From an archaeon (GTDB lineage Archaea > Thermoproteota > Nitrososphaeria > Nitrososphaerales > CADDZS01), in assembly GCA_902812485.1 (NCBI GenBank), contig CADDZS010000002.1, positions 1-51,970 of the forward strand: DNA of 51,970 nt. The letters run 5' to 3'. The stretch's first letter is position 1; each line of letters begins with the position of its first letter. Of the stretch, positions 1 through 51,970 are shown in pieces. Below the pieces are notes generated by a model that was given only the letters and a program-made list of their open reading frames with translations, ran no database searches and was not told the origin of the DNA. The translations under genes and the position numbers were made by a program.

Positions 1-171
1 CCTTCTCCAAGTAGAGCAACAAAGACTGCCACCTTCTGAGAATGGTCTTCTACAAATACTCGGGTGGTGAGCGGAGACTATCCCTTATCTCTCCGTACGT
101 TGACTTCATTCTCTCTTTTTTATAATAATGGAACTTGCTTCTCGTCTCTAAAGGCAAATAAGTCCGGGCTC

Positions 172-1770
172 TCATTCATCGGTGTCAAAAAATTCTTCGC
201 CAGATTGGCTTTCTGCGTCCTCTGATATCTCGTCGATTGATCCAAAGCTCTCCTGTATTCCTTTGTTTAGCTGATTCAATGCTTCGAGAGCAATCTCTTC
301 ATCTGTCGAGTTCACTGAAGGCTCATTCCCCGCTTCTCGAACTTCCTTTTCTTCTCCTTCAGAGGCTTCTCCGCTATCTCCTTCAATAGCTTCTTCTCTT
401 TCTGAATCCGTTACTACCTGTTCTTTCCTCTTCTTAGATCGGATGTCTTCGGCTTCTCTTTTCTCCGACTTGCCATCTGAAGCGAAGGCCACTTCTTCCC
501 CATTGACATCCTTTTCCTTCTTTGCCGTTTGACTTGCCGCCCTTCTTGTCTTTTTCTGCTTCTTTGGTTTTTTCTCCAGATCGATACTTCCAGTTTCGGG
601 AACAGAGCGGAAATCTCGGGATACTTCTTCAACTCTCTCATCGTGAGTCTTGTCAACCGTAGAAAAATTTTCAGGACTGGGGGGTTTCTGCATTTCGTTA
701 CTTTTAGGAGATGAAAATTGACTATCTTGAAGCTCAGCAGTCTCTTGCATCTCAATCTCCTGTTGCTTCATGTCTTTTGCATTCAGATCGTCCTGCGGGC
801 GAACTTCTATCGCCTCCATCTCAGGAGTACTTTGCTCAGCCAGCTCAGCTATGATTTCCTTGGGCTGTTCACCAGATGCAAATTCCTCCTTCTTCTTCCT
901 TGACTCTTCTGCCAATTCCTCTTCTTTTGGATAATCAGGACGTTTTTCTTCGTTCTTTGATGGAGTCAGGAAGAGCCTGAGTATGCCAGTGACCCTGCCA
1001 GTTGAAGCTTCCTTTATTGTCATTTCCGTTCCAGTCAACCGCTCGGCAACACCCCAAATGAGACCGAAGAGAAAGGCGGATTTGTTCAACTCCCCCAAAG
1101 TCGAGTCAACTGGATTTGGTATCTCCCTTACAAGCGCCTCAACCATTTCTTCCTCGAATCTAAAATCGATCACCCCCCATCCCATAGCTTTGAAGCCTGC
1201 CCTCACATTGTCGAGCAGAAGGGTCGGGTCGCTCTTGGGTCCGTCAGACACAACATCTGCTATTCTTTGGACTAGCGATCTCCCGTACTCACGACCGCTT
1301 TCTAGGACAATCGATTCAACGCTCTTATCATCTCCGTCCCTTTTCAAACTCAATCTCCTTTCGATCTGGAGCAGAGGATCGGGAGCGATTACAACAGCAT
1401 TGAACATGTTAGCAACACTCAGAGGGTGCATGTAAGAGTTGAACATTCTGTCCTTCAGCTCTTGTTTCTCTGCTCTTGAAACAGAAGGTATCTTCCTAAT
1501 TTCGAGCAAGAGCTCATCTGAAGAACACTTTGCTTTGTTAAGGTCTACACAGAAAGATAGGGAGAAGGTTTGCGACTGCTCTTCGAAATATCCCTCACAT
1601 GCGAACGGATCTATCTTGTATCTCGACAAGATCTTGAAAATATCCGAGAACATGGGCGCAGAGTGCTTTCCGCAGACATAAAACTCGTAGACGAGTCCTG
1701 TCTTCGGCTTTGGAAAGCCGATTCTCCTCGCGCAATATCCTGATGTCTGATCCGCCTTGAGAGATGCCAT
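172..1770 (-). CDS. ACT-like / V4R-like sensor protein with long acidic tail
   Basis: The 532-residue product seems to have three parts. Residues about 27-100 have the alternating strand-helix pattern of an ACT-type ligand module. Residues about 150-267 resemble the V4R/4-vinyl-reductase pocket fold: a helix with ESGREYGRSL, an AGFKAMGWG turn, and the helix FLFGLIWGVAERLTG that would close the pocket. Residues 270-532 are almost entirely Glu, Lys, Ser and Gln and are probably disordered. There is no DNA-binding domain, signal peptide or membrane segment. The ATG start sits at 1768-1770. It is transcribed away from the AAA/VWA genes to its right. A small-molecule sensor or scaffold is an inference; the two fold matches are by eye and only moderately sure, while the coding call is firm. 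Confidence 0.75.
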   Translation of the reverse strand: MASLKADQTSGYCARRIGFPKPKTGLVYEFYVCGKHSAPMFSDIFKILSRYKIDPFACEGYFEEQSQTFSLSFCVDLNKAKCSSDELLLEIRKIPSVSRAEKQELKDRMFNSYMHPLSVANMFNAVVIAPDPLLQIERRLSLKRDGDDKSVESIVLESGREYGRSLVQRIADVVSDGPKSDPTLLLDNVRAGFKAMGWGVIDFRFEEEMVEALVREIPNPVDSTLGELNKSAFLFGLIWGVAERLTGTEMTIKEASTGRVTGILRLFLTPSKNEEKRPDYPKEEELAEESRKKKEEFASGEQPKEIIAELAEQSTPEMEAIEVRPQDDLNAKDMKQQEIEMQETAELQDSQFSSPKSNEMQKPPSPENFSTVDKTHDERVEEVSRDFRSVPETGSIDLEKKPKKQKKTRRAASQTAKKEKDVNGEEVAFASDGKSEKREAEDIRSKKRKEQVVTDSEREEAIEGDSGEASEGEEKEVREAGNEPSVNSTDEEIALEALNQLNKGIQESFGSIDEISEDAESQSGEEFFDTDE

Positions 1771-1890
1771 GGAGCGGCCTCTCTAGTCCTTAACAAAAGA
1801 GGGCCATGATAACGTAGATTAATCGCTTGTGAATACCTGCTTAGTATTCTGTGTATTCCCCCTAAAGGCTAGCGTCTTGTCCAACGATCA

Positions 1891-2112
1891 ATGAATTCCG
1901 CTTCCTGCTTAAGTGGGATGGAAAGCTCGATTTTTCGGGCAGAACATTTGCTTCAGTTCCTCAAATCTCTAACCGAGAAAAGAAAGAAACAGAGTAGCAG
2001 GGGGAGAAGGCTAGGTTCCCTCTTAAGAAAGAGATCTACAAATTTTAAAACTAAATTCAGAATCAGTTCCGTTGCTCGACAATTCTCAAGTATTCAAAAA
2101 AGCGATCGGTGA
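1891..2112 (+). CDS. possible small basic protein (73 aa)
   Basis: This is an ATG-started frame for a Ser/Arg/Lys-rich 73-residue peptide with no recognisable domain. Its TGA overlaps the GTG of the next small gene as GTGA, an arrangement often used for translational coupling, and this is the main reason to list it. No clear ribosome binding site precedes the ATG, and the sequence could be a chance open frame in the 1771-2108 spacer. Apart from this frame, nothing else was seen in that spacer. Confidence 0.25.
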   Translation: MNSASCLSGMESSIFRAEHLLQFLKSLTEKRKKQSSRGRRLGSLLRKRSTNFKTKFRISSVARQFSSIQKSDR

Positions 2113-2291
2113 AAGATCGATACTGTGTGCTGACTAAGAAGACTGAAACTCTCAAATGCGAGATCGAAGACTGTCCTGAGGATGCTCAAGTGGGGATCTT
2201 CGAAACTGGAGAAATCGTCTGCCCAAAGCACGCTGAGAGAGTCAGAAAGAAGAGGCCCCAGTGGCATATCTACGATTTCTTTAAAGAATAG
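2109..2291 (+). CDS. small zinc-ribbon-like protein (60 aa)
   Basis: The GTG-started 60-residue protein carries CEIEDC (C-x4-C) and, about 20 residues later, CPKH (C-x2-H), spaced as the two halves of a small zinc-binding knuckle. It then has a basic stretch (HAERVRKKR) and an aromatic end (WHIYDFF). It lies just upstream of the AAA ATPase gene and is followed by a T-rich stop signal, so it is probably its own short transcript. Its partner is unknown; a nucleic-acid or protein adaptor role is possible. Small size keeps confidence moderate. Confidence 0.5.
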   Translation: MKDRYCVLTKKTETLKCEIEDCPEDAQVGIFETGEIVCPKHAERVRKKRPQWHIYDFFKE

Positions 2292-2312
2292 ATGATTTCC
2301 TCTCTCTGCTCC

Positions 2313-2319
2313 TTTTTTT
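2313..2319 (+). terminator. T-run terminator after the small zinc protein gene
   Basis: A run of seven T residues lies about 20 bases after the stop of the 60-residue gene in a pyrimidine-rich stretch. Archaeal RNA polymerase terminates at such U-tracts without needing a hairpin. Confidence 0.4.
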
Positions 2320-2523
2320 AGCTGTTTGTTCCCCCTCTCCTTTATCTTTCCCTTGATGCAAGAGAGAGAAAAGGACCGACATAACGTTGAAACTCCAATG
2401 AGTTGAGGATTTTTCCTGTGAAGTTGAAAGAAAATGGATCTGCAGTACAAACCGTGAATCCATAATAACTAAACTGTCAACATAACAACAGCTATTGTCG
2501 CGCAGAGATTTCCCTGATCCAAA

Positions 2524-3687
2524 ATGTCCGCCTCGTCTGATGCACCATCAACAGAGAAAACAACCCCCCAAAAGATCCAGCATCATGTGGAGGGTTCTGG
2601 AGTCAAACTTAGTATCACTATTTCAAAGGCAAGGCCTGCAAGAAAACAGGTTGTAATACAAAGTGCGAAGGGACAAATCTACGACCTCACTCAAGGGTAC
2701 AGCTTTGACGAAAGGATCAGAGCCCTCACTCCCCAGGGGACACCAGAGTATGTGGATCATGGTGAAAAATACTTTGAGCGAATAGTCCGAGCACTTTACC
2801 ACTTCAAACAGTGCGCTCTCATCGGCCCATCTGGAACTGGAAAGACTCACATAGTCTATCTAGTCGCAGAGCTCTGTGGTCTCCCGCTCTGGGAGATCAA
2901 TTGTGGTCTTCAAACTTCTGCTTATGATCTCTTTGGAAGATATGTTGGTTTGGGCAAGGAGAACTGGGTTGACGGACAGATCGTTTCTTGGTGTAGATAT
3001 GGAGGTATCCTGTACCTTGATGAAGCGAACATGATGAAGCAAGATGTGGCGACAAGGCTGAACCCTGTACTCGACAAGAGAGGTCACCTAGTTCTTACTG
3101 AGAAGGACAACGAGATAATCCCGAGGCATCCCGCAGGTTACGTGATAATCAGCATGAACCCATATTCCTCCGAATTTAGCGGAACAAAGCCGCTGAACGC
3201 TGCGTTTCGGCGTAGGATGTCAGTTTGGATAAACTTCGACTATCTAAGCGTCGGAAGCAGAATTGCTCAAGACGAAATAGAGTTGGTTCAGAAGAGAACG
3301 AAGGTCTCAGACGAAATTGCGACCGGCATAGTAAGGGTTGGCGCGGAGCTTCGGAGAAAGTACAAAGCAGGCGAGATCCCATATGGGCCATCCATTGGAG
3401 ATCTGATAAACTGGGGAATGCTCATCTCGGATGGTCTTGATCCACATCTTGCTGCCGAGGAAACCGTTGTGGCCATGACTTCTGATAATATTGAAGTGCA
3501 GGACATCGTGCGTCGTGTCGTCCAGATGATCTTTCTGAATCCTTCTGGCTCTATCGGAGTAAGGACAAGTGAGGGGCGAGATCTGCAAGGAATTTCGCAA
3601 TCCCAACCTCTTCAAAGAACCGTCGTTGCACAAGATGCGCAGTACTCGCAGAATCAATCAGATTACAGTTCGGAAGAGCTGTTCTAA
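2524..3687 (+). CDS. MoxR/NorQ-type AAA ATPase
   Basis: A 387-residue AAA ATPase of the MoxR/NorQ/CbbQ (AAA_5) group. Walker A is GPSGTGKT (residues 101-108), Walker B is GILYLDEAN (about 161-169), and a sensor-like Asn lies in ISMNP (about 209-213) before FSGTKPLNAAFRRRM, which contains the arginine-finger region. The first about 60 residues are polar and variable. The gene lies 115 bases upstream of a NorD-like VWA protein on the same strand. That is the classic MoxR-VWA pair: the ATPase remodels or loads metal/cofactor into a client, and the VWA protein acts as adaptor. The client is not evident here. Family call is firm. Confidence 0.92.
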   Translation: MSASSDAPSTEKTTPQKIQHHVEGSGVKLSITISKARPARKQVVIQSAKGQIYDLTQGYSFDERIRALTPQGTPEYVDHGEKYFERIVRALYHFKQCALIGPSGTGKTHIVYLVAELCGLPLWEINCGLQTSAYDLFGRYVGLGKENWVDGQIVSWCRYGGILYLDEANMMKQDVATRLNPVLDKRGHLVLTEKDNEIIPRHPAGYVIISMNPYSSEFSGTKPLNAAFRRRMSVWINFDYLSVGSRIAQDEIELVQKRTKVSDEIATGIVRVGAELRRKYKAGEIPYGPSIGDLINWGMLISDGLDPHLAAEETVVAMTSDNIEVQDIVRRVVQMIFLNPSGSIGVRTSEGRDLQGISQSQPLQRTVVAQDAQYSQNQSDYSSEELF

Positions 3688-3781
3688 ATAGAAGTGTGCT
3701 TTCTGAGTGCAATTCAAGCCCTTGCTCAAACCCTCCAGATCGCGAATGGAGCAACAGATAGGAAACTTGATGCACAAGTAA

Positions 3782-3796
3782 AGGAAGGAGCGGTGG
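3782..3796 (+). promoter_or_regulatory. ribosome binding site supporting a TTG start at 3803
   Basis: AGGAAGGAG (3782-3790) and GGTGG (3792-3796) precede the TTG at 3803 by 12 and 6 bases. The frame is closed by TAA at 3779-3781 and has no other start codon in between, so the TTG is the only conventional start before the conserved N-terminus. Confidence 0.45.
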
Positions 3797-3802
3797 CCGC
3801 CC

Positions 3803-5557
3803 TTGAATCCGTCAGAATACGCGTGGAGCACGATGCAGGCAATTGCTCAGAAGGAGCCTTCCGACATAAAGGTGCTTGTCGAACAACAAATAGAATATCC
3901 CAGGCTCGAGAAGGACTCGTATGGGTATGTGCTTCGGATTCCAATACCGACGAGGCCGCGAGAAAATCTTTACTGCCTGCACGGAATGTTCTTTGATGCC
4001 GATACCAAAGGGGAAGCATCGCTATGGAGAATGTTTAGGGCATCAATCTATCATCTATGTCTCCATGCAGTTCACACCGACTTTTCGATTTACAAGAACT
4101 TGGTTGACGAGATGAACATGACAGTTGGGATGTTTGCTATCTCTCTTGTGGAAGATTACTCGATCAGAGGATTCATGAGGGCAAACTGGCCGGGGCTTGT
4201 CCTCGACACTGCCTATGCCAATCATTTGAGTGCGCTCAGATTCAAGGAGCTCAGCGCCTCAGATGAGCTTTCTGTAAAGATGGCTGCGAATCTCCTCTCC
4301 TATACGCTTGTGGGAAAACCTAGAATTTCGATTGGATCGGCACTCGGGCAGCAGATAAAGACGCTTTGGTCGAGACTGGTAGAGATAGATGCCGGTGCTT
4401 ATCACTTGGCGCATCTGGCTCGTACGCGCAATGTCTCTGAGATCGAAAAGGATCAGAAAGCATTCAACAAAAAGAAGGTAGAGACTGCGCAGCGAATCAT
4501 TGAAACTTTTGAGGATCAATCCGCGTATCTCAACTCTTGTCCATCCTTTCCCTACACGGATAATTACGGCCCGAACTTCCTTTTCCCAAATTCTATACTT
4601 ACTGCGAGCCCAGAGGAAAAGATGAATGTTCTGAATGATGCCTGCAGAGTGTTCTCTATTGATTCAGCAGAGAGCAAGCTCGCGGAGACAGACAAAGTGC
4701 TTGAAACAGAAAGCTCGAACATACTGGCGGATTGGGATAGGTCTGCAAGTGTCAAGCAGAGTCTGATCGAGTCTTATAGAAGGCTCGATCCACATTCTCA
4801 TTTTGAGGGTTTTCTCTTCCCCAAAGAGGACTTTGCCGAATACGTTAGGACGAGGTCCAAATTGATTGGTCCCATAAGACTTATTCTTGATCAGCTCAGG
4901 ATGATTAAATCAAGTGCCGACGAAGTTCAAGGACAAGAGTCAGGGTACGTCGACCTTCCAACAGCCGTCCAAGTTTTGGCATCGGGCAAGCAAAACAACG
5001 ACATCTTCGTGAGAGACATATTGTCTACCAAAAGCGAAGCCTGGGCAATTTTGATAGATTCGAGCAAGAGTCTTGAAAATATTCAAGGGGCGGTCAAGGA
5101 TGTCGCAATTTGTCTTTCAGAGGTAGCAAAGGATCTAATTCCAAACCAGAACTCATGGGCTTGCTATGCTTTCGACGAAAGATTTCACATAGTGAAGGAT
5201 TTCAGTGAAATTTACGGAAATGAGTGCAGGGCAAGAATTGGAGGGCTCTGCAATGGAGTGAAGACCTATCTACCTGATGCGATGAGGTTAGCGGCAAAGA
5301 GGCTTGAGACTTCGGGAGAAGAAGTAAAAGTTCTCCTTGTGATATCCGATGGTTTTCCTCTGGGGTACGAAGGAATAGATAACGACTCGGTTGAAGCGTT
5401 GAAGAAAATCGAAAAATCAGGGATGTATGTTATAGGCATTGGAATTTGCAGTTCATTCTTGAAGAAGCATTTCAAAATGAGCTGCAATGTTGAGAGTCCG
5501 TCCGATCTCATGAAAAATTTCGTGAGAATATATATCGAGACCTCAAACACTTTCTAA
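3803..5557 (+). CDS. NorD/CobT-like VWA-domain protein
   Basis: A 584-residue protein. The first half (about 55-170) carries a NorD/CbbO-like segment with LVEDYSIRGF and a following PGL. The C-terminal von Willebrand A domain (about 410-584) has the metal-ion-dependent adhesion site: DSSKS (D419, S421, S423), a Thr in NGVKTYLPDA (about 487) and an Asp in VISDGFP (516). No signal peptide or membrane helix is visible, so it is probably cytoplasmic. It is paired with the upstream MoxR-type ATPase. By analogy with NorQ-NorD and CbbQ-CbbO, the VWA domain would link the AAA ring to a client through a bound divalent metal. Its 3' end overlaps the convergent gene by 15 bases. Confidence 0.88.
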   Translation: MNPSEYAWSTMQAIAQKEPSDIKVLVEQQIEYPRLEKDSYGYVLRIPIPTRPRENLYCLHGMFFDADTKGEASLWRMFRASIYHLCLHAVHTDFSIYKNLVDEMNMTVGMFAISLVEDYSIRGFMRANWPGLVLDTAYANHLSALRFKELSASDELSVKMAANLLSYTLVGKPRISIGSALGQQIKTLWSRLVEIDAGAYHLAHLARTRNVSEIEKDQKAFNKKKVETAQRIIETFEDQSAYLNSCPSFPYTDNYGPNFLFPNSILTASPEEKMNVLNDACRVFSIDSAESKLAETDKVLETESSNILADWDRSASVKQSLIESYRRLDPHSHFEGFLFPKEDFAEYVRTRSKLIGPIRLILDQLRMIKSSADEVQGQESGYVDLPTAVQVLASGKQNNDIFVRDILSTKSEAWAILIDSSKSLENIQGAVKDVAICLSEVAKDLIPNQNSWACYAFDERFHIVKDFSEIYGNECRARIGGLCNGVKTYLPDAMRLAAKRLETSGEEVKVLLVISDGFPLGYEGIDNDSVEALKKIEKSGMYVIGIGICSSFLKKHFKMSCNVESPSDLMKNFVRIYIETSNTF

Positions 5558-6202
5558 TCTTTCGAGGACGAATTCTTCAGCGTATCGGAATCTAGGCTGG
5601 TTCGATTGAGATTCATTTGTTGGTATGATCTGTTTAGGTAGGCCGTCTCTGAAAATTACTATGAATCTCTGATCTGACCTGATTCCCCTTGATGGGAAAT
5701 CGCTCATGATCTTAACGGCTGTCTTCAAATTCATGAGCTTCGCGTTCAATGCTTCAACAATTTTGAACAGAACGGATATTTCATTAGAAGCAACGGAATT
5801 TCCGTTAGCAACTCCTGCGACCTTGATCGAATAATCTTCGGCTTCAAAAACCAGCCAACCCTGATCTTCTCCTTCTCTTTCCTTTTTCTTAACTTCCTTT
5901 TTCCGATTCGAAAGCAATACCCCTCCTTCGACCGATCCTCCAGTTGCTTGCTCTATTCCCATTTCCTTGAACGCAGATGGGTCCAATCCTTGAGGGTTTC
6001 CTTGAAGGACTTGTCCGTCTGCCTTCATCTCTCTTTGTCTTAGAAGCAATCCAAGTCTATCGCGGTACCTTTCTATCGCGCGATTGTGGAATTCCGCATA
6101 TTCCTCTAGAGTCGAGAGCATGTCCGAGAGATTTTCAAAGACGATTATTGCAGGGGATATCCCGAGCTCATGTCTCATGTTTCGCTGTTTACACCCCTTC
6201 AA
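5543..6202 (-). CDS. hypothetical protein, lineage-specific
   Basis: A 219-residue soluble protein that I do not recognise. Residues about 18-60 are helical (ENLSDMLSTLEEYAEFHNRA), followed by a Gly/Gln-rich, Lys-rich linker (about 60-115) and an alpha/beta C-terminal half with LVFEAEDYSIKVAG and FIVIFRDGLPKQI. The open frame begins with TTG at 6200-6202; an ATG eight codons later (giving MRHELGISP) is an equally good start. It is convergent with the VWA gene and ends inside its last codons. It may belong to the same island as the next minus-strand gene, as both are hydrophilic with low-complexity linkers. Confidence 0.6.
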   Translation of the reverse strand: MKGCKQRNMRHELGISPAIIVFENLSDMLSTLEEYAEFHNRAIERYRDRLGLLLRQREMKADGQVLQGNPQGLDPSAFKEMGIEQATGGSVEGGVLLSNRKKEVKKKEREGEDQGWLVFEAEDYSIKVAGVANGNSVASNEISVLFKIVEALNAKLMNLKTAVKIMSDFPSRGIRSDQRFIVIFRDGLPKQIIPTNESQSNQPRFRYAEEFVLERLESV

Positions 6203-6281
6203 GCTTCCAGAGTTCGCAATTCTCTAATGGTTCTTCGTCTCGCCTTGTATGATGAGATTACCTAGCGCACAAATCGCCGAC

Positions 6282-6953
6282 TTACTCGGAAAGTGCCGCC
6301 TTCATGGCGTTCTGAGGTTGACCTGATGCTCCCTTATCCTTCCCGACTGTTGCGTAAATTTGTGGCGCGACCAGCTGTTCCTGTTGAGGTGCGGCTCCCA
6401 TATGCGCCACCTTGCTCCTCGGGTTTATTGTTGGTGCGATCTTCTTGAATTCTCTACCTATCTTCTCAAGAGTTGCGACTCTTGCAGCTATTTTCTGCCT
6501 CTTGTCGATCATCACTTTCTTTATCTGGGGCACTACCTCAGCTAGAACCTTGACGAGGACCTCGCTTGGCAGGCTTTCAAGTGTCTTCGAATTTATTGTT
6601 CCATGATTGTGCATGAAGAATAGCATTCCTTGAGGAGTTAGAACTACGTCAGATAGAGAAGCATCTCTGTTCGAAACAGATGCTGGTTTAATGTGATACG
6701 CCGTGTTGAGAGGTTCGATTAATTGACGAAGCAGAGCAGAGACTTCAGCAGCATAGCTCTTCTCCATCTCAGAGAGTTCTGCGATCTGCAAAGATTCTTC
6801 TTGCAATGTCCGAATAGAAAGAGCAATAGCAGAATCCTTTTGCTCAGCAGACTGTGGAGACTGCTGTTGCACTCTAGACTCTGCAGTGTCTTCCTTCTGC
6901 TCCTCTTCTTCCGATGACAAGCAAGAAAACTTGAGATAGTATATCAGAACCAT
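6282..6953 (-). CDS. hypothetical Gln/Glu-rich helical protein
   Basis: A 223-residue protein with no family I recognise. After a short hydrophobic start (MVLIYYLKFSCLSS) comes a Glu/Gln/Ser-rich stretch (about 15-45). A predicted helical region (about 45-100) and a central compact part with SDVVLTPQGMLFFMHNHGTI (about 100-120) follow, then a long basic helix (KVMIDKRQKIAARVATLEK) and a polar tail. The segment upstream on the minus strand is very AT-rich and could hold a TATA element. It lies 79 bases upstream of the 219-residue gene on the same strand, so the two may be co-transcribed. The start could be further in if the hydrophobic leader is spurious. Confidence 0.6.
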   Translation of the reverse strand: MVLIYYLKFSCLSSEEEEQKEDTAESRVQQQSPQSAEQKDSAIALSIRTLQEESLQIAELSEMEKSYAAEVSALLRQLIEPLNTAYHIKPASVSNRDASLSDVVLTPQGMLFFMHNHGTINSKTLESLPSEVLVKVLAEVVPQIKKVMIDKRQKIAARVATLEKIGREFKKIAPTINPRSKVAHMGAAPQQEQLVAPQIYATVGKDKGASGQPQNAMKAALSE

Positions 6954-7064
6954 AAATATTAGATATTATGAATTTTGAATCCATGATTCTGTCGAGCCTT
7001 TTAATAAGGTTCGATTCACCAAATCGTCCACCTGCTGGTAACGCAATTTTCTATAGTCGCAGCC

Positions 7065-7074
7065 GATATAATTA
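7065..7074 (+). promoter_or_regulatory. TATA box for the winged-helix gene
   Basis: GATATAATTA is centred about 29 bases upstream of the ATG at 7099. That is the spacing expected if transcription starts at or just before the start codon (leaderless mRNA). Confidence 0.5.
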
Positions 7075-7098
7075 CGGATATCAGGTGCGAGAATCAGA

Positions 7099-7431
7099 AT
7101 GGCACAAGAATATTTGACGACGGAATCAGGAAATCAGAGGCAACAACAGCAACAGCAACAGTTGAATCGCAGATCCAGGATGGAAACATTTTGCGATATA
7201 CTGCGTGCGATTGGAAGCGGGGCAGAGAAGCCGACACACATCATGTACAAAGCAAATCTTTCCTGGACTGTAATGCAAGCATACATCAGATCACTGGAAT
7301 CTCAAGGACTAGTCACATCAACTGATGTGGATGGGAAGAAGACATACCGATTATCTGAAAAGGGATATCAGGTGTTGAACCAGTTCCTTTCCATCAGGGA
7401 AGATCTCAACCTTACACCCAATGAGATTTAG
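7099..7431 (+). CDS. winged-helix DNA-binding protein (HTH_45-like)
   Basis: A 110-residue protein with a single winged-helix domain at about 28-105: a helix with METFCDILRAIGSG, a recognition region around NLSWTVMQAYIRSLESQGLV, and a wing with KTYRLSEKGYQVL. This is the common small archaeal transcription-factor type often annotated HTH_45. The N-terminal tail holds a run of seven Gln encoded by CAA/CAG repeats. It is divergent from the two minus-strand hypotheticals, so it could control them, itself, or the downstream region. Family call is good; the target is unknown. Confidence 0.85.
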   Translation: MAQEYLTTESGNQRQQQQQQQLNRRSRMETFCDILRAIGSGAEKPTHIMYKANLSWTVMQAYIRSLESQGLVTSTDVDGKKTYRLSEKGYQVLNQFLSIREDLNLTPNEI

Positions 7432-7981
7432 CAGAAAAAAGACGAAAATGGGTTGCGTTCATAAAGCTCTCGAGACAACCATGCCAAGACTCTGAATGCC
7501 TTAGACGTGATGTCATTCCGACTTCCGCATGCTCCGGGTTTGGGGAGCGTCTCTTTGGTCCCGGAGGAATCTTGGGGTAGGCTGGGTTTAGGCTACTTGC
7601 TTTGAAGCTAGCTGGAACTTTATCTAGTTTCACCTAGCCTTTCGATATGCACTCAGTAAGAGAACTGTTTCAATCCTTTGAAAGATTAAATGCCATTCAA
7701 AAATTCCTAGCCAGACCGATTTCTAGGTCAGGAATCCGGATTCATTTTCTCCTGCATTTTTTCACATTGTCAGTCACGATTTCGAGCCTTTTGTAGAACT
7801 CGTTGTCTTTCCATCAGCTCCGAATATCAGCTTACAAATCCACACATAAAAGAAAGAGGAGAAGAAGATCGAAAACAAGAGACCCCAGATATTCAAAGAT
7901 AGAGAACAGAATACATCACTAAGGCTTGCTAAGCTTATTTAGGCTTTAGCAGTCCATGAGTGTTGAATTCAGGTCTTCAAC
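7432..7981. other. 550-base intergenic region, candidate structured RNA in its first part
   Basis: No convincing protein frame. About 7500-7640 is noticeably richer in G+C than its surroundings and contains several nested inverted repeats: 7-base arms ATGCTCC and GGAGCGT around a GGGTTTGG loop, and a 13-base imperfect stem at 7607-7638. It lacks the conserved motifs I would expect of SRP RNA (the GGAA loop with AGCA opposite) and of RNase P RNA. From about 7640 the region becomes ordinary AT-rich spacer, with a TATA-like CTTATTTAGG near 7931-7940 that could serve the next gene. Confidence 0.4.
7607..7638. other. long stem-loop (13-base arms, 6-base loop)
   Basis: GCTAGCTGGAACT (7607-7619) pairs with AGTTTCACCTAGC (7626-7638) with one C-C mismatch and one G-T wobble; the loop is TTATCT. 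It lies about 180 bases after the winged-helix gene and could be a 3' RNA structure, the end of a non-coding RNA, or an operator. No T-run follows it. Confidence 0.55.
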
Positions 7982-9328
7982 TTGTCAGATTCTCCTTCAA
8001 GGGACGTCTACTTCAACAAGAAGATGGAGACACTACAAAGAGATGAGATTGCTGAAATTCAAAGAAAGCAGTTTAGATCTACACTTATTCGATGTCTTTC
8101 AAGCTCTAGATTCTACATCAACGAGTTCAAGAGGATGGGACTTCGACTTGAGGACATCCAGAGCATAGAGGATCTCCAGAAAATAGGCTTCTTCACTACA
8201 AAGGAGGACCTTCGCTTAAATTATCCCTACGGCATGCTCGCAGTTCCCACAGAACAAGTTGCAGAGTTGCATGCAACATCAGGAACAACTGGATCTCCAA
8301 CACTCGGACTTCACACAAGAAAAGACCTAGAAGACTGGGCTGAAATCTCAGCAAGGAGTCTTTCTATGTCAGGTCTTACCCCATCAGACGTTTTCCAAAT
8401 TACTCCTAGTTTTGGGCTCTTTTCAGGGGGATTCGGATTCTACCACGGAGCAAGGCAAGTTGGTTGCACAATTGTGCCATCAGGCGCAGGCTACTCTCAG
8501 CGCCAGATAAAACTGATGATGGATCTTGGCACTACCATGATAGCAGCAATAGTTTCTTACTCCCTTCGCCTTGCTGAAGTCGCATCAGACATGGGGGTGG
8601 ATCTTAAGAAAGACACTCGAGTAAGGAAGGGGGTCTTCGGAAGCGAGATGTGGACCAGAGAGACCAAAAGGAGGATTTCCTCAATTTGGGATATGGATCC
8701 TTTCGACATCTATGGATTCACTGAGCTTTACGGCCCTGGTGTGGGCAACGATTGCAAGGTGCACGACGGATTGCACATTTGGGAAGATTTCTTCCTGGTA
8801 GAAGTAATAGACCCCAAAACAGGAGAAAACGTGGGTCCTGAGGAAGAAGGGGAGCTTGTCTTTACTACTCTTCAAAAGGAGGCGATGCCTCTACTGAGGT
8901 ACAGAAGCAGGGATATTTCAAAGATGCTTGACTCCAAAGGAGGAGGAAGAGGAAGCTGCTGCGAGTGTGGGCGAACTCACAGAAGGTTCGGTGAAATAAG
9001 GGGAAGAACTGACGACATGGTAAAGATATCGGGAGTCAACTTCTGGCCCTCACAGGTAGAAGAGATAGTTCTCAGGGAAGAAGAGCTTGGGCCGGAGTAT
9101 AGGATAGTGATTTCGAGAGTAAAGTCTGTTGATCGTGTTTTGATAGAAGTCGAATCCAAGGATAAGAATATGCTAGAAAGCAAAAGATCAGAACTTGCTA
9201 AGAGACTGGAGAAGGAGATCAGAAACCATGTGCTCTTCTCTCCGCAGGTTGCAATCGTTGAGCCAAATTCACTCCCAAGAGTCGAGGTGGGAAAGGCAAG
9301 AAGAGTGATAGATGAGCGAAATAAATGA
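7982..9328 (+). CDS. paaK: phenylacetate-CoA ligase family protein (PaaK-like)
   Basis: A 448-residue adenylate-forming enzyme, the usual length for the family. It would activate an aryl- or acyl-carboxylate with ATP and CoA. Seen: the N-terminal helix pair (MMETLQRDEI-like, about 14-40), the nucleotide-binding loop HATSGTTGSPT (97-107), a YGFTELYGPG motif in mid-protein, LLRYRSRDIS, and the C-terminal hinge RGRTDDMVKISGVNFWPS followed by a small ACT-like lid domain. The frame opens with TTG at 7982; an internal ATG 14 codons later would cut into the conserved start. The substrate cannot be read from sequence. It is convergent with a molybdenum hydroxylase large subunit, which suggests, without proving, aromatic-acid or purine-type catabolism. 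Confidence 0.9.
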   Translation: MSDSPSRDVYFNKKMETLQRDEIAEIQRKQFRSTLIRCLSSSRFYINEFKRMGLRLEDIQSIEDLQKIGFFTTKEDLRLNYPYGMLAVPTEQVAELHATSGTTGSPTLGLHTRKDLEDWAEISARSLSMSGLTPSDVFQITPSFGLFSGGFGFYHGARQVGCTIVPSGAGYSQRQIKLMMDLGTTMIAAIVSYSLRLAEVASDMGVDLKKDTRVRKGVFGSEMWTRETKRRISSIWDMDPFDIYGFTELYGPGVGNDCKVHDGLHIWEDFFLVEVIDPKTGENVGPEEEGELVFTTLQKEAMPLLRYRSRDISKMLDSKGGGRGSCCECGRTHRRFGEIRGRTDDMVKISGVNFWPSQVEEIVLREEELGPEYRIVISRVKSVDRVLIEVESKDKNMLESKRSELAKRLEKEIRNHVLFSPQVAIVEPNSLPRVEVGKARRVIDERNK

Positions 9329-9437
9329 TCTGCTGCTAGTAAGAAGACGAATGGAAGAAGGACGAGGAGGATGATGGTTATGAAAAAGTGAGTATGAAAG
9401 AAAGGGATGAAGGAATCTAACTTCGGCTCTTTCTTCC

Positions 9438-11801
9438 TCAGCCAGTCGCGAAATTCTCCCTTTCCCTGAGAGCCTTAAGAACTTTCTCAGGGGTCATAGG
9501 TAGCTCGAACAGCCGAACTCCCACGGCGTCGTATATTGCATTCGCTATCGCGGCCGGGGTTGGGATACAACCGTGTTCTCCAAGCCCCTTTGCTCCAAAT
9601 GGACCAGCAGGATCTGGCTCTCCAATGAAATGAATTTCTATCTCGGGCACTTCCAGGCTAGTAACTATCTTGTAATCGGCAAAGCTGGGGTTCACAACCA
9701 TTCCTTCTTCGAGATCAAGCTTTTCGAAGAGCGAGTAGCCCAACGACATTATGATTCCTCCTTGAATCTGGCCTTCTGCGCCGTTGGGATTGAGTATCCT
9801 TCCTGCATCGTGAACTGCCACGACTTTCAAAACTTCGACCTTTCCCGTTTCCTCGTCGACCTCAACGAGTACAGCTTGCGTACCAAAAGCGTAAGTCGCA
9901 GAGATGTTGCCCTCGTATGTTTCGGGGTCAGCCATGCGTGTTGGAGGATCATAGAAGGCGCTTGCCATTATCATTGTGCCTTTTTCCCGAAAGTGAGCCT
10001 GCCTCAACATTTTCGAGTATTCCACCCTTTTGCGAGGGTCCAAAAGGGAAAATATCTCCCCGTTCTTTATGTCGAGATTTTTTTCGTCTTCAGAAAGAAA
10101 CCTGCTCGCAATCCTAAGCAGCTGATTCTTTGCATCTCTTGCCGCAAGGAGAGCAGCGTTTCCCCCAATGAAGGTCCCCCTGCTGGCATGTATCCCCACG
10201 TCCCAAGGCTTGAGCGCAGTATCATTGTTAATCAGGACGACTTTAGAAATCGGTACGCCCAGCTCCTCAGCAACAACTTGAACAATGGCAGTGTCAGAGC
10301 CTGTGCCTATTTCTGACATCCCGGTGAAAACTGTTACTCGTCCGAAATCGTCGATCTTGATCATGGTACCACAACCATCTGATCTGTAAACTCGCGCTCC
10401 TCCGGCCACATGGAACAGGGTTGCAAATCCAATTCCCCTCTTCTTCGAGGACGTATCTGTCGAAAGGAGACTCTCGCTTCTCCTTCCCCTCCATCCTATC
10501 CTCTTGCTCGCAAGTTTCAGGGTCTCTTCCATTGCACAAGTAGTGATTCTCATTCCCTGGCAAGTTACGTCATCAGGCCTGTTTGCATTTCGAACTCTGA
10601 GTTCGATGGGGTCAACTCCAAGCTTTTCTGCGAGAATGTCCATCTGGGATTCGATTGCGAATGTGATCTGTGGGTTTCCAGCACCTCTCATTGTGCCAGA
10701 AGATGGATTGTTCGTGTAAACAGGGTAGGCGTCAAATTGAACATTCTCGATCCTGTATAGGCCTGTCGAAGTTGCCATCATCACTCGGGCATCGAAGGCT
10801 CCCCACGAGAGGTAGGCTCCGATATCCAAGAAAACTTCAACCTTCCTTGCGACGAGTTTTCCTTCTTTTGTTGCTGCGGTCTTGATTTGTATTATTGCTG
10901 GCTGACGTGTCGGCGAACAGCTAAGATCTTCTTCTCGAGAAAGGACAATCTTCACAGGTCTACATGTTTTCATGGAGAGAAGAGATGCTATGATGTCAAC
11001 CGAATACAGATCCATCCCCCTGCCAAAGGATCCTCCAATGTATGGCTGGATCACTCGCACTCTTTCGCCCGGTATGCCGAGAGCATCAGCAAGCTCCCTT
11101 TGATACATGAAAGGCGCTTGAGTATTCGCGTATATCGTAAGTATGCCGTCAGCCCCGTATGACGCAAGGGCACCCATAGTTCCAAGTGCAGTATGAGTCA
11201 TAAAATGTAGCCTAAAGGTGTCTTCGACAGTAACAACATCTGCCCTTGAGAACATCTTGTCAGGATCCCCTGCTTTGAAATGGAAGGAGACGTTCGGCAT
11301 GTTCCTCTTAGCTTCTTCGTGAAGATTGGGTGCGCCTTCCTTCATCGCTTCGATCGGATCAAAGACCGGTTCCAGATTTTCATACTCTACTTCGATTAGT
11401 TCAAGCGCTTTAAGTGCGATTTCCTCTGTCTCTGCCGCCACGGCCGCTACTTCGTCTTGATAAGAGAGCACTTTGGAATCTTTGAGCGGAAGATTGTCCT
11501 TCATGAATCCGAACTTGATCTTCGGCGTGTCCTCTGCAGTTATCACAGCATAGACCCCCTCAAGCTTCCTAGCTCTCTCGGTGTCTATCTTGAGGATTCT
11601 AGCATGCGGCCTTCTACTTCTCAGAATCTTGCCATATAGCATTCCTGGAAGTTTGAGATCAATCAAGTATTGCGCCTTTCCAGTAACCTTCTCAGAAGAG
11701 TCATATTTCGGAACTCTTTTCCCAATCACATTGAACCTCTGTGCTTCAAGATCAGAGCCAATTTCTTGGGACATTTCTTCTTCATGGGCAAGGCTAGGCA
11801 T
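9438..11801 (-). CDS. xanthine dehydrogenase / CO dehydrogenase family Mo-binding subunit
   Basis: A 787-residue large subunit of the molybdenum hydroxylase family (xanthine dehydrogenase, aldehyde oxidoreductase, CoxL, 4-hydroxybenzoyl-CoA reductase alpha). Seen: the N-terminal ald_Xan_dh_C hammerhead domain (about 35-140), the Mo-pterin motif regions GGSFGRGMD and GTMRGAGNPQ, and the C-terminal GAKGLGEHG whose Glu (about 742) is the catalytic base. The active-site loop lacks the AYRCSFR cysteine motif of true CO dehydrogenase. The FAD and 2Fe-2S subunits normally encoded next to it are absent here, so it either uses partners encoded elsewhere or forms an atypical enzyme. ATG start at 11799-11801 with a G-rich SD-like stretch upstream on the minus strand. 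Confidence 0.9.
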   Translation of the reverse strand: MPSLAHEEEMSQEIGSDLEAQRFNVIGKRVPKYDSSEKVTGKAQYLIDLKLPGMLYGKILRSRRPHARILKIDTERARKLEGVYAVITAEDTPKIKFGFMKDNLPLKDSKVLSYQDEVAAVAAETEEIALKALELIEVEYENLEPVFDPIEAMKEGAPNLHEEAKRNMPNVSFHFKAGDPDKMFSRADVVTVEDTFRLHFMTHTALGTMGALASYGADGILTIYANTQAPFMYQRELADALGIPGERVRVIQPYIGGSFGRGMDLYSVDIIASLLSMKTCRPVKIVLSREEDLSCSPTRQPAIIQIKTAATKEGKLVARKVEVFLDIGAYLSWGAFDARVMMATSTGLYRIENVQFDAYPVYTNNPSSGTMRGAGNPQITFAIESQMDILAEKLGVDPIELRVRNANRPDDVTCQGMRITTCAMEETLKLASKRIGWRGRRSESLLSTDTSSKKRGIGFATLFHVAGGARVYRSDGCGTMIKIDDFGRVTVFTGMSEIGTGSDTAIVQVVAEELGVPISKVVLINNDTALKPWDVGIHASRGTFIGGNAALLAARDAKNQLLRIASRFLSEDEKNLDIKNGEIFSLLDPRKRVEYSKMLRQAHFREKGTMIMASAFYDPPTRMADPETYEGNISATYAFGTQAVLVEVDEETGKVEVLKVVAVHDAGRILNPNGAEGQIQGGIIMSLGYSLFEKLDLEEGMVVNPSFADYKIVTSLEVPEIEIHFIGEPDPAGPFGAKGLGEHGCIPTPAAIANAIYDAVGVRLFELPMTPEKVLKALRERENFATG

Positions 11802-11999
11802 GCGTCCGAATTCCCCCCTACTTCCTTCTTCCTCCTTCCTGTTGTTGCTTCTTTCCCAATTTAGAGAAATTCTTCACAAAGAGCAATTCGATGTGAAAGT
11901 CGGGTAAAGTTTTTGAAGGAAGGGGGAAGAGAGAGGAAACAATTTCCATCAAACATGGTCATAACCTCTTTTGCTCTTTCCTTGCTCTTCTTCAACTCA

Positions 12000-14276
12000 T
12001 CAAGAGAATTGCACTGGCTCGATCTTGACTGCGCTTGCGGGAATCGTCCGTCCATCTTCATCATAACGTGAAGTCAAAGCGTACCCTCTCGGAATAAAGC
12101 TCACTATGTTTTCGAGATATCTAGGCGAAAGGCCACTCCTGAAACCAGCTAGCTCGTCTCGGATCACTTTCTCGCCTGACAGCCGCTGAAGTATTTCAAG
12201 GCAATCAGAACCCAAGAACTCGCGGATCTGAGATCTCGATGTTGCCAATATAGAATTCCCTCCGCCTTTGAGACTTTCTAAAATTTCATGGCACTTCCGT
12301 TTGAGGCTCTCGCTCTTGAAACGATCAAGTGAATCTTCTAAGACTATTACCGAATTTCTGAGCTTCAAATTCTGAAAAAACTTGAGTAAGAGAAGAGAGC
12401 ATATTTCTCTTTCTTCCCTAGTTGTTAGGTCCTTGAGCCCTCTGCCCGATAGGTCGAACAAGAAACATTGTCCATTTTCCTGTTTCAATACATCCTTCAG
12501 TTGGTCAAAGACGGTCGAAGACGAGAACGCTTTTGCAGCTGTTGGTCTAGCAACAAGATTTTTAGAAATTTTCTGACCAATTTGAGTAACTTCAGGCTCC
12601 GCAATAATTGAAGAAGCAATCTGTGAAAGGGAAACAGAATCTAGGTCTGATCCAGATTGAAACTTGTTCCTAACAATGGAGGCTATTCTTGCCCGTTGCT
12701 GATCTGTGCAACTCACGCCTGTCTCGAAGCACCATTCTTGAATTAAATCTGCAAGAAATTCAGCCCCCGCGCTCCTCCAATCTTCTTTGTCTTCTTCTTC
12801 TTTCTCCCTTGATCCCGAGACTATTCCAAGTATCGGGATGGAAAACTCCTTGGCTTGAGAATCACCCGCAAATGCAAACACCTGCCATCCGTACTTCCAA
12901 GCGATCCCTCGGTGCTCTCCCTTCTGGTCAACGACAACCACCTTTGTAGAGTCTCTTAGCGATCCAAGGCCATCGAGTAGCTTCCGGAGCGTGGTGCTTC
13001 GTCCAGAACCTGACGAGCCAACAATCGCAACTCCAAGCCTTCTAATAGTTGACGCGCGTAAGTAGTAGTCTCCAGTGAACTTTACAGCTGCCGCGATTTC
13101 GTTCTCTGGCAACTTTCTCGTAAGCACCTTGAGAAATTGATCCATTTCGATTGTTTTACCAAGGAGAATCGAATCCTTTTCCGCAACTCTTGCGGCCTGC
13201 TCCTCAATTTTCTCTCGTCGTGCTGCTTCTACTTCCGTACTGACTTGTGTGCGTTCCTGTTGTACTACTGAAACCTGCTTCTCGAGTTCCAGCCTTTTCC
13301 TTGTCTTCGCCTTTTCTTCTTCTTGAAGAAGCTCTCTCCGCCTTCTCTCAGCTTCAGCTTCTCTCAGAGACCTTTCTCTTTCTTCTTCCTCCTCCTTCTC
13401 TTGTTTTAGGAACAAGACGACTTCGTCAAGGAGGATTGGTGCCATTGCAATGTATCGTGCGGACGGGATATTTGCAAAGTAGTTCGCAAACTCTTCAGGA
13501 ATATCCACCCCCTTATCCATCACACCAGATTTTTCGATGAGCTCCAAAAGGAATGCCCGCTCTGATTGCCCAAGCTTTCTGTTTTCCTTTAGCTCTTTTA
13601 GCTGCGACAGCAGTACTCCCTCGGAGGGAAGCGAAACCCTCTCTATCAGGATATCTGCATTTTCCTTTGCAAAGAAAGAAGGAACCCAGATTGAGTAGTC
13701 TCCTGAGCTCGATTTGAGAAGCAACTTGTTGAAGATACCCTTCTCGACAACCAGATTTTCAAACCTGAGCTCTCGCATCAAAGGCGATTCGGCTTTCACA
13801 GCTGCAAAGAATCTTTCAAAATCTTCTCCGCTAGAAACAAGCGATTTTCCAAATTCGGATCGAAACACTATTTCAGTTGTGGATCTTCGAATGAGCCTTA
13901 GGGTTGCGTCAATTGCTCTTCGCTCATCCATATTCATGTGAATGAACCGTTCAGCAATTGACGATATCATCACGCTAGAGACGCTTCGAAGCTCAGAAAT
14001 TAGGGCACTTTTGACTGCTTCCACATCTTGGTTTGCCACAGCTAAGAAATTCGAAATATCATTCTTTGCATTTGTAGCAGCCCTCTTCGATGCGATTTCC
14101 GGAAATCTCTGTGACAGATTCGAAAGAATTGCTTCAAAGACCGATTCAAGACTTTGAAGCTCGAGCTTGCTTATTGGACTGTCAACGAATTCGCTGTACG
14201 CGTCAAGCTGGGCTGGAATCTCTTTGTACCTATCAACTGCGAAATGAACAAGCTGTTGCAAATCTGCCAAAGGCAA
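12000..14276 (-). CDS. HerA-like P-loop protein with coiled coil and degenerate Walker A
   Basis: A 758-residue protein. Residues 1-285 are an alpha-helical domain of unknown type. Residues about 290-370 form a strongly charged coiled coil (runs of Glu/Arg). The C-terminal part (about 375-758) has the HerA/FtsK-like layout: P-loop GSSGSGRST (420-428), VVVDQKGEH (about 447-455), Walker-B-like VIVLEDSLD (643-651) and SILATSRSQ (about 675-683), matching the sensor strand after Walker B. The invariant Walker A lysine is Arg426 (CGA codon), which would normally weaken or abolish ATP hydrolysis. A second, canonical HerA-type gene is present at 27248-28945. TTG start at 14274-14276, preceded by GGGAGAG. 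It may be a structural or regulatory partner of an active ATPase rather than a motor. Confidence 0.8.
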   Translation of the reverse strand: MPLADLQQLVHFAVDRYKEIPAQLDAYSEFVDSPISKLELQSLESVFEAILSNLSQRFPEIASKRAATNAKNDISNFLAVANQDVEAVKSALISELRSVSSVMISSIAERFIHMNMDERRAIDATLRLIRRSTTEIVFRSEFGKSLVSSGEDFERFFAAVKAESPLMRELRFENLVVEKGIFNKLLLKSSSGDYSIWVPSFFAKENADILIERVSLPSEGVLLSQLKELKENRKLGQSERAFLLELIEKSGVMDKGVDIPEEFANYFANIPSARYIAMAPILLDEVVLFLKQEKEEEEERERSLREAEAERRRRELLQEEEKAKTRKRLELEKQVSVVQQERTQVSTEVEAARREKIEEQAARVAEKDSILLGKTIEMDQFLKVLTRKLPENEIAAAVKFTGDYYLRASTIRRLGVAIVGSSGSGRSTTLRKLLDGLGSLRDSTKVVVVDQKGEHRGIAWKYGWQVFAFAGDSQAKEFSIPILGIVSGSREKEEEDKEDWRSAGAEFLADLIQEWCFETGVSCTDQQRARIASIVRNKFQSGSDLDSVSLSQIASSIIAEPEVTQIGQKISKNLVARPTAAKAFSSSTVFDQLKDVLKQENGQCFLFDLSGRGLKDLTTREEREICSLLLLKFFQNLKLRNSVIVLEDSLDRFKSESLKRKCHEILESLKGGGNSILATSRSQIREFLGSDCLEILQRLSGEKVIRDELAGFRSGLSPRYLENIVSFIPRGYALTSRYDEDGRTIPASAVKIEPVQFS

Positions 14277-14424
14277 ACTGGTTCACTCTCCCTGGGATTT
14301 TTTTCGTTAAAAAGTGGAATTGTTACTGAATTCTGACTTCTTCTTGAACAACATAAGCGAACTTGCCTGAAAAGAGGTCATATTTATTCAAGTATGAGAA
14401 ATCAAAAGATCCCAAAGAAACGTA

Positions 14425-14586
14425 ATGGAACACGACGAAACGAGTTCTTTAAAACAAAGATCCCTAACTTCTCCGCTTCACTTTCTTTTTGCGCTTAATG
14501 AGTCTTTAACTGATGAAATTTCAAAGGAAAACTTTGGAGATGGATTTGTGCTAACAAATCTCAAAAAAGAAGAGACAACTAGTTAG
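14425..14586 (+). CDS. possible small acidic protein (53 aa)
   Basis: ATG-started frame giving a hydrophilic 53-residue peptide beginning MEHDETSSLKQRS. TATTTATT at 14381-14388 lies about 40 bases upstream, which would give a transcript with a leader of roughly 14 bases. No domain is recognised. A 34-residue frame starting at 14394 overlaps it in another register, so the evidence is thin. Confidence 0.25.
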   Translation: MEHDETSSLKQRSLTSPLHFLFALNESLTDEISKENFGDGFVLTNLKKEETTS

Positions 14587-14765
14587 CGCATTTGGTCATT
14601 CTTGGCTTTAAATGCTTCTGTTTGTCTTGTCTCCCAAACATAAGCACAAGCGGCTCGCTCTTGACAAGAAGTCAGAGGCAAGTAGCTTAATCGTCTCAAT
14701 ATTTGTTTGAAATAAATAGAAGTTCAATAGAAAGAAAGACGCTGCTTTTTCTAAGGAGGAAACTG

Positions 14766-14795
14766 GTGCCTCGAGAATATCGCTAGCCGAGGCAC
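14766..14795 (-). terminator. inverted repeat after the minus-strand KaiC-like gene
   Basis: GTGCCTCG (14766-14773) and CGAGGCAC (14788-14795) are perfect 8-base arms around a 14-base loop, 15 bases beyond the stop of the KaiC-like gene on the minus strand. A second hairpin, GCCGAGA/TCTCGGC (14813-14819/14824-14830), covers the last codons. No T-run follows, so it may be an RNA-stability element rather than a true terminator. Confidence 0.35.
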
Positions 14796-14809
14796 ACAGC
14801 GATCCCCTT

Positions 14810-15601
14810 CTAGCCGAGAAATCTCTCGGCGTAAACAGTAACTCCCTTCTCAGTTATTGAGTAGGGATGAAGCTGCCTATCATGTTTGCATTCTCTCATC
14901 TTCTCGATTTCCAGAGCAGAAACCACCCCACGTCCGGCGAAATGCGAATTATGTAGAACAATAACTCCATGGCACAAATACTCTTCCGGAGGGATCTCCC
15001 TCGTAGTTATTCCGCCGCCGAAACTGGGACCGATTTCGCTCGTCACTATGCTGGTTGTCCCCATGCTCACAAGAGAATCAAGGAGATCTATAATCGCAGC
15101 ACGCCTGTTTTGTTCGTCTGGAAATTGTAGCGCAAGAGAAGTCATTGGATCAACGACGATTCTCGTGGCACGTGTTACTCTGACGTAGCTTCTTATTACG
15201 GTACTAAGAGCTTGAATCGAAAATTCTGGTCCACGAATATGGACAGACGAATTTTTCGAGTCCTCCCTTAAGTGGACTGCTTCTTCTTGCTTTATGGAAG
15301 ATCCGATTTGTCTCAGTGGAGAGGCATCTACAATGGCGAGCTGATTCTTCTTCTCATACTTTTCAAGATCCCAGCCAAAATTTTGCATCTCATTCAAAAG
15401 ATGAAACCTGCTTTCTTCAAGCGAAACAAACACGCCCCTCTCATCGAATCTTTCAACACCGTCGATGAGAAATTGCATTGCCATGATTGTCTTTCCCGAA
15501 CCCGGGCCCCCTGTAACCAAAATCACCCTACCTCTCGGATATCCACCTCCGAGAAGCTCATCAAGTCCAGGAATCCCACTCGGTACATGTTCAGACTTCA
15601 A
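14810..15601 (-). CDS. KaiC-like RecA-superfamily ATPase
   Basis: A 263-residue single-domain KaiC-like protein. It opens with the family signature VPSGIPGLDELLGGGYPRG, then Walker A GGPGSGKT (31-38), FVSLEES (about 58-64) with the two acidic residues typical of KaiC, and a Walker B-type strand TRIVVDPMTSL. Archaeal solo-KaiC proteins bind and slowly hydrolyse ATP and act as regulatory switches. An insertion at about 100-125 (rich in Glu, Ser and His) separates the core strands. It is the first of three KaiC-like genes within 7 kb and is transcribed away from the helical-repeat gene. TTG start; an ATG is not available before the conserved motif. Confidence 0.88.
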   Translation of the reverse strand: MKSEHVPSGIPGLDELLGGGYPRGRVILVTGGPGSGKTIMAMQFLIDGVERFDERGVFVSLEESRFHLLNEMQNFGWDLEKYEKKNQLAIVDASPLRQIGSSIKQEEAVHLREDSKNSSVHIRGPEFSIQALSTVIRSYVRVTRATRIVVDPMTSLALQFPDEQNRRAAIIDLLDSLVSMGTTSIVTSEIGPSFGGGITTREIPPEEYLCHGVIVLHNSHFAGRGVVSALEIEKMRECKHDRQLHPYSITEKGVTVYAERFLG

Positions 15602-15636
15602 ATTTATAATATCGTTGAAACCGTTCAGCTTGGTGT

Positions 15637-15645
15637 TATAAATTC
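15637..15645 (-). promoter_or_regulatory. TATA box for the KaiC-like gene at 14810-15601
   Basis: On the minus strand this reads AATTTATAA, about 40 bases upstream of the TTG start, which would place the RNA start roughly 14 bases before the codon. A second AT-rich box directly abuts the TTG but is too close to act as its TATA element. Confidence 0.4.
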
Positions 15646-16033
15646 CTGCCCTTTTGCCACTGTGTTTTCAAATCCTAATTTCCTACCGACTATAGAAAAG
15701 ATAGTAATGAGACATTCCATCATCTCATTTGAGAGAGATCATCTGAATGCGACTGGTCATAAAGAACTTGAAAAATGAATATCTGAAGAAGCTTCCCAGC
15801 GTGACGAGAGCGCTTTGTAGTTTTTTCCTTCCACTGAAATACGTGCCTAAAGCTTCTAACTATTCAAATTCTCGGTTACCACGATTTCTTCACTGTACGC
15901 AGCTTGCCAATTCTTCCTTTTTCTCATGTAGAACCTATTTCGAGCGAAACACGCCCCTCTCATTAAGACGTCTGATCGGAAAAGCATTCTTCATTTTGTG
16001 TCACCCCACTTCCTGGATTGAACCTGCAGTTCG

Positions 16034-16041
16034 TATATATA
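16034..16041 (+). promoter_or_regulatory. strong TATA box upstream of the helical-repeat gene
   Basis: TATATATA in an otherwise mixed sequence. A start about 25 bases downstream would leave a leader of roughly 150 bases before the TTG at 16213. Within it only an 18-residue frame beginning near 16099 was seen. Confidence 0.35.
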
Positions 16042-16212
16042 GCAGTACGAGGATCTGACGAACGCAAAAAAGACCACGCTTTGGGCCATGAATTGAAGAT
16101 GCAAGAAGCGGGGATCGCATTTCAATTTGGGTTTGCTTATACGTCAAAGGTATGAGCGTCGTGATGCCTCGACTCCATTGAAGTTTGATAATGATTCTGA
16201 CGAGAAATTAAT

Positions 16213-19200
16213 TTGCTCAAAAGGTGGCAGGCCATAAAGGCGCGTATTGTGTCTGATTCAGAAAAATCTTCCTCAATAATGGGAGAGGGCGAAAAGCTAG
16301 GCGCTACAAAGCACTTATCGGATTATTCTCTGTATTCTTATCCTCAGCGAGGAGAGGAATTCTTTGAACTTTTTTCTCGGATATCAGCGCTCTCCAAGGA
16401 AGCAAAGAAACAAGGGCAAGCCCTCGCTTTCTTTAGAAAATCGAGAGAAATTCTTGAAGATAGACTAAAGAAATGTTATGAAACTAAGAGCCGAAGAGAA
16501 GATGCTCTTTCTCTTCTTCCTTGCTATCATTCTTTGCTGGCTCTTGTTCTCTGGCTTTATCCAAATCATATTGGATTCAATAAAGCAAAGCAAGCGTCAT
16601 TGATATTTCAAAATGCAGTAGCTGCTGTTACGACATCTGGTCCGCGTAGGGACATGCCCTTTGCTTTGGGTTTAGCCATCCAACTAAGGATTCTTCCCTT
16701 CCTTGTTCGCGCAAAGAAAGTTAACGAAGATCGTTTGCATGAAACGAGAAAAATTGCACTCGACATAGTTGGAAAATTTGAAACACGGGATCAACCTTTA
16801 AGCACTATTGAAGAAAACTCCTCCCATTCTTCGTTCCCTGTGACTTCGCTATCATATAATCCAGCCGATAGGACCCAAGTGCCAGAAGCTGGTATGCTGG
16901 GAATAATTTACGATGGCCTCGGATTTTCATACTATCAGTTCGAAAGAAACAGGGAACGATCAATTGCCTTTTTGAAAAGGGCGACTAGTTTGATTTCCCA
17001 AGAGCTGAGATATCTTGCCCGAACAGCTCGGTCTAGCAAGCAGAGGAAGACAAGCGGTAAATGGAGAAGAAAGAATCTTGCTACGGTTTTTCCTCACTAT
17101 TTGTTCTACAAATGCTACGCGCCTGTACCCGAGATGGCTCTTGGCCTGTGTCATGAATACTTGGCAGAGAACGTCGAAGGAGAAGAAATGATTGTTCGTG
17201 TCAGAACTTCCAGGTTTCACTACAAAAGAGCTTACGAACTCGCGAAGAAAACTCCTTGGCATGTTTACAAGGCTATGATCGCCTATAATCTCGCCGGTAC
17301 GTACTGGCGGGAAAGCGAGTACCAATCTGATAAGAGAAAAGTAATCGATCTGTTGAAGAAAGCCGTTTCGATAGGAGAGGAGTCTCTAAGGTGGGCTACA
17401 CTCTGGACTCCTTTTGAGAGGGATATTCTTGGAGGATCTTGGATAGCAAGCTTCTATCAAGCTCTCGCGCGACATTCACGACCAAAGGATCAAAGACGGC
17501 TCATGGCAAGATCTATTGCTCTTGCTAAAAGAGCTCAGGAGCAGCTCAAACGTGGGGGCTTCGCAGCCTCGAGGTACGATGCAGTCAACATTGGAGATGT
17601 ATTCTACCACACATCTGAATATTACCGAGATGCTGCTTCCAAGGCAGTGGAAAGCGAAATTGGCATTTCTTCCCAAAGCTCAAGGTTTTCCAGAGAAAAA
17701 GTAAGGCAAGAGTCGGAAGAAACAAAGTCAAGACGCTCGATTCTTACCAAATCTCTGGAATTCGCGGCGAAGTCATTGAAGTTCTACAAAGAGGAAAGAT
17801 ACGAAAAGAGGGCAGTGGATGCAAGGCTGCTAGCTTCGGCGGTCTGTCATGAGCTAGAGAAGTTCAAGGAATCGCAATCGAATAGTAGCCCGTATGGAAG
17901 AATGGCAAAGCACCACTTGAGTAAGGCCTTGAAACTATGTCAAAAAAACAATTGGAATGAAAAACTTGCGGAATCTTATTGGTTGATGGGGCAGATACTC
18001 GACGTGAAAGGAGACTTTTTGGGTAGTGCCTCATTTTTCTCTAAGGCCCGTGAAGCTTACGAAGCTGCGAGAGTTGCTTCCGAAAATTCAAGGGTATACC
18101 AAGGATTTGCTAATTTCATGCAGGCTTTGAACAAAATCGAACTCGCGAAGGAAGCACACAGATCTTCAAATTTTGAGCTGGCTTCAAAGAGCTATGCAGA
18201 GGCGGCCAAGTTTGTAGCACTTTCGCGAAGATGGGAGCACAGAGCCCCCGTCTTGAGGGCAGAATCTGTAATAGAGGAAGCTGAGAGAGCTTCTTCTAGC
18301 GAAGATTTTGAATCATCTCTTAATTCTTTCAGAAAAGCAATCGAGATCCTAACGAGGTTCAAAGAGGATGTAGGCAGTCAGAAAGGGTGGTCGGAAGATA
18401 TCGACGAGCTGGAGAGGCAAAGCGACGTTCTAATCAAGTTCTGCAAAGCGAGAATAATGCTTGAAACATCAAAGCATGCCTACCAAGTGGGAAATCTTGA
18501 ACAGTCAATATCAGAGCTGAAATCCGCGGAGGAAATGTTTCTTTCACTTGCCTCAAATTCTGCAATCTCTTCAGATCCGCTGAAAGCAAGCGAACTTAGA
18601 ACACTAGCTTCTCTTTGCATCGCGTTAAGCGCCTTTCAGAGAGCGCAACAGGAGAACAACCCTGGACTTTATGTCAAAGCTAGGGAAATTTTCGAAGGTG
18701 CAGCTGAAACTTCCTCCTCTAAATACCTTAGAGCACTTCTCTTGGGGCTTTCAAATTTTGCATCTTTCCTTTACAGCTCTACTTCGCTCGAGAGCAGTCT
18801 CGAAGGCTCGTTTGATGTTCAGAAGGTTATTGAATGCAATAAGAGCCTTGATCGCTCAGAGCTTATGTTTCGAAGGGTGGGAAATAGATCATTTCTTAAT
18901 TTGTTGCGAGCTTCGAAGCACATCTTGGATGCAACGATCAAAATGAGCGCAGCTGAGAGAGAAATTGAGAATCCCGAGCTCAAGGCCTCTCTGTACTCAC
19001 AGGCACAAAAGTCGCTATCTTATGCTTCACGATATTATGAATCACTTGGGGCTTCAAAGCGGGTCAGGGAAGCTTTGAAAATGGTGACAGCCGTTAGAAA
19101 TCATCAACGACTCCTTCCCCTTGCTCACGACATTATAGCAGAAGTAGCATCTTCTCAAATCATCTATTCAACGATCTCCACTTCGTCGCTTCTAGATCAG

Positions 19201-19959
19201 ACTCCTAGCTCTGCGGGGCGAGCTGCAGGTTCAGCTTTCATTGCTCTTGATGTGGAAATCCCGCAGTCGTACTTGACTACAGACGAGGAATTTTCTTATT
19301 ACATCTATCTTTCAAACTTGGGTCTAAAACCGGCGGTTGCATTCAGGATGGATGAGGTCGCCCCGGAAGGTTTTGAGATTGTCAAAGCTCCGTATCCAAT
19401 TATAGCCGGAAGATCTTTGAAGCTTAATTTGAGAATAGACCCTTCATCCGAAAAGAAGATCGCGTTGCAGCTGAGACCTCTTTCTTCAGGCGACTTTGTC
19501 TGGCACCCTTCGCTTATTTATCTGGACGAGGGGCGAAACTACAGAGCAACGAAACCACAGACAGTCAGGGCAGTCATCGAGTCGCCAGGACTAAATCTAG
19601 AGGTCGCTCTCCAAGAGAAAGAGAAACTCGAAATTGAGCTTGGAAAATTTTCGGAGAAACTTGAGGAAGTTTCGAATAAAGGCATCGGTATGGGGCAATT
19701 GAATTTCAGTGAGGAGTACTATTCACTCAAAGAAAAGATTTCTGCAATAGATGAAATGATAGCGAGGACAAAGAACGAATACCAATCGCTTCAGTCCGAG
19801 CTTGAGAAGATCCGCAGTGACATATTGTCTTTAAGGCAGAGCGGAAGAGAGGATCCTGAATCCGAAGCACAGAGAACGGATCTGGAATTTCAGGAAAGGC
19901 TCATTTTAGCGAAGCTTGAAAGGAGGAAGAGACAATTAGAACAAGCACATCTATTGTAA
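16213..19959 (+). CDS. giant helical-repeat (TPR-like) protein with Ig-like and coiled-coil C-terminus
   Basis: A 1248-residue soluble protein. Residues about 40-1000 are a long array of amphipathic helix pairs with TPR-like character (for example AESYWLMGQILDVKGDFLGS and ALSAFQRAQQENNPGLYVKA). At about 1025-1130 there is an all-beta segment with QSYLTTDEEFSYYIYLSNLG and SEKKIALQLRPLSSGDF, resembling an Ig-like/CARDB-type domain. Residues about 1135-1248 form a charged coiled coil. No enzyme motif was seen. Its last 25 bases overlap the frame of a KaiC-like ATPase, so the two are almost surely co-expressed. A scaffold for KaiC-like switches is my inference. The frame opens with TTG; an ATG 22 codons in is an alternative start. 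Confidence 0.85.
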   Translation: MLKRWQAIKARIVSDSEKSSSIMGEGEKLGATKHLSDYSLYSYPQRGEEFFELFSRISALSKEAKKQGQALAFFRKSREILEDRLKKCYETKSRREDALSLLPCYHSLLALVLWLYPNHIGFNKAKQASLIFQNAVAAVTTSGPRRDMPFALGLAIQLRILPFLVRAKKVNEDRLHETRKIALDIVGKFETRDQPLSTIEENSSHSSFPVTSLSYNPADRTQVPEAGMLGIIYDGLGFSYYQFERNRERSIAFLKRATSLISQELRYLARTARSSKQRKTSGKWRRKNLATVFPHYLFYKCYAPVPEMALGLCHEYLAENVEGEEMIVRVRTSRFHYKRAYELAKKTPWHVYKAMIAYNLAGTYWRESEYQSDKRKVIDLLKKAVSIGEESLRWATLWTPFERDILGGSWIASFYQALARHSRPKDQRRLMARSIALAKRAQEQLKRGGFAASRYDAVNIGDVFYHTSEYYRDAASKAVESEIGISSQSSRFSREKVRQESEETKSRRSILTKSLEFAAKSLKFYKEERYEKRAVDARLLASAVCHELEKFKESQSNSSPYGRMAKHHLSKALKLCQKNNWNEKLAESYWLMGQILDVKGDFLGSASFFSKAREAYEAARVASENSRVYQGFANFMQALNKIELAKEAHRSSNFELASKSYAEAAKFVALSRRWEHRAPVLRAESVIEEAERASSSEDFESSLNSFRKAIEILTRFKEDVGSQKGWSEDIDELERQSDVLIKFCKARIMLETSKHAYQVGNLEQSISELKSAEEMFLSLASNSAISSDPLKASELRTLASLCIALSAFQRAQQENNPGLYVKAREIFEGAAETSSSKYLRALLLGLSNFASFLYSSTSLESSLEGSFDVQKVIECNKSLDRSELMFRRVGNRSFLNLLRASKHILDATIKMSAAEREIENPELKASLYSQAQKSLSYASRYYESLGASKRVREALKMVTAVRNHQRLLPLAHDIIAEVASSQIIYSTISTSSLLDQTPSSAGRAAGSAFIALDVEIPQSYLTTDEEFSYYIYLSNLGLKPAVAFRMDEVAPEGFEIVKAPYPIIAGRSLKLNLRIDPSSEKKIALQLRPLSSGDFVWHPSLIYLDEGRNYRATKPQTVRAVIESPGLNLEVALQEKEKLEIELGKFSEKLEEVSNKGIGMGQLNFSEEYYSLKEKISAIDEMIARTKNEYQSLQSELEKIRSDILSLRQSGREDPESEAQRTDLEFQERLILAKLERRKRQLEQAHLL
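19919..19937 (+). promoter_or_regulatory. strong SD sequence followed by an ATT codon
   Basis: AAAGGAGG (19919-19926) lies inside the end of the helical-repeat gene, 8 bases before ATT at 19935. The KaiC-like frame is closed by TGA at 19917-19919 and contains no ATG, GTG or TTG until 20016, which falls after the conserved KaiC N-terminal signature. ATT is therefore the best-placed start codon. Confidence 0.5.
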
Positions 19960-20669
19960 AGAGCCTAATCAAAGGAATAGAACAACTCACCTTCGGAGGA
20001 TTCCTTCCTAGTGGATTGAATCTTTTGTGCGGGACGAGCGGCTGTGGAAAGACAATTTTCTGTGAGCAGTACGCCTTTGAGATTTTGAAAAAGGGCGGCA
20101 AGGTCATCTGGATTACAACCGAAGAGCTGCCCACAAGTATAAGGGAAGGAATGCTACGCTTTGGATGGGATGTCGAGCCATTTGAAGAGAGTAGGAAATT
20201 TGTGATCCTGGATGCAGCTAGTCCTGCAAGGCTCGGGCTATCTGAAAACGTTGGTCACGGAATGCTTGGACTGGACCCGACAGGAATGCTCATTGTTATC
20301 ACCGACCAGCTGCGCTCTTCACAAACCGAAGAAGAAGATCCGGAGAAGTTGATCCTTGTCTTAGACTCTGTATCGCGTTTGTTGCTTTCCTGCGAGTACA
20401 AGGCTGTGATAGACTTTGTTGCTTGTCTCAATTCCAGACTGGAAAATTTTCGAGTGAGAGGTTTAGCCACTGTGTGTGAAGGCGCTCATGAGGACAAGGC
20501 GCTGAATTCACTTACTTTCTCTTGTGCTGGAACCATAAAGTTCAGGATACGCGAGGAAGGGGACTTGAGGGTTAGACAGTTTAGGATAGATTCCCTACGG
20601 GGAAGATCTCACGACGACAGGTGGAGGAATTATTCGCTTACTAACTCCGGGGTAGACATCGAGATCTAA
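19935..20669 (+). CDS. KaiC-like RecA-superfamily ATPase with non-canonical (ATT) start
   Basis: Read from ATT the product has 244 residues and begins with a KaiC-type N-terminus, TSTSIVKSLIKGIEQL, where family members have STGIPGLDELLGG. Walker A is GTSGCGKT (33-40), followed by VIWITTEELPTSI with the KaiC-type paired acidic residues, and a Walker B-type strand KLILVLDSVSRLL. If translation instead began at the TTG at 20016 the N-terminal strand would be lost. It overlaps the helical-repeat gene by 25 bases and lies 42 bases upstream of the next KaiC-like gene, so the three probably form one operon. It is more divergent than its neighbours and could be a non-hydrolysing partner. Confidence 0.8.
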   Translation: MRTSTSIVKSLIKGIEQLTFGGFLPSGLNLLCGTSGCGKTIFCEQYAFEILKKGGKVIWITTEELPTSIREGMLRFGWDVEPFEESRKFVILDAASPARLGLSENVGHGMLGLDPTGMLIVITDQLRSSQTEEEDPEKLILVLDSVSRLLLSCEYKAVIDFVACLNSRLENFRVRGLATVCEGAHEDKALNSLTFSCAGTIKFRIREEGDLRVRQFRIDSLRGRSHDDRWRNYSLTNSGVDIEI

Positions 20670-20711
20670 GACAAATGAAGATTTGAACTGGGCGTTGGTG
20701 AATCTCGTGAA

Positions 20712-21485
20712 ATGATGGAAAAGGAAACTAAGGTAAGCTACAGGGAAGGAAGGGCAAGCCATGCGGGGATGACAAGTCGAGTAAAGACTGGTATAGACGG
20801 CTTCGACGAACTAGTGCTAGGTGGCTTTCCAAGAGGAAATTCCATCTTGGTTACTGGTGGAACTGGGACAGGAAAGAGCACCTTTGCACTTCAGTTTGTC
20901 TACAAAGGGGCCAAGGTCTATGATGAAGCCGGAATCTACGTGACCCTTGAAGAATCTATCCCTTCAATCATCAAGAATGCGGCCTCATATGGATGGGAAA
21001 TCGAGGATCTAGAACAGGCTGGCAAGCTTGCGATGATTGATGTTTCACCAGCAGTTAGTGGACAACTCCGTAAAATCAGTCCCACTGATATTTACTCCAA
21101 TGTTTCGCAGATATGCAAGAAGATCGGAGCTAAGAGAATAGTTGTTGATCCAATAACGGTTATGGGAATGCAATTTGAGAGCTCGGTTGACATGCGGCTC
21201 GACTTGCTCCGCTTTGCAAGTTTGCTGAAACAGCTCGAGGCAACAGTCCTCTTTGTAACTGAGATCTCGGAGGAGAGCCAAGCCCTCAGTCGCTTTGGCA
21301 TCGAGGAGTTCATCTCTGATGGGGTCGTGGTGCTATACTATTCGAAAGTAGGGGGATTGAGAGTTCGCGGTATAGAAGTGAGGAAGATGAGAGGAACAGC
21401 TCACAAGGAGGGCATATTTCCAATAAAGATGGGAGAGACTGGGCTCTCCGTGTATCCATCGGCAAAAGTACCCAAGCTGAGTTGA
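20712..21485 (+). CDS. KaiC-like RecA-superfamily ATPase
   Basis: A 257-residue single-domain KaiC-like protein with VKTGIDGFDELVLGGFPRG (about 24-42), Walker A GGTGTGKST (49-57), YVTLEES (about 76-82) and a Walker B-type strand KRIVVDPITVMGMQF. The DPIT segment is shared with the 14810 paralog (DPMTSLALQF), while the 20 kb paralog differs. The C-terminal part (RVRGIEVRKMRGTAHKEG) matches the KaiC signature for the end of the core, which usually contacts the neighbouring subunit. It starts with tandem ATG codons 42 bases after the preceding KaiC-like gene. The protein probably works as an oligomeric ATP-dependent switch; its output partner may be the NitrOD5-like protein downstream. Confidence 0.9.
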   Translation: MMEKETKVSYREGRASHAGMTSRVKTGIDGFDELVLGGFPRGNSILVTGGTGTGKSTFALQFVYKGAKVYDEAGIYVTLEESIPSIIKNAASYGWEIEDLEQAGKLAMIDVSPAVSGQLRKISPTDIYSNVSQICKKIGAKRIVVDPITVMGMQFESSVDMRLDLLRFASLLKQLEATVLFVTEISEESQALSRFGIEEFISDGVVVLYYSKVGGLRVRGIEVRKMRGTAHKEGIFPIKMGETGLSVYPSAKVPKLS

Positions 21486-21688
21486 GGTTCAAATGTCGAG
21501 TTTTGTTACCGCTTGGCTGGGCCAATAGTGACAAAAAATCTGAAAGTCATTCGGTACCTCACATCTGTACTAAAAGACCCTGAGCAAAGTGTTGTGACTT
21601 GCTAGCAATGGACAGCCGCTTCAGATGCATTTGAAATAAAGTAGAATTGATGAACTTACTACCTTCAAAATAACAAGTTGAGAACCAC

Positions 21689-22033
21689 ATGAGTGCAGAT
21701 TTATCATTAAACGTAGATTCGGATTTTTCAAGGATACTGCGTTTGGTAGTTTCCGAGACACTCGACAGTTTTGGAGAAGGCGTGAAGACAGTTGTCCTCT
21801 TTAATTTGGGTCAGAAGTTCAATGCTTCTTCAGAGGATGTACTGTGCAACCCGGCGCTTCTCGAGGCTGGCCTGAGAGACATCTTCGGAATGGGCTCTGG
21901 GCTCATTGAGGAAAAGATAACACAGACAATATGCGACGTATTGAAAGTGGATCCAAACGAGCTCCATGGCAATTTCGAAGAGAAAATGGAATCCATAAAG
22001 CAAAGGGCTAGAATTAGGAGAAATATGCCCTGA
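21689..22033 (+). CDS. NitrOD5-like output-domain protein
   Basis: A 114-residue helical protein matching my memory of the NitrOD5 ('Nitrosopumilus output domain 5') pattern: VSETLDSFGEGVKTVVLFNL, then an acidic/hydrophobic stretch, then LRDIFGMGSGLIEEKITQTI. Such domains are expanded in Thaumarchaeota, alone or fused to signalling modules. It follows the KaiC-like operon by about 200 bases on the same strand. That suggests, without proving, that it is an output of the same pathway. The last 25 residues are basic (KQRARIRRNMP). Good confidence it is a gene, moderate on the family. Confidence 0.72.
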   Translation: MSADLSLNVDSDFSRILRLVVSETLDSFGEGVKTVVLFNLGQKFNASSEDVLCNPALLEAGLRDIFGMGSGLIEEKITQTICDVLKVDPNELHGNFEEKMESIKQRARIRRNMP

Positions 22034-22288
22034 GCTTTGTAGAAAAAGAATTCAACTCGTTCTCTCGCCCACTCTTCGTCCCTTTTTCCATATTCCACTA
22101 ATTTGTTCTTCAACAGATTGTCCTGGATTCTTGTACAAATTGACTTTGAGATCATCCAGTGAATATGCGAAAGATCGAACCCTTCAGGGCTTATTTCTTA
22201 GAACTTTGCAAAACCTAAGCGTGAGTAGCGAGCTAAATCCAAGTTCTTTGAGAAATGAATATTGCTTAGGAATTTCGCCAACGAATCA

Positions 22289-22768
22289 ATGCCTCGTCTG
22301 AGAAAGGACAGCTATCCCGTTTTGACTGTGGATGCAATTGTGCGAAAAAACTCCGATGAGATATTGATCGAGCAGAGAGGAGTTGAACCATACAAGGGTT
22401 CTCTGGCTTTTCCAGGAGGACATGTTGAATATGGCGAGACAGTTGAGCATGCCGTCCTTCGTGAGCTCTGGGAAGAGTGTTCAGTCGTAGCAACACTTCG
22501 GTCCATCTTGGGCGTCTACAGCGATCCTACGAGAGACCCTAGAGGCCAAAGAGTTTCGGTTGTCTTCATAGCTGATTACAAGAGAGGAACAGCCAAAGCA
22601 GGAGACGATGCGCGTTCTGTGTCTTGGATGAAAATCGAAGATTTAAGAAGACGCAGGAGTCTGCTTGCATTCGATCACAAGCTGATATTCCGGGATTACT
22701 TGACTTGGCGCAATAGTGTAAAGAATGAGAACTGGGATTATACCTTCTGGTCTTCAAAGAAAAGGTGA
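22289..22768 (+). CDS. Nudix hydrolase
   Basis: A Nudix pyrophosphohydrolase of about 159 residues. The Nudix box is GGHVEYGETVEHAVLRELWE followed by EC, with the catalytic Arg-Glu-x-x-Glu-Glu present; the usual Gly near the end of the box is Ser. The N-terminal strand YPVLTVDAIVRKN and the preceding basic residues fit ADP-ribose/nucleotide-sugar pyrophosphatases. The C-terminus WDYTFWSSKKR is unusual but in frame. I prefer the ATG at 22289 (MPRLRKDSYP); the frame extends nine codons further up to a TTG at 22262. It is convergent with the TrmB-type regulator. Confidence 0.88.
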   Translation: MPRLRKDSYPVLTVDAIVRKNSDEILIEQRGVEPYKGSLAFPGGHVEYGETVEHAVLRELWEECSVVATLRSILGVYSDPTRDPRGQRVSVVFIADYKRGTAKAGDDARSVSWMKIEDLRRRRSLLAFDHKLIFRDYLTWRNSVKNENWDYTFWSSKKR

Positions 22769-22833
22769 AGGAACAAAGAAGAAGAGAGAGTTATGTTTGT
22801 TTTGCTTGAAGCTTCGTATAACTCGTTCTTCCA

Positions 22834-23727
22834 TCAAATCCGGGAGCAATTCCGCCAAATTTCTTCCAGGACCCGGCGAGTGGAGCGTGCGAACGCGATG
22901 TTCTTTATCCAAATGGCTATGGAATGGTTGCTCTCTTTTGAAAGAGGATCTGGAACACCAATGAGAACGTTTTGGGAGTCGGCGATCATCATGTCAAATA
23001 ATATGTTCTCAGAGCTCTTGATCTCTACGCCTGCATCTTTCACGGCTTTGATTTCTTCATCCTTCAGCTTGGCATCCTTGGGCACGATTAATTTGATTGA
23101 CTTGGAGGACGACGGTTGGTCTTGAGATGAATAATTCATTCTGTTGAATAACAGAGGAAGGAAGACATCCCTTCTTTCAATAGATCTCTTTGCAACTAGG
23201 AATACATCGTGAGATTCATCGAGAAGTTCAGAGAAAGCGTTGGCAATCGAATTAAGCCCCTTCAGGACAGATATTTGAGATTCACTAGGTCTCAGCCTTC
23301 CATTGTCTGAAAGTCTTGTGCTAGAAAGATTTTCGAGCGCGGCAGTAAGCGTTTTCTCGGCTGATCTTCTTTTCATTTGATCCTGGAGGTACTGCTCTTC
23401 GAATTGGAGAATCCTTCCCTTGAGCGCTTCAGCAGGTTTGATTGGAAGAAAATAGCCTTCTTCTTCCTCCTCCTGTTTTGCAACAAAGCCCTTTTCCATG
23501 AGCGTGTCTAAGGTATCGTATACACGGGGAAGAGGAATACTAGCGTTCTGAGAAAGCTGCTTTGCATTTTGAGCACCCTTCTTCACTAGAGAAATATAGG
23601 CTCTTGCTTCGTATCCCGAGAGCTTGAAACTATCTTTGAGAGAAGCTTCGAGTGCGCCCTCCTGGATGTAACTACTTGAATTCCCATTACTTGGGAAATT
23701 CTTTGTCTTCTTTCTCTCTTTCTTCAT
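22834..23727 (-). CDS. TrmB-family transcriptional regulator
   Basis: A 297-residue TrmB-type regulator. The winged-helix domain (about 28-100) reads FKLSGYEARAYISLVKKG, then RVYDTLDTLMEKGFV as recognition helix and turn. A coiled linker (about 110-155) follows, then a C-terminal effector-binding domain of the phospholipase D-like fold (HDVFLVAKRSI, NILFDMMIADSQNVLIGVPD, and SIAIWIKNIAFA at the end). TrmB proteins sense sugars or other metabolites and switch transport and central-metabolism genes. The effector and targets are unknown. ATG start in ATGAAGAAAGAG on the minus strand. Confidence 0.9.
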   Translation of the reverse strand: MKKERKKTKNFPSNGNSSSYIQEGALEASLKDSFKLSGYEARAYISLVKKGAQNAKQLSQNASIPLPRVYDTLDTLMEKGFVAKQEEEEEGYFLPIKPAEALKGRILQFEEQYLQDQMKRRSAEKTLTAALENLSSTRLSDNGRLRPSESQISVLKGLNSIANAFSELLDESHDVFLVAKRSIERRDVFLPLLFNRMNYSSQDQPSSSKSIKLIVPKDAKLKDEEIKAVKDAGVEIKSSENILFDMMIADSQNVLIGVPDPLSKESNHSIAIWIKNIAFARSTRRVLEEIWRNCSRI

Positions 23728-23880
23728 GGTTGGGCCCTTATCAGCTTGCTGAAACTAAATCCTATCTCAAAGCGCTTCACTGAAGCCATATGAAGAATTT
23801 AAATCCCAAGGAAAACCAAGCGTGCAAAAGGAGTACACGAGGCTCTCGCTGTTGTTTACCATATTTCTCTATTCTTCCAT

Positions 23881-23902
23881 TAACCTTTCCTGATGAAGGT
23901 TA
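23881..23902. promoter_or_regulatory. inverted repeat, possible operator
   Basis: TAACCTT (23881-23887) and AAGGTTA (23896-23902) are perfect 7-base arms separated by TCCTGATG. It lies about 155 bases upstream of the TrmB start, where a self-binding regulator could act; this role is inferred. Confidence 0.3.
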
Positions 23903-24163
23903 GGATGATTCTATCCGTTTTGGTTATAGCTTTTACTCAGAATCAAAACGCAGAAATTCTTTCTCGGGCATCTCTTCTTTGATTTTCTGTTGTTTCATTC
24001 CACAAGTTTTCTTAGCATCTGCTTTTCCCGTCTGGCCTGTTTCTTCTTTTCTCTCACTCGCAAGCGTTGCATAGAAAAATGATGGGCACACAATCCGGTG
24101 ACAAAACTGAATACTATGACATTTCGAGAAATGAATCAGAAAGGCACAATCCTAAAAAGAGAG

Positions 24164-24171
24164 TTAAAAAT
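24164..24171 (+). promoter_or_regulatory. TATA box for the arginine decarboxylase gene
   Basis: TTAAAAAT centred about 29 bases upstream of the TTG at 24197, consistent with leaderless transcription from the start codon. Confidence 0.45.
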
Positions 24172-24196
24172 CGAATTGATCAAGTAAAAAGAAAAA

Positions 24197-24748
24197 TTGC
24201 CGACACTCGTCCCGAAAAAAATCTTCCTAACTAAGGGAGTCGGAAAACACAAAGAAAAACTGGCAAGTTTTGAACTAGCACTAAGAGATGCTGGCATCGA
24301 GGCCTACAACCTCGTTCCAGTCTCGAGCATCTTCCCTCCAAGATGTAAGCTGGTTAGCAGAAAAGAAGGTCTTGCAGAACTCACTCCTGGTCAGATACTT
24401 TTCTTAGTACTGAGCAAGCTCTCCACAAATGAACCCAATAGGCTGATAGCTGCTTCGGTCGGTCTCGCGATTCCCCAGGACAGGAACACGTGGGGGTATT
24501 TGTCTGAGCACGAAGACTATGGTGAGACAGACGAAAAAGCAGGAGACTATGCAGAGGATCTGGCGGCTTCGATGCTTGCTTCAACGCTTGGGATCCCCTT
24601 CAATCCTGATCAGAGCTATGATGAGAAGAAGCAACTTTGGAAGATTTCTGGTAAGATCGTTAGAACGACTCACATAACCCAGTCTGCAGAGGGGGACAAG
24701 AACGGATTGTGGACGACGGTTGTAGCAGCGGCTGTCCTCCTTACATAG
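24197..24748 (+). CDS. pdaD: pyruvoyl-dependent arginine decarboxylase
   Basis: A 183-residue proenzyme of the PvlArgDC family, full length. It decarboxylates arginine to agmatine, the first step of archaeal polyamine synthesis. The self-cleavage site is the Ser-Ser pair in [10 protein letters not shown] (Ser43-Ser44); serinolysis turns the second Ser into the pyruvoyl group. The substrate-binding segment [13 protein letters not shown] and the conserved late [14 protein letters not shown] are also present. TTG start, apparently leaderless, and a T-run terminator right after the stop, so the gene seems monocistronic. Confidence 0.92.
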
Positions 24749-24754
24749 GAAGGC

Positions 24755-24761
24755 TTTTTTT
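24755..24761 (+). terminator. T-run terminator after the arginine decarboxylase gene
   Basis: Seven consecutive T residues start 7 bases after the stop codon, a typical archaeal U-tract terminator. Confidence 0.5.
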
Positions 24762-24810
24762 CTAGCTTCGGCTTGCTATCTAACTTTTACAGCGATTCCC
24801 CGAAAATTCC

Positions 24811-24820
24811 AATATTAATA
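24811..24820 (+). promoter_or_regulatory. TATA box for a possible tiny gene
   Basis: AATATTAATA centred about 38 bases upstream of the ATG at 24854; transcription would start about 12 bases before the codon. Confidence 0.35.
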
Positions 24821-24853
24821 GCATTTTCTCGATTTTTCGAGGATCTTTTTTCA

Positions 24854-24934
24854 ATGTCGCCTGAGAAGCATGAGAAGATAGATTTCCTGGTTCCTCAAAC
24901 TCAAGAAAGTAAAGAAAATGTTCCTAAGGGTTGA
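24854..24934 (+). CDS. possible 26-residue peptide gene
   Basis: ATG-started frame for the hydrophilic peptide MSPEKHEKIDFLVPQTQESK plus six residues. Too short for any family call. It is listed because a TATA box sits at the proper distance upstream and a G/C hairpin lies 8 bases after its stop. The rest of the 24749-25079 spacer shows nothing else. Confidence 0.3.
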   Translation: MSPEKHEKIDFLVPQTQESKENVPKG

Positions 24935-24941
24935 GCGGAAG

Positions 24942-24956
24942 AGGGGCGGCTCCCCT
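24942..24956 (+). terminator. short G/C hairpin with T-rich tail
   Basis: AGGGG (24942-24946) pairs with CCCCT (24952-24956) around CGGCT and is followed by TTTCT. It could end the possible 26-residue gene. Confidence 0.35.
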
Positions 24957-25079
24957 TTCTACGAGGAAAGCATTTGTACGCGGGCATTCGATTTTTAATT
25001 CCAAAACTGCCCGAAGAAGATCCCTCCTATCAAACTTTGAAATCGGATACTACCAAAAGAGAAGGCATGAAATATTAAT

Positions 25080-26285
25080 TTGCACTTGCGGTCTGGTGGT
25101 CAGGAGGCCAAGATTTCAAGGAAAGCAGGTCAATTTACTGAATCAGTCATCCGAGAGATGACAAGGCTCGCAAATAAATTCGGGGCCGTTAATCTTGCTC
25201 AAGGCTTTCCTGATTTTCCTTGTCCTGCCGAGTTGAAAGAAGCCGCCTCGAGCGCAGTATTTGATGATTACAATCAGTATTCCATAACTTGGGGGGCTCC
25301 AGAGCTTCGAGATGCCATTGCAGCAAAGGAAAGAGCCTACAATCGAATAGACTGCGATCCTGAAAAGAACATCGTGGTCACATGTGGCACAACCGAGGGA
25401 ATGGTTGCTTCTCAGCTTGCGATTCTTGATCCTGGAGACGAGCTCATCATCATAAGTCCACACTATGAGAATTATGCTCCCGATGCTATCATTTCTGGTG
25501 CGCGGCCAAAATATTTTGTCCTTTCTGAGAGGAGAGATAAGGATGAAGAATTCGAGATCGACGAGGAGAAGCTCAAGACAGAATTTGGTCCAAACACAAG
25601 AGGAATCGTTATCAACACGCCGCACAACCCGACTGGAAAGGTGTTTTCAATGAAAGATCTAAAATTGATTGCAGATCTGTGTAATGACTACGATGCAGTT
25701 TGCTTTACTGACGAAATATACGAGCACATACTTTACGATGGAGCTACTCATCTCAGTATTGGAAGTTTCTCATCGATGCAGGATCGAACAGTGACCATTT
25801 CTGGATTCTCAAAGACTTACAGCGTCACGGGGTGGAGGGTAGGCTACACCATTGCATCAGAGAAGCTCACAAATGCAATTAAGAAGGTTCACGATTTCCT
25901 CACCGTCGGTGCACCCCATCCTCTGCAGATGGCTTGTGTGAAGGCCCTTTCTCTTCCAGAATCGTACTACGAGAGCCTGAGGAAGGACTATCAAAGGAAG
26001 AGAAACCTTCTTCTCTCTTCCCTTGAAGACATTGGCTTCAAGTGCGTAAAGCCTAGAGGAGCGTATTATATCTGGTGCGATTTTTCGGAACTTGACAAGA
26101 CTTCGAACGATGTAGAATTTTGCATGCATTTAGTTGAGAAGGCGCGAGTTGCAGGAGTCCCTGGTTCTTCTTTCTTCTTTTTAGATGGGAAAGTAGGCGG
26201 CAGGAAGGAAATTAGGTTCACATTTTCGAAAAGGATTGAAACCCTGCAAGCTGCATGCGAGAGACTCAAGTCAAGCTTTGCTTGA
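25080..26285 (+). CDS. PLP-dependent aminotransferase, class I/II
   Basis: A 401-residue fold-type I aminotransferase. Seen: VNLAQGFPDFPCP (about 37-49), NTPHNPTG (179-186), TDEIYEHI (about 210-217) with the PLP-pyridine Asp, and the Schiff-base lysine in SGFSKTYSVTGWRVGY (Lys245). The QGFPDF start resembles kynurenine/glutamine/methionine aminotransferases (YbdL, KAT-like) rather than aspartate aminotransferase; substrate is uncertain. The frame opens at TTG 25080, with a second TTG two codons later; homology begins at ISRKAGQFTESVIREM, so one of these is the start. A rhomboid gene follows after about 40 bases and may be co-transcribed. Confidence 0.9.
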   Translation: MHLRSGGQEAKISRKAGQFTESVIREMTRLANKFGAVNLAQGFPDFPCPAELKEAASSAVFDDYNQYSITWGAPELRDAIAAKERAYNRIDCDPEKNIVVTCGTTEGMVASQLAILDPGDELIIISPHYENYAPDAIISGARPKYFVLSERRDKDEEFEIDEEKLKTEFGPNTRGIVINTPHNPTGKVFSMKDLKLIADLCNDYDAVCFTDEIYEHILYDGATHLSIGSFSSMQDRTVTISGFSKTYSVTGWRVGYTIASEKLTNAIKKVHDFLTVGAPHPLQMACVKALSLPESYYESLRKDYQRKRNLLLSSLEDIGFKCVKPRGAYYIWCDFSELDKTSNDVEFCMHLVEKARVAGVPGSSFFFLDGKVGGRKEIRFTFSKRIETLQAACERLKSSFA

Positions 26286-26327
26286 GAAAGAGTCTCTCTG
26301 ACGAAGGGAAGAATTGGGCTGTCTGCT

Positions 26328-26963
26328 TTGAGAGCGACTCTTATTCTGATACTCGCGATAGTTCTTGCGTACTTTTACGAAGCATCTTCCCTTTCTTCGG
26401 ACTTCATAACAAGCAATCTTGCCTTCAGCACTTCAAACCTTCTCGCCGGCAAGCCATGGACCCTTGTGACTGCTCTTTTCGTTCATGCCTCCCTCGTTCA
26501 TCTATTTGGAAACATGCTCTTCTTGTTTATCTTCGGCGCCGCCCTCGAAAGTGAGGTGGGAGGAGCAAGGATGGTTGGACTCTTTTTCTTTGGGGGAATT
26601 TTGACATTCTTACTAGGCATACCATTGTATCCCGTGGGGACACCTTTGGTTGGGGCATCTGCTGCGATATTCACTCTTTCTGCTGCTATAATGTTGATCC
26701 ATCCAACCAAGCTCACCATCATCATCTTACCTGTCGGACTTGTCGCGGTTCTCTTTTTCCTCGAAAATGTATATGCAGCAATCGCTGGATTCGGAGGAAA
26801 TATAGCTTACTACTCTCACGTCATAGGCTTCCTAGTCGGAATACCCTTTGGTATAATCTGGAGCAAGAATCCACTCAGAAACTTGGGGATTACTCTCTTA
26901 ATGCTTGCAGTCTTTCTTTTGATCATTTACTTTGTACTACCGCTGTTTCTTCCGAAGATATGA
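26328..26963 (+). CDS. rhomboid-family intramembrane serine protease
   Basis: A 211-residue polytopic membrane protein with about six hydrophobic helices. The rhomboid catalytic set is complete: Asn62 in HLFGNMLFL, the nucleophile Ser111 in VGASAAIF, and His164 in YYSHVIGFLVG. It would cleave single-pass membrane proteins within the bilayer. The His-x-x-Gly pair of the last helix is preserved. TTG start 43 bases after the aminotransferase, with no obvious promoter of its own. Confidence 0.92.
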   Translation: MRATLILILAIVLAYFYEASSLSSDFITSNLAFSTSNLLAGKPWTLVTALFVHASLVHLFGNMLFLFIFGAALESEVGGARMVGLFFFGGILTFLLGIPLYPVGTPLVGASAAIFTLSAAIMLIHPTKLTIIILPVGLVAVLFFLENVYAAIAGFGGNIAYYSHVIGFLVGIPFGIIWSKNPLRNLGITLLMLAVFLLIIYFVLPLFLPKI

Positions 26964-27247
26964 AACTCGAAAATGAGAAATTTTCTTCTCTTTGCAAGGA
27001 TACAAATCACAGTCTACTTGCTATTAGGAGAGGTAAAGAACTACAAAGCCTCCATTAGCAAGGGAATCATGTGAAAGCTAAGTCTCATGCATTTTTCTCA
27101 AATTCAGTATTCCCAATTCGTGTGCTTGTGAGCAGGAACGCCTTTCGAGCTTATCCGATCTATTGCAAATTAGTTTCGATGATGAAAGAGGGAGCTGCGT
27201 GACTGATCTTTAGAATACTAATTGAACGCACAATTGACATATACGGT

Positions 27248-28945
27248 TTAGATCTCGCTCAAGTTCCTTCCCGACCTTCCATCAAGCAGAACAACTCTTC
27301 TTCGCGACTTCAGGGCGAGCTCCACTCTGTAAATTGGATAGAGGAAGGGTCTGAACGTGTCGACGTCTGAGCCTTCGAACGACCCTTTCACAACTTCACG
27401 GATTTCATCCTCCTTTATCTCCTTCTCAACCCCTGCCTTTGGAGGACTTGCACTAACTACTCCAAGATTGAGTGGGGACTCCATGAACTGAACCTTGGGA
27501 ATGTCGACGAGAGGGCGGACAAGCTTCGCTTTGCCTATCTTGACCGAAGTTACGAGTCGCCTTGCCTCAAGCACTCTGATGCACCTTCTCACGAGATCCT
27601 CAGGGATCCTTGACCTTGACGCAACCTCGATCAAAGTAAGATCCTTTCCTGGCTCGAGTGCCTTCAATGCTTCTATTTGAATCGCTGAAAGCCCAAAGAA
27701 TCTTTCCAAGCCATCTTGCCTGAATGAGATTCCCGTGTCGCTCCAGTCAACAATTCTACCAGTGTATTTGTCTAGCACCATGTACCTTGTTTCGAACTTC
27801 TTTCTGAGCACTCCAGATCTAGTTCTTACTCCAACCTCAATCAAAGGCCTGTAAGTGAGGGTCACAGACGTCACTTGTTCTTCCTCGCCAAAGAGCGGAA
27901 AACTTTTCTGCCGCTTGATAAAAATTGGAACCTCTTCTCTCTCAATTAGCGGGGGGAGTCCGGGATGACCTCCCACTAGTGGAGCTTGAATTTGTCCGAC
28001 TGGTTGGGTTGCAGATGAAACAATTGCGGTGTGCTCTGAGCGCGGGACTTTGATCATTTGCTGCTGTTGCAAATGTGGCGTCACCGATCCCTGATGAGCT
28101 GCTTCGATAGGAGAAGTTCTCAGTTTCTGGAGTACTTCTGCTGACGGCCTAACTGCCCTATCCATAAGTTTCGGGGTGATGCCGCCGTGAGTAGTTTCCC
28201 TTTGCCTGATTCTGACGCGTGTTGGAGTTGGAGCAAGTCCGCCCAAGGCAAAGAAGATCCCCGGCGAAAGAGCGGTAAGCTGCGTGGGTAGTCCTCTTTC
28301 AGGAAAGAATTGAGCAACTGATTGAAGATCATTCTGGATGACAAGCTTCCCGATCATTTGATTGCTGCACTGGCTCAGAATATTCTTATCAACAAGCGAG
28401 GGCCTCTGGGTGCAGAGCATGAGCCCGAGACCTCTTTTTCTTCCACGTCTTGCGACCTCGTCAAATATCTTGAGTCGCTCTCCCGACTGGGGCGCGAAGC
28501 GATCCGCTTCCTCGAGTATAACGAGGTACGGAACTCTCCTCTTCGAGATCTCTCCATAGAGAGCGGTCAAAAAGAATCCAACTTTCCCCTTCGGATCGTC
28601 AGTTTCTGAAAGATCCAAGATCAGAGGTGGGCTGTCAGGAGCTTGTATTGCAAGATCTTCGAGGCTTATCTCATCCCATCTGAGATCGCATTTTTCCCCC
28701 TCACCAATCGAGATGACCTCAAACTTTTCCTTGAGCCCCCAGTATTCTCCCTCAATATCGATCATAACAAAAGGGACCTTGTTTTTGCAAAGCTCCTCGC
28801 AGAAGACGCCGACTGTGTAGCTCTTTCCGCTGCCGCTTGAACCTATTATGCATGTTCTGCCGGTTGCAACGAGTTCGGCGTCAACCCTGAATGGTTTGTA
28901 ATCTGCAAGACCCAGATTAAGTAGGGGCAATGAACAGATAAGCAC
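27248..28945 (-). CDS. herA: HerA-family ATPase (DUF87)
   Basis: A 565-residue HerA/DUF87 hexameric-type ATPase. Walker A is GSSGSGKS (35-42), then MIDIEGEYWGL, Walker B VILEEADRF, and CTQRPSLVDK with the conserved Gln-Arg-Pro. Unlike HerA of the NurA operon it lacks a long N-terminal beta-barrel (HAS) and has a C-terminal extension of over 250 residues. That extension includes a winged-helix-like part (LEVASRSRIPEDLVRRCIR-like) and a Pro-rich linker. It therefore belongs to a side branch of the family; a role in DNA translocation or repair is likely but not certain. GTG start preceded by GGAG. Confidence 0.88.
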   Translation of the reverse strand: MLICSLPLLNLGLADYKPFRVDAELVATGRTCIIGSSGSGKSYTVGVFCEELCKNKVPFVMIDIEGEYWGLKEKFEVISIGEGEKCDLRWDEISLEDLAIQAPDSPPLILDLSETDDPKGKVGFFLTALYGEISKRRVPYLVILEEADRFAPQSGERLKIFDEVARRGRKRGLGLMLCTQRPSLVDKNILSQCSNQMIGKLVIQNDLQSVAQFFPERGLPTQLTALSPGIFFALGGLAPTPTRVRIRQRETTHGGITPKLMDRAVRPSAEVLQKLRTSPIEAAHQGSVTPHLQQQQMIKVPRSEHTAIVSSATQPVGQIQAPLVGGHPGLPPLIEREEVPIFIKRQKSFPLFGEEEQVTSVTLTYRPLIEVGVRTRSGVLRKKFETRYMVLDKYTGRIVDWSDTGISFRQDGLERFFGLSAIQIEALKALEPGKDLTLIEVASRSRIPEDLVRRCIRVLEARRLVTSVKIGKAKLVRPLVDIPKVQFMESPLNLGVVSASPPKAGVEKEIKEDEIREVVKGSFEGSDVDTFRPFLYPIYRVELALKSRRRVVLLDGRSGRNLSEI

Positions 28946-29090
28946 GTCTCCTTTAGTGGGTAAAATAACTTTGTCGTCACTGAATTCTGATCTTCCTTAG
29001 GTGTGTCCATGCCTGATGGAGCCTAAACAATATCAGGAAGAGAGCGAAGATGGTGGCAATACCAGTCTGGATCAACCCCGCAAAGCGGCA

Positions 29091-29960
29091 TCAAGGAATC
29101 AACTTCGCTACTTTCACAACATCCTGAAGTCTTTCTATCTCCTTCACCACAATCCCAGGGTGCTGAAGAGCAAAATCTTGGGGTATGTGTTCTCCTGGAT
29201 TTGTGTACTGTGCATACTTGTGCCAGAGACCAGTGTAAAGACATGCGTTCATCTTGCATGCAACCGCACCAACGATATCGGCCTTGAACAGATCTCCAAC
29301 ATGGAGAGCTTCAGAGGGTTCAACCGAGAGAAGCGACAGCGCTTTGCGGAATATCTCCTTTCTCGGTTTCAGATAGCCAACTTCACATGATATTACAAGA
29401 TGATCAAAGTAATCCCCTATCCCGAGAGCCTTGAGCATTCTTTGATAAGCCCTTGCAGATCTAGCGGCGTTGGATATCAAGGCTATCTTGACTCGTGGGA
29501 ACGTTCTTTTCAGCAGTTTCATCGTAGGTAGTGCCTCAGGGTTCAGACTGGGGAAGCGTGAAAAGTAGCCCGAATTGGATAGTATATTCCCTGCCCTTTC
29601 GTAGAGGGCCTCTTCCACGTCTTTTGGAACTTTGATTTGGAGTATTTCAAAGAGCATCCTTCCCCGCTCTTTCGGATGAATGTCAAATCCCCTATCGTAG
29701 AGCTCCTTTGCTTTAACCTGAAGCGATTCAAGCGCGAGCCTTACATCCGAGTAACTGAATCTGCTCCCCTGAGCTGAATCAATATTTGACGGACTCCCAT
29801 GTTGAGAAGGAGGAGGAGAAGAAGAGGAGGTGAGAAGCCTCACTTTCTTTACGAATCTATAGAAATTTACGAGCCTTCGCAGTCGTCTGTACTCTTCAAG
29901 TTCCTTGCTGTCCCATATCAGGGTCAGCCAGAGGTCAAATGTAACGGCTCCGATCGGCAA
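29091..29960 (-). CDS. HAD-superfamily hydrolase
   Basis: A 289-residue haloacid dehalogenase-type hydrolase. Motif I is TFDLWLTLIWD, with Trp where many phosphatases have a second Asp, a variant common in archaeal HAD proteins. Motif II is ALISNAA, motif III GYLKPRKEIF (catalytic Lys), and motif IV HVGDLFKADIVGA. Between motifs I and II is an alpha-helical cap of about 130 residues that includes a Ser/Pro-rich loop. It probably hydrolyses a small phosphate ester. TTG start on the minus strand, ending about 145 bases before the HerA gene's start. Confidence 0.87.
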   Translation of the reverse strand: MPIGAVTFDLWLTLIWDSKELEEYRRLRRLVNFYRFVKKVRLLTSSSSPPPSQHGSPSNIDSAQGSRFSYSDVRLALESLQVKAKELYDRGFDIHPKERGRMLFEILQIKVPKDVEEALYERAGNILSNSGYFSRFPSLNPEALPTMKLLKRTFPRVKIALISNAARSARAYQRMLKALGIGDYFDHLVISCEVGYLKPRKEIFRKALSLLSVEPSEALHVGDLFKADIVGAVACKMNACLYTGLWHKYAQYTNPGEHIPQDFALQHPGIVVKEIERLQDVVKVAKLIP

Positions 29961-30228
29961 CTACTGCTCCACCTTCAACAATCCACAAGGTAAAAACATT
30001 GATATCAAACTAGCAGATTGATAAGAAGAAATGCGAAATCCTTCACGCTCTCGTTCCCATCCCTCCACCCCCTTCTGTGATTTTTGAAAGATGGAGAGAA
30101 GGCAATAAAAAAAGGTGCGAATCATCGAGAAGATAATTCCTGAGAGGCTTTTTAACATTGGATCGTTAATAATTTCGGCGCATTTGCGCTTCTGGCTCGC
30201 TAAATGATGCTGGGGATGAGGGGATATC

Positions 30229-30660
30229 TTGAAATGCAAAATCGCAATTGTTGGGAGTAAGTCTCTATCTGGATATGATTACGTTTACAGACTCATCGAT
30301 AAGATCCTAAGTGAAGAAGGTAGAAGCTCCGATGAAATAATGGTTGTGAACGGGGGCGAAGATGGAGTTGATACCATGGCAGCCGAAGTTGCACTTTCTT
30401 ACGGTCTTGGTTATGAAGAGGTGCCACTACAAGAATGTCAAGACAGGAGCGGATCATGCCAGAAGAAGAATGCGCGATATTGCTTCGAACACTCTTACAA
30501 GCCTAGAAGCTTCAATATAGCAAAGCAAGCATCCAAAATATACCGAATATACGAGGAAGGTTGCATGAGCTCAACCTGCGAGGTAACTGCGAGGTTTGGA
30601 GAGGAGCTTGGGAAGAAGGTCGTGCGAATCCCCGTCGATATATTGTCAATACCAAGATAA
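30229..30660 (+). CDS. SLOG/DUF2493-like Rossmann protein, cysteine-rich
   Basis: A 143-residue protein with a SLOG-like Rossmann pattern: CKIAIVGSKSLSGYDYVYRL at the start, VVNGGEDGVDTMAAEVA in the middle (the nucleotide/ligand-contacting glycines), and KVVRIPVDI at the end. DUF2493/YspA-like SLOG proteins bind nucleotide-derived ligands. This one also carries a block of Cys residues (about 64-77 and about 108-113), suggesting a metal site not typical of the family. TTG start with GAGGGG upstream. Standing alone between convergent genes, its role is unclear. Confidence 0.7.
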   Translation: MKCKIAIVGSKSLSGYDYVYRLIDKILSEEGRSSDEIMVVNGGEDGVDTMAAEVALSYGLGYEEVPLQECQDRSGSCQKKNARYCFEHSYKPRSFNIAKQASKIYRIYEEGCMSSTCEVTARFGEELGKKVVRIPVDILSIPR

Positions 30661-30692
30661 AATAACTTGAAGAGCCAAGATGGATGCTTGAC

Positions 30693-31547
30693 TTAGAGGA
30701 GGGAGATTAGTGTGAAGTGGGGCCTCTTTGGTCTCACAGCCGGAGTTTTTCGTGATGTCAGTATCAATGCTGTTTCAGCGATTGCCTTGTAGTTAGTTAC
30801 AGCAGCACGAAATGTCGCTCTTCTTTCACGTTCAACATCTAGTAAGATTCGGCACGTAGGAACATCAAGGACGTGAGGAGTCTCGTTCCCTTCGCTCTCT
30901 TGTTCGTCTCCTTTCTTCTCAGCTCTCTTCAAGATCACAGCTTTGAGATAATCTCGCCCGATCCTTGATAGCAACTTCGGGCTTTCTCTTCCCTTGGCAA
31001 CAGTCGCTAATGGGTCTGACTCAAATATTCCGCCCATCGTGGATACAATTATGAGAGGGCAATCCAGCTCTGTTGCCACTTTCGCGGCAGAACTATCAGA
31101 AGTGAGCCCAGGCTCAAGTCCTCCAGTAATTGCGACGAAGCCTCGCTCTTTGAAGATATGGTGTTCTCTTGGATCTCTCGTCTCGTGGAGCCGTGAAATA
31201 TAGCTCTTTAATTGGTTCAGAGTTTGGAGAGGCTCTTGATTCACTAGAAAACTGCGTGGCAAGTGAAAGGAGTTAATTAGCATAGAAGCATTGATTCTGG
31301 AAGCTTCAATGCCTACCTCATCAAGTGCTCTATTTTCCTTTGTGTATCTTTTTGCCATCGCAAGGTACTGCAGGCCGAGACCGCCCGCTCCAACTACCGC
31401 TATGACACCAAATCCGAGGAGTGCGAGTTCCTTTAGTTGGCTCGCAGTTTCCCTCGTAGCTACTACATCCACCAAGGCATCCTTCGGCGAGCTGGTCGCA
31501 CCAAGTGACACCGAAAGAAAGCGGCCTCTCATTGCTATGCTTTTCAA
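30693..31547 (-). CDS. amino-acid-kinase family protein, UMP-kinase-like
   Basis: A 284-residue protein of the amino acid kinase fold, closest by eye to archaeal UMP kinase (PyrH): VIAVVGAGGLGLQYLAMAKR, LDEVGIEASRINASMLI, GGLEPGLTSDSSAAKVATEL, and STMGGIFESDPLA, matching the VDGIY-DP segment. It is longer than archaeal UMP kinases (about 225 residues), with an acidic insertion near 210-225. The first glycine loop reads SLGATSS instead of the usual GGS. It may be UMP kinase or a paralog with another substrate. Start is TTG at 31545-31547 or, five codons in, the ATG giving MRGRFLSVSLGA. Confidence 0.75.
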   Translation of the reverse strand: MKSIAMRGRFLSVSLGATSSPKDALVDVVATRETASQLKELALLGFGVIAVVGAGGLGLQYLAMAKRYTKENRALDEVGIEASRINASMLINSFHLPRSFLVNQEPLQTLNQLKSYISRLHETRDPREHHIFKERGFVAITGGLEPGLTSDSSAAKVATELDCPLIIVSTMGGIFESDPLATVAKGRESPKLLSRIGRDYLKAVILKRAEKKGDEQESEGNETPHVLDVPTCRILLDVERERRATFRAAVTNYKAIAETALILTSRKTPAVRPKRPHFTLISLL

Positions 31548-31740
31548 AGTTGATTTGTACTGACCCTTGAATTCTGATCCTTTATTCCTTTTCCTCTTTT
31601 TTCACTTGAAGAAGATTTTCAGTTCAAGATATTACGTGCATGCGCGCAATAGAACTTCAGATAACATGCAAACAAGCACGTTATGAACATCATGCCAACC
31701 GAAATCACTACTCACTCAAGGCGGAAAACGTGGTAATAGA

Positions 31741-31977
31741 TTGAAAATAAAATCGACGATTGGAAGATCGTGGTTCTCGCTTGCTTCGAAAATGGGAAAA
31801 AGGATGCGACGACTCTTTTCTTTTGTTGAAAAGCAATTCTCGAAGAAGACAAGTACTCGCTCTCTTCAAAAAATTTTTCAGACTCCTAAAAGGAGCAAGG
31901 CCATGCTTGGGAAGTTCATAAAAGAAGAAAGGATAACTGAATCGTTTGCAAAGTTTCCGCTTACTCAAGCGGATTGA
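31741..31977 (+). CDS. possible small basic protein (78 aa)
   Basis: TTG-started frame for a very basic peptide (about one third Lys/Arg), such as RSKAMLGKFIKEERITES near its end. It overlaps the end of the convergent nucleotidyltransferase gene by 13 bases. The composition could suit a nucleic-acid binder, but no fold is recognised and a minus-strand frame of similar length covers the same bases. Otherwise the 31548-31964 spacer shows nothing. Confidence 0.3.
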   Translation: MKIKSTIGRSWFSLASKMGKRMRRLFSFVEKQFSKKTSTRSLQKIFQTPKRSKAMLGKFIKEERITESFAKFPLTQAD

Positions 31978-32867
31978 GAGATTGAAAGTATGTCGCGCCA
32001 GATCTCCATAAGTTCAGAGACTGCTATGAAGCCTGTGTCTCGCAACATTGGTCGCCTTGCTCTGTCTTCCTTCAACAAAAGTGCTTTGAGCCACAATTTT
32101 TTGAGGCAATCCAATTTGGAGGAGTGAAGAGACTGGCGTAGATTTTCTATTCTGAGCCATGTGGTCTTTGTTTCTCGGGTTCTCCTTATCCCAAATTGGT
32201 CGATCGAAAGAATTGTCACAAAGAGCTGTATAAGCCTAGAGAATCTATTGACACTTGTGCCCATTTGAAGCTGGTCAATCCAGCCTTCTCTCTGTATATA
32301 CCAGACGAGCGTCCGAATCACAAGCTTATCAGCTCTGATTCCAATCGCGTAATCGTTCAGGTTCTTTTCTATTCGATCAAGAAAATAGCTGTACATTGAC
32401 TCGTCTCCTGCAAGCAGGCTCGAGTCAATCAAAGTTAGAATTGAATACCTACTAAAAAGGTTCTCAGTTGTGACCAATTCCGACAGAGATTTGTCGCAGG
32501 AGAAACTATCGCAAGGCCTTACACCATTTGACGAGAGGATCGAGTTAATCTTGTCAACTGTTATTCTTGCTTGAAGCTTCGTCCCTGGATAGCCTTGGCT
32601 GTTTTGCTGGACAGCGGCAAAAGAATCATTCCAGATCAAGACATAGTCTACATCAGAATCTGGGACAGACTCGAGCCTACTTGTTGAGCCGTTAAGACAC
32701 AAGCATGATTCCCGTGGCAACTTTATCTTTGATTTTTCGATAAGCTCACGGAATCTTATTGAAAGTGCGATTGACCTTTCGTAGCAACGCTTTACGACTT
32801 CCGGAAAGGATTCGTAGTCGATCCTTTGAACTAGGGGAGAGAGATGCCTCGATTGAGAAATTCCCAA
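31965..32867 (-). CDS. Pol-beta-type nucleotidyltransferase domain protein
   Basis: A 300-residue protein whose N-terminal third is a nucleotidyltransferase of the MNT/DUF294 type: LCLNGSTSRLESVPDSDVDYVL holds the GS helix-turn (Gly60-Ser61) and the Asp-x-Asp metal ligands (Asp72 and Asp74). The rest is helical (about 130-290), as in proteins with a following substrate-binding or HEPN-like domain. Such proteins adenylylate or uridylylate small molecules, proteins or RNA. TTG start. No toxin-antitoxin partner was seen next to it, apart from the doubtful frame upstream. Confidence 0.8.
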   Translation of the reverse strand: MGISQSRHLSPLVQRIDYESFPEVVKRCYERSIALSIRFRELIEKSKIKLPRESCLCLNGSTSRLESVPDSDVDYVLIWNDSFAAVQQNSQGYPGTKLQARITVDKINSILSSNGVRPCDSFSCDKSLSELVTTENLFSRYSILTLIDSSLLAGDESMYSYFLDRIEKNLNDYAIGIRADKLVIRTLVWYIQREGWIDQLQMGTSVNRFSRLIQLFVTILSIDQFGIRRTRETKTTWLRIENLRQSLHSSKLDCLKKLWLKALLLKEDRARRPMLRDTGFIAVSELMEIWRDILSISQSA

Positions 32868-33070
32868 GATTGCTTCTCCTCTTCTTCTTTTCTTCTCCCT
32901 CTTTCTTCGGCAGCTCTATCCTCTCTTCCCATCTGATTGGAAGATCTGCAATTTTTCCTTGAGCGACTCATGCCTTCAAAAGCAAGTTCCCTTCGGATTC
33001 TCACACTGCTTAATACATCAAGTTCTTTTTCCAAGCTCGCTTCAACTGATAGAGACAAACTATCTTGCAA
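32831..33070 (-). CDS. possible small charged protein (79 aa)
   Basis: Minus-strand frame with a TTG start and helical, charged composition (VEASLEKELDVLSSVRIRRE, then a Glu/Arg/Lys-rich part). It would overlap the first codons of the nucleotidyltransferase by 37 bases. Without a binding site or family match it remains doubtful; the 32868-33335 spacer shows no other frame except the hairpin at 33277. Confidence 0.2.
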   Translation of the reverse strand: MQDSLSLSVEASLEKELDVLSSVRIRRELAFEGMSRSRKNCRSSNQMGREDRAAEERGRRKEEEEKQSWEFLNRGISLP

Positions 33071-33276
33071 AGAGGGCTGCCGCGTTTCACGAGTTAAGCA
33101 ACGGCTTTGGTATAATTGAAAGTTGCCGGAAAAATTCTAAGGTCATCTGAACTAGATCTTTTCTTCAGAATGAGGAAGAATCAGTGAAAGAATGATCTTC
33201 TTTCTCTCTCTTCACTCTGGCCTACTTCGCCATGGGAGAAATCTAAGATAGGCCACGAATACTTCCAAGTGAAAGT

Positions 33277-33293
33277 TTTCGCTATAAGCGAAA
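33277..33293 (-). terminator. hairpin downstream of cdvB
   Basis: TTTCGCT (33277-33283) and AGCGAAA (33287-33293) are perfect arms with an ATA loop, 43 bases beyond the stop of the minus-strand cdvB gene. No T-run follows, so termination is only inferred. Confidence 0.35.
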
Positions 33294-33335
33294 GGAAATG
33301 TTCACGAAAACGAATAATCAGAGGGCTTCGTCCTA

Positions 33336-34031
33336 TTAGAGCGAAGTGTCCTCTTCGGAAGAGGAACCCGAAGAAGTATCAAAGCCAGGGATCGAAGGCA
33401 GCTTCGATGAGATCTTTGATTCAGCAATCGCCGATGCTTCTGCGAGAATCTTTTCCGATTCCTCGCTCGTCGTCTCAAAACTCATGTTTAAACCTGAGAT
33501 ACTTCCTATTTCTTGCGTCAAGCCATCAAGGGAGCTCGATACTTCATCAAGCGAAGTGTGAGCTGAAGGCATAACAGTCTGAAGAGTCTTTCTCACCGCT
33601 CGAACAACGTTTCCCACCGGAGCAATGGTCAGAGCCAAGTCTCCCAAGTCAGTGATAGTTTTGAGCCTTCCTTGGACACTTTCGAGTGCAAGTTTCGCAC
33701 TGCTCACGAGTTTGATTGCTTTTCTAACCTCTGTCAGCTCGTTTGCGTAAGCATTTGCCTGCGCGGTTTCGTGCTTTTGGAAAGCGTTGGTCGTCTTTGC
33801 GAATAGGGCCTTCTCCTTTTGGCTCATTTGGGCAATGCTTTTGTCGAGTTTTGAAATCTGTGATTGTAAAGATCTGTCAGTCTCTATCAGCTTTCTACGA
33901 AGTTCTCTTGGTGGAGCAAGCGAGCTCTTGACACGCTGGATGGCACTCTCATTATTAAGATCCCTTTGCCACCTATTCTCAAAGCCAGACGACAAATACT
34001 TTCCACTGAATGTGTTTCGAGCAGAAAACAC
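33336..34031 (-). CDS. cdvB: CdvB-type ESCRT-III (Snf7-like) cell-division protein
   Basis: A 231-residue protein with the helical ESCRT-III core (about 40-205): basic helix 1 (RELRRKLIETDRSLQSQISK), LFAKTTNAFQKHETAQANAY, YANELTEVRKAIKLVSSAKL, and an acidic C-terminal helix around LAEASAIAESKISSKLP. This matches thaumarchaeal CdvB, which forms membrane-constricting filaments in division together with CdvA and the AAA ATPase CdvC. The tail (about 205-231) is Ser/Asp/Glu-rich and lacks an obvious winged helix or MIM2 motif. Thaumarchaeota usually have several CdvB paralogs scattered in the genome; cdvA and cdvC are not in this window. GTG start at 34029-34031. Confidence 0.85.
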   Translation of the reverse strand: MFSARNTFSGKYLSSGFENRWQRDLNNESAIQRVKSSLAPPRELRRKLIETDRSLQSQISKLDKSIAQMSQKEKALFAKTTNAFQKHETAQANAYANELTEVRKAIKLVSSAKLALESVQGRLKTITDLGDLALTIAPVGNVVRAVRKTLQTVMPSAHTSLDEVSSSLDGLTQEIGSISGLNMSFETTSEESEKILAEASAIAESKISSKLPSIPGFDTSSGSSSEEDTSL

Positions 34032-34196
34032 ATTATACTGCGGAAAGTAAGTTTTCCTTGACCAATTGTGTCAGAAGAATTAGATCAATTCCTCTTTGTT
34101 GGAATGTCTCTCTTTGGTTGGATATAGACAAACTGGATAAGATAGCGGCGCGATTGTAAATCTAGGATTGATAACAAGGCTCCTATTGCGACGAAT

Positions 34197-34919
34197 TTGA
34201 AAGCTCTCAATAGAAAGGATTTGTTTGGTGATTTGGCGGGATTTTCTTTGAAACCAACGAGATCGGAGGTATTTGGCAACCGCAAAGAATTCAAGTCGGC
34301 AGCCTTGATCGGGCTGGTCTTTCTTGCGTTCTCCTTTGCCTATAGTTTGATTGCATTCATCCATTACGAGCCCGCCGTTCACGTACACGAATACGCACCT
34401 TCAAAGATTGCTCTAGAAATCCTAGGTCACTTTACTTTGGGGCTTGTTCCTTCGCTTCTTCTTTTCGACCTAAACCTGAGCCTTCTCTGTGCTTCTACCG
34501 CAGTTCTGATAGATTCGGATCACATTCTAGCAGCTGCAGATTTCAACGTGAGCGGAAGGCCAGACCACTCGTTTCTCTTTGCAGCTTTTTCAGCTATTGT
34601 GATACTTCTCGCTGCTGAGAGGTTTCATCTTCCAGACAAGGCCTTTGTAAAGTCGGCTTTCGTGGGGCCAATAACACTTTTCTCACACATTTCATTTGAC
34701 ATCTTCGCCGCTACGAATTCAGGTGCTTCTAGCTTTCCACTGATGGTTCCATTCAGTTTCAGCGGCTTTTATCTTCCTCCGTATTACTGGCTCTTGTTTG
34801 AATTCATAGCCGCTGGATTCTCAATTTGTGGATTCCTTCTATCAAGAAGATTTGGTCGCACCGTCCAAAAACAGGAAGAGCCGAGCTCAATAGATCAACG
34901 AGTAAAGATTTCGAAGTAA
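34197..34919 (+). CDS. membrane protein, YdjM-like metal-dependent hydrolase family
   Basis: A 240-residue membrane protein with about five hydrophobic segments. Motifs recall the membrane-bound metal-dependent hydrolase (YdjM/DUF457) family: DSDHIL (about 102-107), RPDHSFLFA (about 120-128) and TLFSHISFDIFA, i.e. paired Asp/His ligands in neighbouring helices. The N-terminal 40 residues are polar and basic, probably cytoplasmic. TTG start; it is divergent from cdvB, so a shared promoter region of 165 bases controls both. Family assignment is moderate. Confidence 0.6.
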   Translation: MKALNRKDLFGDLAGFSLKPTRSEVFGNRKEFKSAALIGLVFLAFSFAYSLIAFIHYEPAVHVHEYAPSKIALEILGHFTLGLVPSLLLFDLNLSLLCASTAVLIDSDHILAAADFNVSGRPDHSFLFAAFSAIVILLAAERFHLPDKAFVKSAFVGPITLFSHISFDIFAATNSGASSFPLMVPFSFSGFYLPPYYWLLFEFIAAGFSICGFLLSRRFGRTVQKQEEPSSIDQRVKISK

Positions 34920-35131
34920 GTAAAGACAAAGTACAGTCTAAACCATCTTGAATTTTCCTCTGTGGAATACATGCGATTGTCATAATTACGCTGGAGAAGA
35001 TTCCATTGAATCTGAATTGAGGGATTGAAAAGTTCCTCAAATTGCTTTGTCACATCCTTGCGTCATGACAAAAGTTGTTTGAAAAATGGACCGGCATGTA
35101 TTATTAGAACGTTAGATTCAAAGGACAATCA

Positions 35132-35323
35132 GTGAAAGCAAAGTGGATGATAGACATGAGTGCTAGGTTTCGAGTATCCCCGGTGTCACAATTCATCTTG
35201 AAAGAACAGAATGGAAAACTAGGAGAGAACTCCATTTTTGAAAGCCACGTTGTTGATCTCGGTGAACACCGCAGATCTTTTAAGGTGGATCAGCTATTCC
35301 TAATTGAGAACTCTTTTGGATGA
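35132..35323 (+). CDS. possible small protein (63 aa)
   Basis: GTG-started frame in the 34920-35427 spacer giving KAKWMIDMSARFRVSPVSQF and a mixed alpha/beta remainder ending ENSFG. It has a more protein-like mix than most frames of this size, but no ribosome site or known family. The rest of the spacer shows nothing. Confidence 0.3.
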   Translation: MKAKWMIDMSARFRVSPVSQFILKEQNGKLGENSIFESHVVDLGEHRRSFKVDQLFLIENSFG

Positions 35324-35427
35324 GAAAGGATAACATATCAGGAAAAAGAAGCAAGACTTCGCAGACAAGAAGATAAAAAGTAAATTTTGATCAGCTGATA
35401 TCGAGCGGGATTTCAAGAGGTGGAAGA

Positions 35428-35718
35428 TTGGCACAAGGAGTAACCCGAAGTGAACTTAGAAAGGTAAGAGCAATAGTCTCACTGATAGGGGAGGAAAATC
35501 TTAGCAGTCTGACTAAGACGAAGTATCAGTGCGTAAGAGGGCTTCACATCTATGCTAGCACAAATGAAGACAATGAACTTTCGCTGAGTATTTGGAATGA
35601 ACCGAAAGAGAAGGAAACTTCGCGATGTCTATTTGCAGACCGAATCAATTTGCGCGCGTTCATGGCGGCCATGGCCTATTGGAGACCTCGGTACCCAGCA
35701 GCGGTAAGCTATCAGTAA
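35428..35718 (+). CDS. hypothetical small protein (96 aa)
   Basis: A 96-residue protein of unknown family. The first part is basic and helical (MAQGVTRSELRKVRAIVSLI), the second has a beta character (GLHIYASTNEDNELSLSIW), ending in a hydrophobic-aromatic helix (LRAFMAAMAYWRPRYPAA). TTG start; AGAGGTGG lies about 9 bases upstream as a plausible ribosome site. No neighbours on the same strand give a clue. Confidence 0.5.
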   Translation: MAQGVTRSELRKVRAIVSLIGEENLSSLTKTKYQCVRGLHIYASTNEDNELSLSIWNEPKEKETSRCLFADRINLRAFMAAMAYWRPRYPAAVSYQ

Positions 35719-35894
35719 GTTTCTAGGCACATCGAGCTCGCTAACCATCTTTTTTCCTCCCTCGACTTAAAGAATAGTTCGGATGGCTCTGCTGCAATTG
35801 AAGACCGCGGCTTAGCTAGGCCATTTTGTAACTGAACTTGTCTTTCTAAGCCGAGCGAATTCCAATTGTTCTTTTAATTTCCTTGAGAAGGATC

Positions 35895-36278
35895 ATGCCT
35901 GTAAAAACAAACTCCCGCAGCAGAGCAAAGGGCAATCTATCCGTTATCATTCCGGAGCTTGACAGAAGACTGCTTGAACAATACGGTTTCGATCTTACAA
36001 AGATTGACTCGGTTCACTACAATCAGGCAATAATCAATAAGCTAAGCATAAGGCAGTTAGATAGACTGAAGATGTTGCTACTTAGGAGCGAGCCCTTCTC
36101 GAGGGGCGTCGTGCCAAAGCGCATCGTGAAGAGCGTATCGAAGAACAATCCAAAGGGTTTCGCGGAAGCATTGGCTCGGTTGAAGGGAGGTACTAGGCGA
36201 ATGCAAGCAAAAAAAAGGGAGACAATGGGGATGTTGCTTTGCATGAAAGAGGATTTTGTGCCCTCAAACCTTGAGTAA
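35895..36278 (+). CDS. hypothetical basic protein (127 aa)
   Basis: A 127-residue, strongly basic protein; not recognised. Residues about 15-60 have helical character (VIIPELDRRLLEQYGFDLTK), followed by a basic region (FSRGVVPKRIVKSVSKNNPK) and a Lys/Arg-rich helix with GGTRRMQAKKRETMG. Such charge suggests nucleic-acid binding, which is only inference. The frame opens at a TTG at 35883; I prefer the ATG four codons later (MPVKTNSRSRA). Confidence 0.55.
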   Translation: MPVKTNSRSRAKGNLSVIIPELDRRLLEQYGFDLTKIDSVHYNQAIINKLSIRQLDRLKMLLLRSEPFSRGVVPKRIVKSVSKNNPKGFAEALARLKGGTRRMQAKKRETMGMLLCMKEDFVPSNLE

Positions 36279-36563
36279 TTCCTTATCGAACGAATCAAAT
36301 CCAATCCTTTCTTTCTTTCTTGTTTAAACATGCAATATTCTCGTTTTGTCAACACTATCCGCCCTTAAATTCAATTTTCACATGTTTCATGGCCTCACGT
36401 ACCTCCTGTCTCTCCCCCCTCTACTCTTTCCTGTGTTGTTATCACAGTCTTATTCGAGCTTTGTTTAGAATATTGGCCAGCATAGGGCATAATTCAAGAA
36501 AGGATTATAGCCCACAGAAAACTTTCTGAGTGAAGATAGGAAAATCAGGGTGACACCTAGAAT

Positions 36564-36794
36564 TTGCCTAAAGCAATTGTTTTGGTGAATGCCGATGTGG
36601 GAAAGGAGAACGAGGTATATTCTTCGATAAAGCAGATTCCCGAGGTAATCGAAGTCCATACGAGCTACGGGACCTATGATATCATAGCGATCATCAATGC
36701 TGAAACCAATGAAAAGCTGAAAGGGATAATCACTTCGAAAATCCGTTCGATCCCCTCTATTCGGTCCACGCTTAGTATGCCTGTTGTCGAATGA
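36564..36794 (+). CDS. stand-alone Lrp/AsnC ligand-binding (RAM) domain
   Basis: A 76-residue protein equal to the C-terminal RAM half of an Lrp/AsnC regulator without any DNA-binding half: KAIVLVNADVGKENEVYSSI, VIEVHTSYGTYDIIAIINAE and PSIRSTLSMPVVE. The GTYDII segment is the classic dimer/ligand contact. Such single-domain proteins form ring oligomers, bind amino acids or thiols, and may modulate full-length Lrp proteins such as that encoded at 38335. TTG start. Confidence 0.87.
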   Translation: MPKAIVLVNADVGKENEVYSSIKQIPEVIEVHTSYGTYDIIAIINAETNEKLKGIITSKIRSIPSIRSTLSMPVVE

Positions 36795-36918
36795 TTCGGA
36801 TGTCCCAAGACAACTTGGCATCCTCCTTCTCTCTCTTTTTCCTCAATTCCTTCCTTTCCTGTAGTCGGAAGGAAAAGACGAGGTATGCACGGGTGGATGA
36901 CTTGGGAGTGATGAGTAT

Positions 36919-38169
36919 CTACGTTCCCTCTCCCCAGCTTGAAAGGTAGTGCTGTTGTTCCTTTGTGAGTTCGTCGATGCTGATTCCCATGCTTTCAAGC
37001 TTTAGCCTTGCAACTTGCTCATCCTGCGAGCGCGGAATCTCGTAGACATCAGGCTTGAGATTCTTTCCTTCCTTCGCAAGTCTAAGTATTGAAAGGAACT
37101 GGTTTGCAAAACTCATATCCATGACCTCACTTGGATGCCCCTCAGCTGCGGCTAGATTCACGAGTCTCCCCTCCGCCAAAAGATAGAGCCTCCTTCCATC
37201 TTGAAGCGTGTACTCTCTATTGTCAGGTCTTATCTCCCTTGACCCCCTAGCAATGTTCTCAAGATCTGATACCGAGACTTCTACGTTGAAATGGCCTGCA
37301 TTAGCAAGTATCGCCCCATCTTTCATTACTGCAAAATGATCCTTTGTTATCACGTCCTTGCACCCCGTTGCGCTGATGAAAATGTCTCCGATGCGAGAGG
37401 CTTCGCTCATTTTCATGACTTCGAATCCTTCCATTCTTGCTTTGAGCGCTTTGATCGGATCCACTTCGGTGACTATTACGTTAGCTCCGAGACCACGAGC
37501 TCTTGAGGCAAGCCCTCTGCCGCAGTGCCCAAAGCCGGAGATAACAACGTTCTTACCCGCAAAGAGAACGTTGGTTGCCCTTATCACTCCATCGATCGCG
37601 CTCTGACCCGTCCCGTAGACATTATCAAAGTCCGATTTCGTTTCGGCATCGTTCACGGCAACTATGGGGTAGCGGAGCTTCCCCTCTTTAGCCATGGATC
37701 TTATACGGTGTATTCCCGTTGTGGTCTCTTCGGTGCCACCCTCTATGTGGCTCAAATATTCTGGGTGCTTTGTGTGAACCGTGAAGATGAGATCTGCGCC
37801 ATCGTCCAAAGTGAGCTTGGGACCGATCTTGAGTGTTTGTTCAATGCACCAATAATATTCTTCAGGCGATAGTCCCCTCCAAGCGAATATCTCAACTCCA
37901 GCTGCGTCAAGAGCTGCGGCCACATCATCCTGAGTTGACAGAGGGTTGCACCCACACCATGAAACCTCTGCGCCTGCCGCTTTGAAGGTCTCGACAAGAA
38001 CAGCAGTTTCTTTTGTGACATGAAGACAACCAGCAATTCTTACCCCTGATAATGTCTTCTCCGACGAGTGGCTCTTGCGCAGTCTCATGAGAACGGGCAT
38101 CCTCGATTCAGCCCATTCGATCTTCTTTCTCCCTGAATCTGCAAGCGAAGGGTCTCTAATCTTTCCCAT
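36919..38169 (-). CDS. ahcY: S-adenosylhomocysteinase
   Basis: A 416-residue enzyme that splits S-adenosylhomocysteine into adenosine and homocysteine, keeping methylation running. Seen: SLADSGRKKIEWAESRMPVL at the N-terminus, CNPLSTQDDVAAAL, LTLDDGADL, the NAD-binding ISGFGHCGRGLASRARG (the usual GYGDVG is GFGHCG here, common in archaea), and ATGCKDVITKDH. The C-terminal Lys-Tyr insert of eukaryotic enzymes is absent, as normal for archaeal ones. ATG start, with AAAGGAG some 20 bases upstream and a TATA-like CGTATATC about 55 bases upstream on the minus strand. Divergent from an Lrp regulator. Confidence 0.95.
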   Translation of the reverse strand: MGKIRDPSLADSGRKKIEWAESRMPVLMRLRKSHSSEKTLSGVRIAGCLHVTKETAVLVETFKAAGAEVSWCGCNPLSTQDDVAAALDAAGVEIFAWRGLSPEEYYWCIEQTLKIGPKLTLDDGADLIFTVHTKHPEYLSHIEGGTEETTTGIHRIRSMAKEGKLRYPIVAVNDAETKSDFDNVYGTGQSAIDGVIRATNVLFAGKNVVISGFGHCGRGLASRARGLGANVIVTEVDPIKALKARMEGFEVMKMSEASRIGDIFISATGCKDVITKDHFAVMKDGAILANAGHFNVEVSVSDLENIARGSREIRPDNREYTLQDGRRLYLLAEGRLVNLAAAEGHPSEVMDMSFANQFLSILRLAKEGKNLKPDVYEIPRSQDEQVARLKLESMGISIDELTKEQQHYLSSWGEGT

Positions 38170-38302
38170 TCATTCTCACTACAGTTCCGTTCTTGTACTC
38201 CTTTCCTTTTGCGTACCGGAGATATACGAGCTCTTTGTTATCAGGTACCCATCGTGCAATCTTACAGGATATAAGTTTTCCAAAATGCATACAAATGTTA
38301 GA

Positions 38303-38319
38303 TTTATGTTAACAGCTGT
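38303..38319 (+). promoter_or_regulatory. TATA element with overlapping palindromes, Lrp promoter
   Basis: TTTATG (38303-38308) lies about 29 bases before the TTG of the Lrp gene, as for a leaderless transcript. Two overlapping palindromes cover it: TGTTAACA (38307-38314) and ACAGCTGT (38312-38319). Lrp regulators often bind such sites at their own promoter; autoregulation and control of the divergent S-adenosylhomocysteinase gene are inferred. Confidence 0.4.
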
Positions 38320-38334
38320 GAAGTATTTAGAGCC

Positions 38335-38826
38335 TTGATTTCACAAAGCGTCAAAACACATACTTACTCTATCGACTCAATTGATCGCAAAATTCTGGAG
38401 CTTCTTGCGAGAGACTCTTCTCTCCCCACAAAGAAAATTGCGGATTATCTTGGTGTCACGAGACAAACTGTATCCGCAAGAATCTCAAGGCTCGAAAAAT
38501 CAAATGTGATCAGAGGATACAGAGCAAAGATCGACTATGAGGCTCTCGGGTACTCCACCTTCTTCCTCCTCTTTTTGAAGATTGGCAGATTTGAAAGGCA
38601 GTCTCTCGAGAAGGCTCTTCAGGAGTTCCGCTCTAGTCCTCACGTATTGCTCGATGTCTCGATAACTGGGGAGTGGGATGTGATGCAGCTATTAGCTTTC
38701 AGAAATACAGCAGAGTACGACCAATTCATCTCAAATCTCAGAACAAAATATGGCGACGTGTTCAAAGATACCAAAAGCCATGCGATTCTCAAAATCTTCA
38801 AGTTTCCAGACGATTTTATTCCTTGA
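38335..38826 (+). CDS. Lrp/AsnC-family transcriptional regulator
   Basis: A 163-residue full-length Lrp/AsnC protein. The winged helix (about 15-65) contains DRKILELLARDSSLPTKKIA and YLGVTRQTVSARISRLEKS as recognition helix. The RAM domain follows (about 80-150) with HVLLDVSITGEWDVMQLLAF, where the GxWD segment replaces the usual GxYD. It probably senses an amino acid or methylation-cycle metabolite. The position next to S-adenosylhomocysteinase, with palindromes in the shared 165-base promoter, suggests it controls that gene. TTG start. Confidence 0.92.
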   Translation: MISQSVKTHTYSIDSIDRKILELLARDSSLPTKKIADYLGVTRQTVSARISRLEKSNVIRGYRAKIDYEALGYSTFFLLFLKIGRFERQSLEKALQEFRSSPHVLLDVSITGEWDVMQLLAFRNTAEYDQFISNLRTKYGDVFKDTKSHAILKIFKFPDDFIP

Positions 38827-39011
38827 AGACATGCCCCCACTTTCTTCCCTCCTCAAAAGCCCCACAGTGGACTTTGATAAAATCCAGCACGTATTTTAAA
38901 TAGTATGAGCCGAAAACAATGATCAACGCAGAGGCTTTCATCCAGATCTGGCTTTTCCCCGCTTCGCTTAGCACTCAGGCTTTCGCGACAAAAAGGTAGA
39001 TCCTTCCAGAT

Positions 39012-40751
39012 TTGAAGCAGCAACAACACCAACGGCAGCAAGCTCAGGAGCTCACTGTAGACCACAAAGGCGAAGAGGCTGCAAATTTCGAACCCGCGAA
39101 GTTAATCAAAACCAAGGAAAATGTGTCAAAAAAAGAGAAAAGACATTGGTCAACGCTCAGGCACAACGGAATTTCGTTTCCACCCCCATACGTATCCGAT
39201 CCAAGAACCAATACCCTCATCATAAAGGGAGAGACTATTCGAATGACTCCCGAACAGGAGGAGATGGCAGTAGCTTGGGCCAAGAAAATTGGAACACCAT
39301 ATGTTGAGGACCCAGTATTTCAGGCCAATTTTCTTTCTGATTTTCTTAAATTATTCCCGGAAAAATTTCGGGATGCAAAGATCTCCGATATAGTCTTCCC
39401 TCAGCTTCCTGAAAAGAAGGAGCTAACGAAGGAAGAAAAGAAGGCGCTTGCCGCAGAGAGAAAGAAGAAGCGCCTCGAGCTTAAAGAAAAATTTGGCTAC
39501 GCAGTGGTAGACGGTGTCAGGACAGAGATCGCAAACTGGGTGGTCGAGCCCCCGGGTCTATTCATGGGTAGAGGTCAGCACCCAATGCGAGGACGTTGGA
39601 AACCCAGGATAAACGAAGAAGATATAACGCTCAACTTGGACGAAAACGCTCCTGTGCCGCCGGGCAAGTGGAAGGTCATTCACGCTCCAGATTGCATGTG
39701 GATAGCTTGCTGGACGGACAAGTTGTCGGGGAAAGTGAAGTATGTTTGGCTTCACGATTCTTCAAGTATACGCCAGCTTCGCGATAAGAGCAAGTACGAT
39801 AGAGCTAGAAATCTCGAAAGGAGTATTGAAAAGGTGAGGTCTTTCATTTCGAAATCTATGAATTCTCAAGACAAGAAAATCAGGATGATAGCAACGGTAT
39901 GTTTCTTAATAGATAAGCTTGCGATGAGGGTTGGCGATGAGAAGGATGAAGATGAAGCTGACACAGTTGGAGCTTCAACTCTACGAGTCGAGCATTTGAA
40001 GTTCTCCAATTCTACTACGAAGGTTGATTTCGACTTTTATGGAAAAGATTTCGTGCGTTGGCAGAAGACGCTCGAGGTTGAACCCAAAGATTCCATCGCA
40101 ATCTTGAACCTCAAGGAATTCTGCTCAGGAAAGAAGCCAGATGAGCTTGTCTTCGATGGAATCACCTCAAGACACGTTAACGATTTTCTGGGAAAGGCCT
40201 CCCCAGGGCTCACGGCGAAGGTATTCAGAACTTATCACGCCACGAATGAAGTGAAGGACTATCTCAAAAACTACGAGAGCTTCCCAGAAGGCACACCTGA
40301 ATATGATAAGATTTTCCAAGCAAAGATGGCAAACTTGGCGGCGGCAATAAGATGCAATCACAAGAGAACTCCGCCAAAGACATTTGAGCAGACTTTACAG
40401 AAGAAGAGAGATAGGCTATCGCAGCTCGAGGAGAAGGAAAAGAACGCAAAAACGGAGAAACAAAAGGCGAGCATCGCGATCAGAAAAGCGAAGATCAAGA
40501 AGCAGATCGAGCTAGCAGAGAAGACAAAGGACTACAATCTCAATACTTCGTTAAGAAACTACATTGATCCTAGAGTGTACAAGAAATGGGCAGACAAGGT
40601 TGGTCTTGACTGGAAAGTCCTTTACTCTGGTACTCTTCAGAGGAAGATGGCATGGGTGGAAGGTATGAGCGCTTCTTCTCAAACAGCTTCGCCCGAGGAA
40701 AGCGAAGGATCTCAAAGGATAGCCGTTCAGGTAAAAGCAAGATCCGAGTGA
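39012..40751 (+). CDS. DNA topoisomerase IB (eukaryote type)
   Basis: A 579-residue type IB topoisomerase, a hallmark of Thaumarchaeota among archaea. It relaxes supercoils by a 3'-phosphotyrosyl intermediate. The N-terminal 45 residues are Gln/His-rich and polar; then comes the core with HWSTLRHNGISFPPPY, FMGRGQHPMRGRWKPRI, and KLAMRVGDEKDEDEADTVGA (an active-site Arg region). A coiled linker (about 445-510) follows, then the C-terminal catalytic segment SLRNYIDPRVYKKW, where Tyr517 aligns with the eukaryotic active-site Tyr. A basic, Ser-rich tail follows. TTG start is the first in frame. It is flanked by the Lrp gene and a 386-base spacer, not by DNA-replication genes. Confidence 0.95.
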   Translation: MKQQQHQRQQAQELTVDHKGEEAANFEPAKLIKTKENVSKKEKRHWSTLRHNGISFPPPYVSDPRTNTLIIKGETIRMTPEQEEMAVAWAKKIGTPYVEDPVFQANFLSDFLKLFPEKFRDAKISDIVFPQLPEKKELTKEEKKALAAERKKKRLELKEKFGYAVVDGVRTEIANWVVEPPGLFMGRGQHPMRGRWKPRINEEDITLNLDENAPVPPGKWKVIHAPDCMWIACWTDKLSGKVKYVWLHDSSSIRQLRDKSKYDRARNLERSIEKVRSFISKSMNSQDKKIRMIATVCFLIDKLAMRVGDEKDEDEADTVGASTLRVEHLKFSNSTTKVDFDFYGKDFVRWQKTLEVEPKDSIAILNLKEFCSGKKPDELVFDGITSRHVNDFLGKASPGLTAKVFRTYHATNEVKDYLKNYESFPEGTPEYDKIFQAKMANLAAAIRCNHKRTPPKTFEQTLQKKRDRLSQLEEKEKNAKTEKQKASIAIRKAKIKKQIELAEKTKDYNLNTSLRNYIDPRVYKKWADKVGLDWKVLYSGTLQRKMAWVEGMSASSQTASPEESEGSQRIAVQVKARSE

Positions 40752-41137
40752 TAAAGAGACTCACACACATACTCCTAGAAGCGCTCGGACTCTCAACTCA
40801 TCGAAATGCAAGGCTCTCATTTCTGGCCCCTAGCTCTTCTTTACATTTCTGTCCAAGAAAGAAGCTTGCTTCAATCTGTTTGTTAGTTAGGCACCACCCG
40901 TGTCCCTATAGCAAATACCATCCATGGACTATTACACGATGAAAGGACAACAATAAGTGAGTCCGACTTGTGAATCTTGGTTATTACTGTTCCAGAATGG
41001 TCGAAGCTAAAGCGAAAAAGGAAGAAAGGAAGGAAAGACAACCAGACTTCCTTATACGCGAGGAATTAGGAAATTCATAGTCCTCAAGAAGGAGCAAAAA
41101 ACAGGAGCCCTTTCCCACAGAGTGTGAACAACCCCTG
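40752..41137. other. 386-base intergenic region after topoisomerase IB
   Basis: No RNA gene recognised. One 27-residue frame at 40997-41080 (MVEAKAKKEERKERQPDF...) precedes the ABC transporter and could be an upstream peptide, but it has no clear promoter or ribosome site. Confidence 0.35.
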
Positions 41138-42259
41138 ATGCAAATAGCAGATGGAAAAGAAACTTATTCAAAAGGAGGAGAAGATTCCAATGCGCAATCC
41201 TTCGCCATTTCTATCGAAAATCTCTCTCATAGCTATGACGGGAAGAAATACGTCATCTCTGATGTATCATTCAATGTTAACAGGGGCGAGATCTTTGGAC
41301 TACTTGGCCCAAACGGCGCCGGAAAGACTACCACGATAAAGATACTCACAACACTCATCCAGCCCTCAAAGGGTAACGTGAAAATCCTTGGATTTGATCT
41401 CAGAAAGGACGGGATGAAGATAAGGAGGCGCATTGGCGTTGTCCAACAAGACAGCTCGTTTGATTTTGCGACTGTTAGGCAAAATCTCGATCTTTACGGA
41501 TTTCTTTGGGGAATCCCAAAAGAAGAGAGAACGAAAAGATCGATTGAACTTATCAAAATGTTCGGACTCGAAGAAGTGGCGAACCAGCGCGCCTTCGACT
41601 TATCAGGAGGCCAGCAACGAAGATTGCAAGTCGCAAGGGAATTCATACACGACATGGATCTCTTATTCCTCGACGAGCCGACCGTCGGCCTCGACCCGCT
41701 GATGCGAAGACGTATCCTTGATCTTCTCAAGGAAAAGGCGCGGAAGGAAGGATTGACGATACTCTTTACGACTCACAATCTGGAAGAGGCCGATTACCTT
41801 TGCGACCGTGTCGCGATTATGGACAAGGGGCGGCTTCAGGCTCTTGATACTGTAGAAAGACTCAAGCGGATCTATGGAGGAACAAAAGCGATAGAGGTCA
41901 TCTTGGCTTCGTCGGTTCTAAACAGTGAAATCCCGATTTACGATAATTTCTTTCGCAAACTGAGGGAGGTTCAGGTAGACGTTGAAGTCTCAAAACAGCC
42001 TACGGATTCAGAGCCAGCTGTTATAGTCTCAAAACACCCAGAGAAGGTGATCGAGGCGATAATATCAGTTGCAAATGAGCAACGAGTCAAGATCGAGTGG
42101 TTGAATGTTAGGAAGAGCACTCTCGAAGACGTTTTCATCGAGGCTGTTGCTCCCTCGGGAAGCAGTGAAGAAGTCAGTAGCCAAGGAAATGCAAAGGAAT
42201 CTACAACAATAGCAAAATCATCAACACAAGGAGGAGGAGGGACTTCAGCTAATTCTTGA
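41138..42259 (+). CDS. ABC transporter ATP-binding protein (DrrA-like)
   Basis: A 373-residue ABC-2-type exporter ATPase. Walker A is GPNGAGKTT (57-65), signature LSGGQQRRLQVAREF, Walker B LLFLDEPTVGLDPL, and the switch His in FTTHNLEEADYL. The C-terminal extension (about 250-345) is the DrrA-type regulatory part with DVEVSKQPTDSEPAVIVSKH, and the last 30 residues are Ser/Gly/Thr-rich. Its TGA overlaps the TTG of the permease (TTGA), so the two are translationally coupled. It probably exports lipids, drugs or other hydrophobic compounds, or acts in resistance. Confidence 0.93.
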   Translation: MQIADGKETYSKGGEDSNAQSFAISIENLSHSYDGKKYVISDVSFNVNRGEIFGLLGPNGAGKTTTIKILTTLIQPSKGNVKILGFDLRKDGMKIRRRIGVVQQDSSFDFATVRQNLDLYGFLWGIPKEERTKRSIELIKMFGLEEVANQRAFDLSGGQQRRLQVAREFIHDMDLLFLDEPTVGLDPLMRRRILDLLKEKARKEGLTILFTTHNLEEADYLCDRVAIMDKGRLQALDTVERLKRIYGGTKAIEVILASSVLNSEIPIYDNFFRKLREVQVDVEVSKQPTDSEPAVIVSKHPEKVIEAIISVANEQRVKIEWLNVRKSTLEDVFIEAVAPSGSSEEVSSQGNAKESTTIAKSSTQGGGGTSANS

Positions 42260-43044
42260 GCTCTCTACCCAATTCCGTAAGACTTGCCTGGCGAAACCTC
42301 AGGGTCAACACCGATCCTGCATCGCTTGTAGTCATCTTGGGTCTCCCTGCCATGTATCTTGTGTTCATGGGGACGATGTATGTGAGCATAATTCCTCCGT
42401 TTTCGATTGGAGGATTTGAGTTTTCATATGCGTCTTATCTGATTGGAGGCATCCTCGCCTTTGAGAGCGTGATGGCTGGTACCATGGGAGGGAGCATGCT
42501 CTGGGCAGACCGGAGGTTTGGTATGTTCTCGCAGATTCTCTCTCTTCCGTTTACTAGGACGCAATATCTGGGAGGTGTCATACTCGCAACGGTCGCCGCA
42601 TCTCTAGCTGGCTCGCTCGCTCTTGTTGCGATAGCGATTCCGATGGGAAGCTCAATACATGTTTCTCCTGTCGGCCTTGTTTCGGTCATTGGTAGTCTCA
42701 TTCTCGGAGGAATTTTCTTTTGTTCTTTGATGCTCTTTGTTGCAGCGAAGGTCGATTCTAACAACGCATACAATTCGATTCAGATAGTAATAATTTTCAT
42801 AGTGAGCTTCGTAAGCGATGCCTACTATCCAATAAACTTGAGAACTCCTCTTCCGCTAAGGATAATCTCGTATCTCAATCCACTTACATATGTTGCGGAC
42901 GGAGTGAGGGCGGGTCTAGTTCCGTCGAGTAACTTCTTTGCAATTCTTAACCCAATCGAGACTTTGGTGCTCTTGGTAGAGACGATCGTAATGTTTCTTG
43001 TGGCTTACAGAACGTATGCAAATGTCAAGATAAACATGACTTGA
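42256..43044 (+). CDS. ABC-2-type transporter permease
   Basis: A 262-residue membrane protein with six hydrophobic helices, the usual DrrB/ABC-2 layout: an N-terminal cytoplasmic helix (SVRLAWRNLRVNTDPASLVV), core helices with AYNSIQIVIIFIVSFVSDAY and a final NPLTYVADGVRAGLVPS motif, typical of ABC-2 permeases. It forms the pore for the ATPase encoded just upstream, whose stop overlaps its TTG start. The substrate is unknown. It ends 80 bases before a convergent DUF5343-like gene. Confidence 0.92.
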   Translation: MSSLPNSVRLAWRNLRVNTDPASLVVILGLPAMYLVFMGTMYVSIIPPFSIGGFEFSYASYLIGGILAFESVMAGTMGGSMLWADRRFGMFSQILSLPFTRTQYLGGVILATVAASLAGSLALVAIAIPMGSSIHVSPVGLVSVIGSLILGGIFFCSLMLFVAAKVDSNNAYNSIQIVIIFIVSFVSDAYYPINLRTPLPLRIISYLNPLTYVADGVRAGLVPSSNFFAILNPIETLVLLVETIVMFLVAYRTYANVKINMT

Positions 43045-43123
43045 TCGGAGCGAACTCATCTTACAACGAGTGAGTGAGTTGGCTTCTCTTTCAGTGCTCA
43101 CTTATAAGTTGAACTCGTCCGAT

Positions 43124-44128
43124 TCATTGATCTGAATGCGAATCGGATGAAGCATTAGTGCTGGATTGGAGAGAAGACGAAGCCCTCTCTTCCGTCTTTT
43201 CTTCAGATTCTACTTCTCCGCGAGGTTCACCAAGAAGAGCTAGTACTCTATCCCAGTATTCCTTTGGCGTGTCCTTATCCAGGTGGATCGAGATATTCGC
43301 CTGAATCTGGGGTCGCAAAGTTTCTTGCAATTCATGGCGCACCCTTGATCCATTTCTTTGAAGTTGGACCTTTCTCACGAGTGGCCTGTGAAGCAACTGA
43401 GAGCCAAGATCCGAGGGCTTTCCATCTCGTGACAGGGAAATACTTGTGCTTGGTTCCTTTTGAAGTGTTAGCGATGAAGAGGGCGAAGTCCCAAGGCCAG
43501 ATTGCATGGCTGATCCCTTTTCGTTCAGGAATAAGGTCAGCTGAGGCGATACCCCAATTGATGCTTTCTCAGCCAAGTACAGAAAGAATCTTGATGCATT
43601 AAGTGCCTTCTCTCGTGAAAAACTGTATTTGCGGATGAAAAAGTTCACAAGGTCATCCGGAAGTGCATTGTCGATTTTCAGCTCGCTCAGGAGCTCGGGA
43701 TAAGAATCCTTCACGATCTGCAAAAAGCCCCTTTTCTGCTCTTCTCCTACCATATTGAGCATAGGGAGAAGCTCTGTGGGCTTACCCTGTTCATCAATCA
43801 CATGCAGGAATTTCAGCTGTGCTAAAAGTTTCCCTTCGTTACTTGGGGCAATTTGCCTCAGGAACGAAGCATCGATTATCGTAGGATTTTGTCTTTGTAT
43901 TACCGAAAGAAAACGCTCGAACCAAAAACGGGATGTGTTTCTCGCAGGAGGATTTCTTCTCGATGAAAGCTTGAGGTGTCCCATTGACAGGGTTGATTGA
44001 TCTTCAGTTCGCATCTCTTGAATCGGCCCTTCATCAGCCACGGCATTCTCCTTCTCTAGGGAACCGACTCCATTGTTTCGTGCAGTAGACTCGTGCTCGG
44101 TTATTTCTTCTGCCAAGGTTGTACTCAA
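43124..44128 (-). CDS. DUF5343-like protein
   Basis: A 334-residue soluble protein. The middle part (about 65-195) fits DUF5343 as I remember it: FWFERFLSVIQRQNPTIIDA, SFLRQIAPSNEGKLLAQLKF, DEQGKPTELLPML, a YPELLSE helix, and a last helix NASRFFLYLAEKASIGV. The family, found in bacteria and archaea, looks like a winged-helix repeat but has no settled function. The ends (1-60 and 210-334) are low-complexity, Ser/Glu-rich, with NISIHLDKDTPKEYWDRVL as a possible short domain near 285. TTG start on the minus strand. Confidence 0.75.
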   Translation of the reverse strand: MSTTLAEEITEHESTARNNGVGSLEKENAVADEGPIQEMRTEDQSTLSMGHLKLSSRRNPPARNTSRFWFERFLSVIQRQNPTIIDASFLRQIAPSNEGKLLAQLKFLHVIDEQGKPTELLPMLNMVGEEQKRGFLQIVKDSYPELLSELKIDNALPDDLVNFFIRKYSFSREKALNASRFFLYLAEKASIGVSPQLTLFLNEKGSAMQSGLGTSPSSSLTLQKEPSTSISLSRDGKPSDLGSQLLHRPLVRKVQLQRNGSRVRHELQETLRPQIQANISIHLDKDTPKEYWDRVLALLGEPRGEVESEEKTEERASSSLQSSTNASSDSHSDQ

Positions 44129-44688
44129 ATCATTCCACCTCTTCCCTTAATCGCTTTCTCCTTTGTTTGGTTTGTTACTGTAAACGTGCAGTAATTAAGC
44201 CTTCCCATTTCTATTTGAGATGAGTCCTCAAGGAGAGAAAAGATGCAATCAGAATATGGGATGCTTCACCCCTTCGGATTTTGAGTAGCACGTTCTCCTC
44301 GAACTACAAAAAAAGAGAGCTGGAGAGGAGAAAACAGATCTTTCTCTTTTCTTGATAGAGATGCGCAACATTTGAAGGTAATTCTTTCACATTCGATCAA
44401 AAATCCTGCGTCTAAACTGATGCGGAAGGATGTCTTCCCCTTTTGATACATCCGACAGGTTTGCTTTCTTGCAAAGCAGAATCGGTCTAGCTAGTCTAAA
44501 TTCCAGCTATGCATTTCAGAACTAGACGGAGTTGGGGGGGTGAAAGAGCACCGTAAATCGGTATGATTCCTTAGAAGTCAGCGCAAGATTTTGAATTCAG
44601 TTTCGTAGCACACGAGATTATTATCTTCCTTCCCTTTCAAATGTACTTTGAATGAAGGAAAAAGAACAAGGAGTGTTAGATTGATAAA
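44129..44688. other. 560-base intergenic region
   Basis: No supported gene. A minus-strand 61-residue frame at 44266-44451 (MYQKGKTSFRISLDAGF...) has some protein character but no ribosome site. GTCTAG near 44487 and CTAGAC near 44522 are weak inverted repeats. No RNA gene was recognised. Confidence 0.35.
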
Positions 44689-44952
44689 ATGGCAGCTGGC
44701 TCCTCAGAAAGTGTTGCAGGCTCTACATTAGCCGCGCTGGTCCAAAAGATTGAGGAGATTCTTGGAAATGGAAGATCTACTGGGCTTTCTCTTGACGGTT
44801 CTATCAACGTGATGGACAGAAAGCTTCTCGAGCTCGAAGTAGAAAAGATGAAACTCAAGACCAAGGAGAAGAGAACAGTCTTCTACGACGATATGAAAAG
44901 GCTTCTATCAGACAAGTCAAATCAATGGTTCGCCTTCTTTCATGTGCACTGA
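44689..44952 (+). CDS. hypothetical small coiled-coil protein (87 aa)
   Basis: An ATG-started 87-residue protein with a Ser/Ala-rich start (MAAGSSESVAGSTLAALVQK), a helical, coiled-coil middle (MDRKLLELEVEKMKLKTKEK) and an aromatic, His-ending tail (WFAFFHVH). No family is recognised. It is isolated between two spacers; a scaffold or adaptor is possible, nothing firmer. Confidence 0.5.
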   Translation: MAAGSSESVAGSTLAALVQKIEEILGNGRSTGLSLDGSINVMDRKLLELEVEKMKLKTKEKRTVFYDDMKRLLSDKSNQWFAFFHVH

Positions 44953-45220
44953 GGTTGAGTTCGGATCCAACCATGGAGCTTGGACTTTTACTACCTAGTT
45001 TCCTTGTTCCTCGATTTACCTTTCTCAATTTTCTTTCTGATTCTCCAAGATAAAGTTGCTTTTTGAGGGCTTAGGCTGCATAGATCTTTTGCACTGAATC
45101 CTCTCTCTTCTCCAATCCAAGGAAATGGAAAGAACTTGGGATTTTCGAAACCATTCTTTTCTCAGAGTAGAAATACATCCAAACATATTAAGCTGGAAAT
45201 TAAGTAACAATTTCTATTCC

Positions 45221-45682
45221 ATGGAAACAAGAAATCACTCGACGCAAATCTATCCTGAGCCGACTGTGGGAGCTCTCATTTGCAACTCACACAACAAGGT
45301 CCTATTGTGTGACTCATACAAATGGCCAGGCTTCTATACCGTACCCGGCGGGCATGTTGAACTTGGAGAGACCTTGGAGCAAGCATTGAAGAGGGAAGTA
45401 AAGGAAGAGGTTGGACTCGATGTTGAGATCAAGGAGCTTCTTTCGATTCAGCAGGTGATATATCCAAAGGAGTTCTGGAAGAAAAGAGTGCACTTTATCT
45501 TCTTCGACTATCTATGCACAGTTGTGGACGAGAGCGAGCCGAAAGCTGATTCACAAGAAATTCAATCGGTGATTTGGGTCGATCCCAAAGAAGCCCTCAA
45601 TCTGAACATAGATAGATATTTGCGACACTTCATCAACAGGCTTCTTGACAGATCGCTCCCATTTCTGGTGTCTTGGAAGTGA
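45221..45682 (+). CDS. Nudix hydrolase (MutT-like)
   Basis: A Nudix hydrolase of about 153 residues with a perfect Nudix box, GGHVELGETLEQALKREVKE followed by EVGL. The N-terminal strand TVGALICNSHNKVLLCDSYK and the substrate-side FYTVPGGHVE are typical of small ADP-ribose or nucleoside-diphosphate hydrolases. The frame extends 32 codons upstream to an ATG at 45125, but Nudix homology starts near YPEPTVGALI and AAATTAAG lies about 22 bases before the ATG at 45221, so I prefer the short form. It differs from the first Nudix gene of the window and is probably not a recent duplicate. Confidence 0.88.
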   Translation: METRNHSTQIYPEPTVGALICNSHNKVLLCDSYKWPGFYTVPGGHVELGETLEQALKREVKEEVGLDVEIKELLSIQQVIYPKEFWKKRVHFIFFDYLCTVVDESEPKADSQEIQSVIWVDPKEALNLNIDRYLRHFINRLLDRSLPFLVSWK

Positions 45683-45933
45683 ACCCACCCTTCTTGAACC
45701 TCCCTTCGGATCAAGATGAAGAACTCGTAGGAATGTAGCATCTTTGCAATTCTTATCGTTTTACATGCATGAATAAATGAGTGGAAACGAAAAACTTCCT
45801 TGTTTTAGCAGAGTATGTCCTCCAGGAAGTTGGATATTGACAATTTTTACGTCCATTTCCTCACAAACGACGAAAATTCACCTTTCAATTGCCTTGGATA
45901 TGTTGTAAACCTGGTTGCACCTTCATATCTTGC

Positions 45934-46386
45934 TCACAGTCTACTTTTTCGCCTCCTGCCTTCGGATCCGGTTGGTGAAAACTGTACTTTCGACTTCTTA
46001 GAACTGAGGAAGGAGTTGTACTCTCGAATGTACGAACCTGCAAATCTGTCTGCATTCTTCTCAGTGCCTCTGTGCTTTCCTGAGCTCGATCTCAAGCAAT
46101 GATAAAGCTCATGTAAAACCACGAATGGGTCAAAGAAGCTATCTTTGTCCGCAAATTTGATCGAGTTCGAGTTGATTTCATAGACTGCAAGCGCTTTTTT
46201 GTGACCTTTGGGAATCCCGATCGCTAAAGATGGAACCCTCGCACCAAATCTCTTGCAAACTAAATCTATAGCCTTCTCAGTTTCCTTCGAAAGGATCAAA
46301 TGGACAACAAGTACTCTGAATTCTCTTTCTCCCAGAGAATTCGAGATTTCTTTCGAAAGCAATTCATGCATCGCTGTCTTCTTCAA
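45934..46386 (-). CDS. HExxH minigluzincin-like metallopeptidase
   Basis: A 150-residue protein with VVLHELYHCLRS: His-Glu-x-x-His, the zinc-binding motif, followed about 15 residues later by TEKNADRFAGSYI, where an acidic residue can be the third ligand, as in minigluzincins. The N-terminal half is alpha/beta (EREFRVLVVHLILSKETEKA) and the tail basic. It would be a small zinc protease or a proprotease-like regulator. The frame opens at TTG; the alternative ATG is five codons in. It lies on the same strand as the beta-propeller and MoaD-like genes further right. Confidence 0.75.
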   Translation of the reverse strand: MKKTAMHELLSKEISNSLGEREFRVLVVHLILSKETEKAIDLVCKRFGARVPSLAIGIPKGHKKALAVYEINSNSIKFADKDSFFDPFVVLHELYHCLRSSSGKHRGTEKNADRFAGSYIREYNSFLSSKKSKVQFSPTGSEGRRRKSRL

Positions 46387-46584
46387 AGAGCCTTAACACT
46401 CTTGCTGAGCGTCTGCCTTGCCTTGATTCCGCTTGAGGAACAAATTACGTTTTGATAATGTGATCGTGAGCTTTTCCACTTTCTACACTGTAATTAAGGA
46501 AAAATTTTACTGACTTTGCAAGTCGAGTCCCCAAGAAGTGCTTAAGAGGTAGAAAGGAGGTTCCCGACAAGCCGAGCTTTCCTT

Positions 46585-47712
46585 TCACTCGCGAGATGCA
46601 GATACTGAAAGAATCGGTGGGAGAGTGTCAGTGACCTTCGTCCAAGTGTTTCCTTGATTTCTGCTCGCGAAGAGCTGCCCCGTAGTCGTCCCAAAGTACA
46701 CTCCGCAACGATCCTCAGAGTCTGTTGCAAGGCATTCCCTGAGAACTGTAAAATATGAAGTCTTTGGCAATCCTCGATCTAGGGGATACCACTCCTTTCC
46801 GGAATTATCCGATGTCCAAACCGCGAAGTGGCCTCCTGGAGAAATTCGAGCACCATCGCTTTCGAGCGGTGCGTTGTAAACCTTCTTTGGATTTTCGCTG
46901 TCAACCGCGATTGGGAAACCGAACCTCGATGGAAGATTGTTCCTGATGTCAATCCAGTCTTCGCCGCCGTTGTCACTTCTATACACTCCACAGTGGTTTT
47001 GGTGGTAGATAACTTCCGGCTTTGACCTATGAAAGGCAAGCTTGTGAACACATTGTCCGTACTCGGGATATTTGTCTGGACGAAAATCAGCAAGAACATT
47101 CTTGTTCTGGAATTTCCAACTCAATCCACCGTCTAAGGTATAAAGCGTGCCAACAGCTGAAATGGCGACGTGAATCTTCTTCGAATCTGATGGATTGACA
47201 AGAATCGTGTGCATGCAGAGGCCTCCGTATCCTGGCTGCCAATTTGATCTCGTGCTATGATTGAGCAGTGCTTCATTTGGTGTCCAACTCTCTCCCCTGT
47301 CCTCCGATCTGAACAGTCCTGCGGGTTCGACACCAGCTAGGAGAACATTGGGCTCATCTTCAATGCCTGGCTCTATGTGCCAAACTCTCTTTACCGACCA
47401 GTCGGAATTCTTTGGATATTTTGGAGGAATCTTGGATGTTTGCCAAGTTTTACCTAGGTCGAAGCTTCTGGCAATGCTCGGGCCCCACTGCTCGTTGTTT
47501 ACCGAAGCTAAGAGCATTCGATTTCTGTGATCATAAGCTATGTGGTAAATCTTGCTCCCTTTGAAATGAGGTCCACTCGGTTTCCAGTTCCTTCGGCCAT
47601 TATCTGAAGTGAAAATGAAAGCACCCTTCGCCGTCCCAACCATCAGTATGACCTTTGATTTTCTCGTCTTTTCGCTTCCTGTCCTAACATTCCTTTTCTT
47701 TTGGCTTACCAA
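46585..47712 (-). CDS. BNR/sialidase-like beta-propeller protein
   Basis: A 375-residue protein of repeated BNR/Asp-box units (S-x-D-x-G-x-x-W): SDNGRRNW, SFDLGKTW, SEDRGESW, TLDGGLSW, SDNGGEDW, SDNSGKEW and SRNQGNTW, which define a six- to seven-bladed propeller. In place of sialidase catalytic residues only the blade repeats are evident, so it is called sialidase-like by fold. No signal peptide is present. A MoaD-like protein gene lies 129 bases upstream on the same strand; from memory this pair recurs in bacteria and archaea, which suggests a joint function of unknown kind. TTG start. Confidence 0.88.
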   Translation of the reverse strand: MVSQKKRNVRTGSEKTRKSKVILMVGTAKGAFIFTSDNGRRNWKPSGPHFKGSKIYHIAYDHRNRMLLASVNNEQWGPSIARSFDLGKTWQTSKIPPKYPKNSDWSVKRVWHIEPGIEDEPNVLLAGVEPAGLFRSEDRGESWTPNEALLNHSTRSNWQPGYGGLCMHTILVNPSDSKKIHVAISAVGTLYTLDGGLSWKFQNKNVLADFRPDKYPEYGQCVHKLAFHRSKPEVIYHQNHCGVYRSDNGGEDWIDIRNNLPSRFGFPIAVDSENPKKVYNAPLESDGARISPGGHFAVWTSDNSGKEWYPLDRGLPKTSYFTVLRECLATDSEDRCGVYFGTTTGQLFASRNQGNTWTKVTDTLPPILSVSASRE

Positions 47713-47841
47713 TTTTCCGATTTACAACTCCCGTTTTCCCTTATTTTCTGTTTGTTCTCGCATTAGTTTTCCTCATCTTGGATTAGTTTTTGCTCTTCCT
47801 AGTTTTGACTTCCAGCCAGCACATTCTTGTTCCCCGTGTTC

Positions 47842-48249
47842 TTATTTCAGTCCGCCCGCAATGGACGGCAAGATGTAGATTTCGTCGCCATCCTTAAGTC
47901 TTGTCCTCTCAGCATCTCCGTCTCTAACGTTTTGTCCGTTGACAAAGATGTTCACATATTCCCGCGGTCTGTCATGATCGTCGAGTATTCTGTCTCTGAT
48001 TCCTGGAAACATTTCATTCAAGCTGTACACAAGATCGACCACAGTCGGGGTTGTTTTCAGTGTGAAATCCCTTTTTTTGTTAGTATAATCACTCAAATGA
48101 CCTGATAAGTGAACCAAAACTGAGTTCAAAGGAAGATCATGTCCGCCCCCTCTGTCTGCGTGAGCCATCCCGAGTTCCCTTGATATTTGTTCTTTTTCGA
48201 CTTGTGGGATGAGGTTAACAGAAACTGGCAGAAAGAGATGATACACCAA
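47842..48249 (-). CDS. MoaD/ThiS/ubiquitin-like protein ending in GGLK
   Basis: A 135-residue beta-grasp protein of the MoaD/ThiS type. Homology covers about 45-135: VLVHLSGHLSDYTNKKRDFT, VVDLVYSLNEMFPGIRDRIL, EYVNIFVNGQNVRDGD and the C-terminus DGDEIYILPSIAGG. Most relatives end exactly in Gly-Gly, which is activated by an E1-like enzyme; here Leu-Lys follows, so the diglycine is masked and would need trimming. The N-terminal about 40 residues are not conserved; TTG at 48247-48249 opens the frame, with an internal ATG giving MAHADRGGG. Encoded upstream of the beta-propeller gene on the same strand, so probably co-transcribed. Sulfur carrier or protein modifier are both possible. Confidence 0.82.
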   Translation of the reverse strand: MVYHLFLPVSVNLIPQVEKEQISRELGMAHADRGGGHDLPLNSVLVHLSGHLSDYTNKKRDFTLKTTPTVVDLVYSLNEMFPGIRDRILDDHDRPREYVNIFVNGQNVRDGDAERTRLKDGDEIYILPSIAGGLK

Positions 48250-48292
48250 AGCAAGAACTTTATGGGCGCATAGATGCTATCTTCAGCCTTGC

Positions 48293-49063
48293 ATGCTAGC
48301 GAATATGATGAAAAATCAGAGAGAAAAAGCTGAGGAGTTTTTATCTCTTCACGACAGGAAACGTACATTCGTCCTTCCAAATGCGTGGGACGTGCCAAGC
48401 GCAAGAGTTTTCGAGGACGCAGGCTTCCGAGCAGTGGCTACCTCGAGTGCTGGGATGATGGTTTCGCTTGGGTATCCTGACGGGGAACTGATAGATAGAA
48501 AGGCACTAGTCGGTGCAGTCGCAAGGATTGCTCGAGTGCTTTCAGTCCCATTGAGTGCCGATGTCGTATCTGGCTTTGGCAAATCTGTTGGACAAGTCTT
48601 GGATACTGTAAGAAAGATCATGAATGTCGGCGCTGTTGGCATAAACATTGAGGATGTTGATCACAGCTTAAAACAACTTTTTCCCATGCAAAAACAAGCT
48701 GAGAAGATCAAGAGTCTACTCCGCCTTCGCGAAGAGTTGAGGGTTCCCTTTGTGATAAATGCCAGAACAGATGCGCTCAGGTTCTATCAGGGGACTGAAG
48801 AAGAAAGGCTTGAAGAGGCGATTCGAAGATCAGTTGCTTACAGAGATGCCGGTGCTCATTGTGTCTATCCCATGGGGCTTGTGGAATCCGCAGCGATTTC
48901 AAAGTTTGTTGAGGCTGTGGACTGTCCCGTGAATGTGATGATAAGAAAGGGGCTTCCTCCACTTGAGGATCTCAAGAGGCTCGGGGTAGCAAGGGTGAGT
49001 TTCGGACCGGCGGCCTCCTACGCCGTCATGGGATTCCTAAAGAGAATCTCTCAAAGTCCTTGA
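48293..49063 (+). CDS. isocitrate lyase/PEP-mutase family enzyme, frameshifted C-terminus
   Basis: A 256-residue (truncated) member of the isocitrate-lyase/PEP-mutase superfamily: FVLPNAWDVPSARVFEDAGF, ATSSAGMMVSLGYPDGE, LSVPLSADVVSGFG (Mg-binding Asp), GINIEDVD, VINARTDALRF. The KKCGH signature of isocitrate lyase is missing, so it is more like carboxyPEP mutase or oxaloacetate-type lyases. The frame ends at 49061-49063, but the +1 frame right after encodes FDSLVNGAISFDELNKLALP, which looks like the conserved C-terminus. One extra C at 49058-49059 explains this. Divergent from the MoaD-like gene, 43 bases apart. ATG start. Confidence 0.85.
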   Translation: MLANMMKNQREKAEEFLSLHDRKRTFVLPNAWDVPSARVFEDAGFRAVATSSAGMMVSLGYPDGELIDRKALVGAVARIARVLSVPLSADVVSGFGKSVGQVLDTVRKIMNVGAVGINIEDVDHSLKQLFPMQKQAEKIKSLLRLREELRVPFVINARTDALRFYQGTEEERLEEAIRRSVAYRDAGAHCVYPMGLVESAAISKFVEAVDCPVNVMIRKGLPPLEDLKRLGVARVSFGPAASYAVMGFLKRISQSP

Positions 49064-49160
49064 GAGAGGGAAGTTCGATAGCCTCGTCAACGGAGCTATC
49101 TCCTTTGACGAACTGAACAAGCTAGCCCTCCCGAGAAGCCTAAGAGATCTGAGTGTGTAG
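49050..49160 (+). other. out-of-frame C-terminal remainder of the PEP-mutase-like gene
   Basis: In the frame of 49077 the bases read LERGKFDSLVNGAISFDELN and on to a TAG at 49158-49160. This is the domain-swapped C-terminal helix region usual in this family (GxFDxLxxGxxxFxELN). Removing one C near 49058 fuses it to the upstream frame. Either a true frameshift in the genome or a sequence error. Confidence 0.6.
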
Positions 49161-49244
49161 AGAGCAAAGAGTAACAAACAGACAAAGAAAGATCGACACC
49201 TTTGCTGTTCTATCTCGAGTGTTTCACAGTCAGATCAAGGAGTA

Positions 49245-50525
49245 ATGGAAACACATTTCACTTCAAATTTTGACAATCAAAGTGGGATGGAAACATCCTT
49301 CTCCTTCAGGCTCCGGCGGTACTTCTATCTTCCAAAGGACGCTTGGATTCTGACATCCACCTCTTCGATCTGGTCTATCGGGAGTGCTACTGCTAATCCC
49401 TTCCAATACCTTTACTTCGCTGCCCTTGGAGCGAGTCCCTTTCTCATAGGACTCCTAGTTGCGTACGGCACTGCAGTTACAATTCTTGCTCTCCTTGTGG
49501 GCGGGTATGTTGCAGATACTTGGGGAAGAAGACGCGTTATCATAATATTTAGCTGGGTTTCAGTCGCAAGTGCTCTAATTTATTTTCTAATAAATTCCTC
49601 AGAACTAATAATTCTGCCTCTGACTCTTGCTTCGATCGCAAGCGTCTATACACCTGCCTTCAACTCTGTGATGATGGACTCTATAGAACCTAGCGATAGG
49701 ATTCGCGGTTTTTCAGTCTTCAATGCCATAAACACTATTCCATCTGCGTTCGTTCCAACAATTGGCGGATTGCTAATGGTTCAGTTTGGGATACTTGAAG
49801 GAGTAAGGCTTGCTTATTTGATGAGCGTTATCTTTGGTACAATTGCAATCACAATAAGAACTCTTATGCTACGAGAAACGTACCCCGCTCCGCCAATCGA
49901 TGGCGGCTCTATCTTCTCTTACATCAAAGAATCTTTCATTTCCGGACTTCGTGCGACGACCAAAGCGAACACTGCCGTGAAGAAGCTACTACTTTACGTA
50001 ACACTTGTGGGAATTGGCACAGGACTGACGTCTCCTTTTGCATCACTCTACGTGGTTAAGTATCTCGGCGTCAATCCACTAAGCTACAGTGTAGTTGTTG
50101 ATTTCGCGGGAATCACGACGGTGGCGCTGCTCGTAGGTGTGATTTTCCTTATCCAGAGGATTGGAGCAAAGAAGAGCGTGCTGATCGCTTCCGTAGCCGC
50201 ACCTGTCAGCAATGTCATGTTTACACAAGCTAAGACTATGGACGAGCTACTCGAGTGGGGAGTCACTGGGGCTGTTGCGACAGCTCTTCAGACACCTTCG
50301 CTTGCAACAATGCAAGCTGAGACGATACCTCCTTCAGAAAGAGGAAAGATCCTGGCGATGTTCAGTGTTCTTCCGTCGCTTGTCTCGCTACCATCACAGG
50401 TAGCAGCTGGGTATATGTACACCTCTATTTCACCGATTTCTCCCTTTCTGGTTTCAATCGTTCCATTCGCGATTGGCGCATCGATCCTATACTCTGTTAG
50501 GGGAAACAATGGGAAGCAGGATTGA
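49245..50525 (+). CDS. MFS transporter
   Basis: A 426-residue major facilitator transporter with twelve hydrophobic segments. The cytoplasmic loop after the second helix has motif A, GGYVADTWGRRRV, close to the usual GxLaDrxGRR. The central loop (about 215-240) carries a positively charged stretch. It most resembles drug/proton antiporter-type MFS proteins, but the substrate is not predictable. ATG start with a GGAG-like ribosome site upstream (aaggagtaATG). Its end overlaps the start of the IS66-type remnant by about 17 bases, so the insertion landed at the 3' end of the gene without shortening it much. Confidence 0.9.
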   Translation: METHFTSNFDNQSGMETSFSFRLRRYFYLPKDAWILTSTSSIWSIGSATANPFQYLYFAALGASPFLIGLLVAYGTAVTILALLVGGYVADTWGRRRVIIIFSWVSVASALIYFLINSSELIILPLTLASIASVYTPAFNSVMMDSIEPSDRIRGFSVFNAINTIPSAFVPTIGGLLMVQFGILEGVRLAYLMSVIFGTIAITIRTLMLRETYPAPPIDGGSIFSYIKESFISGLRATTKANTAVKKLLLYVTLVGIGTGLTSPFASLYVVKYLGVNPLSYSVVVDFAGITTVALLVGVIFLIQRIGAKKSVLIASVAAPVSNVMFTQAKTMDELLEWGVTGAVATALQTPSLATMQAETIPPSERGKILAMFSVLPSLVSLPSQVAAGYMYTSISPISPFLVSIVPFAIGASILYSVRGNNGKQD

Positions 50526-51375
50526 AAATTGGATCTATTCGAGCCCAAAAGAGGAAAATAAGCAGCTCAGGCAAGAGAACAAGCAGCTCCACGAACTCAA
50601 GGAGGAAAACAGACAGCTTCGTGAAGAGATAGCATCACTCAAGACAACCGTATCAGCTGTTGTTGCGAGAGGAATAGGTGCGAAGAAAGACACTTCGTCT
50701 TCCAATCACAACGACAACAAGAACAGGAAACCAGGCAGGAAGAATGGTCATGAAGGGAGGAGAAGGAGGAAGCCCAAGCACATAGACGCATGAATCGAGC
50801 TTGACCAACCAGCCTGCCCAAAATGCGGTGGACAACTTTCCAAAGATCCAACAGATGAATACATGCGCGTTGTGGAAGACATCGTTCCCGCGAGGCTCGT
50901 TGTCTCAGAGTACGTGATCAAGAGGAGATACTGCAAGAGGTGCGGAAAGCAGGTATCTCCAGCCATTCCAAACGTGGTCAATGGAGGGAGCAATGAAAGA
51001 TTTGGTCTTCGCCAGATGCTGCTGATAGTTTCTCTCAAACTGCTAGGACTGTCATATGCAAAGATAAGCTCACTCTTCGGGCTCCTCTTCGACCTCGACG
51101 TTACGGACGCGGCAATAGGACACTCTGTGATGAAGATAGCTGAAGCTTTCGGACCAAGGTACGAGGAACTCAAATCAGATCTCAGAAAGGAGAAGAGCCT
51201 CAACGGAGATGAAACAAGCTGGAGAATCAAGGGAAAGAACCACTGGCTGTGGGCATTCGTGGGCAAGTGGTCTGTAATCTACGAGATTGATCGCTCAAGA
51301 GGAAAGGCTGCTCCGCTCAATGTGCTTGGGAATGACTACCAAGATGATATGAAAAACGTCTTCTTATCTTACTAG
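50509..51375 (+). pseudogene. IS66-type transposase, disrupted
   Basis: Read through, the frame gives an IS66-family transposase start: a leucine-zipper (EENKQLRQENKQLHELKEEN), the RKPGRKNGHEGRRRRK region, a zinc finger with CPKCGG and YCKRCGKQ, and the first part of the DDE domain with NGDETSWRIKGKNHWLWAF. A TGA at 50791-50793 (after HIDA) breaks it in frame; the downstream half begins IELDQPACPKC. The homology stops near 51340 (GNDYQ), before the later catalytic residues, so the 3' part is missing, probably displaced by the IS110-type element that follows. No terminal inverted repeats were identified. Confidence 0.8.
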
Positions 51376-51560
51376 AAAGGGCTAGCTATGCCTGTACGGT
51401 TCGTGGGTTTTCGCACTCGATACGATACCACGATTAGGCTATCTCTTCTGGAAACGATCGATCAAAATGTGCCTTCGCGCACGAATAGCCGGTTGTCGTA
51501 TGAAGAAGAAGGCTAGCGAACAGAAAAATGAGAAAAAAGGAGCTGAGAATGATATGATAA
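51376..51560 (+). mobile_element. putative left end of an IS110-type element
   Basis: About 185 non-coding bases between the broken IS66 gene and the IS110-type coding start. They contain inverted repeats TCGTGG/CCACGA (51401-51406/51428-51433) and GTGC/GCAC around CTTCGC (near 51473-51486). In IS110 elements such as IS621 this position encodes the structured bridge RNA. The exact element boundary is not visible. Confidence 0.35.
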
Positions 51561-51970
51561 TTGCTGAACATAATAGGAATAGACATCCATAAGGAAAATT
51601 GCGTCGCATGCATCAAGAGGATGATCAGGGCACTACGCTAAGACAGTGCATGTTTACAAACAACAGCGAGGGTATCTCGGATTTCATACAAAGCATTGAG
51701 CGAAAAGAGGAAGAAGCAAGAGCTGTGATGGAATCAACTGGAAGCTATTGGTGCGGACTCTACGACGAACTCGAAGAGAATGGAATAGACATCTCTCTAG
51801 CCAATCAGCTGAAGACAAGACTCATAGCTGAAGCAAGAAAAATCAAATCTGATAAGATAAGATAAAATAGACTCGTCTGTTCTCTCAGATCTGTTGCGAG
51901 CCAATTTGATTGTCAAGAGCTACGTTCCTCCTTTAGGATATACGAGAGATAAGAACACTCCTGAGACAGA
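51561..51970 (+). pseudogene. IS110-family transposase, frameshifted, cut by window end
   Basis: Three frames together give an IS110 DEDD transposase N-terminus. Frame one from TTG 51561 reads LLNIIGIDIHKENCVACIK with the first catalytic Asp. After two extra bases (AG, 51618-51619) the next frame gives DDQGTTLRQCMFTNNSEGIS and the VMESTGSYW motif. After three tandem GATAA units (51851-51865), where one is expected, a third frame gives DKIDSSVLSDLLRANLIVKS and YVPP. The rest lies outside the window. Two shifts make it a pseudogene unless they are sequence errors. Confidence 0.8.

What the first reader, a model, noticed from the sequence alone, without database searches (positions are those of the whole stretch)
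12900..13060. HerA-like ATPase with Walker A lysine replaced by arginine
The P-loop reads GSSGSGRST (R426, codon CGA), while the rest of the HerA-like core is recognisable and the gene is intact. Lys to Arg normally cripples hydrolysis. A conserved substitution would make this a pseudo-ATPase or dominant partner of the canonical HerA at 27 kb. The long charged coiled coil and unknown helical N-terminus also differ from known HerA proteins.
Basis: partly seen in the sequence, partly recalled or inferred. Interest (0 to 1): 0.55.

Follow-up and report, generated by a model that had tools for sequence, protein, structure and literature searches.

The report
Archaeal HerA-like protein, crippled ATP site
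A family of archaea keeps a HerA-like motor protein whose ATP-burning site carries a conserved arginine in place of the usual lysine, plus other losses, so it probably grips ATP as a switch or scaffold rather than burning it as fuel.

Summary
ORF 12000-14276 (-), 758 aa, reads GSSGSGRST at residues 420-428; R426 is codon CGA at 12999-13001. It is not an error: 8 of 9 genomes held for this archaeal family have the gene, and all 8 P-loops carry Arg (CGA 1, AGA 3, AGG 4), with at least 3 synonymous changes on the tree and no return to Lys, one base away from AGA/AGG. The ninth genome's contig ends inside the neighbouring gene. The other DUF87 paralogues examined in these genomes, 24 of 24, keep Lys. 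The second Walker B acid is Asp instead of Glu (7 of 7) and the arginine-finger position is Leu (7 of 7); the DxxGE aspartate is kept (8 of 8). In Sulfolobus HerA, K154R and R381K lost ATPase and E356D kept about one fifth (PMC4351679, passages). Best reading: a lineage-specific HerA-like pseudo-ATPase that probably binds ATP but hardly hydrolyses it, usually encoded beside KaiC-like ATPases and a giant helical-repeat protein. The proposed partnership with the 27-kb protein is unsupported; that protein is not the NurA-linked HerA. Function was not tested; structure models were too poor to use.

The parts
12000..14276 (-). HerA-like protein with Walker A arginine ('HerA-R'), 758 aa, TTG start
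   Evidence: orthologues
13407..14276 (-). N-terminal domain, about residues 1-290, helical in the low-confidence model; matches no library family; the part shared with the distant relative G018
13176..13409 (-). charged helical (coiled-coil-like) linker, about residues 290-367
   Evidence: low-confidence model; a carboxypeptidase-regulatory-like domain lies there in G018
12993..13019 (-). Walker A / P-loop GSSGSGRST, residues 420-428
12999..13001 (-). R426, codon CGA, in place of the Walker A lysine
12912..12941 (-). VVVVDQKGEH: strand 2 with the HerA-type DxxGE motif; D450 corresponds to HerA D176 by motif and by spacing in the 27-kb paralogue (inference)
12333..12338 (-). Walker B acidic pair E647-D648 (E-E or D-E in intact HerA-like proteins)
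12270..12272 (-). L669, the arginine-finger position by counting back from the T-Q/T-S motif; Leu in 7 of 7
12234..12254 (-). SILATSR: strand after the finger helix; TQRP of HerA-like proteins replaced by TSRS
14810..15601 (-). KaiC-like ATPase, P-loop GGPGSGKT intact, upstream neighbour
9438..11801 (-). molybdopterin oxidoreductase large subunit (xanthine dehydrogenase family), downstream neighbour
16213..19959 (+). 1248-aa helical-repeat protein (weak TPR and spectrin matches), divergent neighbour
20016..20669 (+). second KaiC-like ATPase (GTSGCGKT)
20712..21485 (+). third KaiC-like ATPase (GGTGTGKS)

Best explanation
A conserved HerA-like pseudo-ATPase. Shown: Arg fixed in the Walker A motif, Asp at the catalytic Glu position, Leu at the arginine-finger position, with the glycine-rich loop, the P-loop serine and the DxxGE aspartate kept. 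Inferred: the site still binds ATP but hydrolyses it very slowly or not at all, so the protein, alone or as a ring, stays in an ATP-bound or ATP-gated state and works as a scaffold or nucleotide sensor through its N-terminal and coiled-coil parts. Inferred more weakly: in most species it serves in the signalling assembly of KaiC-like ATPases and the giant repeat protein encoded beside it.
For: Arg in 8 of 8 P-loops, three codons, at least 3 synonymous changes. All 24 other DUF87 loci examined have Lys. Walker B E-D in 7 of 7; finger position Leu in 7 of 7, with no Arg conserved at the next position either. In Sulfolobus HerA, K154R and R381K lost ATPase and E356D kept about one fifth; five of six point mutants could not be established in cells that still had chromosomal HerA (PMC4351679, passages). 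RecA K70R lost ATPase but not completely ATP binding (PMC9769622, passages). The KaiC neighbour is kept beside it in 7 of 8 genomes. KaiC-like ATPases as archaeal signalling hubs: as cited in PMC5847659 (passages); the primary paper was not held.
Against: No assay and no reliable model (mean pLDDT 41 and 47). G006 keeps the gene with Arg but has neither the KaiC neighbour nor the repeat protein at the cut-offs used, so these partners are not always needed. The finger position rests on a sequence alignment that gaps in this region.
Confidence: 0.6

Rival explanations
1. The site binds no nucleotide; the P-loop is kept only for folding or for another contact, as in the degenerate domain of EccC5.
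For: Several catalytic elements are lost together. The EccC5 DUF domain is a related-superfamily example that binds no ATP (PMC11154593, passages).
Against: EccC5 lost the glycines and both Lys and Ser/Thr; here G, G, G and S are invariant and the loop is among the best-kept stretches at about 50% overall identity.
Confidence: 0.2
2. A working ATPase in which Arg and Asp are tuned together, perhaps with Arg or another residue supplied by a partner.
For: Arg is chemically close to Lys; HerA E356D kept about one fifth of activity; the DxxGE aspartate is conserved.
Against: HerA K154R alone had very low or undetectable activity; the arginine-finger position is also lost.
Confidence: 0.15
3. A dominant partner or inhibitor of the 27-kb HerA-like protein.
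For: Both genes lie on one contig in the window, in G001 (12 kb apart) and in G007 (14 kb apart). Mixing K154A into wild-type HerA 1:1 almost abolished unwinding (cited in PMC4351679).
Against: The cores are very divergent: 58 alignable columns. The 27-kb protein lacks the N-terminal half seen here and is not the NurA-linked HerA.
Confidence: 0.05

Closest known systems
HerA (HerA-NurA DNA end-resection ATPase; DUF87, PF01935)
   Same: P-loop region matches DUF87; DxxGE motif, Walker B strand, finger helix and following strand recognisable in order
   Different: Walker A K to R, Walker B E to D, finger R to L, TQRP to TSRS; different N-terminus; no NurA beside it
HerA-like protein of the same genome at 27248-28945
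   Same: DUF87 core with a GSSGSG P-loop and DxxGE
   Different: intact Lys, E-E pair and RxGRK finger; C-terminal helix-turn-helix match; no long N-terminal domain
Degenerate ATPase domains of EccC/EssC (FtsK/HerA superfamily)
   Same: catalytic residues lost within an FtsK-type fold, with a non-motor role proposed (PMC11154593, passages)
   Different: there the P-loop itself is lost; here it is kept with a single fixed Arg
Inactivated KaiC-like domains ('iKaiC') of archaeal signalling
   Same: an inactivated RecA/ASCE-type ATPase near KaiC-type signalling genes (PMC5847659, passages)
   Different: here the altered ATPase is HerA-like, and the three KaiC-like neighbours keep their Lys

Membership tests
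HerA/DUF87 superfamily (PF01935) | Profile match above the curated cut-off | tested here: met
   24.7 bits against 23.2, residues 406-459; 27.1 bits
HerA/DUF87 superfamily (PF01935) | DxxGE motif after strand 2 | tested here: met
   DQKGEH in 8 of 8
Active HerA ATPase | Walker A lysine | tested here: not met
   Arg in 8 of 8
Active HerA ATPase | Walker B catalytic glutamate | tested here: not met
   E-D in 7 of 7
Active HerA ATPase | Arginine finger (R381) | tested here: not met
   Leu in 7 of 7 by counting back from T-Q/T-S; the alignment here is not certain
HerA-NurA system | NurA gene nearby | tested here: not met
   The only NurA found in the genome is on C27, beside another DUF87 protein
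HerA/DUF87 superfamily (PF01935) | HerA fold and hexameric ring | tested here: inconclusive
   Models too poor; Foldseek best hit VirB4, E 0.013, TM 0.24, not usable; oligomeric state not tested
Pseudo-ATPase | No hydrolysis, with or without ATP binding | not testable with these tools
   needs a bench assay

The most novel reading that the evidence does not exclude
Evolution has fixed in nature the 'K-to-R' mutant that biochemists make to trap RecA-type motors in the ATP-bound state: a HerA-type ring turned into a permanent ATP clamp, serving as receptor or scaffold of a KaiC-based archaeal signalling complex. The distant relative G018, which keeps Lys but has Asn at the catalytic Glu position, suggests that hydrolysis was lost before the Lys-to-Arg change.
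Probability: 0.25. Interest if true: 0.6.

Novelty: new variant of a known kind. Interest (0 to 1): 0.42.

Why it matters
K-to-R in Walker A is the standard laboratory way to separate ATP binding from hydrolysis. A lineage in which Arg is held by selection, although Lys is one base away, gives a natural test of what an ATP-bound, non-cycling HerA-type protein is good for, and points to an unstudied archaeal assembly with KaiC-like ATPases.

Tried and rejected
Sequencing error or a one-genome oddity: rejected, Arg in 8 of 8 genomes by three codons.

Decaying pseudogene: rejected, none of the 9 family matches contains a stop and the motifs are kept.

Canonical HerA of HerA-NurA: rejected.

Wider orthologues: order 9 of 400 genomes (the 8 plus G018). 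Class sample, 10 of 400: four family genomes, G018, and five f9 genomes that match at positions 403-462 only, VirB4-like by my reading. Phylum sample, 3 of 398: the own genome and two ordinary HerA-like proteins with Lys. So the gene is confined to this family plus one distant relative in what was sampled.

Structure: full length (pLDDT 41) and ATPase part (pLDDT 47), both with a two-row alignment, were not usable; the Foldseek hit to VirB4 is not taken as evidence. Strand and helix order would fit a HerA core, but at low confidence.

Degenerate-codon DNA pattern for the Arg P-loop: 3 of 41 genomes hit, one of them by this gene; uninformative.

Literature on natural Walker A arginines: searches gave nothing directly comparable in their listings; two searches returned no papers. 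This is not proof of absence.

Two of the 34 family DUF87 hits (G006:C107, G007:C32) were not fetched and their P-loops were not examined.

Full report
The finding. The gene at 12000-14276 on the minus strand codes for 758 residues and is intact. GSSGSGRST lies at residues 420-428; R426 is CGA at 12999-13001. Pfam gives DUF87 (HerA central domain) at 24.7 bits, just above the cut-off of 23.2. PADLOC's mad8 model matches residues 416-680, P-loop to beyond Walker B. No Pfam, NCBIfam or PADLOC match lies within residues 1-247.

Conservation. Of 9 genomes held for the family, 8 have the gene. In the ninth, G002 (70% complete), the KaiC-like neighbour is cut by the contig end, on the side where this gene would lie (KaiC at C160:3-410, repeat protein at 1145-4513), so its absence is probably a gap. 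G003's copy is split over two contigs; one piece covers the P-loop. All 8 P-loops have Arg. Codons: CGA 1, AGA 3, AGG 4. The tree needs at least 3 codon changes, all synonymous, while AGA and AGG are one base from Lys codons. L012 (JARCRS010000183.1, 'archaeon isolate Maxine3') matches the G005 contig in length and coordinates and is not counted again.

Paralogues. The 9 genomes gave 34 DUF87 hits, 30 of them as loci. The 6 belonging to this gene have Arg; the other 24 have Lys. Of the 4 without loci, 2 are this gene in G007 and G001 (Arg) and 2 were not examined. The own genome has 4 DUF87 proteins; the one next to NurA is on C27. The 27-kb protein is a separate group with an intact P-loop lysine, EEADRF and RRGRKRG in 6 of 6 aligned members.

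Other active-site parts. An alignment of 7 full-length or C-terminal copies, G018 and seven ordinary HerA-like cores gives: Walker B E-D in 7 of 7, where the ordinary ones have E-E or D-E; Leu in 7 of 7 at the finger position, counted back 11 residues from the T-Q (here T-S) motif; at the next position K, H, R, L, R, R, R, so no Arg is fixed there. MAFFT places gaps in this region, so the finger assignment is less sure than the other two. The DQKGEH aspartate is kept in 8 of 8.

Experiment elsewhere. In Sulfolobus islandicus HerA, K154R and R381K lost ATPase, E356D kept about one fifth and D176E one seventh; five of six mutants gave no transformants even with chromosomal HerA present (PMC4351679, passages read). 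The natural protein thus combines the equivalents of K154R and E356D with a lost finger. B. subtilis RecA K70R lost ATPase but not completely ATP binding (PMC9769622, passages). Hence the prediction: ATP bound, hardly hydrolysed.

Distant relative. G018 (another family of the order) has a 742-aa protein that shares the N-terminal domain (E 1.3e-26), with GDHHTGKS (Lys), Walker B E-N, and a carboxypeptidase-regulatory-like domain in place of the coiled coil. This suggests, but does not prove, that the catalytic Glu was lost before Lys became Arg.

Surroundings. Downstream on the same strand comes a molybdopterin oxidoreductase subunit in 6 of the 6 genomes whose contig extends that far; upstream a KaiC-like ATPase in 7 of 8; the divergent repeat protein in 6 of the 7 whose contig extends that far. 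G006 is the exception: the gene next to it is the homologue of window 22834-23727, and neither the KaiC neighbour nor the repeat protein was found in its genome at the cut-offs used. All three KaiC-like neighbours in the window keep Lys. KaiC-like proteins as archaeal signalling hubs, some inactivated, are described in PMC5847659 (passages).

Taxonomy. The window is archaeal by its relatives. A Nitrososphaeria (Thaumarchaeota) origin is my inference from genome sizes and gene content, not tested.

Verdict. A real, selected, lineage-specific change in a HerA-like protein; most likely a pseudo-ATPase. Function is inferred, the partnership with the 27-kb protein is unsupported, and the structure models were not usable.

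Noticed in passing
L055 (G007:C4 near 49994): The G007 copy of the 27-kb HerA-like group (983 aa) has a large insertion inside Walker A, ending ...VTHN before SGKS, which looks like an intein.
   Followed up: no
L021:9889-12117: Distant homologue in another family with a carboxypeptidase-regulatory-like domain where the coiled coil would be, Lys in Walker A and Asn at the catalytic Glu position.
   Followed up: partly
window 16213-19959: Giant 1248-aa repeat protein present in 8 of 9 family genomes, with weaker relatives in family f10 (G105, G183); no NCBIfam or PADLOC match and only weak Pfam matches.
   Followed up: partly
window 21689-22033: Small 114-aa protein beside the KaiC genes, with relatives of 27-31% identity in two genomes; resembles archaeal death-domain-like output domains by eye only, no Pfam support.
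   Followed up: partly
L016:1-4100 (G006:C81): The KaiC to NUDIX block is missing between this gene and the homologue of 22834-23727, an apparent clean loss of the cluster.
   Followed up: partly

Follow-up and report, generated by a model that had tools for sequence, protein, structure and literature searches.

Five genes, coding for a HerA/VirB4-like P-loop protein, three KaiC-like ATPases (KaiC1, KaiC2 and KaiC3) and a large solenoid protein, hereafter the scaffold, form a constant set in eight of the nine genomes examined of one Nitrososphaerales family, including all three of its genera. A multi-component ATP-dependent complex of their products is a reasonable reading of these sequences, since the neighbourhood is conserved and the scaffold orthologs always lie beside KaiC genes. 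Archaea abound in KaiC-like ATPases, for which a role as signalling hubs has been proposed, while few of their physical partners are established. The features of the set in the window, i.e., the whole stretch of 51,970 nucleotides analyzed here, are collected in Table 1.

Table 1. Location of the gene set, its parts and its accessory genes in the window.
Feature	Position	Strand	Remarks
HerA/VirB4-like P-loop protein, 758 aa	12000..14276	-	PF01935 E 3e-5
KaiC1, single-domain KaiC-like ATPase	14810..15601	-	PF06745 E 1e-62; divergent orientation from scaffold
Scaffold, 1248 aa	16213..19959	+	TTG start; alternative ATG 16279
Alpha-solenoid (TPR-like) of scaffold	16357..19182	+	AlphaFold2 model residues 1-942
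Ig-like beta-sandwich of scaffold, TRAP-beta-similar	19240..19581	+	Model residues 962-1075
C-terminal coiled coil of scaffold	19597..19953	+	Model residues 1081-1199
Shine-Dalgarno AAGGAGG	19920..19926	+	Scaffold 3' end; complements the genome's own 16S tail CCTCCTT
Proposed AUU start of KaiC2	19935..19937	+	8 nt after GGAGG
KaiC2, divergent KaiC-like ATPase	19935..20669	+	PF06745 E 6e-32
KaiC3, KaiC CI-domain-like ATPase	20769..21485	+	PF06745 E 3e-68; alternative start 20712
114-aa protein, distantly NitrOD5-like	21689..22033	+	Same-place orthologs only in L024, L026, L030
Accessory Nudix hydrolase	22262..22768	+	PF00293 E 3e-20; follows set in two of three genera

Composition and conservation of the gene set

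The relatives compared are drafts, most of them bearing the name of metagenome-assembled genomes, and wherever their contigs reach, the order HerA-KaiC1/scaffold-KaiC2-KaiC3 is kept across all three genera. Synteny conserved in so many family genomes, with scaffolds that are only about 40% identical, rules out chance. The exception is G006, a genome of 85% completeness, in which neither the scaffold nor any of the KaiCs is present, and no instance of the set was found outside this family in the class sample. The preliminary description, confined to positions 14810-22033, was right in grouping the three KaiCs with the scaffold; it overlooked the constant HerA-like member, to which the set extends on the left. 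Its statement that no account of such a set was known agrees with the literature searched, in which no paper describing it was found.

All three KaiCs lie far above the curated PF06745 cut-off of 26.6 bits (211.8 for KaiC1, 111.4 for KaiC2 and 230.3 for KaiC3), and Walker A, the Glu-Glu pair and Walker B are complete in every ortholog checked, bearing out their first identification as KaiC-like genes. Identity among orthologs is 72-77% for KaiC1, 57-62% for KaiC2 and 63-69% for KaiC3. In the tree, each forms its own family-specific clade on a long stem. This branching suggests that the three have distinct roles and did not arise by recent tandem copying, and it contradicts tandem duplication as their origin. 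They share the fold family and the full ATPase motifs with the CI domain of cyanobacterial KaiC and with single-domain archaeal KaiC-like ATPases (PF06745), but differ from both in the scaffold and the HerA-like protein that accompany them. Unlike cyanobacterial KaiC, each consists of a single domain without the CII autokinase half, and neither kaiA nor kaiB appears among the Pfam and NCBIfam matches of the ten proteins spanning 9438-24748. The nearest solved relatives of KaiC3 are CI domains of KaiC, with which it aligns over its whole length; at the position of the CII phosphosites it carries EEFISD, as in CI (alignment by eye). Its conserved block begins at ATG 20769, ATG 20712 being another possible start. 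The assumption that KaiC-like proteins usually occur singly fails in this family, the genomes of which hold 5-25 KaiC matches each, with tandem arrays of up to four; such common clustering makes adjacency alone weaker evidence for a complex.

The scaffold orthologs (n = 7, 38-46% identical) are found in this family only and adjoin KaiC genes in all eight genomes, whereas distant paralogs of 16-20% identity are without KaiC neighbours. A neighbourhood that varies among relatives, and scaffold genes lacking KaiC companions in most genomes, had been named beforehand as grounds for giving up the idea of a complex, and neither was found. The AlphaFold2 model (pLDDT 80.8, pTM 0.68) agrees with the TPR-like, Ig-like and coiled-coil regions proposed earlier for this 1248-residue protein, showing an alpha-solenoid followed by a beta-sandwich and a C-terminal coiled coil. 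By model and Foldseek search, the solenoid is a helical repeat fold, the top matches of which are Ctr9, Ski3, APC5, LGN and TTC7B, and the TPR profile TPR_12 reaches 17.3 bits against a cut-off of 30.1. The likeness to Ctr9, Ski3, APC5 and LGN lies in an extended TPR-type solenoid recognized by fold search rather than in any demonstrated sequence kinship, and the scaffold differs from them in its additional Ig-like sandwich and coiled coil. The sandwich superposes on 8b5l_v with an rmsd of 2.6 and a TMt of 0.60 (Foldseek), and its PF05753 matches are weak. Two large reading frames elsewhere were set aside: a 1804-aa frame beside a KaiC in G010, which resembled a second scaffold, appears by eye to be an S-layer-like secreted beta protein, and one of 1088 aa in G033, in the vicinity of a KaiC2-like gene, encodes a class I tRNA synthetase.

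The HerA-like protein is likewise restricted to this family and adjoins KaiC1 wherever the contig reaches. It comprises a helical N-terminal half, a central coiled coil and a C-terminal HerA/VirB4-like domain, passing PF01935 with 24.7 bits against a cut-off of 23.2; in Foldseek searches with a low-confidence model (pLDDT 55), it matches VirB4 (4ag5, E 1.4e-6) and also SIR2-HerA. It resembles the HerA/VirB4 group, including SIR2-HerA and HerA-NurA, in the fold of its C-terminal half and in the region following Walker A. In contrast to that group, its Walker A motif, GSSGSGRST, has arginine in place of the lysine in all five full-length orthologs, its long N-terminal half is without assignment, and its gene has no adjoining NurA or SIR2 partner. 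The neighbouring gene for a molybdenum hydroxylase subunit likewise keeps its place beside the HerA-like gene, with no obvious functional link.

Neither a constant output protein nor a sensor domain was found in the set. The 114-aa protein, described at first as a NitrOD5-like output protein, is missing from L027, L028 and L029, and has no match to the NitrOD5 profile (PF11537); its paralog G000:C112 in the same genome does match (E 4e-5, 24 bits, under the Pfam cut-off of 27). The name is therefore correct only at one remove, and the protein counts as an accessory that can be absent, not as an obligatory output.

The proposed start of KaiC2 within the scaffold gene

In KaiC2, no ATG, GTG or TTG precedes the conserved N-terminus, and a start at TTG 20016 would remove this N-terminus up to Walker A and is rejected. 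Instead, the arrangement GGAGG-N8-ATT lies within the last scaffold codons in all seven genomes having overlapping genes. The ATT is invariant in these seven, although the scaffold residues encoded over the site vary (Q-L, L-L, I-F, L-F), and codon shuffling gave P values of about 2-3e-4 for each of the two elements, GGAGG and ATT, with 1.5e-4 for the ATT on four divergent genomes; counts of GGAGG-N8-start codon across whole loci were uninformative. KaiC2 is thus predicted, from sequence comparison, likely to initiate at AUU 19935, a very rare start codon, coupled to translation of the scaffold. With this start, the scaffold and KaiC2 genes, described before as overlapping or closely spaced, would overlap by 25 bases. 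The same 8-base spacing occurs in the aEF1A leader of Pyrococcus abyssi (PMC6237735). The literature searched yielded no archaeal gene with an AUU start. Non-canonical start codons are used by the regulated bacterial genes infC (ATT) and Streptomyces sigR (GTC) (PMC5472188); these are under IF3, whereas KaiC2 is archaeal, and its putative start, recognized by comparison only, lies inside the upstream gene.

For KaiC2, initiation by stop-restart where the scaffold gene ends, or a -1 frameshift joining it to the scaffold, is rather unlikely. The KaiC2 frame is indeed -1 relative to that of the scaffold and open upstream, and ATG or GTG overlaps the scaffold stop in three of the seven genomes; in the other four, however, the codon at this place is GTA, and its distance from GGAGG is 29 bases. 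No slippery heptamer is visible, and a frameshift fusion, which we reject, would leave unexplained an ATT that stays constant while the overlying residues change.

Possible function and competing explanations

From these comparisons we infer complex formation, the ring state of the KaiCs, AUU initiation and a signalling role of the set. There is, in our judgement, an even chance that the set is a scaffolded, multi-ring KaiC regulatory switch, i.e., one cytoplasmic assembly of the five constant gene products. The long TPR-type solenoid, the fold of which resembles scaffolds of multi-protein assemblies, would hold the assembly together; KaiC1 and KaiC3 would each form an ATPase ring of the CI type, and a third, divergent ring or subunit would be supplied by KaiC2. 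Slow ATP hydrolysis by the KaiCs may alter their shape and partner binding, so that the complex would act as an ATP/ADP-dependent switch or hub, not as a phosphorylating clock. With its Walker A arginine, the HerA-like protein may bind as a ring-shaped partner or retain weak ATPase activity. Ribosomes would load at AAGGAGG in the last scaffold codons and start KaiC2 at AUU, and this translational coupling would hold KaiC2 at a low level that follows the output of the scaffold. The output may run via lineage-specific accessories, such as the death-domain-like NitrOD5-like protein.

That the genes are linked merely by shared expression or slow rearrangement, their products forming no single complex, seems unlikely. 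The molybdenum hydroxylase subunit gene, retained at the HerA-like gene, speaks for such linkage, but the right-hand neighbours vary by genus while the five genes remain together, and the predicted KaiC2 start is located inside the scaffold gene.

An envelope motor serving secretion, DNA transfer or surface structures, with ArlH-like KaiCs acting on a VirB4/HerA-type ATPase and the solenoid as a cytoplasmic platform, is improbable. Its appeal lies in the top fold matches of the HerA-like protein (VirB4 and HerA), in ArlH, a KaiC homolog that works in the archaellum motor (PMC13286277), and in L138, of the same taxonomic order, where a T2SSE ATPase gene accompanies several KaiC genes. ArlH and the set have in common a KaiC-family ATPase that serves, or would serve, a larger machine; nevertheless, profile searches and neighbourhood comparison found no membrane protein, pilin, T2SSE or archaellum gene in the constant set, KaiC3 is nearer to KaiC CI than to ArlH, and the Walker A lysine of the HerA-like protein is replaced.

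DNA handling, whether in repair, segregation or defence, by a set that makes use of HerA and RecA-type folds is highly improbable: both folds do occur in DNA machines, HerA in the anti-phage SIR2-HerA and in HerA-NurA complexes, but Pfam and NCBIfam searches yielded no nuclease domain, almost every family genome retains the set vertically, at a single locus adjoining metabolic genes, and PADLOC matched the five constant proteins only through their generic P-loops, with no further match to a known defence protein, so that identity with a defence system is rejected.

Relation to archaeal KaiC hubs and significance

KaiC-like ATPases and death-domain-like NitrOD5 are part of a proposed archaeal signalling network (PMC5847659), in which KaiC signalling hubs and NitrOD output domains are attributed to Makarova et al. 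2017. That proposal and the set described here have in common a NitrOD5-type, death-domain-like protein in the neighbourhood of KaiC-like ATPases, although the NitrOD5-like gene is optional here; the solenoid scaffold, the HerA-like partner and the three-KaiC set are unmentioned in the passages of PMC5847659 consulted. In a bolder and doubtful version of the switch, the set would be a new archaeal machine, with three distinct KaiC rings and a catalytically altered HerA-like ring arranged along a single giant solenoid, the amount of one ring being set by the conserved AUU within the scaffold gene.

With its constant membership and dedicated scaffold, the set offers a concrete candidate complex for purification. 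The conserved GGAGG-N8-ATT renders archaeal AUU initiation directly testable, and routine annotation would shorten KaiC2. If the prediction is true, KaiC2 would be an AUU-initiated archaeal gene backed by comparison across genera.

A conserved gene set around the scaffold

In the 2.36-Mb draft archaeal genome carrying the window, the genes for a HerA/VirB4-like P-loop protein and KaiC1, both on the reverse strand, are followed on the forward strand by a scaffold gene of 3.7 kb, the genes for KaiC2 and KaiC3, and a small NitrOD5-like gene. The scaffold had been called TPR-like/Ig-like/coiled-coil by eye in the preliminary description, and this is borne out by an AlphaFold2 model of 1200 of its residues (mean pLDDT 80.8, pTM 0.68). 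The model comprises a solenoid of ~38 helices, a sandwich of ~11 strands and a C-terminal coiled coil; among solved structures, the solenoid best matches the TPR scaffold subunits Ctr9, Ski3, APC5, LGN and TTC7B, and the sandwich resembles TRAP-beta.

Full or near-full scaffold orthologs occur in eight of the nine family genomes searched, covering all three genera, and outside the family none was found among 400 genomes of the class and 100 relatives. The neighbourhood conservation on which the preliminary description had staked its proposal holds: the HerA-KaiC1 / scaffold-KaiC2-KaiC3 order is intact around every ortholog, as far as contigs extend. The one family genome lacking the scaffold, G006 (85% complete), also lacks the set's three KaiCs. 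KaiC1 orthologs share ~75% identity with the window protein, and the figure falls to ~66% (KaiC3), ~59% (KaiC2), ~50% (HerA-like protein) and ~41% (scaffold). Distant scaffold relatives (16-20% identity) occur in the family and two other lineages, with no KaiC genes beside them; such paralogs of 1095-1211 aa lie at L033, L034, L035, L036, L059 and L060, some are near a peptidase or lectin-type gene, and genome G003 has three full-length ones.

The left neighbour of the HerA-like gene remains a gene for a molybdenum hydroxylase large subunit, with no apparent functional link to the KaiC set. On the right, the NitrOD5-like gene is found in the window, L024, L026 and L030 and is missing from L027, L028 and L029; the next gene is Nudix in two genera and radical-SAM in the third. 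These right-flank genes are accessories to the set.

Features of the KaiC set and of related loci (L, loci; G, genomes; C, contigs)
Feature	Location	Strand	Remark
Molybdenum hydroxylase large subunit	window 9438-11801	-	beside HerA-like gene in five genomes
HerA-like	window 12000-14276	-	
KaiC1	window 14810-15601	-	
Scaffold	window 16213-19959	+	1248 aa
KaiC2	window 19935-20669	+	proposed ATT start
KaiC3	window 20769-21485	+	
NitrOD5-like	window 21689-22033	+	114 aa
Nudix	window 22262-22768	+	
Second, shorter scaffold-like copy	L031:10584-12302 (G007:C53)		572 aa, apart from KaiC set
Scaffold-KaiC2 gap	L027:5960-6640		~575 bases, no evident gene
Tandem KaiC/membrane-protein arrays	L166:6529-12432 (G001:C11); L167:1683-7489 (G007:C140); L169:378-6155 (G001:C23); L168 (G003:C137)		
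Single KaiC/membrane-protein pairs	L146:1667-3149; L149:1562-3068		window's own genome
T2SSE ATPase with four KaiC-family genes	L138:1098-10502 (G024:C13)		adjacent protein of no clear family

The KaiC proteins and other KaiC loci

All three KaiCs score far over the PF06745 cut-off, and Walker A, the Glu-Glu pair and Walker B are intact in all orthologs examined; among solved structures, KaiC3 comes nearest to the KaiC CI domain. A tree of 64 KaiC-family proteins places each of the three in one clade of its own on a long stem; for deeper relations the tree is limited by its quick method and by some long branches. The three are old, separate lineages that came together, and the tree rules out a recent tandem expansion.

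The earlier premise that KaiC genes usually occur singly fails in this family, which has 5 to 25 KaiC matches per genome, a count that is mostly 0 to 5 in related families, and in which tandem arrays exist. These arrays alternate KaiC-like genes with membrane-protein genes, in up to four pairs. Their ATPases have a P-loop of the type GPPGIGKE in place of GKT/S, and the membrane proteins (~240-290 aa, an estimated 4-8 transmembrane stretches) have no Pfam match. The arrays resemble an undescribed membrane system built on KaiC, which would be the family's second KaiC-based system. The L138 cluster, with its several KaiCs, is possibly a locus of archaellum or pilus type.

A putative ATT start for KaiC2

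The ORF caller starts KaiC2 at TTG 20016, which would cut conserved residues preceding Walker A, and the window has no ATG, GTG or TTG for KaiC2 upstream of it. The final codons of the scaffold gene contain AAGGAGG, complementary to the genome's 16S RNA tail (GGATCACCTCCTT), and an ATT in frame with KaiC2 follows after exactly 8 bases. This spacing also occurs in Pyrococcus abyssi, in the leader of aEF1A (PMC6237735). GGAGG-N8-ATT is present in all seven genomes in which scaffold and KaiC2 genes overlap, and the scaffold residues across ATT vary (Q-L, L-L, I-F, L-F). When synonymous codons of four divergent genomes were redrawn by each gene's own usage, all four had GGAGG in only 0.03% of trials with one choice of genomes and 0.015% with another, and all four had ATT in 0.015%; these percentages are approximate, as the genomes are treated as independent. 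In L027, KaiC2 has an ATG beyond a gap that may reflect an insertion or faulty assembly, and the former AAGGAGG...ATT persists in the scaffold end. Rare start codons are known in regulated genes (infC ATT, sigR GTC; PMC5472188), although these precedents are bacterial and KaiC2 is archaeal. As the main alternative, ribosomes could restart at the scaffold stop, on an overlapping codon that reads GTA in four genomes and ATG or GTG in the other three.

A possible regulatory assembly

We favour, at roughly even odds, a scaffolded regulatory assembly, in which KaiC rings would be gathered on the scaffold and KaiC2 would be produced by translational coupling. The genes might instead be linked while their products do not share one complex. 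An envelope motor is another rival, and the constant five-gene set contains no membrane or pilus genes; for a DNA machine, the set likewise holds no nuclease genes and no defence matches beyond P-loops.

The model of the HerA-like protein is poor (pLDDT 55), and VirB4 and HerA are still recovered as structure matches. All five full-length copies carry arginine in place of the Walker A lysine, so P-loop chemistry suggests that the protein may bind ATP without normal hydrolysis. It is family-specific, with matches beyond the family confined to the P-loop region. The unusual feature of this archaeal family is that three separate KaiC lineages are consistently partnered with a HerA-like protein and a scaffold specific to the family.
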